Assembly: GCF_002198735.1 (NCBI RefSeq)
Contig: NZ_MWLO01000067.1
Coordinates: forward strand, 1-45,780
Direction of reading: 5' to 3'
Source: Ideonella sp. A 288
Lineage (GTDB): Bacteria > Pseudomonadota > Gammaproteobacteria > Burkholderiales > Burkholderiaceae_C
Length of the DNA: 45,780 nt
Positions 1 through 45,780 of this stretch are shown one piece after another (within the stretch, counting starts at the first letter, position 1; every line of letters starts with the position of its first letter). The notes below the pieces were generated by a model, which was not told the origin of the DNA, did not search any database, and worked only from the letters and a program-made list of their open reading frames with translations. The position numbers and the translations under genes were made by a program.

Positions 1-358
1 CAGCGAGTTCTGCGGCGCGACCCCGAGACGAGCATCGCAGCGCAGTCGGCGCAGCTGACCGCCACAGTCAGCGCCACCGCCGGCTGCCGCCTGTCGCGCC
101 GCGCAGATCGTCGGACGGAACGAACAACCGCATCGATCCGTTGAATCCGCCGACCCAACCCGCCCCTGGGTCTTCAGTCGACCAAAACGACAGCCACCTC
201 GGCCGGGACAGTCCCCGCAACACCCCCGCCGCGTGCTGTGCGCAGGGTGACGCGTCGTCACGACCCCTTCTTCTTCGGGGCAGGCGCGGAAGCCGCTGCA
301 ACCGATGCCGCTGCGGAGGCCGCGGGGGCACCCCCCGCAGAAGCGGCCGCTGCGGCCG
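1..358. other. Left edge, no supportable gene
   Basis: I see no convincing gene here. All frames are arginine- or alanine-rich readings typical of GC-rich DNA. The one suggestive part is 258-358 read on the minus strand. In the frame shifted by -1 from the neighbouring membrane-protein gene it gives an alanine-rich stretch closing with APKKKGS and a stop at 258-260. This could be the true C-terminal tail of that gene if a frameshift or sequence error lies near 415-440. Confidence 0.4.
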
Positions 359-1021
359 TCACTGCCGAAGCCGCCGATGCCGCCGACGCCACCGTGCCCG
401 AAGCCAGTGCTGCGCGGCCGACGCCGCCCGCGCAGCACTGGCCGCCGAGGCCGCGCCACGCGGCGGCTCGATGCCGCCGACAATGGCCAGGTGCCGGCGC
501 AGCAGGATCTGCCCCACCGTGCCCATGTGCGTGCGCGCACCCTCGCCACCGGCTTCGAGCAACTGGTAGCCCAGGTGCTCCAGTTCGGCGGCGGCCACGC
601 GGTTGGCCTGCCACTTGCGCTGGAAGTCGCCGCTGGTCGACACGGTGATCAGCAGGGCGGCCAGCACCGAGCACACGGCGGCGATGTCCTTGCGCGCCTT
701 GTCGCTGGTCAGCAGGGTCTCGACCTTCAGCACCAAGCCCGCCGCCGCGCTCAGTGCCGCGGCCAGGAAGGTGAAGCCCCAGTACACGCCGCTCCACTGG
801 GCGGCGATGGTGCGGGTCTCGTGGAAGTTGGCCAGGATGGCCTTGGCCGCCGGGGCCGCTTCGGCGTCTTTCCCGTCGATCAGCGGCTGCAATGCGTCGG
901 CGAGCGCCTCGCCGCGCGAGCCCATCGCCTGCGGCTGCAGCCACCACCAGACCACCGCCACCGCCAGGAGGGCGAGAACGACCTTGCCGAGGGTCCGGCC
1001 GGTCGAGGGGTTGTTCGACAT
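359..1021 (-). CDS. Small membrane protein, SLATT/DUF4231-like core
   Basis: A 220-residue membrane protein of unknown function. The ATG at 1021 is chosen because GGAG lies just upstream and the N-terminus (MSNNPSTGR) leads straight into a first hydrophobic helix at about residues 10-30. Two more helices lie at about 70-95 and 112-130. They are followed by an amphipathic segment containing W, R and AAELEHLGYQLL. Two close helices followed by a Trp/Arg/Leu helix recall the SLATT (DUF4231) fold, which is predicted to form nucleotide-controlled pores. No SLOG or SMODS nucleotide enzyme is adjacent, so a defence role cannot be claimed. After about residue 190 the protein becomes Ala/Arg-rich, and the -1 frame has a more natural ending (see 1-358). 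Family assignment is from pattern only. Confidence 0.5.
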   Translation of the reverse strand: MSNNPSTGRTLGKVVLALLAVAVVWWWLQPQAMGSRGEALADALQPLIDGKDAEAAPAAKAILANFHETRTIAAQWSGVYWGFTFLAAALSAAAGLVLKVETLLTSDKARKDIAAVCSVLAALLITVSTSGDFQRKWQANRVAAAELEHLGYQLLEAGGEGARTHMGTVGQILLRRHLAIVGGIEPPRGAASAASAARAASAAQHWLRARWRRRHRRLRQ

Positions 1022-1165
1022 GTCCTGCTCCCGATCGCGCGGCATCGCGTCGCCGCCCGTCGAGCCTAGCCCAGCGGCAAGGCCACGCGCGATGCGCAGG
1101 CTCAATCTCTCGCATCGCGGCTTGCAGGTCCGGATCCGGCGAGCCCAGGCGCCGGCGCGGCGGCG

Positions 1166-2419
1166 ATGATGCGGGCCATGCCGTCGCCCACCCCCACGCC
1201 CCCCGTCACCCTGCCCCGCAGCTTCCGCGGCCTGGCCTGGGCCAACCTCGCGGCGCAGTCGGCCGAGCAGATCAGCCTGGCCGCGGTGCCCATCGTCGCG
1301 GTGGTGGCGCTGGGCGCCGGACCGGGCGACATCGGCGCGCTGGCCACGGCACAGACGCTGCCCTTCCTGCTGCTGTCGATCCCGGCCGGGCTGCTGGCCG
1401 ACCGCTGGTCGCGCCGGCGCCTGACCATCGCCGCCGAGGCGCTGCGCGCGCTGTCGCTGCTGGCCTTGCTGATGGCCGCCACGCTCGGCGGGCTGTCGAT
1501 CGGCCTGCTCGCCGCGCTGGGCTTCATCGGTGCGGCCGGCACGGTGGGCTTCAGCGTGGCCGCGCCGGCCTGGGTGCCGGCGCTGGTGCCGCGCGAGGCC
1601 CTGGCCGCGGCCAACGGCCGGCTCGAACTGGCGCGCAGCGTGGCCTTCGCGGCCGGACCGGCCGCGGCGGGCGCGCTGGTGTCCTGGGCCGGCGGGCCGC
1701 CCGCCTTCGTGCTGGCCACCGGCCTGTCGACGCTGGCCGTCGCGCTGCTGCTGCGGCTGCCCGAGCCGCCGCGCGCGCTGCCCACCGAGCGCCATGTGCT
1801 GGCCGAACTGCGCGACGGCGCGCGGCTGGTGTGGCACCACCCGCTGCTGCGGGCCATCGGCCTCACGTCGGTGGCGTGGAACATCGCCTGGTTCGTGCTG
1901 CAGGCCGTCTACGTGCCCTATGCGGTGCGCACCCTGGGCATGACGGCCGATGCGGTGGGCGTGACCTTGGCGTGTTATGGCGGCGGCATGGTGGCCGGCG
2001 CGCTGCTGGCGCCGCGCGTGATCGCGGCACTGCCCTACGGCCGCGCAGTCATCGTCGGGCCGGTGTTCTCGGTGCTGGCCTCGGCCGTGATGCTGGCCAC
2101 GCTGGCCTGGCCCACGGCGGCGATGGCGGCGCTGTCGTTCACGCTGTTCGGCCTGGGGCCCATCGTGTGGACGATCACGCAGACCACGCTGCGGCAGACG
2201 GTGACCCCCACGGCCATGCTGGGCCGCGTGTCGGCGATCTTCCTCACCGTCAACATGGGCGCACGGCCTGTCGGCGCGGCGCTGGGCGGCGCGGTGGGCG
2301 CCGGGCTGGGCGAAGGCGCCGCGCTGGCGCTGTCGTTCGCGTGCTTCGCGGTGCAGCTGGCGGTGATCGTCTTCTCGCCGATGCGCACGCTGAGGGTGCT
2401 GCCGCAGGCCGTGAACTGA
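1166..2419 (+). CDS. MFS transporter, EntS/MFS_3-like
   Basis: A 417-residue integral membrane protein with about twelve hydrophobic segments and the usual MFS length. The loop between helices 2 and 3 reads GLLADRWSRRRL, matching the MFS signature of small residues, Asp and basic residues. A second such loop is near the middle. The order and short loops resemble the MFS_3 group (enterobactin exporter EntS, macrolide efflux MefA), so export of a small molecule is likely but the substrate is unknown. ATG codons occur at 1166, 1169 and 1178 with no clear ribosome site, so the start may be off by up to four codons. It stands alone, divergent from the minus-strand membrane protein. Confidence 0.8.
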   Translation: MMRAMPSPTPTPPVTLPRSFRGLAWANLAAQSAEQISLAAVPIVAVVALGAGPGDIGALATAQTLPFLLLSIPAGLLADRWSRRRLTIAAEALRALSLLALLMAATLGGLSIGLLAALGFIGAAGTVGFSVAAPAWVPALVPREALAAANGRLELARSVAFAAGPAAAGALVSWAGGPPAFVLATGLSTLAVALLLRLPEPPRALPTERHVLAELRDGARLVWHHPLLRAIGLTSVAWNIAWFVLQAVYVPYAVRTLGMTADAVGVTLACYGGGMVAGALLAPRVIAALPYGRAVIVGPVFSVLASAVMLATLAWPTAAMAALSFTLFGLGPIVWTITQTTLRQTVTPTAMLGRVSAIFLTVNMGARPVGAALGGAVGAGLGEGAALALSFACFAVQLAVIVFSPMRTLRVLPQAVN

Positions 2420-2420
2420 G

Positions 2421-2445
2421 CGTCCGCAAGGTCCCTCCGCGGACG
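2421..2445 (+). terminator. Weak hairpin after the MFS gene
   Basis: CGTCCGC and GCGGACG form a 7-bp stem with an 11-base loop, starting two bases after the MFS stop codon. There is no T tract, so it is only a possible terminator or mRNA 3'-end structure. Confidence 0.3.
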
Positions 2446-2707
2446 ACCCGCGGCACCCCCGGCGCGCCGTTGCCCCGGGCGGCCCGGTGGACCGCGCCGT
2501 GCGGCATCGCACAGACCCGCGCGGCGCCACGGCGCACCGTGCCGGCTGGCTGGCGCCACGGTCCGGGTGCCAGCGGGCCGCACCGCACAACGCCTGTGCG
2601 ACGCGGCCCACGGGCCTGGACCGCCGCGGCCTGCACCGGATGCATCGCAGCCCGCGCGCATGCCGGCCCGGCTCTCGGACGGCGCACGATCGAAAAGGAT
2701 GTTCCCC

Positions 2708-3745
2708 ATGCAAGCCCTCGTCTACCACGGTCCCGGCAAGAAATCGCTGGACGACCGCCCCAAGCCCACCCTGCAAGCCCCCACCGATGCGATCGTGCGC
2801 ATCACCAAGACCACGCTGTGCGGCACCGACCTGCACATCCTGAAGGGTGACGTCGCCACCTGCCAGCCCGGCACGGTGCTGGGCCACGAGGGCGTGGGCG
2901 TCATCGACGCCGTCGGTGCCGGGGTGACGGCCTTCAAGCCCGGCGACAAGGTGCTCATCTCGTGCATCAGCGCCTGCGGCCGCTGCGAGTACTGCCGCAA
3001 GGGCATGTACTCGCACTGCACCACCGGCGGCTGGATCCTCGGCCACCGCATCGACGGCACCCAGGCCGAGTTCGTGCGCACGCCCTACGCCGACACCAGC
3101 CTGTACCCCATCCCCGACGGCGCCGACGAAGAGGCGCTGGTGATGCTGAGCGACATCCTGCCCACCGGCTTCGAATGCGGCGTGCTCAACGGCAAGGTGC
3201 AGGTGGGCGGCACGGTGGCCATCGTCGGCTCGGGTCCGATCGGCCTGGCGGCGCTGCTGACGGCGCAGTTCTATTCGCCGTCGAAGATCATCATGGTCGA
3301 CCTCGACGACAACCGCCTGGCGGTTAGCCAGCGCTTCGGCGCCACGGACATCGTCAACAGCACCGGCGGCTCCGCGGCCGCGAAGGTGATGGCGCTGACC
3401 GGCGGGCGCGGCGTGGACACGGCGATCGAGGCGGTGGGCATCCCCGCCACCTTCGAGCTGTGCCAGGACATCGTGGCCCCCGGCGGCACCATCGCCAACG
3501 TCGGCGTGCATGGCGTCAAGGTCGACCTGCACCTGGAGAAGCTGTGGTCGCACAACGTGACCATCACCACGCGACTGGTCGACACCGTGACGATCCCGAT
3601 GCTGCTCGAGACCGTGCGGTCCGGCCGCGTCGATGCCAGGCAGCTGATCACGCACCACTTCAAGCTCGACCAGATCCTGCAGGCCTACGAGACCTTCGGC
3701 AAGGCGGCGGACACGAAGGCGCTGAAGGTCATCATCGACGCGTGA
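2708..3745 (+). CDS. Zinc-dependent alcohol dehydrogenase
   Basis: A 345-residue medium-chain dehydrogenase/reductase that should interconvert an alcohol and its aldehyde or ketone with NAD(P). The catalytic zinc site is visible as CGTD near residue 37 and GHEGVG near 61. The structural-zinc cysteines follow as C-x2-C-x2-C in the SACGRCEYCRKGMYSHC region. The Rossmann glycine motif is VGSGPIGL. It is closest to the group annotated as zinc-dependent alcohol dehydrogenase or isopropanol/butanediol-dehydrogenase-like. ATG 2708 is preferred because AAAAGGA lies eight bases upstream; an in-frame ATG at 2699 sits inside that ribosome site. It is monocistronic, with a 288-base untranslated gap before it. 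The substrate cannot be told from sequence. Confidence 0.9.
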   Translation: MQALVYHGPGKKSLDDRPKPTLQAPTDAIVRITKTTLCGTDLHILKGDVATCQPGTVLGHEGVGVIDAVGAGVTAFKPGDKVLISCISACGRCEYCRKGMYSHCTTGGWILGHRIDGTQAEFVRTPYADTSLYPIPDGADEEALVMLSDILPTGFECGVLNGKVQVGGTVAIVGSGPIGLAALLTAQFYSPSKIIMVDLDDNRLAVSQRFGATDIVNSTGGSAAAKVMALTGGRGVDTAIEAVGIPATFELCQDIVAPGGTIANVGVHGVKVDLHLEKLWSHNVTITTRLVDTVTIPMLLETVRSGRVDARQLITHHFKLDQILQAYETFGKAADTKALKVIIDA

Positions 3746-4092
3746 GGCGCCAGGATGGGGCGACGGCGAGCGCCCCCGAATCCGCGCTCGGCGTCGGCGG
3801 TCACTGCCGACGATGCCCGCTTTGGCGGTCGCAGGTGAACCCACGCTGGGGGAGTCCGCGAAAGGCCTTTGACGCGCTGCAGCGAGCGGCATTTGCCCCA
3901 TGCTGGCGGGGGAACTGCCCCACCCCGCACTCGCGGTCTTGATCTGTGTGCGTGTTCGCACCCCCCAAACGTCGATCTTGCGGGGTTCTCGGCGCCGCGG
4001 ATGCTGGCCTGTCGATTGCTGATCTGCAGGCCAGACGCCGCGCACCGCAACGACGCGACGACCCACCGAGATAACCCCGAGGAGACCCTGCC
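3746..4092 (+). other. Intergenic stretch before the HAF gene
   Basis: A 347-base gap without a believable gene. A 75-codon frame starts at 3869 but has no ribosome site and odd composition. The last bases carry GAGGAG, the ribosome site of the next gene. The remainder presumably holds that gene's promoter, but I see no good -35/-10 pair or riboswitch. Confidence 0.4.
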
Positions 4093-5274
4093 ATGACCCT
4101 GCACACCGCCACCCTGCCCCGCCACGCGCCGTCCCGCGGCGGGGGCGACGGCACCGGTGGCGGGGGTCGCGTGGCCCGCACGCTGCTGGCACTGTCGCTG
4201 GGCCTGGCCGGTGCCACGGGGGCCTGGGCCCAGGCGCGCTATGCCGTCACCGACCTGGGCATGCTGCCGGGCTACGCCACCTGCGTCACCACCAAGCTCA
4301 ACGACCAGGGCAGCGTGGTCGGCTATTGCGCGCCGGCGGTCGAGAACTTCAACCAGATGGGCTTCGTCTGGAACGGCGGCACGATGACGGCCGTGGGCAA
4401 GCTGACCGGCGGCCTGTACAGCATCGCCAACGCGGTCAATGCGACGGGCAAGGTCACCGGGGACGGCGACAACGGCAACGGCCGCCCGCAGAGCTGGGTC
4501 AGCAGCCCGACCGGCCTGGTCAACATCTTCAGCAACAACGGCGGCAACACGCACTCTCTGTTCATCGGCGACACCGGCTGGGTGGGTGGCTACTACACCA
4601 AGAGCCTGTCGGGCAACACCTCGTCGTGGAAGGGTGCGATCTGGACGCCCAGCGCGAAAGATCCGCGCAAGTACAGCACCCTCGACTTGCCGGTGCTGCC
4701 GGGCGGCATCGACCCCAAGTCCACCAGTTCCATCCCCTCGGCCTTCAACCAGTCCGGGCAGGCCGCAGGCTACGCGTCGAATGACCAGATCGGCCAGCAT
4801 GCGGCGTTCTGGAACAACAACGCCGCACACAGCATCGTCGACCTCGGCGTCTACCCCGGCGACTGGAGCAGTCTGGCCTGGGGCCTCAACGACCTCGGCC
4901 AGGTCGTCGGCACCAGCCACCCGCCCTTCGGCAGCCGCCCGGTGCTGTGGAACAACGACCCCGCCCACACCGCGGTGGCGCTGCCGCCGCTGCCCGGCGA
5001 CAACGCCGGCCAGGCGTTTGCGATCAACAACCTCGGCCAGGTGCTGGGCACCAGCAACCTCACGGTGCCGGGCACCTGGGATGGCGCCACGCCCGAGCGC
5101 CTGGTGATCTGGCGCGACGGCGGCGTGTTCACGCTGCAGTCGCTGCTCGATCCGGTCAGCGGCGCCGGCTGGACAGTGGTCGCCGCCGCGGCCATCAACA
5201 ACGTCGGCCAGATCGCCGCCACGGCCACCTTCAACGGCCAGACCCGTCCGGTGCTGCTGACCCCGATGCCCTGA
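4093..5274 (+). CDS. Secreted HAF-repeat protein
   Basis: A 393-residue exported protein. A basic, glycine-rich N-terminus leads to a hydrophobic helix (LLALSLGLAGATGAWA) with a likely signal-peptidase cut after AWAQA near residue 46. The mature part repeats a motif of the type YAVTDLG-LPG, then a segment like A-A-INN-GQVVGTS, then an aromatic W- or F-W phrase. This is the pattern of the probable extracellular HAF family. At least five INN/LND-x-GQ-x-x-G copies are visible (for example LNDLGQVVG, INNLGQVLG, INNVGQIAA), suggesting a beta-propeller-like repeat fold. There is no PEP-CTERM tail or lipobox, so it is probably released to the periplasm or outside. A strong GAGGAG ribosome site is at 4079-4084. 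Biological role unknown. Confidence 0.82.
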   Translation: MTLHTATLPRHAPSRGGGDGTGGGGRVARTLLALSLGLAGATGAWAQARYAVTDLGMLPGYATCVTTKLNDQGSVVGYCAPAVENFNQMGFVWNGGTMTAVGKLTGGLYSIANAVNATGKVTGDGDNGNGRPQSWVSSPTGLVNIFSNNGGNTHSLFIGDTGWVGGYYTKSLSGNTSSWKGAIWTPSAKDPRKYSTLDLPVLPGGIDPKSTSSIPSAFNQSGQAAGYASNDQIGQHAAFWNNNAAHSIVDLGVYPGDWSSLAWGLNDLGQVVGTSHPPFGSRPVLWNNDPAHTAVALPPLPGDNAGQAFAINNLGQVLGTSNLTVPGTWDGATPERLVIWRDGGVFTLQSLLDPVSGAGWTVVAAAAINNVGQIAATATFNGQTRPVLLTPMP

Positions 5275-5551
5275 ACGCCGGGCGGCCTTTCCCGGCCCCA
5301 GGGGCGCGGCAGGCCGCGCCTGTTCATCCCGCGTTCAGCTCTGCAGCAAGTGCTTACGGCACTTGCACGATGGACGGTCATCGGTTGATCCAGTTCACGC
5401 GCATACCATACCGGGCATCCTTATATTCCTCACCGAGGTTCGCCACGAATCCGCCGGGATTTCCCCGGCAGCGAGGGCGGGTCGCCTCCACCGTCGGGCC
5501 GGCGCTTACCAGCCGGCAGGCGGCACCAGGGGCTTCTGTGAGGAGATCGCG

Positions 5552-8182
5552 ATGAACACTGACACGTGCGCAGGTGCCCGACCGGGCCTGCTGCGAACCC
5601 TGGTCACCTGGCTGACGCTGTGCCTGTGGGCCTTGTCGGGCCAGGCCGTTGCCGCTCTGTCGGCATCGACCGACGCGGTCTCGCTGCCGGCCAACACCTA
5701 CAAGACCGTGCAGGTCACCGGGGCCCGCGGCAGTCTGCGGGCGTCCAGCGGCAACAAGTCGGTGGCCACCGTCTCCGTGAAGAACTCGGAGGACTCCGGC
5801 GCCACGCTCGAGATCGTCGGCAAGGCCATGGGCAGCACCACGGTCACGGTGAAGGACCGCAACGACCAGCGCGTCGTGCTGGCGGTGACGGTGACCAAGG
5901 CGGCCTTCCTCACGGTGACGCCCAGCTCGCTCACGCTGACCGCCGGCAGCAACGCCACGCTCACGGCCGGCAACGTCTCGGGCAGCCTGTCGGCACGCAC
6001 GGCCAATTCGAACGTGGCCACGGTGTCGGTGTCGGACAAGGTGATCACGGTGCGCGGCCGCGCGGCAGGCACCACCATCGTCACGGTCAAGGATCGCAAG
6101 AGTGCCGTCAACGTGCCCGTCACGGTGACGGCGACGGCGCCGCCGATGACGGTGTCGCCCGGCAGCCTGTCGGTGGCGATCGGTGGCAGCGCCACGGTCA
6201 CCGCCAGCAATGCCGCAGCGGCCATCGCCGCCGCCTCCAGCAACACGGCCGTCGCGACGGTGTCGGTGTCGTCCAACGTGGTCACCGTGCGCGGCGTCGC
6301 GGCCGGCAACGCGGTGGTGGCGGTGTCGGATGGCAAGACCACGGTCAACGTCGCGGTGACGGTCAGCGGCACGGCAGTGGCGATGACGGCCTCGCCGTCG
6401 TCGCTGTCGCTCGCGGTGGGCAGCAGTGGTGCCATCACCGCCAGCAATGTCTCGGGCACCTTGAGTGCGTCGTCCAGCAACACCGGCGTGACCACGGTCA
6501 GCGTGTCCGGCAGCACGGTCGCCGTGCGCGCCGTGGCCGCCGGCTCGGCCACGGTGACGCTGAAGGACAGCAAGACCACGATCACGGTGCCGGTCACGGT
6601 GTCCACGGTGGCCGCCAGCGGACGCTACTCGCTGATCGCCTGGAACGACCTGGGCATGCACTGCATGGACGGCGACTACTCGGTCTTCTCCATCCTGCCG
6701 CCCTACAACAACCTGCATGCCCAACTCGTCAACGCCACCACCGGCAAGGCGGTGACCTCGGGCGTCACGCTCACCTACGAGGCGGTGGCCGACCCCACCG
6801 GGTCGATCAACACCACCAGCGCGGGCAAGTCGAACTTCTGGCAATGGTCGCAGCCGCTGTACGGCGCCTCCCCCGCGGCCGACGTCGGGCTGACCGGCTT
6901 TGCCACGCCCTCTCGCACGGCACGGTCGATGGTGCTGGACAGCGCCAACGGCTGGTTCGAAGCCAGCGGCGTGCCGATCACCCCGTTCGACGACACCGGC
7001 GCGAAGAACTTCTACCCCACCGTCAAGGTGACGGCCAAGGACGCCACCGGCCGTGTGCTGGCCTCGACGACCACGGTGCTGCCGGTGTCCGACGAGATGA
7101 ACTGCGCCGCCTGCCACAGCTCGCGCGCGGCCACCGAAACCAACAGCGCGCGGCTGGCCGCCAAGCCGGTGGCCGGTTGGGTCAACGACGGCACCGGCGA
7201 GCGCGACTGGAAGAAGAACATCCTGCGCCTGCACGACGAGAAGCAGGCCGCCAACCCGAAGTACGTGGCCGCGCTGGCCGCCAAGGGCATGCCATCGGGG
7301 CTGTACGCCGCGGCGCTGGGCGGCACGCCCACGCTGTGCGCGTCGTGCCATGCGTCCAACGCCCTGCCGGGCACCGGCATGGCCGGCATCGCGCCGCTCA
7401 CCGCCAGCCTGCACACCAACCACGGCAAGGTGATCGACCCGACCACGATGCTGTCGCTCGAGGCCGGCACCAACCGCAATGCCTGCTACAACTGCCACCC
7501 GGGCTCGCAGACCAAGTGCCTGCGCGGCGCGATGGGCGATGCGGTCGACGCCAGCGGCAACGCCACCATGGGTTGCCAGGCCTGCCACGGCGGCATGGCC
7601 AAGGTGGGAGCGCCCACGCGCGTCGGCTGGCTGCAGCAGCCCACCTGCCAGGCCTGCCACTTCAATGGCAAGCGCACCACCAGCGCGGTCGATGCGGCAG
7701 GCAACCTGGTCGTGCCCGCCGACACCCGCTTCGCCACCAACGCCAACGTGCCAGCGGCCGGCTTCAGCCTGTTCCGCTTCAGCAAGGGCCATGGCGGCAT
7801 GCAGTGCGAGGCCTGCCATGGCTCCACCCACGCCGAGTACCCCAGCTCGCACGTGAACGACAACCTGCAGAGCATCGCCTTGCAGGGCTATGCCGGCACG
7901 ATCCGCGAGTGCACCGCCTGCCACGCCACGGTGCCGATGACGGCCACCGGCGGCCCGCACGGCATGCACACCATCGGACAGGGCTGGGTGAAGGAGCACG
8001 GCGACCTGGTCGAATCCAGTGGCTCCAGCAGTTGCGCCTACTGCCACGGCAGCGACTTCCGCGGCACGCCGCTGTCGCAGGTGAAGGTGGCACGCACCTA
8101 CTCGGTGGAGGGCAGCAACCGCACCATCGCCGCGGGCAAGAACGTCGGCTGCTACGAATGCCACAACGGGCCCAACCCGTGA
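5552..8182 (+). CDS. Ig-like (BID_2) repeats fused to nine-haem cytochrome c
   Basis: An 876-residue exported electron-transfer protein. ATG 5552 has GAGGAG a few bases upstream and starts a signal peptide ending near AVAALS at residue 36. Residues about 37-370 are four tandem bacterial Ig-like (BID_2/Big_2) domains of about 80 residues, each with a TVTP/TVSP-SL start and a VATVSV-VTV-AAG-VTV core. A non-haem domain opening SLIAWNDLGMHCMDGDYS covers about 378-510. The C-terminal half holds nine CxxCH haem sites, at residues 518, 596, 645, 675, 699, 752, 787, 828 and 867. The protein should sit on or outside the outer membrane with the Ig domains as a stalk and the haems as an electron wire. 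It could be a terminal reductase or conduit. No partner porin or inner-membrane cytochrome is adjacent. A 277-base leader precedes it. Confidence 0.88.
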   Translation: MNTDTCAGARPGLLRTLVTWLTLCLWALSGQAVAALSASTDAVSLPANTYKTVQVTGARGSLRASSGNKSVATVSVKNSEDSGATLEIVGKAMGSTTVTVKDRNDQRVVLAVTVTKAAFLTVTPSSLTLTAGSNATLTAGNVSGSLSARTANSNVATVSVSDKVITVRGRAAGTTIVTVKDRKSAVNVPVTVTATAPPMTVSPGSLSVAIGGSATVTASNAAAAIAAASSNTAVATVSVSSNVVTVRGVAAGNAVVAVSDGKTTVNVAVTVSGTAVAMTASPSSLSLAVGSSGAITASNVSGTLSASSSNTGVTTVSVSGSTVAVRAVAAGSATVTLKDSKTTITVPVTVSTVAASGRYSLIAWNDLGMHCMDGDYSVFSILPPYNNLHAQLVNATTGKAVTSGVTLTYEAVADPTGSINTTSAGKSNFWQWSQPLYGASPAADVGLTGFATPSRTARSMVLDSANGWFEASGVPITPFDDTGAKNFYPTVKVTAKDATGRVLASTTTVLPVSDEMNCAACHSSRAATETNSARLAAKPVAGWVNDGTGERDWKKNILRLHDEKQAANPKYVAALAAKGMPSGLYAAALGGTPTLCASCHASNALPGTGMAGIAPLTASLHTNHGKVIDPTTMLSLEAGTNRNACYNCHPGSQTKCLRGAMGDAVDASGNATMGCQACHGGMAKVGAPTRVGWLQQPTCQACHFNGKRTTSAVDAAGNLVVPADTRFATNANVPAAGFSLFRFSKGHGGMQCEACHGSTHAEYPSSHVNDNLQSIALQGYAGTIRECTACHATVPMTATGGPHGMHTIGQGWVKEHGDLVESSGSSSCAYCHGSDFRGTPLSQVKVARTYSVEGSNRTIAAGKNVGCYECHNGPNP

Positions 8183-8211
8183 CCTGAGGACCGCCTGGTC
8201 CCGATGGCACT

Positions 8212-8242
8212 GATCAGGGGGCGCGAGCCCCCTGATCCTTTT
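8212..8242 (+). terminator. Strong rho-independent terminator
   Basis: GATCAGGGGGC (8212-8222) and GCCCCCTGATC (8227-8237) form a perfect 11-bp stem with a GCGA tetraloop, followed by CTTTT. It lies 29 bases after the cytochrome stop codon and between convergent genes. The T tract is only on the plus side, so it mainly stops transcription of the cytochrome gene. Confidence 0.92.
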
Positions 8243-8266
8243 GCGGCACCGCAGCCCGCGGCAGGC

Positions 8267-9931
8267 TCAGCGGTTGGGCCAGAAGCGCAGCAGCGCGTTG
8301 TTGCGATCGGCGGTCATGTAGATGCTGCCGTCGGCGGCCACCGCCACGCCGGTGGCCACGTAGAACGGCGGCATCCCCGGGCCCGGCTCCAGTCCGATCG
8401 GCAGGTGCTCGGCCACGCTGCGGCGGGCGCCGTGGGCCGGGCCGATCTCGGTCAGCCGCCGAGCCTGCGACTCGGCCACGACGAAGCTGCCCCAGGGGGT
8501 CTGCGCCAGGCCCTCGGGCATGGCCAGCTTGTCGGCCAGCACCTTGCGCGCGCCGGTGGCGAGGTCGATGCGCACCAGGTTGCCGGCGGCCTCGGTGAGC
8601 ACCACCGCGCCGTCGCGGGCCAGGATCATCTGCACCGGCCCGGCCAGGTCCTTGGCCACCACCACGCGGGTCTTGAAGTGCTCGCCGCTGGCGCGCAGCA
8701 GGCTGCCCGTGCCCAGTTCGAGCACCAGCAGGCTGCCATCGTCCATCGGGATGGCGTCCACCGGCGCCTTGAAGCCATGCACCATCTCCACGTGCCTCTG
8801 CGTCGCCCGGTCGAGCAACTGCACCGTGCCGGTGAACCAGGACGCCAGCGCGATCGTCCGCGACCCCAGGCCGACCGCGAACGGGTACTCCAGCTCCGAG
8901 GCCTGCATGCGGTGCACGTCGCGCACATCGCCCGTCAGCATGTCGACCCCGCGGAAGCCGAACACGTCGGCTACCCAAAGCGTGCCGCCGTCGACCTTGA
9001 GGCCGGACGGCACGGCCAGCTTGCCGCGCGTGACCTGGGTGACGCGGCCCGTGGCCGGGTCGACGGCCTGGATGCCGTTGTCGGCCATGTTGGACACGTA
9101 GACTGTGCCGTCGGGCGCGATGGCCAGGTTGTCGATCGCGGTGGACAGCGTGGCGACCACGCTCCTGCGGCCGCTGGCCAGGTCCACCCGGCACAGCTCA
9201 CCGGTGCGGGTGTCGATCACCCACAGGTGGCCCTTGCCGTCCAGGTTGGCGGCGGCCGGCGTCTTGAACTCGCTGTTGAGCACGGTGAGCCTGCCGTCGG
9301 CCGGGTCGATCTTCACCACCTGGCCCTTGAACCACAGCGGCCCGTACAGCAGGCCGTCGGGGCCGACCTCGAAGCCGTTGAAGCCACCCAGGTCCTTGGC
9401 GATGAGGCGCGGCGCGGCCACGCCGGCCACGTCGATCTCCCACAGCGCGTCGCCGAGGAACACCTGGCTGGCGTAGAGCTTGCCGGTGCGGCGGTCGAAA
9501 TCGATCGAGTTGATGCCCGGCAGGTCCTTGGCCAGCACGCGGATCGGTGCCGCGTCGCTTTCGCGGTAGCGCACGAGGCCCTGCAGGTAGGACGTCCAGG
9601 CCAGCTCGCCCTTCGGCCCGACGGCGATGTCGTCGGACTGCCCCTCCGGCGCGGCGATGAACACCTTGGCATCGCCGGTGCGCCGGTCGACCTGCCACAT
9701 GTTGTTGCCCACCACCGTGCCGGCCAGCAGCCGCCCCTGCGCATCGATGGCCAGCCCGTGCACGCCGTGGAACGACGACGCTGGCACCAGCACCTGCGGC
9801 GCCGCCCAGCTGGGCGGCCGCTCGACCGGCTTCGGCCCCGGCGTCGTGATCGCCGCCGGCAAGGTGCAGGCGGACAGCGTGGCCAATGCGGCCACCGTGG
9901 CCGCCAACACGCAATGGAAACGCACAACCAT
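8267..9931 (-). CDS. Lipoprotein with NHL/SMP-30-like beta-propeller
   Basis: A 554-residue lipoprotein. From ATG 9931, preceded by GGGAGA at a normal distance, the N-terminus has a hydrophobic helix and the lipobox LSAC, so Cys near residue 22 is the likely lipidated residue. The rest is a long series of blades with phrases such as GLAIDAQGRLLAGT, IDNLAIAPDGTVYVSN and GVAVAADGSIYMTADRNN, typical of NHL/SMP-30/gluconolactonase-like propellers. No catalytic metal-site set is evident by eye, so a binding or scaffolding role is as likely as lactonase activity. At over 500 residues it is longer than a single six-bladed propeller (about 300) and may hold two. It converges on the cytochrome gene and is divergent from the next lipoprotein. 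Confidence 0.8.
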   Translation of the reverse strand: MVVRFHCVLAATVAALATLSACTLPAAITTPGPKPVERPPSWAAPQVLVPASSFHGVHGLAIDAQGRLLAGTVVGNNMWQVDRRTGDAKVFIAAPEGQSDDIAVGPKGELAWTSYLQGLVRYRESDAAPIRVLAKDLPGINSIDFDRRTGKLYASQVFLGDALWEIDVAGVAAPRLIAKDLGGFNGFEVGPDGLLYGPLWFKGQVVKIDPADGRLTVLNSEFKTPAAANLDGKGHLWVIDTRTGELCRVDLASGRRSVVATLSTAIDNLAIAPDGTVYVSNMADNGIQAVDPATGRVTQVTRGKLAVPSGLKVDGGTLWVADVFGFRGVDMLTGDVRDVHRMQASELEYPFAVGLGSRTIALASWFTGTVQLLDRATQRHVEMVHGFKAPVDAIPMDDGSLLVLELGTGSLLRASGEHFKTRVVVAKDLAGPVQMILARDGAVVLTEAAGNLVRIDLATGARKVLADKLAMPEGLAQTPWGSFVVAESQARRLTEIGPAHGARRSVAEHLPIGLEPGPGMPPFYVATGVAVAADGSIYMTADRNNALLRFWPNR

Positions 9932-10123
9932 GTCAGATCTCCCTGGCGACACAACGCCCACGCGACGCGGCAAGGACGGATCGCGGCGGCGATGATGACA
10001 GACAACGCCCACCGGCCCGCTCCCGGCGACACCGCCAAGGCGGGCAGGCGTCGCCGGCCTGCCGGCCGAGGCGGACCGCGCGGCCCCGATCCTGCCGACC
10101 GGCCCGGCGAAACAGCCCATGCG

Positions 10124-10157
10124 TTGACTTGCGCGAAGTCGTGGGATAAATTCCCAC
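10124..10157 (+). promoter_or_regulatory. Promoter with palindromic operator
   Basis: A -35 TTGACT (10124-10129) is followed after 16 bases by ATAAAT (10146-10151). The -10 is embedded in the inverted repeat GTGGGA-TAAAT-TCCCAC (10141-10157), so a dimeric repressor bound there would block the promoter. The gene start is 16 bases downstream. This is the only AT-rich patch in the gap between the two lipoprotein genes. Confidence 0.6.
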
Positions 10158-10172
10158 ATCGACGGAGCCCCC

Positions 10173-10634
10173 ATGAATCGACGCCTTGCCATCCTGGCCC
10201 TGACGGCCCCATCGTGCCTGCTGACCGCCTGCGGCGGCTCCGGCACGCCCGACCCGATCGACCTGCCCTTCGTGCGCCTCCAGGCCTTCTGGCCCGCCAA
10301 GGAACTGCAGCAGACCTACACCCTGCGCAGCGACGCCGAATGGCAGGAGGCCTGGCGCGTGCACGAACCGCAGATCGCACCGCCGGCAGAGCGGCCCTCG
10401 GTCGACTTCGGCAGGCAGATGATCCTCGGCGTGACGCGCGGCACGGGGCCGAACGGGTGCCATGGGCTGACCATCGTGCGCGTGGTCGAAGAGTTCGCCG
10501 TGATCCGCGTGGAGTACCGGCGGGCCGTGCCGCCACCGGCCACGTTGTGCACGCAAGCGCTCGTGGCGCTCACCGACTTCGTCGTCGTGGCACGGTCCGG
10601 CAAGCCGGTGAGCTTCCAGCAGCTCGGGGCGTGA
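10173..10634 (+). CDS. Small lipoprotein, PrcB C-terminal-like
   Basis: A 153-residue lipoprotein. The signal ends in the lipobox LTAC, so Cys at about residue 20 is lipidated and followed by GGSG. The mature part has VDFGRQMILGVTRGTGPNGCHGLTI then VVEEFAVIRVEYRR then PPPATLCTQ, which follows the layout of the PrcB C-terminal domain (protease-complex subunit PrcB, DUF-like). Two cysteines, in NGCHG and TLCTQ, could form a disulfide. The ribosome site is ACGGAG. It has its own promoter with an embedded palindrome, and ends 24 bases from a convergent gene. Function is not known. The family call rests on the visible pattern only. Confidence 0.7.
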   Translation: MNRRLAILALTAPSCLLTACGGSGTPDPIDLPFVRLQAFWPAKELQQTYTLRSDAEWQEAWRVHEPQIAPPAERPSVDFGRQMILGVTRGTGPNGCHGLTIVRVVEEFAVIRVEYRRAVPPPATLCTQALVALTDFVVVARSGKPVSFQQLGA

Positions 10635-10658
10635 CGGCCGCGCGGCGCACCGGCCCTC

Positions 10659-12383
10659 TCACCGCCACCGCCGCGCCGCCAGCAGCTCCAGCAGGTCCCT
10701 GAACACCGCCTGCCCCACCGACACCGACAGGTCCACCGCCTGCGCGCGGCTGTAGTACGGGCTCAGGTCCAGGCCCACGCCGAGGCCGAACACCTGCACC
10801 TCGCCCGCCTGCTCGTGGCGGGCCACCACCTCGCGCAGGTGCTGGTCGAGGTACTGCGGGTCGTTGGCCAGGTTGGTGGCGCCGTCCATCGGGCAGCCAT
10901 CCGAGACCACCACCAGCAGCTTGTGGCGCTCGGGGCGCTGCGCCAGCCGGGCGCAGGCCCAGTCGACCGCCTCGCCGTCGATGCCCTCCTTGAACAGGTC
11001 GGCCTTCAGCAGCGCGGCGATGCCGGGCCGGGCACGTCGCCAGGGCGTGTCGGCGTCCTTGAACACCAGGTGGGCAGCCTCGTTCAGGCGCCCCGGTTGG
11101 GCCGGACGGCCGGCGGCGATCCAGTCGCGCATCGCGCGGCCGCCGTTCCAGGCACCGGTGGTGAAGCCCAGCACCTCGCTGGCCACGCCGGCCAGCTCCA
11201 GCGCGCGGGCCGTCACGTCCACCACCATGGCCACCGACTCGATGTGCTCGCGCATCGAGCCCGAGCAGTCGATCAGGAAGGCCAGCACGCAGTCGGCCAC
11301 CGGCTCGCGCCGCTCGGTGCGGAACAGGCGCCGCTCGGTCGGCACGGCCACCAGCTGGGCCAGGCGGCGGCCGTCGATCAGGCCCTCCTCCTGCGCGCTG
11401 TCCCAGCCGTCGCGGGTGGGCTCGGCCAGCAGGGCCTGCAGGTCGCGCGCCAGCCGGGCCACGTGCACACCCTGCGCGGCGATGCGCCGGTCGAGCTGCT
11501 CGCGCTGCTCGCGCAGCAGGGCCGGGCGCACCAGCGTGGCTGCGCGGTGCTCGCGGTCGTGGGCGGTGGTGAAGATGCGATAGCCCTCTTTCGACGCGTC
11601 CAGCACCAGGCTGCGGCCCACCGTCACGGTGGCGATGCCGTCGCTCACCTGCGCATCCATGTCCATCACCAGGCTGAAGGCGGCGCGCTCCTCGTCGTCG
11701 GCCTCGCCACTGCCGGTGCCGGCACCCGCCTCGTCGTCGGCCGAGGCCAGCATGCCGGCCACCGCCTCGGCCAGCGCCCGCGCATGCACCGCATAGGCGG
11801 CCTGATCGGTACGGTGGCGGCGCAGGCCCACCAGGTGCTGGCCCGTGGCACTGGCGATGCCAGCGCGGGTGGCCTCCATCAGGTCTTCGGCCTCCTCCGG
11901 CGGCGCCTCTCCGGTGACGCGCGAGCGCGCCGTCTGCGCCACGGTGAAGATCAGGATGCCGCGCTCGCTGTCGGCCAGGCCCGCGGCCTGGAAGCCGCGC
12001 GCCCAGGCCTCGAAGCGATGCCGCAGGTTGCGGCGCACACCAGGCATCGCGTCGTCGGCCAGCGATTCGACGCGGAACTGCTCGAGCATGTCGAACAGCA
12101 GCCGCGCCACCGGCGCGTGCGGGCAGCTTGCCTTGTGAAGGGCCTCGTCGGACAGCTTCAGCCGCAGCGCCAGACCGTCGGCGGCGCCGCGGAAGGAGCC
12201 GAAGTCGTCTTCGTCCAGCCGCGGGTGCAGGTGCGGCGCGAACAGCGGCAGCGCACGACGGCCGCGGTGCAGTCGGCGGCCACGGTAGTGCAGGTCGGTC
12301 TCGCCGGCCAGTGCGCGCAGCGCGGCCGCGCACAGCTCTTCGACCTGCTGCTGCGCCCGCGCGGCGGCCTGCACCTCCGACAT
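10659..12383 (-). CDS. CobT-like VWA-domain protein
   Basis: A 574-residue protein resembling the CobT subunit of aerobic cobaltochelatase. Its C-terminal von Willebrand A domain shows the MIDAS metal motif DCSGS at residue 372, in the phrase AFLIDCSGSMREH. The usual acidic linker is present near residues 210-235 (SADDEAGAGTGSGEADDEE). CobT-type proteins work with an AAA+ ATPase to insert or remodel a metal centre. The partner is the gene immediately upstream (11-base gap). No CobN or other corrin gene is in the window, so a cobalamin role is not supported. The pair may act on another metalloprotein, as CoxD/CoxE and NorQ/NorD do. It is the last gene of the iclR-cobS-cobT operon. Confidence 0.85.
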   Translation of the reverse strand: MSEVQAAARAQQQVEELCAAALRALAGETDLHYRGRRLHRGRRALPLFAPHLHPRLDEDDFGSFRGAADGLALRLKLSDEALHKASCPHAPVARLLFDMLEQFRVESLADDAMPGVRRNLRHRFEAWARGFQAAGLADSERGILIFTVAQTARSRVTGEAPPEEAEDLMEATRAGIASATGQHLVGLRRHRTDQAAYAVHARALAEAVAGMLASADDEAGAGTGSGEADDEERAAFSLVMDMDAQVSDGIATVTVGRSLVLDASKEGYRIFTTAHDREHRAATLVRPALLREQREQLDRRIAAQGVHVARLARDLQALLAEPTRDGWDSAQEEGLIDGRRLAQLVAVPTERRLFRTERREPVADCVLAFLIDCSGSMREHIESVAMVVDVTARALELAGVASEVLGFTTGAWNGGRAMRDWIAAGRPAQPGRLNEAAHLVFKDADTPWRRARPGIAALLKADLFKEGIDGEAVDWACARLAQRPERHKLLVVVSDGCPMDGATNLANDPQYLDQHLREVVARHEQAGEVQVFGLGVGLDLSPYYSRAQAVDLSVSVGQAVFRDLLELLAARRWR

Positions 12384-12394
12384 GGCTGGGGCGC

Positions 12395-13384
12395 TCAGGC
12401 GGCCGCGGCGGGCCGGTCCTGCAGCGCGTAGGACTCGCCCAGCTCGCGGTCGAAGCAACGCTGGAAGTACTCAGCCACCACCGGCCGCTCGGCCTCGTCG
12501 CACTTGTTGACGAAGGACAGGCGGAAGGCCAGCGCCGCGTCGCCGAAGATCTCGAGGTTCTCGGCCCAGGTGATCACCGTGCGCGGCGACATCAGCGTCG
12601 ACAGATCCCCCGCCGCGAAACCCTGCCGCGTCAGCTGCGCCACCGCCACCATCGACTGCAGCAGCGGCAGGCTCGCCGCACCGGCCAGCGCCGGCACACG
12701 CGCCTGCACGATGGCCACCTCCTCGTCGCGCGGCAGGTAGTTGAGCGTGGCGACGATGTTCCAGCGGTCGATCTGCGCATGATTGAGCCGCTGCGCGCCG
12801 TGGTACAGGCCGTTGAGGTTGCCCAGGCCCACGGTGTTGGCCGTGGCAAAGAGGCGGAAGCACGGGTGCGGCGTCAGCACCCGGTTCTGGTCCATCAGCG
12901 TGAACTTGCCGTCGCGCTCGAGCACGCGCTGGATCACGAACATCACGTCGGGCCGGCCGGCGTCGTATTCGTCGAAGACCAGCGCCACCGGGCGCTGCAG
13001 CGCCCAGGGCACGATGCCTTCCTGGAACTCGGTGACCTGCATGCCATCCTTGATCACCACCGCGTCCTTGCCGACGAGATCGAGCCGGCTGATGTGGCCG
13101 TCGAGGTTGACGCGCACGCAGGGCCAGTTCAGCCGCGCGGCCACCTGCTCGATGTGGGTGGACTTGCCGGTGCCATGCAGGCCCTGCACCATCACCCGCC
13201 GGTCGCGCATGAAGCCGGCCAGGATGGCCAGCGTCACGTCGCGGTTGAAGCGGTAGGCGCTGTCCACCTCCGGCACGTGCGCATCGCGCTCGGCGAAGGC
13301 CGGCACCTGCAGGTCGCTGTCGATGCCGAAGACCTCGCGCACGGACAGCAGGCGCTCGGGTCGGAGCTGGGCAAGATCGGTCAT
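12395..13384 (-). CDS. CobS-like AAA+ ATPase (MoxR-type)
   Basis: A 329-residue AAA+ ATPase of the CobS family. Walker A is GLHGTGKST with Lys74, Walker B is ALVFDEYD, and a sensor-like LFATANTVGLGN follows. The N-terminal DLQVPAFAERDAHVPEVD phrase is typical of CobS. The protein should form a hexameric ring driving its VWA partner CobT. Its ATG at 13384 overlaps the stop of the IclR regulator gene as ATGA, so translation is coupled to the regulator. The usual cobaltochelatase large subunit is missing nearby. This argues for a chelatase-like or maturation role tied to the genes controlled by the regulator. The name cobS is therefore left as a family label. Confidence 0.88.
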   Translation of the reverse strand: MTDLAQLRPERLLSVREVFGIDSDLQVPAFAERDAHVPEVDSAYRFNRDVTLAILAGFMRDRRVMVQGLHGTGKSTHIEQVAARLNWPCVRVNLDGHISRLDLVGKDAVVIKDGMQVTEFQEGIVPWALQRPVALVFDEYDAGRPDVMFVIQRVLERDGKFTLMDQNRVLTPHPCFRLFATANTVGLGNLNGLYHGAQRLNHAQIDRWNIVATLNYLPRDEEVAIVQARVPALAGAASLPLLQSMVAVAQLTRQGFAAGDLSTLMSPRTVITWAENLEIFGDAALAFRLSFVNKCDEAERPVVAEYFQRCFDRELGESYALQDRPAAAA

Positions 13385-14232
13385 CGGCGGGCTTTCGTCT
13401 TTCGAGGGGGCACGGGCGGCGCCTGGGCATCGGCTTCGAGTTGGCCGAGCGCATGGGCGGCGCGCTGCAGCTCGGGCAGCAGGCCCAGCGCCTTGTCCAG
13501 CGGCAGACGCATCACCGGCGCCTGCAGGGCGATGCACAGGCTGGACCGGCCGCTCTTCTCGGTGGTGGGCACCGGCACCGCCACGCACACCAGGCCGGGC
13601 AGGAACTCCTCGCGGTCGGTGGCGTGGCCGGCCTTGCGCACGGCCTTCAGCTCGGCCTCCAGCGCGGCGGCATCGGTGATCGTGGCGCTGGTGCAGCGCT
13701 CCAGCGGGCCGGCGCCCAGCAGGCGGGCGCGCTGCACCGGCGCCATCTGCGCCAGGAAGATCTTGCCGCTGGCCGAGCAGTGCGCCGGCACGCGCGAGCC
13801 CGGATGCAGATAGAAGCGCAGCGGCGCCGCGGTCTCGACGCGGTCGAGGTACACCACCTCGCCGCCGGCCAGCGCGGTGATGTTGCAGCTCTCGCCGATC
13901 TCGTCCACCAGCGCGCGCAGGATGCGATGGCGCGCGCCGTGGAAGGTGTTGTTCATCAGCAGCGTCTCGGCCAGGCGGCGCAGGCGCACGCCGGTGCTGT
14001 AGTGGCGACCGTCGCCCTCGCGCTGCAGCAGCGCGGCGCCTTCCAGCTGCTGCAGCATGCGGTGCAGCGTGGGCTTGGGCAGGCCGGTGGATTCCACCAG
14101 GTCCTGCAGCGAGAACAGGCGGTCCTGCGCGGCGATCACCTCCAGCAGCGCAAACAGCCGCAGCGTGGGCGAATCGGCGCCCGGCTCGACGGCCGGGAGG
14201 GCGACATCCGCGCGGGGCTGAACGAGCTTCAT
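13381..14232 (-). CDS. IclR-family regulator, divergent from xsc
   Basis: A 283-residue transcription regulator. A winged helix-turn-helix lies at about residues 22-85 (TLRLFALLEVIAA, then LVESTGLPKPTLHRMLQQLE). The IclR effector domain follows, with the phrases GESCNITALAGGEVVYLDRVE, SGKIFLAQM and LVCVAVPVP. IclR proteins bind small metabolites and act as repressors or activators of the divergent catabolic genes. Here the divergent target is xsc-ackA across a 126-base gap with a palindrome. Sulfoacetaldehyde, sulfoacetate, taurine or acetyl phosphate are candidate effectors (inference). The C-terminal 15 residues are basic (PPRKTKARR). The stop overlaps the CobS-like gene start. Confidence 0.9.
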   Translation of the reverse strand: MKLVQPRADVALPAVEPGADSPTLRLFALLEVIAAQDRLFSLQDLVESTGLPKPTLHRMLQQLEGAALLQREGDGRHYSTGVRLRRLAETLLMNNTFHGARHRILRALVDEIGESCNITALAGGEVVYLDRVETAAPLRFYLHPGSRVPAHCSASGKIFLAQMAPVQRARLLGAGPLERCTSATITDAAALEAELKAVRKAGHATDREEFLPGLVCVAVPVPTTEKSGRSSLCIALQAPVMRLPLDKALGLLPELQRAAHALGQLEADAQAPPVPPRKTKARR

Positions 14233-14275
14233 GCGGCAGATGATAGGCCGTATTCCATTTTTCCAGTACGCGGCG

Positions 14276-14325
14276 TCCCGATTTCCGGGATTTCGTTTGA
14301 CTGAGCCCGCGGGCCTGCCTATAGT
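14276..14325 (+). promoter_or_regulatory. xsc promoter and probable IclR operator
   Basis: TTGACT (14297-14302) and TATAGT (14320-14325) are separated by exactly 17 bases, a near-consensus sigma-70 promoter pointing at xsc, with the xsc ATG 33 bases beyond the -10. Just upstream is the inverted repeat TCCCG-ATTTC-CGGGA (14276-14290). Further up is a direct repeat of TTCCA (14253-14265). On the other strand TATCAT (14240-14245) could be the -10 of the regulator gene. The placement fits control of both directions by the IclR protein. Confidence 0.7.
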
Positions 14326-14358
14326 CCGCCGACACCCGATCCGTCGCAGGAGATGCCC

Positions 14359-16164
14359 ATGAACGCCCCCCAATCCACCGCCCGCACCGTGGCCAGCGGC
14401 CCCACCCGGATGACGCCGTCCGAAGCCTTCGTCGAGACCCTGGTCGCCCAGGGCGTGGACACGATGTTCGGCATCATGGGCTCGGCCTTCATGGACGCGA
14501 TGGACATCTTCGCGCCCGCCGGCATCCGGCTGATCCCGGTGGTGCACGAGCAGGGCGCCGGCCACATGGCCGACGGCTTCTCGCGCGCCAGCGGCCGCCA
14601 CGGCGTGGTCATCGGGCAGAACGGCCCGGGCATCAGCAACTGCGTCACCGCCATCGCCGCGGCCTACTGGGCGCACAGCCCGGTGGTGATCATCACGCCC
14701 GAGACCGGCACCATGGGCCTGGGCCTGGGCGGCTTCCAGGAGGCCAACCAGCTGCCGATGTTCCAGGAGTTCACCAAGTACCAGGGCCACGTCAACAACA
14801 ACAAGCGCATGGCCGAGTTCACCGCGCGCTGCTTCGACCGAGCGCATTCCGAACTGGGCCCGACGCAGTTGAACATCCCGCGCGACCTGTTCTACGGCGA
14901 CATCACCTGCGAGATCCCCAAGCCCATGCGCCTGGACCGCGGCGCTGGCGGCGACGACAGCCTCAACGCCGCGGCCGAGTTGCTGGCCACGGCCAAGAAC
15001 CCGGTGCTGATCTCCGGCGGCGGCGTGGTAATGGGCGGTGGTGTCGAGGCCGCCAAGGCACTGGCCGAGCGGCTGGGCTGCCCGGTGGTCAACAGCTACC
15101 AGCACAACGATTCGTTCCCGGCCAGCCACCCGCAGTGGTGCGGCCCGCTGGGCTACCAGGGCAGCAAGGCCGGCATGAAGCTGATCAGCGAGGCCGATGT
15201 CGTCATCGCGCTCGGCTCGCGCCTGGGCCCCTTCGGCACGCTGCCCCAGTACGGCATGGAGTACTGGCCGAAGAACGCCAAGATCATCCAGATCGACGCC
15301 GACCACAAGATGCTGGGCCTGGTGAAGAAGATCGACGTGGGCATCTGCGGCGACGCCAAGGCCGCCGCCAACGCGCTGGTGGCCCGCCTGGCCAACCGCA
15401 CGCTGGCCTGCGACGCCACCCGCGCCGCCCGCGCCGCCCGCATCGCCGAAGAGAAGGCCGCCTGGGAGAAAGAGCTCGACGGCTGGACGCACGAGCGCGA
15501 TGCCTACAGCCTGGACATGATCGAGGAGGCCAAGCGCGAAGGTGGCGGCTGGCTCAGCCCGCGCCAGGTGCTGCGCGAGCTGGAGAAGGCGATGCCGGCG
15601 CACGTGATGGTGTCCACCGACATCGGCAACATCAACTCGGTGGCGCACAGCTACCTGCGCTTCGAGGAGCCGCGCTCGTTCTTCGCGCCGATGAGCTTCG
15701 GCAACTGCGGCTACGCGCTGCCCACCATCATCGGCGCCAAGGTGGCCGCGCCGCACCGCCCGGCCATCAGCTACGCCGGCGATGGCGCCTGGGGCATGAG
15801 CATGAGCGAGATCATGACCTGCGTGCGGCACGACATCCCGGTCACGGCCGTGGTGTTCCACAACCGCCAGTGGGGCGCCGAGAAGAAGAACCAGGTCGAC
15901 TTCTACAACCGCCGCTTCGTCGCCGGCGAGCTGGAAAGCCAGAGCTTCGCCGGCATCGCCAAGGCGATGGGCGCCGAGGGCATCGTGGTCGACAAGCTCG
16001 AGGACGTGGGCCCGGCGCTCAAGCGCGCGGTCGACATGCAGATGAACGACCGCAAGACCTGCGTCGTCGAGATCATGTGCACCCGCGAGCTGGGCGACCC
16101 GTTCCGGCGCGATGCGCTGGCCAAGCCGGTGCGGTTCCTCGACAAGTACAAAGATTACGTCTGA
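14359..16164 (+). CDS. xsc: Sulfoacetaldehyde acetyltransferase
   Basis: A 601-residue thiamine-diphosphate enzyme converting sulfoacetaldehyde plus phosphate into sulfite and acetyl phosphate in the cytoplasm. This is the carbon-sulfur cleavage step shared by taurine, isethionate and sulfoacetate breakdown. The N-terminal pyrimidine-binding domain has VETLVAQGVDTMFGIMGSAFMDAMD and the catalytic-type Glu64 in VVHEQGAGHMADGF. The C-terminal domain has the GDG motif at 474-476 followed by the metal-site Asn in VVFHNRQWGAEKKNQ. The FMDAMD and SQSFAGIAKAMGAEGI phrases separate it from acetolactate synthase. Length is normal for Xsc. ATG 14359 follows CAGGAGA at good spacing; an in-frame ATG at 14353 lies inside that site. 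A consensus promoter is upstream and ackA follows after 33 bases. Confidence 0.95.
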   Translation: MNAPQSTARTVASGPTRMTPSEAFVETLVAQGVDTMFGIMGSAFMDAMDIFAPAGIRLIPVVHEQGAGHMADGFSRASGRHGVVIGQNGPGISNCVTAIAAAYWAHSPVVIITPETGTMGLGLGGFQEANQLPMFQEFTKYQGHVNNNKRMAEFTARCFDRAHSELGPTQLNIPRDLFYGDITCEIPKPMRLDRGAGGDDSLNAAAELLATAKNPVLISGGGVVMGGGVEAAKALAERLGCPVVNSYQHNDSFPASHPQWCGPLGYQGSKAGMKLISEADVVIALGSRLGPFGTLPQYGMEYWPKNAKIIQIDADHKMLGLVKKIDVGICGDAKAAANALVARLANRTLACDATRAARAARIAEEKAAWEKELDGWTHERDAYSLDMIEEAKREGGGWLSPRQVLRELEKAMPAHVMVSTDIGNINSVAHSYLRFEEPRSFFAPMSFGNCGYALPTIIGAKVAAPHRPAISYAGDGAWGMSMSEIMTCVRHDIPVTAVVFHNRQWGAEKKNQVDFYNRRFVAGELESQSFAGIAKAMGAEGIVVDKLEDVGPALKRAVDMQMNDRKTCVVEIMCTRELGDPFRRDALAKPVRFLDKYKDYV

Positions 16165-16197
16165 AGCGGCGCGTCTTCCTGCTGCGCGATCCGATCG

Positions 16198-17256
16198 ATG
16201 CCCCACCACCTGCTGACCCTCAACGCCGGCTCGTCGTCGATCAAGTACGCGCTGTTTGCGCGTCATGACGACCTGAGCACGCCGGTGCTCACAGGGCAGG
16301 TGGAAGGCATCGGCGTGGCCGGCGGGCCGGCCACGCACGAGGACGCGCTGGCCACGGTACTGGCGCGCATCGGCAACGCGCACGTCGCCGCGGTGGGCCA
16401 CCGCATCGTGCACGGCGGCACCGGCTTCGACCGGCCGGTGCTCATCGACGACGGCGTGCTGGCGCAGATCGACGCGCTGGCGCCGCTGGCGCCGCTGCAC
16501 CAGCCGCACAACGCGGCCGGCGTGCGGGCCGCGCGTGCGGCCTTTGCCGGCGTGCCGCAGGTGGCCTGCTTCGACACCGCCTTCCACCGCGCGCAGCCGG
16601 CGCTGAACCAGCGCTTCGCGCTGCCCCGTGCGCTGCACGAAGCGGGGGTGCGGCGCTACGGCTTCCATGGCCTGTCGTACGAATCCATCGCCGGGCAGCT
16701 GGCCGCCACGGGCCTGCCGACGGGCGCGCGCGTGGTGGTGGCGCACCTGGGCAACGGTGCGTCGATGTGCGCGATGCGCGACGGCGCCTCGGTGGCCACG
16801 ACGATGAGCTTCTCGCCGCTGGACGGCCTGCCGATGGGCACGCGCTGCGGCCGGCTGGATGCCGCGGTGGTGCTGCACCTGCTGTCGCAGGGCCGCACGG
16901 CCGACGACATCGCGCGGCTGCTGTACCGCGAATCGGGACTGCTGGGCCTGTCGGGCCTGTCCAGCGACATGCGCACGCTGCTGGCCAGCGACTCGGCCCA
17001 CGCCCGCGAGGCGGTCGACTACTTCATCGAGCACCTGGCGCGCGAGCTGGCCGGCATGGCCGCGGCGCTGCGCGGCATCGACCTGCTGGTGTTCACCGGC
17101 GGCATCGGCGAGAACTCGGCCGTGGTGCGCGAGCGCCTGGTGGCGGCCACCGGCTGGATGGGCCTGGGTGCGGAAGGCGCCGGCGCGGTGCAGGTGCGCG
17201 TGCTGCGCACCAACGAAGAATCGGTGATCGCCCGCCACACCGCGGCGCTGGCCTGA
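16198..17256 (+). CDS. ackA: Acetate kinase
   Basis: A 352-residue acetate kinase that makes ATP and acetate from acetyl phosphate and ADP. The family signatures are visible: LLTLNAGSSSIKYALF at the N-terminus, YGFHGLSYESI, VAHLGNGASMCAM, MSFSPLDGLPMGTR, and VFTGGIGENSAVVRERL near the end. It is about 50 residues shorter than typical AckA but keeps these motifs. GTRCGRLD replaces the more usual GTRSGDLD. It lies 33 bases after xsc, so the acetyl phosphate made by Xsc can feed it directly. Many xsc operons instead carry pta, giving acetyl-CoA. The start ATG at 16198 has only a weak ribosome site, so translation may depend on coupling to xsc. Confidence 0.9.
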   Translation: MPHHLLTLNAGSSSIKYALFARHDDLSTPVLTGQVEGIGVAGGPATHEDALATVLARIGNAHVAAVGHRIVHGGTGFDRPVLIDDGVLAQIDALAPLAPLHQPHNAAGVRAARAAFAGVPQVACFDTAFHRAQPALNQRFALPRALHEAGVRRYGFHGLSYESIAGQLAATGLPTGARVVVAHLGNGASMCAMRDGASVATTMSFSPLDGLPMGTRCGRLDAAVVLHLLSQGRTADDIARLLYRESGLLGLSGLSSDMRTLLASDSAHAREAVDYFIEHLARELAGMAAALRGIDLLVFTGGIGENSAVVRERLVAATGWMGLGAEGAGAVQVRVLRTNEESVIARHTAALA

Positions 17257-17461
17257 ACTGTGGCGTGTCGGGGCGGGGCCGCGCCGCGGCCACCGCTGCG
17301 GCCGCGGTCCGCTGCCCCCCGGCAGGGCGTGGCGCATGCCACGGCGGCCACGCGGCGCCACCGCATCCCGGGGGCGTCCCCGACCTTGGTCTATGGTCGA
17401 ATCGCCCCCGGCCATCGCATCATGCGGGCGGCCGCCATGGCCCACACCCAGGAGACCGACC

Positions 17462-18382
17462 GTGCCGACCCCGACCCCGCGACCGACCCCGCATCGCCTG
17501 GCCCGCGCCGCCCTGCTGGCCGTGGCCGGCACCTGCGCCGCGCTGCCTGCCCTGGCCCAGGAGGTCGAACTGTTCGAGCGCGCGCGCTTCAAGGGCGTGA
17601 AGCTCAAGCTCACTGCCGACACGCCCGACGTGGCGGCCTACGGCCTCGGCAACCGCATCGCCTCGATCGTGGTCAAGAGCGGCGACTGGGAGTTCTGTAC
17701 CGCGCCACGGTACGGCGGCGCCTGCATCACCGTCGGCCCCGGCCGCTATGCCGACCTGCCCCCGGCGCTGCACGGCAATCTGGCCTCGATCCGCCGCGCC
17801 GACGGGGGCGCAGGCGCACCGCCGCCCGCCCCGGCCACCGCGGGCACGGCGGCGCCGGGGGTCAGCGACGCGGTGGTGCTGTACGAGCACATCGATTTCA
17901 AGGGGCGCAGCTTCGGGCTGTCGTCGTCGATCGCGCGGCTGGACGAGAAGGGCTTCAACGACACCGCCTCGTCGGTGCTGGTGCAGCGCGGCCGCTGGCA
18001 GTTGTGCGAGCACGCCGACTTTTCCGGCCAGTGCATCGTGCTGGGCCCCGGGCGCCACACGCTGGGTGGCAACGCCAACGACCTGCTGTCGTCGATCCGC
18101 CCGGTGTTCGGCCGCGACAACCGGCCGCTGCCGGCCTCCGGCGGCCTGGTGCTTCACGAGCAGGCCGACTACTCCGGCCGCTCGATGCTGCTCACCGAAC
18201 CCACGGCCAACCTCAAGTCGATGGGCATGAACGACAAGGCCTCGTCGGTGGAAGTGCTGGCCGGCCAATGGGAGGTGTGCACCGACGCCGACTACCGTGG
18301 CCGCTGCGTGCTGCTGAACCCCGGGCACTACCAGCTCGACGGCGCGCTGGACAAGCGCCTGTCGTCGATGCGCCCGCGCTGA
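17462..18382 (+). CDS. Secreted beta/gamma-crystallin protein, three domains
   Basis: A 306-residue exported protein. I choose GTG 17462 because AGGAGA is seven bases upstream and a clean signal peptide follows (HRLARAALLAVAGTCAALPALAQ, cut after ALAQ). Three beta/gamma-crystallin domains follow, at about residues 30-115, 136-218 and 230-306, with a Pro/Ala-rich linker after the first. Calcium-site motifs of the form N/D-N/D-x-x-S/T-S are visible: NDTASS and NDLLSS in domain 2, NDKASS and the weaker DKRLSS in domain 3, and degenerate NRIAS and GNLAS in domain 1. Each domain also has paired cysteines near W-x-x-C and G-x-C. It probably binds calcium in the periplasm or outside. A TATGGT box (17392-17397) may be its -10. 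Confidence 0.85.
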   Translation: MPTPTPRPTPHRLARAALLAVAGTCAALPALAQEVELFERARFKGVKLKLTADTPDVAAYGLGNRIASIVVKSGDWEFCTAPRYGGACITVGPGRYADLPPALHGNLASIRRADGGAGAPPPAPATAGTAAPGVSDAVVLYEHIDFKGRSFGLSSSIARLDEKGFNDTASSVLVQRGRWQLCEHADFSGQCIVLGPGRHTLGGNANDLLSSIRPVFGRDNRPLPASGGLVLHEQADYSGRSMLLTEPTANLKSMGMNDKASSVEVLAGQWEVCTDADYRGRCVLLNPGHYQLDGALDKRLSSMRPR

Positions 18383-18533
18383 TCCCGACGCAGCGGGACA
18401 GCCCGGCTGCGGCAGCGGGACCACCGCGCCGCGGCCAGCCGGGGACCACCGCTTGACGTGGCACAAGGGCCACCGGACGGCCGCCGGGCATCATCCGGTG
18501 GCACCCTGCCCCCGACGGCAGGGGCACGGAGAC

Positions 18534-19430
18534 ATGAACCCGATCCAACACGCCATTGGCGACCTGCTCGACATCCTGCCCGATGCTGTCGTCATGGTCG
18601 ATGCCCGCAACATCGTCACCTTCGTCAACCCCGCGGTGCGCACCCTGCTGGGGTACACGCCGGCCGAGATCCTGGGCCAGCCGCTGTCCATGCTGGTGCC
18701 GCAGGATTCACGCGAACGCCACGAGGCCATGGTGCAACGCTTCCGGCGCGACGGCAGTCCCAAGATGATGGGCGCGCGCCCGGTGCTGCACGCGCTGCAC
18801 CGCAGCGGCAAGGTCGTGCCGGTGTCGATCTCGCTGTGCAACCTCACACTCGACGGCGGCCAGCAGGCCTCGGTGGCGGTGATCCACGACGTGTCGGCGC
18901 TGCACACCCAGCTCGACCGCGCCACCACGATGGCCGAGACCGACCCGCTCACCGGGCTGGGCAACCGCCTGCGGCTGTCGCGGCGCATCGGCGCGTTGGC
19001 GGCCAGCGGCCGGGGGTTCTCGCTGTTGTGGCTCGACCTGGTCGATTTCAAGCGCATCCGCGACGCGCACGGGCCCGAGATCGCGGACGAGGCCCTGCGC
19101 GTCGTTGGCCTGCGGCTGCAGGCGCAGGTGCGCGAGGCCGACCTGGTGGCCCGGCTCGGTGGCGACAAGTTTGCGATGCTGCTGGACGGCATGGCCGACA
19201 CCAGCCACCTCGATTCGCGGGCGCACTCCGTCTCGCACAGCCTGTGCCGGCGCATGCACATCGGGCCGCTGATCGAGTCGGTCAGCGTCACCATCGGCGG
19301 GGCCATCGGCCCTCGCCACGGCACCGACGAGGTGGCATTGCTCGACGCGGCCACAGGCGCGATGGACGCGGCACGGCGTGAGGGTGCCGTGTACCGGCTC
19401 GCCGGCGCGGCGGCCGACGCCATCGGCTGA
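18534..19430 (+). CDS. PAS-GGDEF protein with degenerate active site
   Basis: A 298-residue cytoplasmic protein. A PAS domain covers about residues 8-125 (DILPDAVVMVDARNIVTFVNPAV, then GYTPAEILGQPLSML). A GGDEF domain covers about 135-290, opening with the usual DPLTGLGNRLRL. The signature is GGDKF, with Lys212 where a diguanylate cyclase has Glu. The upstream LDLDxFKxxND-GH pattern is altered to LDLVDFKRIRDAHGPE. Loss of these metal and guanine contacts suggests it does not make cyclic di-GMP and may bind GTP or act as a sensor by protein contact. No haem or flavin ligand is obvious in the PAS. ATG 18534 follows ACGGAG. It stands alone and converges on the LysR gene. Confidence 0.85.
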   Translation: MNPIQHAIGDLLDILPDAVVMVDARNIVTFVNPAVRTLLGYTPAEILGQPLSMLVPQDSRERHEAMVQRFRRDGSPKMMGARPVLHALHRSGKVVPVSISLCNLTLDGGQQASVAVIHDVSALHTQLDRATTMAETDPLTGLGNRLRLSRRIGALAASGRGFSLLWLDLVDFKRIRDAHGPEIADEALRVVGLRLQAQVREADLVARLGGDKFAMLLDGMADTSHLDSRAHSVSHSLCRRMHIGPLIESVSVTIGGAIGPRHGTDEVALLDAATGAMDAARREGAVYRLAGAAADAIG

Positions 19431-19491
19431 CGGGCACGTCGGCCCTCGGCGTCCCGCTCGGTGGCGCCCCGCACGGCCGGCGTCCGCTGCC

Positions 19492-20439
19492 TCACCCGGC
19501 CGCGGGAGCCATCGCCACGCAGTGGCCGATGAAGTCCTCGGTGGCCCGGCCCAGCCGCTTGTCGCGCCGCACCACCATCGCCAGGCGGCGTCGCGCCACC
19601 GGCAGCCGCGTGCGCAACTCCAGCAGCGAGCCGTCGGCCAGCGCCTCCACCACCGCGTGCCGCGACAGGCAGGCCAGCCCCGCGCCCGCGGCGGCCAGGC
19701 GCTTGATGGCCTCGGTGCTGCCCATCTCGAAGGCGACGTGCAGGCTGCCCAGGTGCTCGATCAGCCAGCGGTCGGCGGCCTGGCGCGTGCCCGAGCCCGG
19801 CTCGCGCAGGATCCACGCCGCCGCGGCGAGCTGGCGCACGCCCACCCGGCTGCCGGCTGGTCCGACCGCCAGCGGGTGATCGGGTGCGGCGACGATGACC
19901 AGTTCGTCGCTCACCCACGGCCGCACGATCAGGTCGGGGTGCGTCTGCGGTCCTTCGATGAAGCCCACGTCGGCCTCCAGCCCCACCACCGAGGCGATCA
20001 CCTCGCTGGTATTGCCGATGGCCATGCGCACCGTGCCCTGCGGGTGCGCGCGCTGCCAGGCGGCCACCAGCGGCGGCAGCAGGCATTCGCCCACGGTGAG
20101 GCTGGCCGCCACGCGCAAGGGCGCCGGGTGCTCACCGCTGAACAGGCCCTGCAGCTCGGCCGCGTGGTCGAGCAGCGCGCTGGCGCCCGGCAGCAGCGCG
20201 CGGCCGTTCTCGTTGAGCACCAGGCGGCGGCCGACGCGGTCGAACAGCTGCACGCCGAGCGCGGCCTCCAGCTCGGCCAGTGCGGCGCTGGCGGCCGACT
20301 GCGAGCGCGCCACGCGGCCGGCGGCCTCGCGGGTGGAGCCGCTGCGCGCGATGGCCGCGAAGACCTCGAGCTGGCGCAGCGACAGGCGCAGGCGGGCCGG
20401 TGCCGACCCCAGAACACGCTGACCCGATTTATCGATCAT
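19492..20439 (-). CDS. LysR-family regulator, divergent from soeABC
   Basis: A 315-residue LysR-type regulator. The helix-turn-helix spans about residues 18-78 (LRQLEVFAAIARSGSTREAAGRVARSQSAASAALAELE, then LGVQLFDRVGRRLVL). The effector domain follows, with the CysB/CbbR-like phrases PLRVAASLTVGECLLPPLV and REPGSGTRQAADRWL. The latter is common in LysR members sensing sulfur or carbon metabolites. It is divergently placed 83 bases from the molybdoenzyme operon and is its likely activator; sulfite or a related compound as effector is inference. AGGT precedes the ATG at 20439. Confidence 0.9.
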   Translation of the reverse strand: MIDKSGQRVLGSAPARLRLSLRQLEVFAAIARSGSTREAAGRVARSQSAASAALAELEAALGVQLFDRVGRRLVLNENGRALLPGASALLDHAAELQGLFSGEHPAPLRVAASLTVGECLLPPLVAAWQRAHPQGTVRMAIGNTSEVIASVVGLEADVGFIEGPQTHPDLIVRPWVSDELVIVAAPDHPLAVGPAGSRVGVRQLAAAAWILREPGSGTRQAADRWLIEHLGSLHVAFEMGSTEAIKRLAAAGAGLACLSRHAVVEALADGSLLELRTRLPVARRRLAMVVRRDKRLGRATEDFIGHCVAMAPAAG

Positions 20440-20522
20440 GGTGACCTGAATTCTCCGCTTTTTTCTTTCAGCGCAGCTGCCTACCATCGGCCACGATCCA
20501 GCCACAGCCCGGGGGCCCCGCC
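20440..20522 (+). promoter_or_regulatory. Divergent LysR/soe control region
   Basis: This 83-base gap must hold both promoters. It contains an AT/pyrimidine-rich patch (TTCTCCGCTTTTTTCTTTC) in otherwise GC-rich DNA and a possible -10 TACCAT (20482-20487). I could not pick out a confident LysR T-N11-A palindrome. Confidence 0.4.
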
Positions 20523-23453
20523 GTGTTCAAGTTCCTCTCCAGCGAGCCGTTGCACGACCCCACGGCACCGCCCGCCCCCGGCGCGGCCACCGAGGTCAAG
20601 TGCACCACCTGCTACATGTGCGCCTGCCGCTGCGGCATCCGCGTGCACCTGCGAGACGGCGAGGTGCGCTACATCGACGGCAACCCCGACCACCCGCTGA
20701 ACCAGGGCGTGATCTGCGCCAAGGGCAGCTCGGGCATCATGAAGCAGGTGTCGCCGGCGCGGCTGACGCAGCCGCTGCGCCGCAAGGCTGGCGCCGAGCG
20801 CGGGGCCGGCGAGTTCGAGCCGATCTCGTGGGACGAGGCCTTCTCGATGCTGACCGAGCGGCTGGGCCGCATCCGCGCCACCGACCCCAAGCAGTTCGCG
20901 CTGTTCACCGGGCGCGACCAGATGCAGGCGCTCACGGGCCTGTTCGCGCGCCAGTTCGGCACGCCCAACTATGCGGCGCACGGCGGCTTCTGCTCGGTCA
21001 ACATGGCCGCCGGCATGATCTACACGATCGGCGGCAGCTTCTGGGAATTCGGCGGCCCCGACCTCGACCACGCCAAGCTGTTCGTGATGATCGGCACCGC
21101 CGAGGACCACCACAGCAACCCGCTGAAGATCGCCATCAGCAAGTTCAAGCGCGGTGGCGGGCGCTTCATCTCGATCAACCCGGTGCGCACCGGCTACTCG
21201 GCGGTGGCCGACGAGTGGATCCCCATCAAGCCCGGCACCGACGGCGCCCTGTTCATGGCGCTGATGCAGGTGCTGATCGCCGAAGACCGCTTCGACCACG
21301 CCTTCGTCAAGCGCTTCACCAACGGGCCGCAGCTGGTGGTGCTGGACGAGGGCGCACGCGAAGGCCTGTTCGCCTTCGACCCCGACCCGGCCAAGGGTCC
21401 GCCCGGCGATGGCCGCCACCCGCACAACAAGCTGGTGTGGGACCGCACCAGCGGCACGGTGATGGCCGCCTACCCCGAAGGCATCGCCGACGGCTGCGAC
21501 CCGGCGCTGGAGGGCCACTACACGCTGGCCGACGGCACCCGCGTGACGCCGAGCTTCCAGCTGCTGCGCGAGCGCGTGGCGCCGTGCACGCCCGAATGGG
21601 CCGAGGCCATCACCGGCATCCCGGCAGCGCGCATCCGCCAGCTGGCGCACGAGATGGGGCACGCCGCCTTCGAGCAGGCCTTCGACCTGCCGATCGAGTG
21701 GACCGACGCCTGGGGCAAGGTGCACCCCACCACCCGCGCGCGGCCGGTGGCCTTCCATGCCATGCGCGGCCTGGCGGCGCACAGCAACGGCTTCCAGACG
21801 GTGCGCGCGCTGGCGGTGCTGATGAGCCTGCTGGGCACCATCGACGCGCCCGGCGGCTTCCGCCACAAGGCGCCCTACCCGCGCCACATCGTGCCCAACT
21901 ACCGGGCCTTCCACGACCCCGGCATGATCCAGCCGAACACGCCGCTGAACGCCGCGCCGCTGGGCTTCCCGGCCAGCCCGGACGAGCTGGCGATCAACCC
22001 CGACGGCTCGCCGATCCGCATCGACCACGCCTTCTCGTGGGAGCACCCGCTGTCGGCGCACGGGCTGATGCACAACGTCATCACCAACGCCGCCAAGGGC
22101 GACCCCTACCGCATCGACACGCTGCTGATCTTCATGGCCAACATGGCCTGGAACAGCACGATGAACACGATGGCGGTGCGCGAGATGCTCAACCGCAGGG
22201 CCGCCGACGGGCAGTACCAGATCCCGTTCCTGGTGGTGTGCGACGCCTTCCAGAGCGAGACCGTGGCCTTCGCCGACCTGGTGCTGCCGGATACCACCTA
22301 CCTGGAGCGGCACGACGTGATGGGCATGCTCGACCGGCCGATCAGCGAGTTCGACGGCCCGGTCGACTCGGTGCGCGTGCCGGTGCTGCCGCCCACCGGG
22401 CAGTGCAAGCCCTTCCAGGAGGTGCTGGTCGAGCTGGCCTCGCGCTTGAAGTTCCCGGCCTTCACCACGGCCGAGGGCGGCCGCAAGTTCAAGGACTACC
22501 CCGACTTCGTCGTCAACTTCCAGCCGCAACCGGGCATCGGCTTCCTGATGGGCTGGCGCGGCAAGGACGGCACCGAGCACCTGCGCGGCGAACCCAACCC
22601 GAAGCAGTGGGAGATGTACGCCAAGAACAACTGCGTCTTCCAGTACCACATGCCCAAAGAGCAGCAGTACATGCGCAACTGGAACCGGGGCTACCTCGAC
22701 TTCGCCAAGGACAAGGGCTGGCGGCAGAAGAACGACCCGGTGCAGCTGGCGCTGTACTCCGACACGCTGCAGAGCTTCCGCCTGGCCGCGCAGGGCAAGA
22801 CCGCCGGCCGCCAGCCGCCCGACCACCTGCGCGAGCGCATCGACACCTACTTCGACCCGCTGCCGTTCTGGTACCCGCCGCTCGAGTCGGCCTGCACCGA
22901 CCTGGCCGCCTTCCCGCTCAATGCCGTCACGCAGCGGCCGATGGCGATGTACCACTCGTGGGATTCTCAGAACGCCTGGCTGCGCCAGATCCACAGCCAC
23001 AACCACCTGATGGTGAACCCGGTCACCGCCCGCGCGGCCGGCATCGCCGACGGCGCCTGGTGCTGGATCGAGAGCCGCTGGGGCAAGGTGCGTTGCCTGC
23101 TGCGCGAGACCGAGGCGGTCGAGCCCGGCACGGTGTGGACCTGGAACGCCATCGGCAAGGCCAGCGGCGCCTGGCACCTGTCGCCCGGCGCCGACGAATC
23201 GCGCAAGGGCTTCCTGCTCAACCACCTGATCAGCGAGGAACTGCCCTTCGCCGGCACCCCCGGCGGCACCATCAGCAACAGCGACCCGGTCACCGGCCAG
23301 GCCGGCTGGTACGACGTGCGGGTGCGCATCCGCCCGGCCGAGCCAGGCGACGCCGACGAGAGCTTCCCGCAGGTGGCCGCCACGCCGCCGGTGCCGGGGG
23401 TGCGTGGCGTCACCGAGCATGTGCTGGCGTACTTCGCGGGGAGGAAGAAATGA
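20523..23453 (+). CDS. soeA: Molybdopterin subunit, cytoplasmic sulfite dehydrogenase
   Basis: A 976-residue member of the DMSO-reductase family carrying bis-MGD and an N-terminal iron-sulfur cluster. The cluster cysteines are in CTTCYMCACRCG (from residue 27), with a later VICAKG. The likely molybdenum ligand is the Cys in GGFCSVNMAAG. C-terminal phrases NAWLRQIHSHNHLMVNP and NSDPVTGQAGWYDVRV are typical of the guanine-dinucleotide-binding domain. It starts MFKFLSSEP with no twin-arginine signal, unlike PsrA, PhsA and DmsA, so it is cytoplasmic. Size, lack of a Tat signal and the soeBC partners fit SoeA of Allochromatium and Ruegeria, which oxidises sulfite to sulfate. The start is GTG with a weak ribosome site. 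A thiosulfate- or polysulfide-reductase-like role is the alternative. Confidence 0.78.
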   Translation: MFKFLSSEPLHDPTAPPAPGAATEVKCTTCYMCACRCGIRVHLRDGEVRYIDGNPDHPLNQGVICAKGSSGIMKQVSPARLTQPLRRKAGAERGAGEFEPISWDEAFSMLTERLGRIRATDPKQFALFTGRDQMQALTGLFARQFGTPNYAAHGGFCSVNMAAGMIYTIGGSFWEFGGPDLDHAKLFVMIGTAEDHHSNPLKIAISKFKRGGGRFISINPVRTGYSAVADEWIPIKPGTDGALFMALMQVLIAEDRFDHAFVKRFTNGPQLVVLDEGAREGLFAFDPDPAKGPPGDGRHPHNKLVWDRTSGTVMAAYPEGIADGCDPALEGHYTLADGTRVTPSFQLLRERVAPCTPEWAEAITGIPAARIRQLAHEMGHAAFEQAFDLPIEWTDAWGKVHPTTRARPVAFHAMRGLAAHSNGFQTVRALAVLMSLLGTIDAPGGFRHKAPYPRHIVPNYRAFHDPGMIQPNTPLNAAPLGFPASPDELAINPDGSPIRIDHAFSWEHPLSAHGLMHNVITNAAKGDPYRIDTLLIFMANMAWNSTMNTMAVREMLNRRAADGQYQIPFLVVCDAFQSETVAFADLVLPDTTYLERHDVMGMLDRPISEFDGPVDSVRVPVLPPTGQCKPFQEVLVELASRLKFPAFTTAEGGRKFKDYPDFVVNFQPQPGIGFLMGWRGKDGTEHLRGEPNPKQWEMYAKNNCVFQYHMPKEQQYMRNWNRGYLDFAKDKGWRQKNDPVQLALYSDTLQSFRLAAQGKTAGRQPPDHLRERIDTYFDPLPFWYPPLESACTDLAAFPLNAVTQRPMAMYHSWDSQNAWLRQIHSHNHLMVNPVTARAAGIADGAWCWIESRWGKVRCLLRETEAVEPGTVWTWNAIGKASGAWHLSPGADESRKGFLLNHLISEELPFAGTPGGTISNSDPVTGQAGWYDVRVRIRPAEPGDADESFPQVAATPPVPGVRGVTEHVLAYFAGRKK

Positions 23454-24115
23454 CCATCGGCGCCGAGACCCTGGCCAAACAGCTGGCCCTGGTGATCGAC
23501 CTCAACGTGTGCGTGGGCTGCCACGCCTGCGTCACCAGCTGCAAGCAGTGGAACACCTCGGGCACCGCGGGCCCGCTGGCCGACCTGGACGCCTATGGCG
23601 ACCATCCGAACGGCACCTTCTTCAACCGGGTGCAGACCTGGGAGGCCGGCACCTTCCCGCAGTCCGAGACCGTGCACTTCCCGAAGAGCTGCCTGCACTG
23701 CGAAGACCCGCCCTGCGTGCCGGTGTGCCCCACCGGCGCCAGCTACAAGCGCAAGGCCGACGGCATCGTGCTGGTCGACTACGACAAGTGCATCGGCTGC
23801 AAGTACTGCAGCTGGGCCTGCCCCTACGGCGCGCGCGAGTACGACGAAGAGCGCAAGGTGATGACCAAGTGCACGCTGTGCGTGGACCGCATCTACGACG
23901 AGCTGTTGCCACCGCAGGACCGCAAGCCCGCCTGCGTCAAGGCCTGCCCCACCGGCGCCCGGCTGTTCGGTGACGTGAAGGACCCGGACTCCGACGTCTC
24001 GAAGGCCATCCGCGAACGCGGCGGCTACCCGCTGATGCCCGAGTGGGACACCCAGCCGGCCAACCAGTACCTGCCGCGCCGCAAAACTGCGGCCCGCACC
24101 GGAGACGAGCCATGA
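23450..24115 (+). CDS. soeB: Four-cluster ferredoxin subunit of the sulfite dehydrogenase
   Basis: A 221-residue DmsB/PsrB-type electron-transfer subunit with sixteen cluster cysteines in four groups: CVGCHACVTSC near residue 21, CLHCEDPPCVPVCP near 83, CIGCKYCSWACP near 116, and CTLC plus CVKACPTG near 143-166. It would carry electrons from the molybdenum subunit to the membrane anchor. Its ATG overlaps the soeA stop as ATGA, and its own stop overlaps soeC in the same way, so the three proteins are made in step. It has no signal sequence, in keeping with a cytoplasmic complex. Confidence 0.85.
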   Translation: MTIGAETLAKQLALVIDLNVCVGCHACVTSCKQWNTSGTAGPLADLDAYGDHPNGTFFNRVQTWEAGTFPQSETVHFPKSCLHCEDPPCVPVCPTGASYKRKADGIVLVDYDKCIGCKYCSWACPYGAREYDEERKVMTKCTLCVDRIYDELLPPQDRKPACVKACPTGARLFGDVKDPDSDVSKAIRERGGYPLMPEWDTQPANQYLPRRKTAARTGDEP

Positions 24116-25035
24116 ACCCCGCCTGGTCGGTCATCTTCTTCACCACGCTCGCGGGCGCGGCACAGGGCCTGGTGGTGACGCTGGCGCTGGCCACGCTGGG
24201 CGGCGTGGCGCCGTCCGGCGGCTACGTCGGCCTGGGCCTGGGCCTGGCGCTGGCCATGCTGCTGGCGAGCCTGGGTGCGTCCACGCTGCACCTGGGCCAC
24301 CCCGAGCGCGCCTGGCGCGCGGTGCTGATGTGGCGCACCTCGTGGCTGTCGCGCGAGGTCATCGTGCTGCCGGTGTTCATCGCCACGGTGGCGCTGTGGT
24401 GGTGGTCGCTGCGCAGCGGCACGGCCGCGCCCTGGCTGCCGGTGCTGGCCATCGTGCTGGCGCTGGCGCTGTGGTGGTGCACCGCGATGATCTACGCCTG
24501 CCTGCGCTTCATCCAGGAATGGGCGCATGCGCTGACGGTGGTGAACTACCTGCTGATCGGCATGGCCTCGGGGCTGCTGCTGGCGGCGGCGCTGGCGGTG
24601 CTGGCGGGCGAGGCGGCCTTCGCCCGCCACCTGGCGGTGCCGGCGCTGGTCGCCACGCTGCTGGCCTGGGCCACGCGCACGGCGGCGCTTCGGCGCAACG
24701 CGGCGCTCAAGCCGAAGTCCACCGCGCAGTCGGCCACCGGCATCCACCACCCGCGCCTGCGGCAGGTGGCGATGGGCATGACCGGCGGCGCCTACAACAC
24801 CCGTGAGTTCTTCCACGGCATGGGCCTGGCGGTGCTGCAGCGCGTGCGCTGGGCACTGCACGGGCTGGCCTTCGCCGCGCCGGCCGCGGCCATCGCGGCC
24901 ACGCTGGCCACCGGCTCGCCGGGCTGGCTGGTGGCCGGCTGCGCCGTGCAGGCGCTGGGCCTGCTGGCCGAGCGCTGGCTGTTCTTCGCGCAGGCCCGGC
25001 ACCCGCAGAACCTGTATTACCAGGTGGTGAGCTGA
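24112..25035 (+). CDS. soeC: DmsC-type membrane anchor of the sulfite dehydrogenase
   Basis: A 307-residue integral membrane protein with about eight hydrophobic helices. Family signs of the DmsC anchor are the N-terminal PAWSVIFFTTLAGAAQGL, the loop STLHLGHPERAWRA, SWLSREV and MIYACLRFIQEW. It would hold the AB subunits on the cytoplasmic side and pass electrons to quinone. It overlaps soeB by ATGA. It is the last gene of the operon; a PEP-CTERM gene follows after 109 bases. DmsC rather than NrfD ancestry is what is described for SoeC. Confidence 0.85.
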   Translation: MNPAWSVIFFTTLAGAAQGLVVTLALATLGGVAPSGGYVGLGLGLALAMLLASLGASTLHLGHPERAWRAVLMWRTSWLSREVIVLPVFIATVALWWWSLRSGTAAPWLPVLAIVLALALWWCTAMIYACLRFIQEWAHALTVVNYLLIGMASGLLLAAALAVLAGEAAFARHLAVPALVATLLAWATRTAALRRNAALKPKSTAQSATGIHHPRLRQVAMGMTGGAYNTREFFHGMGLAVLQRVRWALHGLAFAAPAAAIAATLATGSPGWLVAGCAVQALGLLAERWLFFAQARHPQNLYYQVVS

Positions 25036-25144
25036 ACGGTGGTTCAGGCCCTGGCGGCCGCGTCGGGGCCACGCTGCCAGACGGCCGCCCGTTCGGTCTA
25101 GACTCCGCCCGACGCCGCAGCCAGCGGCGCAGGGGGAACCGACC

Positions 25145-25825
25145 ATGAAGACATTGCCGTGGCGCGCGGCGCTGGCCCTGGCACCGCTGTGCCTGCCATT
25201 CCACGCATCGGCCGTCGACGTCGTCACCCGCGGCACGTGGTCGGGCGTGGACGTCACCATCACCACGCCCGACAAGGTCACCTTCAACACCGCCTTCCAG
25301 GTGAGCTTCCTGGTGGACGCCGGCACGCTGGGCGCGGGCGACCCGGTGGCCTTTCTCAGCCACCTGTCGATGGACAACACCGTGGGCCTGGGCGCGGCCA
25401 CCTGGAGCTACCAGTTCGCCAGCGACGCGCTGGCCGCGCCCCTCGCGCGCAGCGGCGCGCTCGGCGATTCGTGGTCGCTGCTGTCGCCGGCCGGCGCCGG
25501 CCGCACCGGCATTCAGCTGGTCGACCCGGTGGCCTGGGACGGCAGCTTCAACCCCGACGGCTTCACCTTCCTCAGTGGCGAGTTCCGCGACAGCGTGCGC
25601 TGGACGCTGAGCAACCTGATCATCAGTGCCGACTTCACGCTGGGCATGACGCTCGACGACGGCGGCATCATCGGCGCGCAGTCGTTCAACGCCAACGTGG
25701 TGGTGCTCGACCCGCCGGCCCCTGTGCCCGAGCCGGGCCAGTGGGCGCTGCTGCTGGGCGGCCTGGGCCTGCTGGCCTGGCACCGCCGCCGGGCCGCGCT
25801 GCCGGCCACCGCCGCGGCCACCTGA
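25145..25825 (+). CDS. PEP-CTERM exported protein
   Basis: A 226-residue secreted protein with an N-terminal signal (LALAPLCLPFHASA, cut near residue 22) and a C-terminal sorting tail. The tail is VPEPGQWALLLGG, a hydrophobic run, then WHRRR. This is the PEP-CTERM signal processed by exosortase, so the mature protein is probably delivered to the outer surface or matrix. The middle resembles other short beta-rich PEP-CTERM proteins and has no catalytic motif I can name. AGGGGGAA is the ribosome site. TAGACT (25099-25104) may be a -10. No exosortase or PrsK/PrsR genes are in the window. Confidence 0.9.
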   Translation: MKTLPWRAALALAPLCLPFHASAVDVVTRGTWSGVDVTITTPDKVTFNTAFQVSFLVDAGTLGAGDPVAFLSHLSMDNTVGLGAATWSYQFASDALAAPLARSGALGDSWSLLSPAGAGRTGIQLVDPVAWDGSFNPDGFTFLSGEFRDSVRWTLSNLIISADFTLGMTLDDGGIIGAQSFNANVVVLDPPAPVPEPGQWALLLGGLGLLAWHRRRAALPATAAAT

Positions 25826-25943
25826 GGCGCGGCACCCCGGCCGGGCGCCCGCGCCGCCGGCCGGCAACAACGCCCACCACCGCTGCGCCGATGCCGCCCC
25901 GGGCCATCCTGGCCCAGGCAAGCCGGTGCTAACCTCCGCACGA

Positions 25944-26909
25944 ATGTCCGCCGTCCCCCCGGTCGCCCCCTGGCAGCAGCTGCACGACGCCATCCACCGT
26001 CGCACGGCGCACCTGTCGACGACCACCCGCGGCCTGCTGTGGGCCGCCAGCGCCGGGTTCATCTTCAGCCTGCTCAACGCGACCATGCGCAGCCTGACGC
26101 TGACGGTCGACCCCTTCCAGTCGCAGTTCCTGCGCTACGCCTTCGGGCTGGCGGTGCTGCTGCCGATCGTCTGGCGCCACGGCCTGGCGGCCTATCGCCC
26201 GAAGGACATGGTGGGCCAGTTCACCCGCGGCGGCCTGCACACGCTCGGGCTGTGCCTGTGGTTCGTGGCCTTGCCGAAGATCCCGCTGGCCGACATGACG
26301 GCCATCGGCTTCACCGGCCCGATCTTCATCATGATCGGCGCCTACCTCTTCTTCCGCGAGCCGATGCGCTGGGAGCGCTGGCTGGCCACGGCCCTGGGCT
26401 TCGCCGGCGTGATGATCGTCGTCGGCCCCAAGCTGTCGCTGGGCAACCCCGGCGCGGCCGGCCTGTACCACCTGGTGATGCTGGCCTCGGCACCGGTGTT
26501 CGCCGGCTCGTTCCTGCTGACCAAGGCGCTCACGCGCCACGAGAACACCGGCACCATCCTGGTCTGGCAGTCGATCACGGTGTCGCTGTTCAGCCTGCCG
26601 CTGGCGCTGTGGCACTGGCAGCCGCTGTCGGCCGGGCAGTGGGCCGGCTACCTGCTGTGCGGCGTGCTCGGCAGCGCCGGCCACTACTGCCTGACGCGGT
26701 CGTTCACCGTGGCCGACATCTCGGCCACGCAGTCGGCCAAGTTCCTCGACCTGATCTGGGCGTCGATGCTGGGGTTCCTGCTCTTCGCCGACGTGCCCAG
26801 CCAGTCGACGCTGATCGGCGGCGTGCTCATCTGCGCGGCGACGGTGTGGGTGGCGCGCAGAGAGGCGGGTCATGACGCCCGACGGAGTCAGGAAGCAGGC
26901 GGTGCCTGA
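25944..26909 (+). CDS. DMT-superfamily (EamA) permease
   Basis: A 321-residue permease with ten hydrophobic helices and two EamA-type halves. The first half starts GLLWAASAGFIFSLLNATMRSL. Characteristic phrases are DPFQSQFLRYAFGLAVLLPI, LPLADMTAIGFTGPIFI-like PLADMTAIGFTGPIF, and near the end ISATQSAKFLDLIWASMLGFLLF. Members export or import small metabolites; no substrate can be assigned. I use ATG 25944. A GTG at 25926 in the same frame is also possible, and neither has a clear ribosome site. Its stop is one base short of the outer end of an IS3-family remnant, so its last codons may have been altered by that insertion. Confidence 0.85.
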   Translation: MSAVPPVAPWQQLHDAIHRRTAHLSTTTRGLLWAASAGFIFSLLNATMRSLTLTVDPFQSQFLRYAFGLAVLLPIVWRHGLAAYRPKDMVGQFTRGGLHTLGLCLWFVALPKIPLADMTAIGFTGPIFIMIGAYLFFREPMRWERWLATALGFAGVMIVVGPKLSLGNPGAAGLYHLVMLASAPVFAGSFLLTKALTRHENTGTILVWQSITVSLFSLPLALWHWQPLSAGQWAGYLLCGVLGSAGHYCLTRSFTVADISATQSAKFLDLIWASMLGFLLFADVPSQSTLIGGVLICAATVWVARREAGHDARRSQEAGGA

Positions 26910-26910
26910 T

Positions 26911-27099
26911 TGACCTGCTCGGTTCTTTCGAGCCAGTTACTCCTGTAAGACGGCTCGGTTGGGGTGAGCGGGATTGTGCAGCTTGCACTCGTGCGGGGTC
27001 ATTTAGTTCAGGCTGCTGTGGGGTCGCACGTCGTTGTAGTGCCTGCGCCAGGCTTCAATGATGACCGCCGCTTCCTTGCGGGAGCGGAACCACTCCAGC
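26911..27099 (-). mobile_element. IS3-family remnant (transposase 3' end)
   Basis: Read on the minus strand from about 27099 this gives EWFRSRKEAAVIIEAWRRHY followed by NDVRPHSSLN. That is the C-terminal end of an IS3-family OrfB integrase, normally followed by YLTPxEF. Here the tyrosine codon is a stop (TAA, 27003-27005), followed by MTPHE in the same frame. The outer end starts TGACCTGCTCGG at 26911, consistent with an IS3-type terminal repeat beginning TG. Only about 190 bases remain, with no catalytic DDE residues and no second end. The remnant fused to, and now supplies the last codons of, the PEP-CTERM gene at 27008-28126. Confidence 0.8.
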
Positions 27100-28126
27100 G
27101 CCTGGCACGCCACACCAGGCCGGCCAGACCTGTGAGCAACAAGGCCTGCGTGGGCAGTTCGGGCACAGGGAGCAGTTCACCGTTACCCAGGCCAGCCTCG
27201 ACTGACAGCACGGTGCCAGGGTGGCTGACCAGGTAAACGGGGTCGATGCGGATGACAGGATCAATGTAGGCGTCGGCCACATGGAGGGCGCTCTGGGTGC
27301 CGGCGGCCGTGATGTCGGGGTCGAACATGCCGGCGAAGGCCGCGGTCGTGGCGCTCATCTCCAGTGTCACGGTCGCCACTCCCGAGGCGTCCAACGGTAG
27401 GCCAAATGCGAAAGCGGCCAAGGCGCTGCGGAAGTTGTTGTTGCCCGACGCGTCGAAACTGTAGTTCTGGTGGGTCGAATCCAGCAGCACACCGTCGACG
27501 TACTTGCCAAGACTGTCGTCGCCCGCACCCGCCGCACAATCCGCGCCGTTGAAATTTGTCCCGCAAAACATGGAGATGAAGCTGCGGTTGCTGCCATACA
27601 GCGCGCCGAAGGTACCGCTGGGGTCGTGGGCGAACAGGCCGAGCCTCACCTGCCCAAACGCACTGTTGACGAACGAGTCCGGCCTATTGGTGGACAACTC
27701 GAACAGGCTCGAGATGCTGATGGGCACAAGCGTGTTCGCTGCGCCGGTGACGGTGAACGAGTAGCTCAGCGCGCCATACGCATACGTGCCGACCGCATCA
27801 CCCAGGTTGTAGCTGTCGAAGCGGCTGTGAGCCTGAAGTACCGGCAGCGGCGTGCTCGAGAACGTGACAGACGATTCCCGCGTATGGGTGACCCCGGGGG
27901 TGAACGGGTTGGCGACGCTGAGGCTCTCCCCGACCGCGAAGGGCTGCACGTGGACTGCAGTGCCTTCGTGGTGGCGGTCCGGATTGGCAATCGGGCCACC
28001 CAGATAAGACTCGTCCGGAGCGTGAATCACCACGTCGGCCGATTCCGTATAGGCCAGGGCCAGCGCGGGCGAACTGCCCAAAAGGCACAGGGCCACTCGC
28101 AAGGTTGTACGGTAGTTCGACGGCAT
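27008..28126 (-). CDS. PEP-CTERM protein with IS-derived C-terminus
   Basis: A 372-residue exported protein. The ATG at 28126 follows CAGGAG and starts a signal peptide (LRVALCLLGSSPALALA). The long middle region is beta-rich with NADC-type phrases and no known catalytic motif. A PEP-CTERM sorting signal of the VPELP type follows: LPVPELPTQALLLTGLAGL, then VWRARR. In normal members the protein ends within a few residues of that basic cluster. Here 28 extra residues (SGSAPARKRR and on to CDPTAA) follow, and they are encoded by the transposase fragment read in another frame. The added tail is basic and hydrophilic. It might hinder exosortase processing, so the gene is possibly impaired. Codon use is less GC-rich than its neighbours, suggesting transfer. 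Confidence 0.85.
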   Translation of the reverse strand: MPSNYRTTLRVALCLLGSSPALALAYTESADVVIHAPDESYLGGPIANPDRHHEGTAVHVQPFAVGESLSVANPFTPGVTHTRESSVTFSSTPLPVLQAHSRFDSYNLGDAVGTYAYGALSYSFTVTGAANTLVPISISSLFELSTNRPDSFVNSAFGQVRLGLFAHDPSGTFGALYGSNRSFISMFCGTNFNGADCAAGAGDDSLGKYVDGVLLDSTHQNYSFDASGNNNFRSALAAFAFGLPLDASGVATVTLEMSATTAAFAGMFDPDITAAGTQSALHVADAYIDPVIRIDPVYLVSHPGTVLSVEAGLGNGELLPVPELPTQALLLTGLAGLVWRARRWSGSAPARKRRSSLKPGAGTTTTCDPTAA

Positions 28127-28641
28127 GGCACAACTCCTGGGGGGGCCAGCGTCGTGCTGACCGGAAACTGAACCTATAACTCATTATGTGCAACGTATCC
28201 TTGTATGACGAGGTTCGCAACGTGGGGGTGACCCCCCCGTTCGAGGGGGAGGTACCCGGGTCTGGCAGGTCGAGGTGCTGGGGTCAGGTGGCCGCCTGCG
28301 GATCGGCGCAGCTCAGCGCGAGCCACACGGCGCTTATGCGGGCGAACAAAGCCATTCACCCCCCATTTCCCGTCGCCTGCGCACGCCAATCCACGCGGCC
28401 GGCCGATACCAGCGCGCGGTCTTGCCAGTGCAACGACGCGATCGTGCTGCAGTGCCTCTTCTGCGGCCTGCAACGTGGCTTCGTGGTACTCGTGCGGAAT
28501 GCGTTCAGACCTACAAGCGGCCCAATGCGGGCATGGCAGAGCCTGGGAGGCCGCCTGGGCCAAGCGTCCCAACACACGCGCCGATGAACTTCCACAGAAG
28601 ACAGATCGGCCGTCTGATACTCAGCCTTGGGTGCACTGCGC
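28127..28641. other. 515-base gap, no supportable gene
   Basis: This is the promoter side of the PEP-CTERM gene (minus strand CATAAT at 28182-28187 may be a -10) and the 3' side of the CobW-like gene. Composition is less GC-rich than the surroundings. Several frames of about 130 codons are open, but none has a ribosome site, recognisable motif or sensible codon bias. CCCCC-CGTTCGA-GGGGG near 28233-28251 can form a hairpin. GCCGAT (28580-28585) and ATCGGC (28605-28610) form a loose inverted repeat. It may be the decayed flank of a transferred segment. Confidence 0.45.
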
Positions 28642-29706
28642 TCAGCGGTCGTCGAGCCAGCGCAGCGCCGCACCCGCCACGCCGAAGTCGGCTCCGCCCA
28701 TCCGCTGCCGCAGGCCGATGACGACGAGCCGGCCCGGGCCGGCCACGCGCGCCGGGGCCACCTGCCAGCGCGCGCCGACCACCTGAAGGCTCCAGCCCTG
28801 GCCGGCCGCGTCGACGGCCAGGGCCTTGGCGCGCAGCACGCCACTGCCGGCCGACGCGAGCGCGCGGCCCAGCGCGTCGAGATCCACCCCCTCGGACAGC
28901 TGCGCGCTGCGGCTGGCGAACACGCGGCCCGGATCGTGCCGCAGCGGTGCCATCGGACGCGGCGCGAAGGCGGACGGGAGGCCGTCATCGGGCGCGATGT
29001 GCGCCGTTGGCACGTCGGCGGCAGCGGCTCTGGCAAGGTCACCGCCGTGTCGATCGACCGCCTCGGCAGGCGGATCGATGGACGCGTCGTTTGCACGCCA
29101 GCCCAGCAGCAGTTCCGCCGGCACCTCGGCCGCCGCGCAGGCCACGGTGCGGGCCTGCGGCGCCTGCGCTGCCAGCCAGGCCGGCAGCGCTGCCCAGGTG
29201 GCGGCGTCGACGAGGTCGGGCTTGTTCAGCAGCAGCAGGTCGGCGTCGTGCAGTTGCTGGCGCACCGTGTCGCCCACGTGGGGGTCGGTGGCCAGGCGCC
29301 GCACGTCGGCCGCGTCGGCCAGCACCACGGTGGCCACCACCTCGATGCCCAGCGCCAGCCTCGCACTGCGCACCGCCGCGGCAGGCAGGGCCACGCCGCT
29401 CAGCTCGATCAGCACCAGGTCGGGCCGCGGCATGCGCCGGGCCGTGGCCATCAGCGTGCCGATCAGGTCGGCACCGAAGCTGCAGCACACGCAGCCGCCG
29501 GCCAGGCTGAGCACGTCGCCGTCGCTGGCCTCGATGAGGTCGGCGTCGATGTCGATGCTGCCGAAGTCGTTGACCAGCACCGCGATGCGCCGACCGCCCG
29601 CGTGGCGCAGCAGGTGGTTGACGAGCGTGGTCTTGCCGGCGCCGAGGTAGCCGCCGATGACGACGGCGGGCAGCGCTGGCGCCGACGGCGCCGGGCCGGG
29701 GTCCAT
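28642..29706 (-). CDS. CobW/G3E-family GTPase, probable metallochaperone
   Basis: A 354-residue P-loop GTPase of the COG0523 (CobW, G3E) group. Walker A is GYLGAGKTT (Lys25), the metal-binding CxCC is GGCVCC at residues 72-75, and NKPD near 169 sets GTP specificity. A CobW C-terminal domain appears to be present. These proteins hand zinc, cobalt or similar metals to client enzymes at the cost of GTP. The gene begins 8 bases after the amidohydrolase stop, so the two form an operon and the amidohydrolase is the natural client. There is no His-rich loop and no visible Zur box, so which metal it handles is open. Confidence 0.88.
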   Translation of the reverse strand: MDPGPAPSAPALPAVVIGGYLGAGKTTLVNHLLRHAGGRRIAVLVNDFGSIDIDADLIEASDGDVLSLAGGCVCCSFGADLIGTLMATARRMPRPDLVLIELSGVALPAAAVRSARLALGIEVVATVVLADAADVRRLATDPHVGDTVRQQLHDADLLLLNKPDLVDAATWAALPAWLAAQAPQARTVACAAAEVPAELLLGWRANDASIDPPAEAVDRHGGDLARAAAADVPTAHIAPDDGLPSAFAPRPMAPLRHDPGRVFASRSAQLSEGVDLDALGRALASAGSGVLRAKALAVDAAGQGWSLQVVGARWQVAPARVAGPGRLVVIGLRQRMGGADFGVAGAALRWLDDR

Positions 29707-29714
29707 CGCGCCGG

Positions 29715-31364
29715 TCACCCGGCCGCGAACACCCGCCCGCCCTGCACCGTGCCCCACACCGGCAGGTCCTTCAGCCGCTCGGGGTCGATGGCGGTGGGGT
29801 CGTCGTCGAGCACGCAGAAGTCGGCGCGCTTGCCGCATTCGATCGAGCCGACCTCGCCGTCCAGCCCCAGCGTGTAGGCGGCGCCCAGCGTGATGGCGCG
29901 CAGCGCGTCGGCCACGCCGATGCACTCGTGCGCGCCGAGCACGCGGCCCGACACGGTGCGGCGGTGCACCGCGCACCAGGCGGTGAACAGCGGGCCGATC
30001 GGCGTGATCGGCGCGTCGCTGTGGATGGCGAAGGGCACGCCACTGTCCATCGCGGTGCGGCAGGCGTTCATGCGCTCGGCGCGCTCGGGGCCCACGGTCG
30101 TCTCGTGGTGCTGGTCGCCCCAGTAGAAGTGGTGGTTGGCGAACAGGTTGACGGACAGCCCCAGCGCCTGCATGCGGCGGTACTGCGCGGCGTCGGCCAG
30201 CTGGCAGTGCTGCAGCGTGTAGCGATGGTCGCGCGACGGGCTGCTGCGCAGCGCCTGCTCGAAGGCGTCGAGCACGGCCTCGGTGGCCTCGTCGCCGTTG
30301 GTGTGGGTGTGCACCTGCACGCCGCGCGCCAGGCCGAGGGTGTAGACCTCGCGCATCGCCTCGGGCGCGGTGTACCACAGGCCGTTGGGCGCTCCGTTGT
30401 AGTAGCCCGGCCAGCGCAGCCGCGCCGAGAAGCCCTGGATGGAACCGTCGGCCACCACCTTGATGCGGCCCAGGCGCAACTGCTGGCTGCTGCGCGCGCG
30501 CAGGGCCACGGCGCGGTCCACCGCCTCGGACGGCTTCATGCCGATGAAGCGCAACAGCGGCACGATGCGCACCGGGTAGGCGTCTTCGGCGGTGATGGAC
30601 AGCAGCGTGGCCACCTCGTCGTCGGCCAGCGTGGCGGCCAGGTCGGTGGCGGTGGTGACGCCGGCGCGCACGCACAGCTTGCCGAAGGCGCGAATGCCGA
30701 ACTCGTCGCCGCTGAGGAACGAGCGGTTCAGGCCGACGTGGTCGAGCACCGGCAGCATGGCCTCGGGGCCCTTCAGCTCGCCGGTGGGCAGGCCGTCGGC
30801 GCCCAGCGGGAAGGCCGGGTGGTCGATGCCAGCGCGCAGGAAGCCCGCGCGTTGCAGCGCCACGGTGTTGACGTTGAGGATGTGGCCGCTGGCGTGCATC
30901 ACGCCCACCGGGCGGGTGGTGCTGACGCGGTCGAGGTCTTCGCGCGTGCAGCGTCGGCTGCCGAAGTAGATGGGGTCGAAGCCCCAGCCGACGATGGGCG
31001 CATCGCCGCCGGCGGCCGCTGCGGCGCGGACGAGTGCGGCCACCACCGCGTCCAGCGAGCCGGCGCCGGGCCAGGTGCGGCCGTCGGGGTCGCGCACGTC
31101 GAAGCGGCCGCAGTAGGTGTAGCGCCAGAAGGTGCCGGCCATCAGGTGGCTGTGGCCTTCCACCAGCCCGGGCATCAGCACCTGACCGGCGAAGCGCTCG
31201 TCCAGCGTGGCCGGGCCCCAGCCTGCCAGGTCGGCCAGCGCGCCCACGCCGAGGATGCGCCCGTCGCGCACCGCCACATGGGTGGCCTCGGGGCGCGCCG
31301 GGTTCATCGTGAGGATCTTGCGGGCGGCGTAGACGGTGGTGGCGCCGGGGGATGAGAGGCTCAT
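29715..31364 (-). CDS. YtcJ-type metal-dependent amidohydrolase
   Basis: A 549-residue member of the amidohydrolase_3 (YtcJ) family. Metal ligands include His71 and His73 in LVEGHSHLM and the histidines in VQVHTHTNGDEATEAVLDAFE. The late motif AIHSDAPITPIGPLFT supplies the catalytic Asp. The final CGKRADFCVLDDDP is the typical beta-sandwich closing phrase. Members hydrolyse amides or cyclic amides in the cytoplasm; the substrate is not predictable. The ATG at 31364 lacks a good ribosome site. It is followed by the CobW-like GTPase in the same operon and is divergent from the aminotransferase gene across about 190 bases. Confidence 0.87.
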   Translation of the reverse strand: MSLSSPGATTVYAARKILTMNPARPEATHVAVRDGRILGVGALADLAGWGPATLDERFAGQVLMPGLVEGHSHLMAGTFWRYTYCGRFDVRDPDGRTWPGAGSLDAVVAALVRAAAAAGGDAPIVGWGFDPIYFGSRRCTREDLDRVSTTRPVGVMHASGHILNVNTVALQRAGFLRAGIDHPAFPLGADGLPTGELKGPEAMLPVLDHVGLNRSFLSGDEFGIRAFGKLCVRAGVTTATDLAATLADDEVATLLSITAEDAYPVRIVPLLRFIGMKPSEAVDRAVALRARSSQQLRLGRIKVVADGSIQGFSARLRWPGYYNGAPNGLWYTAPEAMREVYTLGLARGVQVHTHTNGDEATEAVLDAFEQALRSSPSRDHRYTLQHCQLADAAQYRRMQALGLSVNLFANHHFYWGDQHHETTVGPERAERMNACRTAMDSGVPFAIHSDAPITPIGPLFTAWCAVHRRTVSGRVLGAHECIGVADALRAITLGAAYTLGLDGEVGSIECGKRADFCVLDDDPTAIDPERLKDLPVWGTVQGGRVFAAG

Positions 31365-31555
31365 GCGGGCGATGGGTTGCGTGTCATGGGAACGGCCATC
31401 ATGCCGCACGGCGCCCTGCCGCAGCCGGCCGCACCCGCCGGCGCATGGCGCCAGCCGCCGCCAATCGATGGGTCCAGCGCGCGGCGATGCCACCACCGCG
31501 GCCGGGGCCGGCCCACAATGGCAGACTGCCGCTCACCACCTGCCAGGAGCCCCCC

Positions 31556-32878
31556 ATGGGACACGCCGATCCGCAAGTCGCCACGACGATGCAACCGTTC
31601 TGGATGCCGTTCTCGGCCAACAAGGAGTTCAAGTCCGAGCCGCGCATGTTCGCCCGCGCCAAGGGCATGTACTTCTACACGCCGGACGGCCGCGAGGTGA
31701 TCGACGCGTCGGCGGGCCTGTTCTGCGTCGCCGCCGGGCACTGCCGCGACGAGATCGCGCAGGCCGTGTACGAGCAACTGCAGACGCTGGACTTCACCGC
31801 GCCCTTCCTGCGCGCGCATTCCAAGGCCTTCGAGCTGGCCGAGCGCGTCACCCACTACACGCCCGAGGGGCTGAACCGGGTGTTCTTCACCAACTCGGGC
31901 TCCGAGGCGGTGGACACGGCGATGAAGATGGCCCTGGCCTACCACCGCGTGAAGGGCCAGCCGCAGCGCCAGATGTTCGTCTCGCGCGAGCGGGCCTATC
32001 ACGGCGTCAACATGGGCGGCGTGTCGCTGGCCGGCATGGTGAACAACCGCCGCAGCTTCGGCGTGGGCCTGGCGGGCGTCTACCACATGCGCCACACCGC
32101 GCTTCCCGAGAACAAGTTCACCCCCGGCCAGCCCGAGCACGGCGCCGACCTGGCCGAAGACCTGCTGCGCCTGTGCAACCTGTACGGCGGCGAGAACATC
32201 GCGGCCTGCTTCGTCGAGCCCACCGCCGGCTCGTTCGGCTGCCTGCCGCCGCCGAAGGGCTACCTGAACCGCCTGCGCGAGATCTGCACCCAGCAGGGCA
32301 TCCTGCTGGTCTTCGACGAGGTCATCACCGGCTGGGGCCGCATGGGCGCGCCCTTCGCGGCGCAGGCCTTCGGCGTCACGCCCGACCTGCTGACCATGGC
32401 CAAGGCCATCACCAACGGCGCGCAGCCGATGGGCGCGGTGGCTGCGCGCCAGGACATCTACGACGACATCACCCAGGCCGGCCCGGCCAAGGGCGTGGAG
32501 TTCTTCCACGGCTACACCTACAGCGCCCACCCGGCCTCGTGCGCCGCCGGCCTGGCCATGATGGACATCTTCGCCAAGGAGCGGCTGATCGAGCGCGCTG
32601 CGGCAATGAGCCCGAAGTTCATCGAGGCCATCCACTCGCTGCGCGACTGCGCGGTGGTCACCGACATCCGCTCGGTGGGCATGATGGCCGCGGTGGACGT
32701 GGCCATGGACGGCGCCCCCGGCGCCCGCGGCCACGAGGCGCAGAAGCGCCTGTACGACACCGGCCTGAACCTGAAGAGCACCGGCGACGCGCTGATCATC
32801 GCGCCGCCGCTGGTGATGGAAGACCAGCACCTGGACGAGATCGTCACCAAGGTGCGGGCGGTGCTGAAGGGGCTCTGA
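31556..32878 (+). CDS. Omega-amino acid:pyruvate aminotransferase (class III)
   Basis: A 440-residue PLP enzyme of class III. The PLP lysine is Lys283 in TMAKAITNGAQPMGAV, and the Asp pairing with the cofactor is in LLVFDEVITGWGRMG. The N-terminal FWMPFSANKEFKSEPRM phrase and GMVNNRRSFG match the beta-alanine:pyruvate (omega-amino acid) aminotransferases of Pseudomonas. The enzyme moves the terminal amino group of beta-alanine or a similar amine to pyruvate, giving alanine and an aldehyde. Because xsc is in the same window, taurine, giving sulfoacetaldehyde, is a possible substrate. The sequence itself looks closer to the beta-alanine group than to Tpa, so this is inference. CCAGGAG precedes the ATG. 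CACAAT (31514-31519) may be a -10. It is followed by a strong hairpin. Confidence 0.88.
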   Translation: MGHADPQVATTMQPFWMPFSANKEFKSEPRMFARAKGMYFYTPDGREVIDASAGLFCVAAGHCRDEIAQAVYEQLQTLDFTAPFLRAHSKAFELAERVTHYTPEGLNRVFFTNSGSEAVDTAMKMALAYHRVKGQPQRQMFVSRERAYHGVNMGGVSLAGMVNNRRSFGVGLAGVYHMRHTALPENKFTPGQPEHGADLAEDLLRLCNLYGGENIAACFVEPTAGSFGCLPPPKGYLNRLREICTQQGILLVFDEVITGWGRMGAPFAAQAFGVTPDLLTMAKAITNGAQPMGAVAARQDIYDDITQAGPAKGVEFFHGYTYSAHPASCAAGLAMMDIFAKERLIERAAAMSPKFIEAIHSLRDCAVVTDIRSVGMMAAVDVAMDGAPGARGHEAQKRLYDTGLNLKSTGDALIIAPPLVMEDQHLDEIVTKVRAVLKGL

Positions 32879-32884
32879 CCCCCC

Positions 32885-32908
32885 GGCGGCCGGTGGACGC
32901 CGGCCGCC
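32885..32908 (+). terminator. GC-rich hairpin after the aminotransferase gene
   Basis: GGCGGCCGG (32885-32893) and CCGGCCGCC (32900-32908) form a perfect 9-bp stem with a 6-base loop, starting six bases after the stop codon. No T tract follows, so termination would be weak or factor-assisted. Confidence 0.5.
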
Positions 32909-33062
32909 AACCGCCGGGCCAGCGGGTGCTCACCTGCGTGGCAGGCGTCACGCCGCCGCGCGGGCCGCCCGGTGCGCCGCTCAAGCGCCGCGCGTCGGGG
33001 CCGACACCCCAGACACGCGCCGACCGCTTCGGCGCGCACCGGCCCTGGCGCCGGCCCCTCCC

Positions 33063-34829
33063 ATGCCCCTGAGCCACCTGCTGCGCCTGCTGGCAGCCCT
33101 GCTGACCCTCACCACCGCCGCGGTGGTGGCCCGCATGGCGTGGACCGAATGGAGCGACTACGGACGCGCCGGCGTGGCCATCGAGGCGGTGGCGCAGTTG
33201 CGCCTGGCGCTGCAGGCCGCCGAAATGGTGTCGCGCGAACGTGGCCCCACCAATGGCGTGCTGGGCAGCGCGGCACCCGCGCCGCCAGAACGGCTGCGGG
33301 CGCTGACCGAGGCCCGCGAGCGCACCGACCGCAGCCTGGACGCGCTCGGCCAGGTCATGGCCGGCCTGGACCACGACGCCGCCCGGCAGGACGCCGCCCG
33401 GCGCTACCTGGCCGGCCGACTGGCGCTGCGCGAGGCGCGCGCCACGGTCGACCGGGTCGCCGCGCTACCCAAGGCCGAACGCAGCGCGGGCAGCCTCGAG
33501 GGCGCCGTCACCGGCATGGTGGCGGTGGTGCCGACGCTGGCCCCGGCCATCGCGATTTTGGCCAACGACGCCCAGAAGGCCTACCCACCGCTGGGCGATG
33601 CGGTGCAGGGCGCCCGCATGATCGCCGAGCTGCGCGAGTACGCCGGCCTGCTGGGCTCGCACTTCACCGCGGCGCTCACCGCCGAGCGGCCCTTCACCGC
33701 CGACGAGCGCGCGCAGATCGAACGCACGCGCGGCCGCATCGACGAGCTGCGCTTCCTGGCCTCGCTGCGCGTGCAGCTGCCGGGCCAGGCCGGCCCGGTG
33801 ATGCAGGCCTGGATGCGCGCCGAGGCGCAGTACTTCCAGGTGGCCCAGCAGATCGTGCAGGCGGTGCTGGCGGCCGGCGCCAGCGACGGCCGCTACGGCA
33901 TGGACCCGGCGGGCTTTGCCGCGCGCTACGTGCCGGAGATGAACACCCTGTTCGACCTGCGCGACGGGCTGCTGGCCGAGGCCGCCACGATGGCACGGGC
34001 CGGACAGTCCCATGCACGTGGCGAACTGCTGCTGGCCGCGGCCGCCGCGGTGCTGCTGTTGGCGATGCTGGCCGCGTACCTGGCCATCGTCCAGCGCCGG
34101 GTGCTGCAGCCGTTGGCCGGCACCACGCGGGCGCTGGAGGCCCTGGCGCGCCACGAACTGGACGCACCGCTGCCGCGCCCGCAGGCCGACGACGAGATGG
34201 CGGCCGTGATCGGCGCGGTGCGCACGCTGCAGACCCAGGTGCGCCAGCGCCAGACCCTGGAGCGCGAACGCGACGGCCTGATCGAGCGCCTGCGCGACCT
34301 GTCGAACACCGACTTCCTGACCGGCCTGCCCAACCGGCGCGCCTTCTTCCAGGCCGCGCAACGCGATCTGGCCGAGGCCCGCCGCCACGGCCATTGCGCC
34401 GTGCTGGTGCTGCTGGACGTGGACCACTTCAAGCAGTTCAACGACACCCATGGCCACGCGGCCGGCGACCAGGCCCTGGTGGAGGTGGGGCAGGCGATCC
34501 GCCGCGCGCCGCGCTTGGGCGACGCGGTGGGCCGCTTCGGCGGCGAAGAGTTCGTGCTGATGCTCAACCACTGCGACGCCGAGCAGGGCCTGCGCTTCGC
34601 CGAGCGCCTGCGCGAGGGCATCGCGCAGACGGCCCTGGCCGGCGCGAACGGTGCCTCGGTGATGCGCGTCACCGTCAGCGTGGGCGTGACCAGCACCGAC
34701 TGCTGCGGCTTCGACCTGCAGACCCTGTTGAGCCGCGCCGACGCCGCCATGTACCGCGCCAAGCGCGCCGGGCGCAACCAGGTGATGCAGGCCGACCCGG
34801 TGGATGCCGCGAGCGCGACGACCGTCTGA
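33063..34829 (+). CDS. Membrane diguanylate cyclase
   Basis: A 588-residue inner-membrane protein likely to make cyclic di-GMP. One membrane helix lies at about residues 5-25 and a second at about 320-345, enclosing a periplasmic helical sensor of some 290 residues rich in nitrate/taxis-sensor-like helices. A HAMP-like linker (RRVLQPLAGTTRALEALARHELDAPLP) and a coiled coil lead to a GGDEF domain opening DFLTGLPNRRAFF. Its signature is an intact GGEEF near residue 495, and LLDVDHFKQFNDTHGHAAGD is fully conserved, so activity is expected. An RxxD inhibition site is not obvious. The start ATG has a weak ribosome site. It is monocistronic. Confidence 0.9.
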   Translation: MPLSHLLRLLAALLTLTTAAVVARMAWTEWSDYGRAGVAIEAVAQLRLALQAAEMVSRERGPTNGVLGSAAPAPPERLRALTEARERTDRSLDALGQVMAGLDHDAARQDAARRYLAGRLALREARATVDRVAALPKAERSAGSLEGAVTGMVAVVPTLAPAIAILANDAQKAYPPLGDAVQGARMIAELREYAGLLGSHFTAALTAERPFTADERAQIERTRGRIDELRFLASLRVQLPGQAGPVMQAWMRAEAQYFQVAQQIVQAVLAAGASDGRYGMDPAGFAARYVPEMNTLFDLRDGLLAEAATMARAGQSHARGELLLAAAAAVLLLAMLAAYLAIVQRRVLQPLAGTTRALEALARHELDAPLPRPQADDEMAAVIGAVRTLQTQVRQRQTLERERDGLIERLRDLSNTDFLTGLPNRRAFFQAAQRDLAEARRHGHCAVLVLLDVDHFKQFNDTHGHAAGDQALVEVGQAIRRAPRLGDAVGRFGGEEFVLMLNHCDAEQGLRFAERLREGIAQTALAGANGASVMRVTVSVGVTSTDCCGFDLQTLLSRADAAMYRAKRAGRNQVMQADPVDAASATTV

Positions 34830-34950
34830 GCCCGCCCCTCCGGGGCCGACGACAGGCGCCTTGGCGCCAGCGAACCTCGCGCGAAACCCCTGACGCACCG
34901 CCGCGCGCGGCCCCGTCACAATGGTCTCCAACGCCACCTGGAGATCCGCG

Positions 34951-35931
34951 ATGAATCCGCTCCGCCTGTCCCGCCGACTCGCCGGCCTGTCGGCCTTGGC
35001 GACGGCCCTGACCATGGCCCTGCCCGCGATGGCGCAGGAGGTCACGCTCCGGGCCGTCAACGCCTTCCAGGAAGGCACCTACTACGCCCGCAACTTCGAG
35101 CGCTTCGTCAAGAAGGTCAACGAAGAAGGCAAGGGCGTCGTGCAGATCAACTACCTGGGCGGGCCCAAGGCCATCCCGACGATGGAGCAGGGCTCGGCGC
35201 TGCGCAACGGCGTGGTCGACCTGTCCAACACCACCACCTCCTTCGTGGCCAGCGTGTCGCCCGAGAGCCTGGCGGTGAACTACGCCACCGTGTCCTGGGC
35301 CGAGATGCGCAAGAACGGCACGGTCGACTTCCTCAACAAGCTGATGATGGAGAAGGGCCTGTACTACTTCGCCCGCACCGGCGACGGCGTGCCGTACCAC
35401 ATCTACCTCAACAAGAAGATCGACAAGGCCGACCTGTCGGGCCTGAAGATCCGCATCGCGCCGATCTACCGCGAGTTCTTCACCAAGCTGGGCGCGTCGG
35501 TGATGCAGGTGGCGCCGGGCGAGGTGTTCACCGCGCTCGACCGCGGCGTGGTCGACGGCTACGGCTGGCCGCTGCTGGGCATCTTCGACCTGGGCTGGCA
35601 CGAGAAGACCAAGTACCGCGTCGACCCCGGCTTCTACAACATCGAGCTGGGCATCATCTTCAGCGCCAAGAGCTGGAACGCGCTCACCGCCGCCCAGCGC
35701 GAGTTCCTCAACAAGCAGGTGGCCTGGGTCGAGGCACAGAACGCCGACATGGCCACCAAGGACGGCCCGGCCGACCTGAAGCGCCAGGCCGACGCCGGCA
35801 TCCAGACCATCAAGCTGCCCGACGCCGAGGCGAAGAAGCTGCTCACGCTGTCGCAAGAGGCGGGCTGGGCCGGCATCCTGGCCACCAGCCCGCAGCATGG
35901 CGCCAGGCTGCGCCAGCTGATGGCCCCCTGA
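34951..35931 (+). CDS. TRAP transporter solute-binding protein (DctP type)
   Basis: A 326-residue periplasmic binding protein with a signal peptide (LAGLSALATALTMALPAMA, cut before QEVTL). The DctP fold is visible. The carboxylate-binding arginine is expected in LSGLKIRIAPIYREFFTKLGA, followed by PGEVFTALDRGVVDGYGWP. DctP proteins capture organic acids for the QM permease. Here the two permease genes follow at 10 and -1 bases. ATG 34951 is chosen for the CTGGAGAT ribosome site and because the signal starts there; an earlier ATG at 34921 adds residues without one. CACAAT at 34917-34922 may be a -10. Since a Rieske oxygenase is in the same operon, the ligand may be an aromatic carboxylate (inference). 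Confidence 0.92.
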   Translation: MNPLRLSRRLAGLSALATALTMALPAMAQEVTLRAVNAFQEGTYYARNFERFVKKVNEEGKGVVQINYLGGPKAIPTMEQGSALRNGVVDLSNTTTSFVASVSPESLAVNYATVSWAEMRKNGTVDFLNKLMMEKGLYYFARTGDGVPYHIYLNKKIDKADLSGLKIRIAPIYREFFTKLGASVMQVAPGEVFTALDRGVVDGYGWPLLGIFDLGWHEKTKYRVDPGFYNIELGIIFSAKSWNALTAAQREFLNKQVAWVEAQNADMATKDGPADLKRQADAGIQTIKLPDAEAKKLLTLSQEAGWAGILATSPQHGARLRQLMAP

Positions 35932-35941
35932 CCCCGCACGC

Positions 35942-36424
35942 ATGCACGCTGCCCTGATGCGCGCCTGCGGCGTGGTGGCCGCAGGGGTGGTCGCGCTGAT
36001 CACGCTGCTGGTGTGCTGGGACGTCGTCACCCGCAACCTGGGCCTGCGCTCGCTGCCCTGGATCAACGAGGTCACCGAGTACGCGCTGCCCATCGCCACG
36101 CTGGCCGCCGCGCCGTGGCTGATGTGGCGCAACCAGCATGTGCGGCTCGACCTGCTGGGCGCCGTGCTGTCGCCCGCCGCGCAGCGCCGCGTCGACCGCA
36201 TGGCCTCGCTGCTGGGGCTGGTGGTGAGCCTGCTGATGGTGTGGTACTCGGTGCGCGTGCTGCTGGACAGCCGCGACGCCGGCAGCCTGGTGATCAAGGC
36301 GCTGGTGTTCCCGGAATGGTGGCTGTACGTGCCGGTGCCCTTCGGCTTTGCGCTGCTGGCGCTCGAGTGCGGCCGGCGGGTGCTCTTCCCCAGCGGCCTG
36401 ACCGACGAGGCGGAGACCCGCTGA
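35942..36424 (+). CDS. TRAP transporter small permease (DctQ type)
   Basis: A 160-residue protein with four membrane helices, the normal size and layout for DctQ. It has the typical phrases VVTRNLGLRSLPWINEVTEYALP and NQHVRLDLLG. It stabilises the large permease and supports sodium-driven uptake. Its stop shares a base with the next start (TGATG), so translation is coupled. Confidence 0.9.
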   Translation: MHAALMRACGVVAAGVVALITLLVCWDVVTRNLGLRSLPWINEVTEYALPIATLAAAPWLMWRNQHVRLDLLGAVLSPAAQRRVDRMASLLGLVVSLLMVWYSVRVLLDSRDAGSLVIKALVFPEWWLYVPVPFGFALLALECGRRVLFPSGLTDEAETR

Positions 36425-37743
36425 TGCTGTGGTGGCACAGCCTGCTGCTGCTGTTCGGCGTGCTCACCCTGCTGCTGCTGGTGGGGCTGCCGGCGGGCTT
36501 CGCGTTCCTGGGCATCAACCTGGTCGGCGCGGTGGTCTACCTGGGCGGCGAGGCCGGCCTGATGCAGGTGGTGCGCAACAGCATCGCGTCGGTCACCAAC
36601 TTCTCGCTCACGCCGATCCCGTTCTTCATCCTGATGGGCGAGGTGCTGTTCCACACCGGCCTGGCGATGCGCGCGATCGACAGCTTCGACCGCGCCATCC
36701 GCGGCGTGCCGGCGCGGCTGTCGGTGGTGGCCATCGTCGCCGGCACGGTGTTCTCGGCCATCTCGGGTTCCACCATCGCCACCACCGCGCTGCTGGGCAG
36801 CCTGCTGCTGCCCGAGATGCTCAAGCGCGGCTACCACCCGCGCATGGCCATGGGGCCGATCATGGCCATCGGCGGCGTCGACATGCTGATCCCGCCGTCG
36901 GCGCTGACCGTGCTGCTGGGCAGCCTGGCCGGCATCTCGATCTCGGGCCTGCTGATCGCCGGCGTGGTGCCGGGCTTCGCGATGGCGGCGATGTTCCTGG
37001 GCTGGATCGTCTTCAGCGCCTGGCGCAACCCGGCGCTGGCGCCGCCGTCGGAGCCCGAGCCCACGCACGGCTGGGCCCGCTGGGGCCCGCTGCTGGTCAA
37101 CGTGACGCCGCTGGTGCTGATCTTCGTGCTGGTCATCGTGGCCATGTCGGCCGGCTGGGCCACGCCCACCGAATCGGCCGCGCTGGGCGCCCTGGCCACG
37201 GTGGTGGTGTGCTTCGCCTACCGCTCGCTCACCGGCGTGGCCCTGGGCCAGGCGCTGATGGGCACGGCGGCGATCACCGGCGTCATCCTGTTCATCATCA
37301 TCGGCGCCACCACCTTCTCGCAGATCCTGTCGTTCTCGGGCGCCACCAACGGCCTGGTGGGCCTGGTCAAGGACGCCAGCCTGGCGCCGTGGATGGTGAT
37401 GGCCGCGATGATCGCGATGCTGCTGGTGCTGGGCTGCTTCGTCGACCAGGTGAGCATGATGCTGATCACCCTGCCCTTCTTCATGCCGCTGGTGCAGCAC
37501 TACGCGTGGGATCCGCTGTGGTTCGGCGTGGTCTACCTGATCTGCATGCAGCTGGGCCTGCTGACGCCGCCCTTCGGCATGCTGCTGTTCACCATGCGCG
37601 GTGTGGCGCCCAAGTCCATCCCCACCAGCGAGATCTTCGCCGCCGTCACGCCCTATGTGCTGATGGGTGTGCTGATGGTGGCCCTGGTGCTGCTGGTGCC
37701 GGGCCTGGCCACCTGGCTGCCGACGCTGCTGCTCGGAAAATAG
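36424..37743 (+). CDS. TRAP transporter large permease (DctM type)
   Basis: A 439-residue integral membrane protein with about twelve to thirteen helices. DctM signatures include FFILMGEVLFHTGLA, SGSTIATTALLGSLLLPEM, GGVDMLIPPSALTVLLG, GWATPTESAALGALA and QLGLLTPPFGMLLF. It is the sodium-coupled channel of the TRAP system. It starts inside the dctQ stop and ends 8 bases before the V4R gene, showing that transporter and oxygenase genes share one transcript. Confidence 0.92.
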   Translation: MLWWHSLLLLFGVLTLLLLVGLPAGFAFLGINLVGAVVYLGGEAGLMQVVRNSIASVTNFSLTPIPFFILMGEVLFHTGLAMRAIDSFDRAIRGVPARLSVVAIVAGTVFSAISGSTIATTALLGSLLLPEMLKRGYHPRMAMGPIMAIGGVDMLIPPSALTVLLGSLAGISISGLLIAGVVPGFAMAAMFLGWIVFSAWRNPALAPPSEPEPTHGWARWGPLLVNVTPLVLIFVLVIVAMSAGWATPTESAALGALATVVVCFAYRSLTGVALGQALMGTAAITGVILFIIIGATTFSQILSFSGATNGLVGLVKDASLAPWMVMAAMIAMLLVLGCFVDQVSMMLITLPFFMPLVQHYAWDPLWFGVVYLICMQLGLLTPPFGMLLFTMRGVAPKSIPTSEIFAAVTPYVLMGVLMVALVLLVPGLATWLPTLLLGK

Positions 37744-37751
37744 GGGCCACG

Positions 37752-38273
37752 ATGGGCGACCTTCGCAAACGGCTGAGATGGAACCGCAGCGGCGCGCTGC
37801 ACGACGGCCCGCGCCGCTACCTGATGACGCGCACCGACGTGATGATGGGCACCGTGAAGCTGCTCGACGACGCTGGCCAGCGCGCCATGCTCGACGCCTG
37901 GGCCGCGTCCACCCGCCAGCACGGTGCCGACAGCCTGCGCGCCTACGCCGAGACCGTGGGCCACGAGAAGGCCGCGCTGATCGCCGCCACCGTGGAATCG
38001 GCGGCCGACCTGGGCTGGGGCCTGTGGACGGTGACGCGCGACGGCGCGACGTTGCGCCTGTCGGTCGAGGACAGCCCGTTCGCCGCCGGCTGGGCCGCCG
38101 CCACCACCCGCCCGGCCGACCAGCCGGTGTGCGCGCCGATCCGCGGCATGTTCGGCGCACTGGCCGAACTGCTGACGTCCACCCGCGTGGTGGTCGAGGA
38201 ATGCGACTGCGCGGCGCTGTGGCCCGGCACCGGCCACGGCTGCCATTTCGTCGCCCGGAAGCCGCCGAAATGA
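37752..38273 (+). CDS. V4R-domain protein
   Basis: A 173-residue soluble protein of the V4R (4-vinyl reductase) domain type. The closing segment VVVEECDCAALWPGTGHGCHFVARK has the conserved cysteines and GxxCxF seen in that domain. V4R domains bind small hydrophobic or aromatic molecules; they occur in bacteriochlorophyll BchJ and as the sensor part of XylR/DmpR regulators. Three Cys/His residues at about 152-167 could hold a metal. It lies 8 bases after dctM and its stop overlaps the oxygenase alpha start as ATGA. It may therefore be an accessory or substrate-handling factor for the oxygenase. No DNA-binding part is attached. Confidence 0.72.
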   Translation: MGDLRKRLRWNRSGALHDGPRRYLMTRTDVMMGTVKLLDDAGQRAMLDAWAASTRQHGADSLRAYAETVGHEKAALIAATVESAADLGWGLWTVTRDGATLRLSVEDSPFAAGWAAATTRPADQPVCAPIRGMFGALAELLTSTRVVVEECDCAALWPGTGHGCHFVARKPPK

Positions 38274-39628
38274 CACCGGATGCGAGCGCCCTGGTGCAGC
38301 CTGCCCAGGTGCACCGCGACCTGTACACCAGCCCGGCGATCTTCGCGCTCGAGATGCAGCGGCTGTGGGCCGGCTCGTGGCTCTTCGTCGGCCACGACAG
38401 CCAGGTGCCCGCGGCCGGCGACTTCGTCACCACCGACCTGGCCGGCCAGCCGGTGCTGATGCTGCGCCGCGAGGACGGCGGCATCGGCGTGCTGCACAAC
38501 CGCTGCGCCCACAAGGGCGCGCCGCTGAGCACCGCAGCGGCCGGCCATGCCGACCGCTACCTGCGCTGCCCCTACCACGGCTGGACCTACCGGCTCGACG
38601 GCCGGCTGGCCGGCATACCGCTGAAGTCCGGCCTGCCGGCCACCGCCGACCAGCCGGCCCGCGCCGGCTATGCCGGCAGCGGCTTCGAGCACTGCCCGGC
38701 GCAGGACGGCCTCACGGCGTATGGCGAGGTGGCCAGCCACCGCGGCTTCGTCTTCGCCCGCGCCCGGCCCGGCGGCCCGCCCTTCGACGCCTGCCTGGGC
38801 GAGCTGCTGCAGGCGCTGGACCTGCTGGCCGACCGCTCGCCGCAGGGTCGGCTGCGCGTGGCCGGCGGCGTGCTGCGCACCACGTTCGCGGCCAACTGGA
38901 AGATCTACCTCGAGAACATCAACGACGCCTTCCACCCGGTGACCACCCACGCGTCGGCCACCGAGGCCGCGCAGGGCGCCTGGGGCACGCCGCCCGAGGG
39001 CACGCCGGTGCCGCTGGCGATGAGGCAGTTGCTGCCCTTCGCGGCGGGCTACGACTTCTTCGACCAGATGGGCGGGCGGCTGCTGCCGCACGGCTGCAGC
39101 GTGCTGGGCACGCGGCAGAGCCTGCACACGGCGTACACCGGCCTGGGCGGCTATGCCGAGGCCCTGCAGGCCGCGCATGGCCGCGAGCGCGCCGAGGCGG
39201 TGCTGCGCTTCGCCCCGCAGAACGTGGTGTTCTACCCGTCGATGGCCCTGAAGGGCGCGCCGCAGGTGATGCGCGTGCTGCGCCCGCTGGCCGCCGACCG
39301 CACGGTGCTGGAGGCCTGGGCCTTCGAGGCCGAGGGCGCGCCGCCCGAGCTGCTGCAGAGCGCCCTGCTCTACAACCGGCAGGTGTTCTCGCCGCTGTCG
39401 ATCGTGGCCCACGACGACCTGCACCTCTTCGAGGGCATCCAGCGCAGCCTGGCCGCCGACGGCAACCCCTGGGTCAGCCTGCACCGGGGTGCCGCGGCCG
39501 ACGCCGACGCCGGCGCCGTGCTGCCTCGCGATGTGAGCGGCATCGACGAAGCCCTGCTGCGCCACCAGTACCAGGCCTGGGCCGAGAAGATGGCCGGGCC
39601 CGCCACCGGTGCGGAGGCCTCGCCATGA
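38270..39628 (+). CDS. Rieske ring-hydroxylating oxygenase, alpha subunit
   Basis: A 452-residue catalytic subunit of a Rieske non-haem iron oxygenase. The 2Fe-2S ligands are Cys79-x-His81 (CAHKG) and Cys100-x2-His103 (CPYHGW). The mononuclear iron site is Asp219-x2-His222-x4-His227 in INDAFHPVTTH, with a later Asp expected near 370. The N-terminus (DLYTSPAIFALEMQRLWAGSWLFVGH) resembles the benzoate/anthranilate/halobenzoate group, suggesting an aromatic acid substrate that becomes a dihydrodiol or hydroxylated product. It overlaps both neighbours by ATGA. The beta subunit follows, but no ferredoxin, reductase or diol dehydrogenase is in the window, so electrons must come from elsewhere. Confidence 0.9.
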   Translation: MTPDASALVQPAQVHRDLYTSPAIFALEMQRLWAGSWLFVGHDSQVPAAGDFVTTDLAGQPVLMLRREDGGIGVLHNRCAHKGAPLSTAAAGHADRYLRCPYHGWTYRLDGRLAGIPLKSGLPATADQPARAGYAGSGFEHCPAQDGLTAYGEVASHRGFVFARARPGGPPFDACLGELLQALDLLADRSPQGRLRVAGGVLRTTFAANWKIYLENINDAFHPVTTHASATEAAQGAWGTPPEGTPVPLAMRQLLPFAAGYDFFDQMGGRLLPHGCSVLGTRQSLHTAYTGLGGYAEALQAAHGRERAEAVLRFAPQNVVFYPSMALKGAPQVMRVLRPLAADRTVLEAWAFEAEGAPPELLQSALLYNRQVFSPLSIVAHDDLHLFEGIQRSLAADGNPWVSLHRGAAADADAGAVLPRDVSGIDEALLRHQYQAWAEKMAGPATGAEASP

Positions 39629-40113
39629 CCCCCGCCGACGTCACCGAGCCGGCCCTGCTGCGGGCCATCGCCCACGAGGCCCGCCTGCTGGACGAGCAGC
39701 GGCTGGACGAGTGGAACGCGCTGTTCACCCCCGACGGCTGGTACTGGCTGCCCGCCGACACGGCGCACACCGACCCGCTGCGCCAGGCCTCGCACCTGTA
39801 CGACGACCACCTGCTGCGCGAGGTGCGCATCCGCCGCCTGCGCAGCCCGCAGGCGCATTCGCAGCAAGCGCCCGGCCGCTGCCACCACCTGCTGCAGGCC
39901 GGCGAGGTGCTGGTGCACGACGCCGCCGCCAACCGCTTCGAGACGCGCACGCCCTTCGTCTACACCGAACTGCGCGCCGGCCGCACCTCCACGCTGCCGG
40001 GCGTGGCCTGGCACACCTGGCGCGTGCACGACGGCGCGCTGCGCCTCGCGCTCAAGCGCGTGGACCTGCTGCACGCCGCCGAGCCCCTGCCGGCGATCGA
40101 GTTCTACCTCTGA
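39625..40113 (+). CDS. Rieske ring-hydroxylating oxygenase, beta subunit
   Basis: A 162-residue small subunit of the SnoaL-like fold. It has the family phrases IAHEARLLDEQRLDEWNALFTPDGWYWLPA and SHLYDDHLLREVRIRRL, ending in a run of strands with RLALKRVDLL. It has a structural role in an alpha3-beta3 oxygenase and helps set substrate range. It overlaps the alpha gene by ATGA and ends the operon, 18 bases before a convergent gene. Length is normal for the family. Confidence 0.9.
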   Translation: MTPADVTEPALLRAIAHEARLLDEQRLDEWNALFTPDGWYWLPADTAHTDPLRQASHLYDDHLLREVRIRRLRSPQAHSQQAPGRCHHLLQAGEVLVHDAAANRFETRTPFVYTELRAGRTSTLPGVAWHTWRVHDGALRLALKRVDLLHAAEPLPAIEFYL

Positions 40114-40131
40114 CGGCCGGCAACCCGGCGC

Positions 40132-40656
40132 TCAGGCCGGGGGATCGGTGCGCTGGGTGAGCCACCAGGCCAGGTTGACCTGCAGGTTCTCCATCAGCCG
40201 CGCCGCGGCGGTGGACTGTGCGGACACCAGGGCCAGGCTCTGCTGCACCAGGTTCATCTCCTGGTCGACGTACTTCGACACGGTGTTGGCCTGGCGCAGT
40301 TCGCCGGCCTCCTGGCCCAGCTCGGTCAGGCCCTCCAGCCACTGCGCCTGCAGCGTCATCCACTGCTGCGCCACCGCGCTCGACAACGCCAGCATCTCCT
40401 GCAGCGCCTGCGGGTCGAAGGCCAGCGTGGGCAGCGCGGCCGCCGCCTGCAGGCCTTGCGCCGAGCGGCTCATCGCCACCTGACGCAGCATCGAGTGCGC
40501 CGCCTGGGCCCGCGCCATCGGCAGCATCGGCCACGGCAGGCGCCGCGGGTGGGCGGCATCGGGCAGTGCCGCCGCGGCCAGCCGGCCATGGGCCCGCCCC
40601 AGGTCATCGGGCCGGGAACCGGCGGCATCCATCATCGAGCCGTGCATCGGGCGCAT
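40132..40656 (-). CDS. Phasin-like protein
   Basis: A 174-residue helical protein. After a variable Ala/Arg/Pro-rich first 60 residues, the rest is long amphipathic helix (QALQEMLALSSAVAQQWMTLQAQWLEGLTELGQ, then VSKYVDQEMNLVQQSLALVSAQSTAAARLMENLQVNL). That is the pattern of phasins that coat polyhydroxybutyrate granules. It lies just downstream of a PHB depolymerase gene on the same strand, with 32 bases between, which supports the call. GGAGA is the ribosome site. The match is by pattern; another coiled-coil protein is possible. Confidence 0.68.
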   Translation of the reverse strand: MRPMHGSMMDAAGSRPDDLGRAHGRLAAAALPDAAHPRRLPWPMLPMARAQAAHSMLRQVAMSRSAQGLQAAAALPTLAFDPQALQEMLALSSAVAQQWMTLQAQWLEGLTELGQEAGELRQANTVSKYVDQEMNLVQQSLALVSAQSTAAARLMENLQVNLAWWLTQRTDPPA

Positions 40657-40688
40657 GGGAGGGTCTCCTGCAGTTCTGGGGAAAGGGG

Positions 40689-41771
40689 TCAGCGCCCACC
40701 CAGCCGCTGCAGCATCCCGTGGATGGCGCGGATCTGGATGGCGTGCTGCGAGTAGTAGTCGGGCTGGTCGGCGCTGGGGCTGCTGTAGCCCCACCAGTCC
40801 CAGCAGCCTTCGGGGTTCTGCGTGCGGCCGTCGTCGATGCCTTCGGCCTGCGGGTACAGCACCACGATGTCGTTGCGGTCGGCCATCTCGTTGTAGCCGG
40901 TGGTGGTGATGTAGCGGTTGCCGTAGGGCGGCATGTTGGTTCGGTCGGGGCGGCCGCTGACGAGATCGACGTAGTTGTAGCCCTGCTTGCAGCCGTGCAG
41001 CGCCACGTGGATGCGGCACTGGGCGCCCTCGAGCACCGATTGCGGCACGTAGGCATAGCCGAAGTCGCTCATGCTGGCGCGGCTGTCGCCGTCGAAGAAC
41101 TCGCGCTGGTCGAAGCGGATCAGCCGGCCACCGGGCCGCTCGGCCGGCGGGTTCAGCTTCTCGTAGATGTGTTCGAGGATGTCCCAGCTCTGCATGCGCG
41201 ATCCCGCCGGCAGGCGGTTGATGTAGGGCGGGCGGTTGGCATCGAGCGGGTTGTCTTCGAGGTTGGTCGTGAGGATCGCGTGGCCGGCCGGCACGCCGCC
41301 CACGAACATCAGGTTGCCGGGCCGCACGCCCAGCAGTTCGTAGAAACGACGCGTGGTCTCGACCACCGACGAGTTGACGACCTTGTCCTCGCTGCCGGTG
41401 AAGATGTACAGGCGAGCATCGGCCAGGTGGTGCAGCGGGTCGATCAGCCGGTCGGCCGCGGTCTGCCGTGCCATCGCCACCAGGCGCTCGGGGTTGGGCC
41501 CGGCCTGCGGGATCAGCGGGTTCATGCAGACGAACAGCGCGTTCTGCACGTAGGCGTCCTCGGCGATGAACGACGCCGCGCGGAACGACTCGGCGCAGCG
41601 GTAGGGCCCGCCGGCGATGATGCCGGCGCCGACGAACATCGACGAGTGCGCAAGGTGCAGCTGCACCGTCATGAAGGCTCCCGACGACAGGCCCGAGACC
41701 GAGCACTGCGTGAGGTCGGCGTTGAAGCGGGGCAGCTGCTCCGCGCGAGTGGGGTCGATCATCGTGGCCAT
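40689..41771 (-). CDS. Intracellular-type PHB depolymerase
   Basis: A 360-residue alpha/beta hydrolase that should cleave polyhydroxybutyrate. The lipase box is G-L-S-S-G with Ser29 in CSVSGLSSGAF, unusually close to the N-terminus. The oxyanion-type HVALHGCKQGYNYVD and the late catalytic His region fit the type-1 catalytic domain of PHB depolymerases. There is no signal peptide and no substrate-binding domain, unlike secreted depolymerases. This resembles the intracellular PhaZd enzymes of Cupriavidus and implies mobilisation of its own granules. GGAGGA lies seven bases before ATG 41771. The phasin-like gene follows. Confidence 0.85.
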   Translation of the reverse strand: MATMIDPTRAEQLPRFNADLTQCSVSGLSSGAFMTVQLHLAHSSMFVGAGIIAGGPYRCAESFRAASFIAEDAYVQNALFVCMNPLIPQAGPNPERLVAMARQTAADRLIDPLHHLADARLYIFTGSEDKVVNSSVVETTRRFYELLGVRPGNLMFVGGVPAGHAILTTNLEDNPLDANRPPYINRLPAGSRMQSWDILEHIYEKLNPPAERPGGRLIRFDQREFFDGDSRASMSDFGYAYVPQSVLEGAQCRIHVALHGCKQGYNYVDLVSGRPDRTNMPPYGNRYITTTGYNEMADRNDIVVLYPQAEGIDDGRTQNPEGCWDWWGYSSPSADQPDYYSQHAIQIRAIHGMLQRLGGR

Positions 41772-41940
41772 CCGGTCCTCCGCCTTGTCGTTTGCACCAG
41801 GAGAATGCTGCGCTGCAGCACGAGCGAAGGCTACACAAACTCCGTCGCCGCGTCGAGCCGCCCAGGCGTTCGACGGGGTGGATGTTGCGGCACCGCAGCA
41901 AACCGGCGCATCCACCGCGGGGTGGACGCGGCCGCGGCGG

Positions 41941-42009
41941 CTAACGATCGCGCTGGCGCAGGCGCAGCACGTCGCGCATCACATTGACGGTGCGGGCCAG
42001 CGGGCGGCC
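41941..42009 (-). pseudogene. Fragment of a HAMP C-terminus, paralog of 43608 end
   Basis: On the minus strand this reads LARTVNVMRDVLRLRQRDR and a stop. It closely matches the last residues of the kinase-Cache-HAMP gene at 43608 (LARTFNVMVDVLRQRERERR and stop). The DNA is also similar, including a shared CTAACG at the end and GCAGCACGTCG. Nothing upstream in this frame continues the homology: the next bases encode the end of the HipA-like gene. It is therefore the leftover tail of a second gene copy, cut off by the segment carrying the HipA-like gene. Between it and the depolymerase lies a hairpin-rich 170-base stretch. Confidence 0.7.
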
Positions 42010-42017
42010 CATGCGGC

Positions 42018-43433
42018 TCAGCGCGGACGCGAGCGGCGCGCAGACGACTTGGAGACTGGCGCTTCAGCCGGGGCGGCCGGCAGGAGAGGGGCCACGAAAG
42101 TCCTCGCCACCTGCAGGTTCACCGCGGCCAGTTGCCTCATCTCCTGCGACAGCGGTGCCGCGAGCACTTCTGTCTGCGCCGACCGCCAGAAGCGCTCGGC
42201 GGCCAGGGCCGCGCGCTCCCAGACGGCTGGCTTGGCGCCGATGGTGCCGATCCTCGGCTCGATGGGCGTCAGGTCAGGGTCCATCCCTCCGCCGATGGAC
42301 GCATAGCGCATCGGCAGGATGTCGTAGGCCGGCGCAATGCCCTGGTACTCGCCGTCCTCGTCGAGGAGCAGCGAGATGTTCTCGAAGTGCCGGTCGGTGT
42401 TGCCGATGAGTTCGCTGAAGGCGGCCATGGTGTCGACGTGCCGCACGTCCTCGGCCGTCAGGACCCTGCCCTTCTCGCAGCGCGCCGCGAACTCTGGCCA
42501 GGAGTCGCGCAGGCCGAAGAACTCGTCATCGACCGAGCCAGCCGACAGCATCCCGATCCGCCCGGTCGGCCCCACGCGATCGAAGCGCACGACCTCGAGG
42601 AACACAAAGCCGCCAGCGGACAGCAACTGCGTCGGCGCCGCCGGCACCCCCACCTCCGCCAGCGCGCGCAGCGCCAGATGTTCGAGCGGCAGCAACTCGG
42701 CCATGCGACTTCCCAGCCTGGCGAACTTCACGATCACGTGGCCCGTGTCCTCGCCCAGGCTCAGGAACTTCGGCTGCTCGCCGCCAGCGCTGGAGCCATA
42801 GGCCGCCGCCTTGAGCGCCGACGCCATCTCCACGTAGCTCGAAAGCCTGGCCGTTGCCGGAATCGGCGTCGCAGTGCGGAACTCGTGCTCCTTTTGCAGC
42901 GAGACGTCCCCGAACACCAGGTTGCCCGGCAGGTTGAGGCCTTGGGTGAACAGGTAGGCCACCCGATGCTCATCGCTCCAGTCCCTGAGGCTCACGGGGA
43001 AGTGCCGCGAGCGGGCCGCCTCCTGCGCGAGCTGGCGCCCCAGGAAACCCGACGGCGCCGCGAAGGCCATGTAGGGCGGCAGGCCCTCGTACAGCGTGGT
43101 GACGCGCCCGGTACGCTCCAGGGTGGCACCTCCCGCCAGAAACTCGACCTGCGCGAACGGCTGGATGTGGCCCTTGCTCGAGCATCGATAGATGGGCTGG
43201 CGTGGGTTCAGCCCCTGCGGCAGTGGCCGCAACAGCGCGTACCGCGGCGTCCTGTCCCCGGTGACCCTGAAGCGGGTCACGGTCTGCGGCAGCGCTTGAA
43301 TAGTTCGGGACAAGGTTGGCTGACTGATTCCCAGTGCCGCCATCAACTGCGCTGCCGACTGCGGGCCTCGAGCTAAGGCACGCTCGATCTCACGGCCAAA
43401 ACCGTCGCCAGATGAGGATCGATGGGCGCCCAA
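42018..43433 (-). CDS. HipA-like kinase with N-terminal HTH (YjjJ type)
   Basis: A 471-residue single-chain HipA-family protein. The first 60 residues form a winged helix (ERALARGPQSAAQLMAALGISQPTLSRTIQAL), taking the place of a separate HipB antitoxin. The kinase part has a Gly-rich phosphate loop (YGSSAGGEQPKF), an ATP lysine in HVIVKFAR, the catalytic loop GNTDRHFEN near residue 345, and the metal Asp in APAYDILP. All key residues are kept, so it should phosphorylate a target, as HipA does to glutamyl-tRNA synthetase; the YjjJ target is not known to me. The start appears to be TTG at 43433. Codon bias is milder than in neighbours and it sits at a duplication boundary, suggesting acquisition. 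No antitoxin gene is adjacent. Confidence 0.85.
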   Translation of the reverse strand: MGAHRSSSGDGFGREIERALARGPQSAAQLMAALGISQPTLSRTIQALPQTVTRFRVTGDRTPRYALLRPLPQGLNPRQPIYRCSSKGHIQPFAQVEFLAGGATLERTGRVTTLYEGLPPYMAFAAPSGFLGRQLAQEAARSRHFPVSLRDWSDEHRVAYLFTQGLNLPGNLVFGDVSLQKEHEFRTATPIPATARLSSYVEMASALKAAAYGSSAGGEQPKFLSLGEDTGHVIVKFARLGSRMAELLPLEHLALRALAEVGVPAAPTQLLSAGGFVFLEVVRFDRVGPTGRIGMLSAGSVDDEFFGLRDSWPEFAARCEKGRVLTAEDVRHVDTMAAFSELIGNTDRHFENISLLLDEDGEYQGIAPAYDILPMRYASIGGGMDPDLTPIEPRIGTIGAKPAVWERAALAAERFWRSAQTEVLAAPLSQEMRQLAAVNLQVARTFVAPLLPAAPAEAPVSKSSARRSRPR

Positions 43434-43607
43434 TTGAATGCTTCAAGAATAGTTCGCTGGATTCTAGAAGAACTCCCCACCGACCGCTTCATTGGTCCGC
43501 GCGACGATTCCCGCCGGCCCAGGGCGACCTGGCACGGTGGGCGACACTCGCCGACCCGCCCCGGGGCAACCGGTCTTGCCGCAGGCGGCCAGCGGCCCGC
43601 CCTCGGA
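43434..43607 (-). promoter_or_regulatory. Control region of the HipA-like gene
   Basis: A 174-base AT-richer gap. It holds the palindrome TTCTAGAA (43462-43469) nested in AGTTC-N14-GAACT (43451-43474). The 10-mer GAATAGTTCG at 43447-43456 recurs inside the gene at 43298-43307, near the HTH-coding part. TATTCT on the minus strand (43446-43451) could be the -10. These look like operator half-sites for self-control by the protein's own helix-turn-helix. Confidence 0.45.
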
Positions 43608-45780
43608 CTAACGCCGTTCCCGCTCGCGCTGGCGCAGCACGTCGACCATCACGTTGAAGGTGCGGGCCAGCTGGCCCAGCTCGTCGCGGCCCTTGACGTC
43701 GACGTGGGCGCGCTCGAAGTCGCCCGACTTCAGCGCATGGGCGCCGGTGGTCAGCGCCTGGATCGGCCGCACGATGCTGCGACCGAAGCGCAGCGCCAGG
43801 GCGCTGAACACCACGCCGGCGATGGCCACGCTCCACAGCAATTGCCGGTACAGCTTGTCCAGCGGCGCCTCGAAGCTGGCGCGGCTCTCCGAGATGCCCA
43901 CCACCCAGTCGTGTTGCGGCACCGGCGCGAAGCCGGCGATCTCGTCGACGCCGCGCGCGGCCGACCGGTAGGCCACGTGGCCGGCCTGCTTCGCGCCCAG
44001 CATCGCGGCGGCCAGCACCGGCTCGTCGAGGCTGGCGATGCGGTCGCGGCGGAAGCGCTGGTCGGCGCGCACGCGCTCCAGCGCGGCCGGCGTCAGCGGC
44101 ATCAGGCTCTGGTACAACAGGTCTTCGCGCGGGTGGTGCACGATGACCCCGTCGCCGTCGATCAGGAAGGGCGTGAGGTTGGCATCGTGGCGCACCTCGT
44201 CCAGGATGGCGGCGAAGGACGACGCGCGGATGCGCAGCACCACCGCGCCGATGACCTGGCCCTGTGCATTGCGCACCGGCTCGGCGAAGAACACGCCGGC
44301 CGCACCGGCCACCGCGCCCACCACCACGCCCGAGACGAAGGGCCGGCCGGCCGCGGCTTCCTGGAAGTACTGGCGGAAGCGGAAGTTGCGGCCCATGGTC
44401 GCCGGGTCGTTCGACACCAGCGTGGTGCCGCCGGTGTCCATCACCATCACCAGGTGGATGTCGGCGTTGGCCTGGGCCAGCGCCAGCAGCTTGGCGCGCA
44501 GCGCCTCCTTGCCGGCCTCGTCGGGCCGGGCCAGCCACTGCGCGAAGTCGGCGTCGGTGCCCAGCGCGCGGGCCAGCTTGGCACTGTCGCCCAACAACTG
44601 TGATAAGCGACCTGCCGTGTTGTGGGCCAGCAGCTCGGCGGTGCGCAGCTGGCTGGCCTGCAGCGCCCGGCGGCTCCCGTCCAGGTTGTAGAACGCCGTC
44701 ACCAGCATGGGCAGCAGCGCCGTCACCAGCATCGCCAGCGTGAGCTTGAGGGCCAGCGGCCAGTCCGGCAGCGACACCGTCGCCCGCCAGCGCGACGCCA
44801 GCTGGCGGGCCACGCGCGCACGCGGCGCCCCGGTCACCGTGTCGTCGGCCGACGCCTCGCCGCGCTGCAGCGCCTCCTTCAGGCCGATGCTGGCCAGGTG
44901 GTCGGCGAACAGCTGCTCGCGCCACTGCGCGATGCTGCGCGGGCGCAGCGCCGCGTCGGGCTGCAGGGCCCAGTCGATGGCCTTCAGGAAGGCCTCGCCG
45001 AAGACGCCGGCGCCCAGTTCCGTGGCCGGGCGCATCGGCACGCCGGCGGCGCGCGATTCGGCATCGGGCGGCTTCTGCCCGCCCAGGGCCCAGTACAGCG
45101 TGGCGCCCAGCGCGTAGAGGTCGGTCCAGGCGCCCTGCTCGCCCAGGCCGTACTGCTCGATCGGCGCGAAGCCGGGCGTCACGATCACCGCGTCCTGGTC
45201 GGCCAGCGCCACGGTCTGGCCGGCCGAGCCGAAATCCAGCAGCACGAAGCGCCCGTCGTCCTCGCGCACCTGGATGTTGTCGGGCTTGATGTCGCGGTGC
45301 AGGAAGCCGGCCTGGTGCACCGCCGACAGCCCGTCCAGCAGCGGCTGCAGGCGCTCGACCAGGCCGCGCTCGCCGATCTGCCGGTTCGCGGGCCACCAGT
45401 GGCGCAGCGGACTGCCGCGCTCGTACTCCAGCACCATGTAGGCAGTGCGGTGGGCCTCGAAGAAGCGCGCCACGCGCACGATGTTCGGGTGGCGGAAGGT
45501 GGCCAGCGTGCGCGCCTCCACCAGGAAGCTGTCCAGCCCGCTGCGGTAGCGGTCGCCGTGCTGCGCCGCGCGCGGCGCGACGCTGTGGTCGCCGTCGCGC
45601 CAGGCGATCTCGGCGGGCAGGTACTCCTTGATCGCCACCCGCGCGTGCAGGTTCACGTCGGTGGCCAGGTAGGTGATGCCGAAGCCGCCCTGGCCCAGCA
45701 CGCGCTCGATGCGGTACTCGTGCAGGCGGAAGCCCTCGGGCAGCGCGATCGCGCTGTCGGGCGCGGGGGTGGGTGCGGGG
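43608..45780 (-). CDS. Ser/Thr kinase-Cache-HAMP membrane protein (5' end outside window)
   Basis: At least 723 codons, open past the right edge; the visible N-terminus is Pro-rich, then LHEYRIERVLGQGGFG. A Hanks-type kinase covers about visible residues 35-300: Gly-loop GQGGFG, VAIK, catalytic HRDIKPDN, DFG and TPGFAPIEQY. A membrane helix (ALKLTLAMLVTALLPMLVTAF) follows, then a periplasmic dCACHE-like domain of about 270 residues (NADIHLVMVMDTGGTTLVSNDP, FVSGVVVG, FFAEPVRNAQGQVIGAVVLRI). A second helix and a HAMP domain come next, and the protein ends right after HAMP with no output domain behind it. The kinase is therefore on the N-terminal side. It probably phosphorylates a cytoplasmic protein in response to a periplasmic ligand. 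Confidence 0.88.
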   Translation of the reverse strand, partial: PAPTPAPDSAIALPEGFRLHEYRIERVLGQGGFGITYLATDVNLHARVAIKEYLPAEIAWRDGDHSVAPRAAQHGDRYRSGLDSFLVEARTLATFRHPNIVRVARFFEAHRTAYMVLEYERGSPLRHWWPANRQIGERGLVERLQPLLDGLSAVHQAGFLHRDIKPDNIQVREDDGRFVLLDFGSAGQTVALADQDAVIVTPGFAPIEQYGLGEQGAWTDLYALGATLYWALGGQKPPDAESRAAGVPMRPATELGAGVFGEAFLKAIDWALQPDAALRPRSIAQWREQLFADHLASIGLKEALQRGEASADDTVTGAPRARVARQLASRWRATVSLPDWPLALKLTLAMLVTALLPMLVTAFYNLDGSRRALQASQLRTAELLAHNTAGRLSQLLGDSAKLARALGTDADFAQWLARPDEAGKEALRAKLLALAQANADIHLVMVMDTGGTTLVSNDPATMGRNFRFRQYFQEAAAGRPFVSGVVVGAVAGAAGVFFAEPVRNAQGQVIGAVVLRIRASSFAAILDEVRHDANLTPFLIDGDGVIVHHPREDLLYQSLMPLTPAALERVRADQRFRRDRIASLDEPVLAAAMLGAKQAGHVAYRSAARGVDEIAGFAPVPQHDWVVGISESRASFEAPLDKLYRQLLWSVAIAGVVFSALALRFGRSIVRPIQALTTGAHALKSGDFERAHVDVKGRDELGQLARTFNVMVDVLRQRERERR

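Follow-up and report, generated by a model that had tools for sequence, protein, structure and literature searches.

What does a free-standing V4R protein do between the genes of a transporter and an oxygenase? The question arises from a stretch of 45,780 nt from Ideonella sp. A 288 (assembly GCF_002198735.1, contig NZ_MWLO01000067.1, positions 1-45,780), which we refer to as the window. Reading frames and Pfam matches place six genes at 34951-40113, all on the forward strand, in the order DctP-DctQ-DctM-V4R-Rieske alpha-Rieske beta (Table 1), and these genes form an operon. Neighboring genes lie at most 10 bases apart or overlap by 1 to 4 bases: the gap between DctP and DctQ is 10 bases, DctQ and DctM share one base (TGATG), DctM and V4R lie 8 bases apart, and the V4R/alpha and alpha/beta junctions are both ATGA overlaps. 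The tight coupling of six genes described in an earlier sequence-only reading is therefore borne out. A sigma-70 promoter scan of 34700-40400 found no promoter.

Table 1. Genes of the transporter-V4R-oxygenase operon in the window
Feature	Position	Strand	Evidence
DctP, TRAP solute-binding protein	34951..35931	+	Pfam DctP, 99.5 bits
DctQ, TRAP small permease	35942..36424	+	Pfam DctQ, 87.1 bits
DctM, TRAP large permease	36424..37743	+	Pfam DctM, 235.4 bits; TIGR00786 over cut-off
V4R protein (free-standing; 173 aa; putative binder of zinc and an indole acid)	37752..38273	+	Pfam V4R, 31.3 bits; invariant C127/E150/C153/C164; profile match to MopR/PoxR/DmpR sensor domains; Foldseek
Rieske oxygenase alpha, IadD-like (second-oxygenase subclade)	38270..39628	+	Pfam Rieske, 70.6 bits, and Ring_hydroxyl_A, 44.2 bits; phmmer
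Rieske oxygenase beta, IadE-like	39625..40113	+	Pfam Ring_hydroxyl_B, 76.5 bits; 157 bits to 7yls/8h2t/9o71 beta chain

Taken as a single sequence, the window V4R protein barely exceeds the Pfam V4R (PF02830) threshold (31.3 to 32.5 bits; cut-off, 31). All 15 members of the family assembled below match this model at an E value of 1 or less, the best at 4.2e-16. Profile comparison matched the family to the sensor domains of MopR, PoxR, and DmpR, and the first Foldseek match to a model of the window protein was the PoxR sensory domain; the model has an intermediate pLDDT of 69, and the scores of the TRAPP and BcsD folds come near those of the sensor domains. These profile and fold comparisons relate the protein, which stands alone, to the phenol-sensor domain of PoxR, MopR, and DmpR, and the earlier V4R call, including its placement between permease and oxygenase, holds. 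The family alignment has C127, E150, C153, and C164 invariant in 15/15 proteins, and a profile alignment sets these Cys-Glu-Cys-Cys columns in register with the zinc ligands of MopR and PoxR; the ligands of DmpR are described in PMC7264223. The hairpin that grips phenol in DmpR is shortened in the V4R family, which makes the V4R pocket uncertain, and the region of the phenol-positioning His and Trp does not align reliably. Because LGWGxW, SPFA, and the Cys/Glu residues are all invariant across the 15 members and the protein adjoins oxidoreductases, it might instead be an enzyme or help the metallo-oxygenases of these clusters to mature or assemble. We consider such a role quite improbable: the cofactor class of the partner varies by family (Rieske iron, flavin, or molybdenum), and the invariant Cys and Glu residues coincide with the zinc ligands of the sensor domains.

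By phmmer, the oxygenase alpha subunit scored 425 to 429 bits against 7yls/8h2t and 9o71, compared to 138 for the next enzyme, and the beta subunit scored 157 bits against the beta chain of these structures, compared to 31 for the next match. Judged by sequence, the closest known relative of the pair is the auxin oxygenase IadDE, which acts on indole-3-acetate (IAA) (PMC10374108, PMC12633357); the alpha subunit is 44% identical (186/426) to that of the Variovorax enzyme. It keeps all of the Rieske and mononuclear iron ligands (C79, H81, C100, H103, H222, H227, and D383), and seven of the nine published auxin-pocket residues are identical. The two exceptions, L211 to I and H311 to Q, are common to all four members of the subclade of the window enzyme, and H311 of IadD moves upon IAA binding (PMC10374108). 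These exchanges would suit an operon for another aryl acid (e.g., phenylglyoxylate, phenylacetate, or indole-3-pyruvate), to which V4R would also bind, with auxin being merely the substrate of the best-studied relative. Such an alternative would also fit the presence of another IadD in the host genome, where an iad-like operon with iadF-J homologues lies elsewhere, on contig C84. Against it, the equivalents of IadD K322, R329, F251, Y362, and N210 are kept in the window alpha subunit, and the nearest relative of the pair (54%), which is in congener G402, lies 2.6 kb after an iadCDEFGHIJ operon. Binding-protein-like and ABC genes surround this relative, with a homologue of anthraniloyl/salicylyl-CoA monooxygenase further on.

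The TRAP transporter is complete. The best solved relative of its DctP is 4mnc/4mni (327 bits; 158/311 aligned residues identical, 51%), whose ligand we take to be benzoylformate. This resemblance counts against an auxin substrate and in favor of another aryl acid. A single-sequence model of DctP had a pLDDT of 36, and a fold search with it gave noise only. On balance, we consider a nonauxin substrate fairly unlikely and return to an indole-3-acetate-like acid as the preferred one.

Where the electrons would come from is a separate matter. As the sequence-only reading had stated, no reductase accompanies the oxygenase: tblastn with IadC- and IacF-type queries, the two types used, found no homologue in the window, and neither iadC nor iadF-J was matched beside the oxygenase. 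The iad-like operon on contig C84 likewise had no IadC match, and the best matches to an IadC in the whole host genome were only 33% and 30% identical.

Does the V4R gene travel with such operons? The family proved to be small and sporadic. A search of the host's own order returned 4/399 genomes, namely, the host itself and three marginal matches (E values, 7e-4 to 9e-4); among relatives, only the host had the gene (1/60), and 0/20 genomes of the same genus did. Six of 398 genomes across the phylum matched (four strong, two marginal), as did 6/298 and 4/297 genomes in two families elsewhere in the phylum at a cut-off of 1e-10; one of the latter four (G1278) was taken as the same genome as that of locus L009, from R. 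rhizoryzae DSM 29514. The class of G618 yielded 1/220 genomes, an already known locus; a scan of named genomes, which finds close relatives only, gave one locus; and plasmids gave three records, the identical three from three queries. We counted 15 V4R loci (the window, L007-L010, and L025-L034) after dropping five marginal matches (G172, G368, G389, G020, and G747), which were used as controls.

The order dctM-V4R-Rieske was found in the window alone (1/15 loci). A TRAP transporter adjoins V4R in one other locus, L010, where DctM is 41% identical to that of the window, and both the transporter and the enzyme beside V4R change between loci. A Rieske pair is present in 3/15 fetched stretches and adjacent to V4R only in the window, so we rejected a tie between V4R and Rieske oxygenases in particular. 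The earlier proposal of an uptake-and-oxygenation unit, with substrate binding by V4R as a possibility, holds up as an idea; conservation of the three-gene order does not. What the loci share is pathway rather than gene order: auxin, indole, or anthranilate pathway genes occur in 13/15, in at least four arrangements (iad-like Rieske, iac-type, iaa-type, and LLM-monooxygenase clusters). Ten of the 15 were assigned by outside markers, which were taken from loci without V4R but chosen after the V4R loci had been seen, two by an iac-type gene set, and one by an iaa-type set; the outside markers were absent from L008 and L034 and from all eight control stretches. Nine of the 15 are LLM loci (general layout, GntR - LLM - flavin reductase - HpcH aldolase - V4R - FAD oxidase - cyclase - indolepyruvate oxidoreductase), and because these clusters represent one related arrangement, the number of independent cases is below 15. 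The two iac-type loci, L007 and L009, were assigned by comparison with a published gene list (PMC11373566) rather than with Iac reference sequences; they contain an acyl-CoA-dehydrogenase-like monooxygenase, a Rieske pair, a reductase, a flavin reductase, and an amidase, with iacE not found in L009 and with the Rieske, reductase, and amidase genes of L007 on the opposite strand. L025 was called iaa-type from its motif and gene set, not from Iaa reference sequences: it has mutase, CoA-transferase, and hydantoinase genes and an acyl-CoA dehydrogenase with the GGG motif, which is diagnostic for the IaaF subclass (PMC8360864). Conversely, none of the 15 family proteins found a V4R gene in the stretches L065-L074 and G402; auxin-type clusters without V4R thus exist, and V4R is not required.

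These results bear on two further explanations. That an unrelated gene came to lie by chance between transporter and oxygenase might be argued from the single occurrence of the exact order, but the stop-start overlaps, the second TRAP-V4R pairing in L010, and the contrast between 13/15 loci and 0/8 controls in pathway genes make this very improbable. Alternatively, V4R could be a ligand reporter and not a carrier, that is, a freed aromatic-sensor domain that, in its acid-loaded state, would act upon a regulator or a kinase. Its homologues transmit ligand state (PMC7264223), with the DmpR sensor acting on its own AAA+ domain, and annotation or matching placed GntR- or LysR-type regulators in 13/15 fetched stretches. 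The window and L025 are the two exceptions, however, and no regulator gene lies beside V4R in the window. Moreover, the 173-aa protein matched only V4R in Pfam, with no AAA+, HTH, or other output domain, and its overlapping neighbor is an enzyme gene: in 8/15 loci the V4R stop lies inside an ATGA that opens a frame of 368 to 684 codons, and in L007 V4R overlaps the upstream enzyme gene. We therefore regard a pure reporter as unlikely.

With moderate confidence, we propose that the importer and oxygenase encoded by the operon act on an acid resembling indole-3-acetate, either auxin itself or a close relative, and that V4R binds this acid in the cytoplasm. The TRAP transporter would import the acid; a V4R dimer, similar in build to the DmpR/PoxR phenol-sensor domain and stabilized by zinc at Cys-Glu-Cys-Cys, would bind it and then either pass it to the IadDE-like oxygenase, whose translation would start at the overlapping ATGA, or buffer it for that enzyme. 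A reductase whose gene lies elsewhere would supply the electrons, and the product may enter the iad pathway encoded on contig C84. For V4R itself, we infer the ligand, the metal, and the action; it is best read as a cytoplasmic protein that binds auxin or a related indole acid, whether as carrier, buffer, or reporter. Since similar proteins sit in the auxin- or indole-degradation clusters of other bacteria and the window operon probably handles auxin or a relative, V4R may be an undescribed auxin-binding protein. More tentatively, and with somewhat greater doubt than belief, we suggest that an aromatic-sensor domain split from a transcription factor has become a free-standing auxin-binding protein, recruited, with changing transporters and chemistry, into three biochemically different routes (iac, iaa, and iad-like) and into an apparently undescribed LLM-monooxygenase route that it marks. 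Text searches on V4R found no paper linking it to auxin or indole pathways. It is named nowhere in the main texts of five papers on the iac, iad, and iaa operons; searches for the V4R domain with TRAP transporters, or for V4R with Rieske and operon, returned nothing; and V4R with indole returned microbiota and plant-inoculum titles and a congress abstract book, in which, judging from the titles, we take V4R to be the 16S V4 primer. Bacterial auxin breakdown shapes root growth, and several distinct pathways are known. If one protein accompanies three of these pathways without being tied to any of their enzymes, it would suggest a difficulty common to them, for example how free auxin is handled or sensed in the cell; it could also be used to search for new auxin pathways, such as the LLM-type cluster, and would indicate that sensor domains are able to serve as free carriers.

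Compared with known systems, the V4R family shares the V4R fold, the Cys-Glu-Cys-Cys set, and an alignable N-terminal segment with PoxR, MopR, and DmpR, which are NtrC-type activators with XylR_N and V4R domains. Unlike them, it lacks AAA+ and DNA-binding domains, has 10 to 15 fewer residues before the first Cys (MAFFT alignment with two sensor proteins), and has no XylR_N match: PF06505 was absent among the eight Pfam families found for the 15 members, and there was none in the host genome. BchJ is likewise a small free-standing V4R protein, and the host has a copy on contig C103 that we interpret as BchJ-like. We rejected the window protein as a second BchJ. Detectable likeness is limited to the last 63 columns, and the window gene is flanked by TRAP and Rieske genes, not by a photosynthesis gene cluster. 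The transporter has the complete DctP, DctQ, and DctM set of TRAP systems with a DctP of the 4mnc/4mni kind, whereas this DctP is only 23 to 27% alike to those beside the iad operons of L073 and L074 and 34% alike to the one beside V4R in L010. The oxygenase matches IadDE of Variovorax in its metal ligands and in seven of the nine auxin-pocket residues and differs from it in the two exchanged pocket residues and in having TRAP and V4R genes, rather than iadC and iadF-J, as neighbors. Finally, V4R homologues lie inside iac-type and iaa-type clusters, and the window V4R adjoins an iad-like oxygenase.

The six genes for the TRAP transporter, V4R protein and Rieske oxygenase had been described from sequence alone as one coupled operon, and every junction is an overlap or a gap of at most 10 bases (in order, 10 bases, a 1-base TGATG overlap, 8 bases, an ATGA overlap and an ATGA overlap; reading frames of the window). 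Pfam matched them, gene by gene, as DctP, DctQ, DctM, V4R, Rieske plus Ring_hydroxyl_A, and Ring_hydroxyl_B. The V4R call stood, though narrowly, with 31.3 to 32.5 bits against a cut-off of 31. The claim that the oxygenase has no reductase here also held, as no IadC- or IacF-type reductase matched anywhere in the window.

Coordinates and gene content of the stretches discussed
Feature	Location	Coordinates	Strand	Content or position
GGDEF gene	window	ends 34829		upstream of operon
omega-aminotransferase gene	window			upstream of operon
Operon under study	window	34951-40113	+	six genes
Convergent genes	window	40132-41915	-	3' of operon; read like PHB depolymerase-type esterase and phasin
iad-like operon, own genome	contig C84 (L069)	241-12062		MarR, indolepyruvate oxidoreductase (indolepyruvate ferredoxin oxidoreductase genes) alpha, beta, IadD, IadE, AMP ligase, thiolase, SDR, cyclase, SDR
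Auxin supercluster	congener G402, contig C15 (L092, L093)	158195-185729		iad operon, second iad-type oxygenase, ABC-type genes, anthraniloyl-CoA monooxygenase homologue
Window-like oxygenase with another importer type	L065 (genome G175)	8353-10950		GntR regulator and Bug-type binding protein (by reading) precede oxygenase
V4R loci	L009, L007			acyl-CoA-dehydrogenase-like monooxygenase, V4R, ABC importer, Rieske pair, reductase, flavin reductase, amidase
V4R locus	L025			hydantoinase B, acyl-CoA dehydrogenase, methylmalonyl-CoA-mutase family, molybdenum hydroxylase trio, CoA-transferase III, V4R, 3HCDH/ECH, ABC binding protein
V4R loci	L026-L034 (nine)			GntR, LLM monooxygenase, HpcH/HpaI aldolase, V4R, in 9/9
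Beside V4R/LLM cluster	L026	4554-8724		reads as RidA, tryptophan 2,3-dioxygenase, kynureninase, aminobenzoate-CoA-ligase-like protein
Beside V4R cluster	L034	5626-9570		reads like dimethylamine monooxygenase set (GcvT-like, IadC-like reductase, DUF3445-like)
V4R locus	L010			TRAP, V4R, FAD oxidase, HpcH, cyclase, indolepyruvate oxidoreductase
V4R locus	L008			MFS, FAD oxidase, V4R, LLM

Among solved proteins, the Rieske alpha subunit scored 429 bits to 9o71 and 425 bits to 7yls/8h2t, with the next enzyme, biphenyl dioxygenase, at 138 bits; the beta subunit scored 157 bits to its best solved relatives versus 31 bits to the next. The code 8H2T appears in the full text of the paper on the Variovorax auxin (IAA) oxygenase IadDE (PMC10374108). 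The window alpha subunit is identical to IadD at 186 of 426 aligned residues (44%), and the alignment retains the Rieske ligands C85, H87, C106 and H109 and the iron ligands H216, H221 and D377. Seven of the nine listed IAA-pocket residues are identical, the changes being L211 to I and H311 to Q. K322 and Y362 are both absent from the Iac-type alpha subunits of two V4R loci, L007 and L009. PMC12633357 reports that IadCDE acts as a monooxygenase and that the host studied there can degrade IAA without iadC, which is nonetheless required for the root effect.

Relatives of the alpha subunit at 1e-60 or better occurred in 25 of 250 genomes of the order, and matches at 1e-40 in 4 of 16 genomes of the genus, own genome included in both counts. 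The own genome has two IadDE-like oxygenases, as a second alpha copy (45%) lies in the iad-like operon on C84; no IadC match was found in that operon, and the best in the genome reached 33%. The G402 copy nearest to the window alpha subunit (54%) follows MarR-IORab-iadCDEFGHIJ at a distance of 2.6 kb, and the gap contains two binding-protein-like ORFs (read by eye); beyond the copy are a binding-protein-like ORF and homologues of ABC ATPases, an AMP ligase and an anthraniloyl/salicylyl-CoA monooxygenase. A search of the stretch turned up no V4R gene and no relative of the window TRAP genes. At the changed pocket positions, I and Q are common to the window, this G402 copy, L065 and L067 (4/4), and the other nine IadD-type rows carry Q or L at 211 and H at 311. 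These four group together with support of 92/100, a grouping not starred by the program. The window thus contains, next to an importer, an auxin-oxygenase paralogue, which might share or borrow its reductase.

Members of the V4R family occur sporadically. Its 15 loci comprise the window, 10 strong loci from genome samples (all fetched), one from named genomes (Paracoccus sp. MKU1) and three from plasmids (Novosphingobium sp. P6W, Rhizobium rhizoryzae and Paracoccaceae bacterium La 6). Identity of the other 14 members to the window protein is 34-43%, and all 15 share 30 invariant positions, including C127, E150, C153, C164, LGWGxW and SPFA. L009 and L007 carry the gene set of the iac operon product list (Table 1 of PMC11373566), except that no iacE turned up in L009 and that L007 has its Rieske, reductase and amidase genes in the opposite orientation. 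The acyl-CoA dehydrogenase of L025 has GGG close to its C-terminus; in the iaa enzyme IaaF, GGG replaces YEG (PMC8360864). In L026-L034, the LLM monooxygenase is 61-63% identical to the Novosphingobium one, accompanied by flavin reductase (6/9), FAD oxidase (5/9), cyclase (6/9) and indolepyruvate oxidoreductase (5/9); L031 ends at a contig edge. L010 has a salicylyl/anthraniloyl-CoA monooxygenase near its V4R cluster. The LLM clusters of L026-L034 and L008, with the order GntR - LLM monooxygenase - flavin reductase - HpcH aldolase - V4R - FAD oxidase - cyclase - indolepyruvate oxidoreductase from which single loci lack some genes, may represent an indole or auxin route that is as yet undescribed.

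Genes of V4R-free iad-like clusters of Azospirillum, Sulfitobacter and Paracoccus saliphilus (L072-L074) served as outside pathway markers. They matched in 10 of the 15 loci (window, L010, L026 and L027-L033), the L026 match being cut at the locus edge and L031 counted by its cyclase alone, and not in L008 or L034. Adding the iac-type L007 and L009 and the iaa-type L025 brings auxin/indole/anthranilate pathway genes to 13/15. No marker occurred in eight control stretches when matches had to reach 40% identity, E 1e-20 and half coverage. Five of these stretches surround dropped weak hits, perhaps not all V4R genes, one surrounds the BchJ-like gene, and two come from other parts of the window and overlap by 6 kb; one stretch spans only 7 kb. 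Since the nine LLM loci are a single arrangement and the markers were picked after the loci had been seen, these counts represent four or five context kinds, not fifteen trials.

Conservation of V4R with the Rieske oxygenase, which the sequence-only reading had named as a test, was not borne out: a Rieske pair is present in 3/15 loci and adjacent to V4R in one. All loci but L010 and L025 (13/15) contain some oxygenase, be it Rieske, acyl-CoA-dehydrogenase-like or LLM in type. Transport genes immediately adjoin V4R in four loci (window, L007, L009 and L010) and lie two genes away in L008 and L025, a count that for L026-L034 rests on partly annotated flanks and may miss transporters. In eight loci (window, L008, L010, L025, L028-L030 and L032), the V4R stop lies within an ATGA whose ATG starts a frame of 368-684 codons.

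With the single V4R protein (173 residues) as query, the solved structures matched included none of a V4R protein; the hits looked like chance, the best of them (E 0.01) being a designed armadillo protein. The 15-row family profile matched MopR (6e-6), PoxR (8.5e-5) and DmpR/CapR (1.5e-4), with invariant C, E, C and C columns in register with MopR and PoxR in the alignments shown; the DmpR zinc ligands are Cys151, Glu172, Cys177 and Cys185 (PMC7264223). When profiles were compared, two XylR_N proteins from the order gave 94.8% probability and E 5.5e-8 over 148 columns, the middle poorly aligned, and the BchJ-like protein matched over 63 columns with E 1.3e-6. An AlphaFold model built from two input sequences (pLDDT 69, pTM 0.69) had the PoxR sensory domain as its top Foldseek match (E 9.5e-4, the sole one below 0.001 among the matches listed); of the 50 rows listed, 15 were PoxR, MopR or DmpR, with scores of TRAPP and BcsD proteins close behind. 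Separately, a second V4R protein of the own genome (L001/L087, contig C103) reads as BchJ and adjoins a BchE-like radical SAM gene; the organism is therefore probably phototrophic.

We propose that the TRAP transporter, judging from its families, would take up the substrate, which V4R, given its fold and pathway association, could bind in the cytoplasm; the coupled IadDE-like pair would then oxygenate it, with gene position hinting at a hand-over from V4R, and the iad genes on C84, by their families, might carry out later reactions. We give this scheme as a whole an even chance of being right. Text searches that left most subscription journals uncovered found no paper that in this sense connects V4R with TRAP, Rieske operons or indole, and five papers on auxin operons do not use the word V4R in their main texts. 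The operon's elements are individually known; a free-standing V4R family that has putative zinc ligands and is tied to several auxin routes seems not to have been described. Compared with the sensor domains of PoxR, MopR and DmpR, this family is similar in profile, fold and C/E/C/C columns, but Pfam XylR_N matches 0/15 members; the V4R protein therefore resembles an aromatic-sensor domain but lies outside that regulator family.
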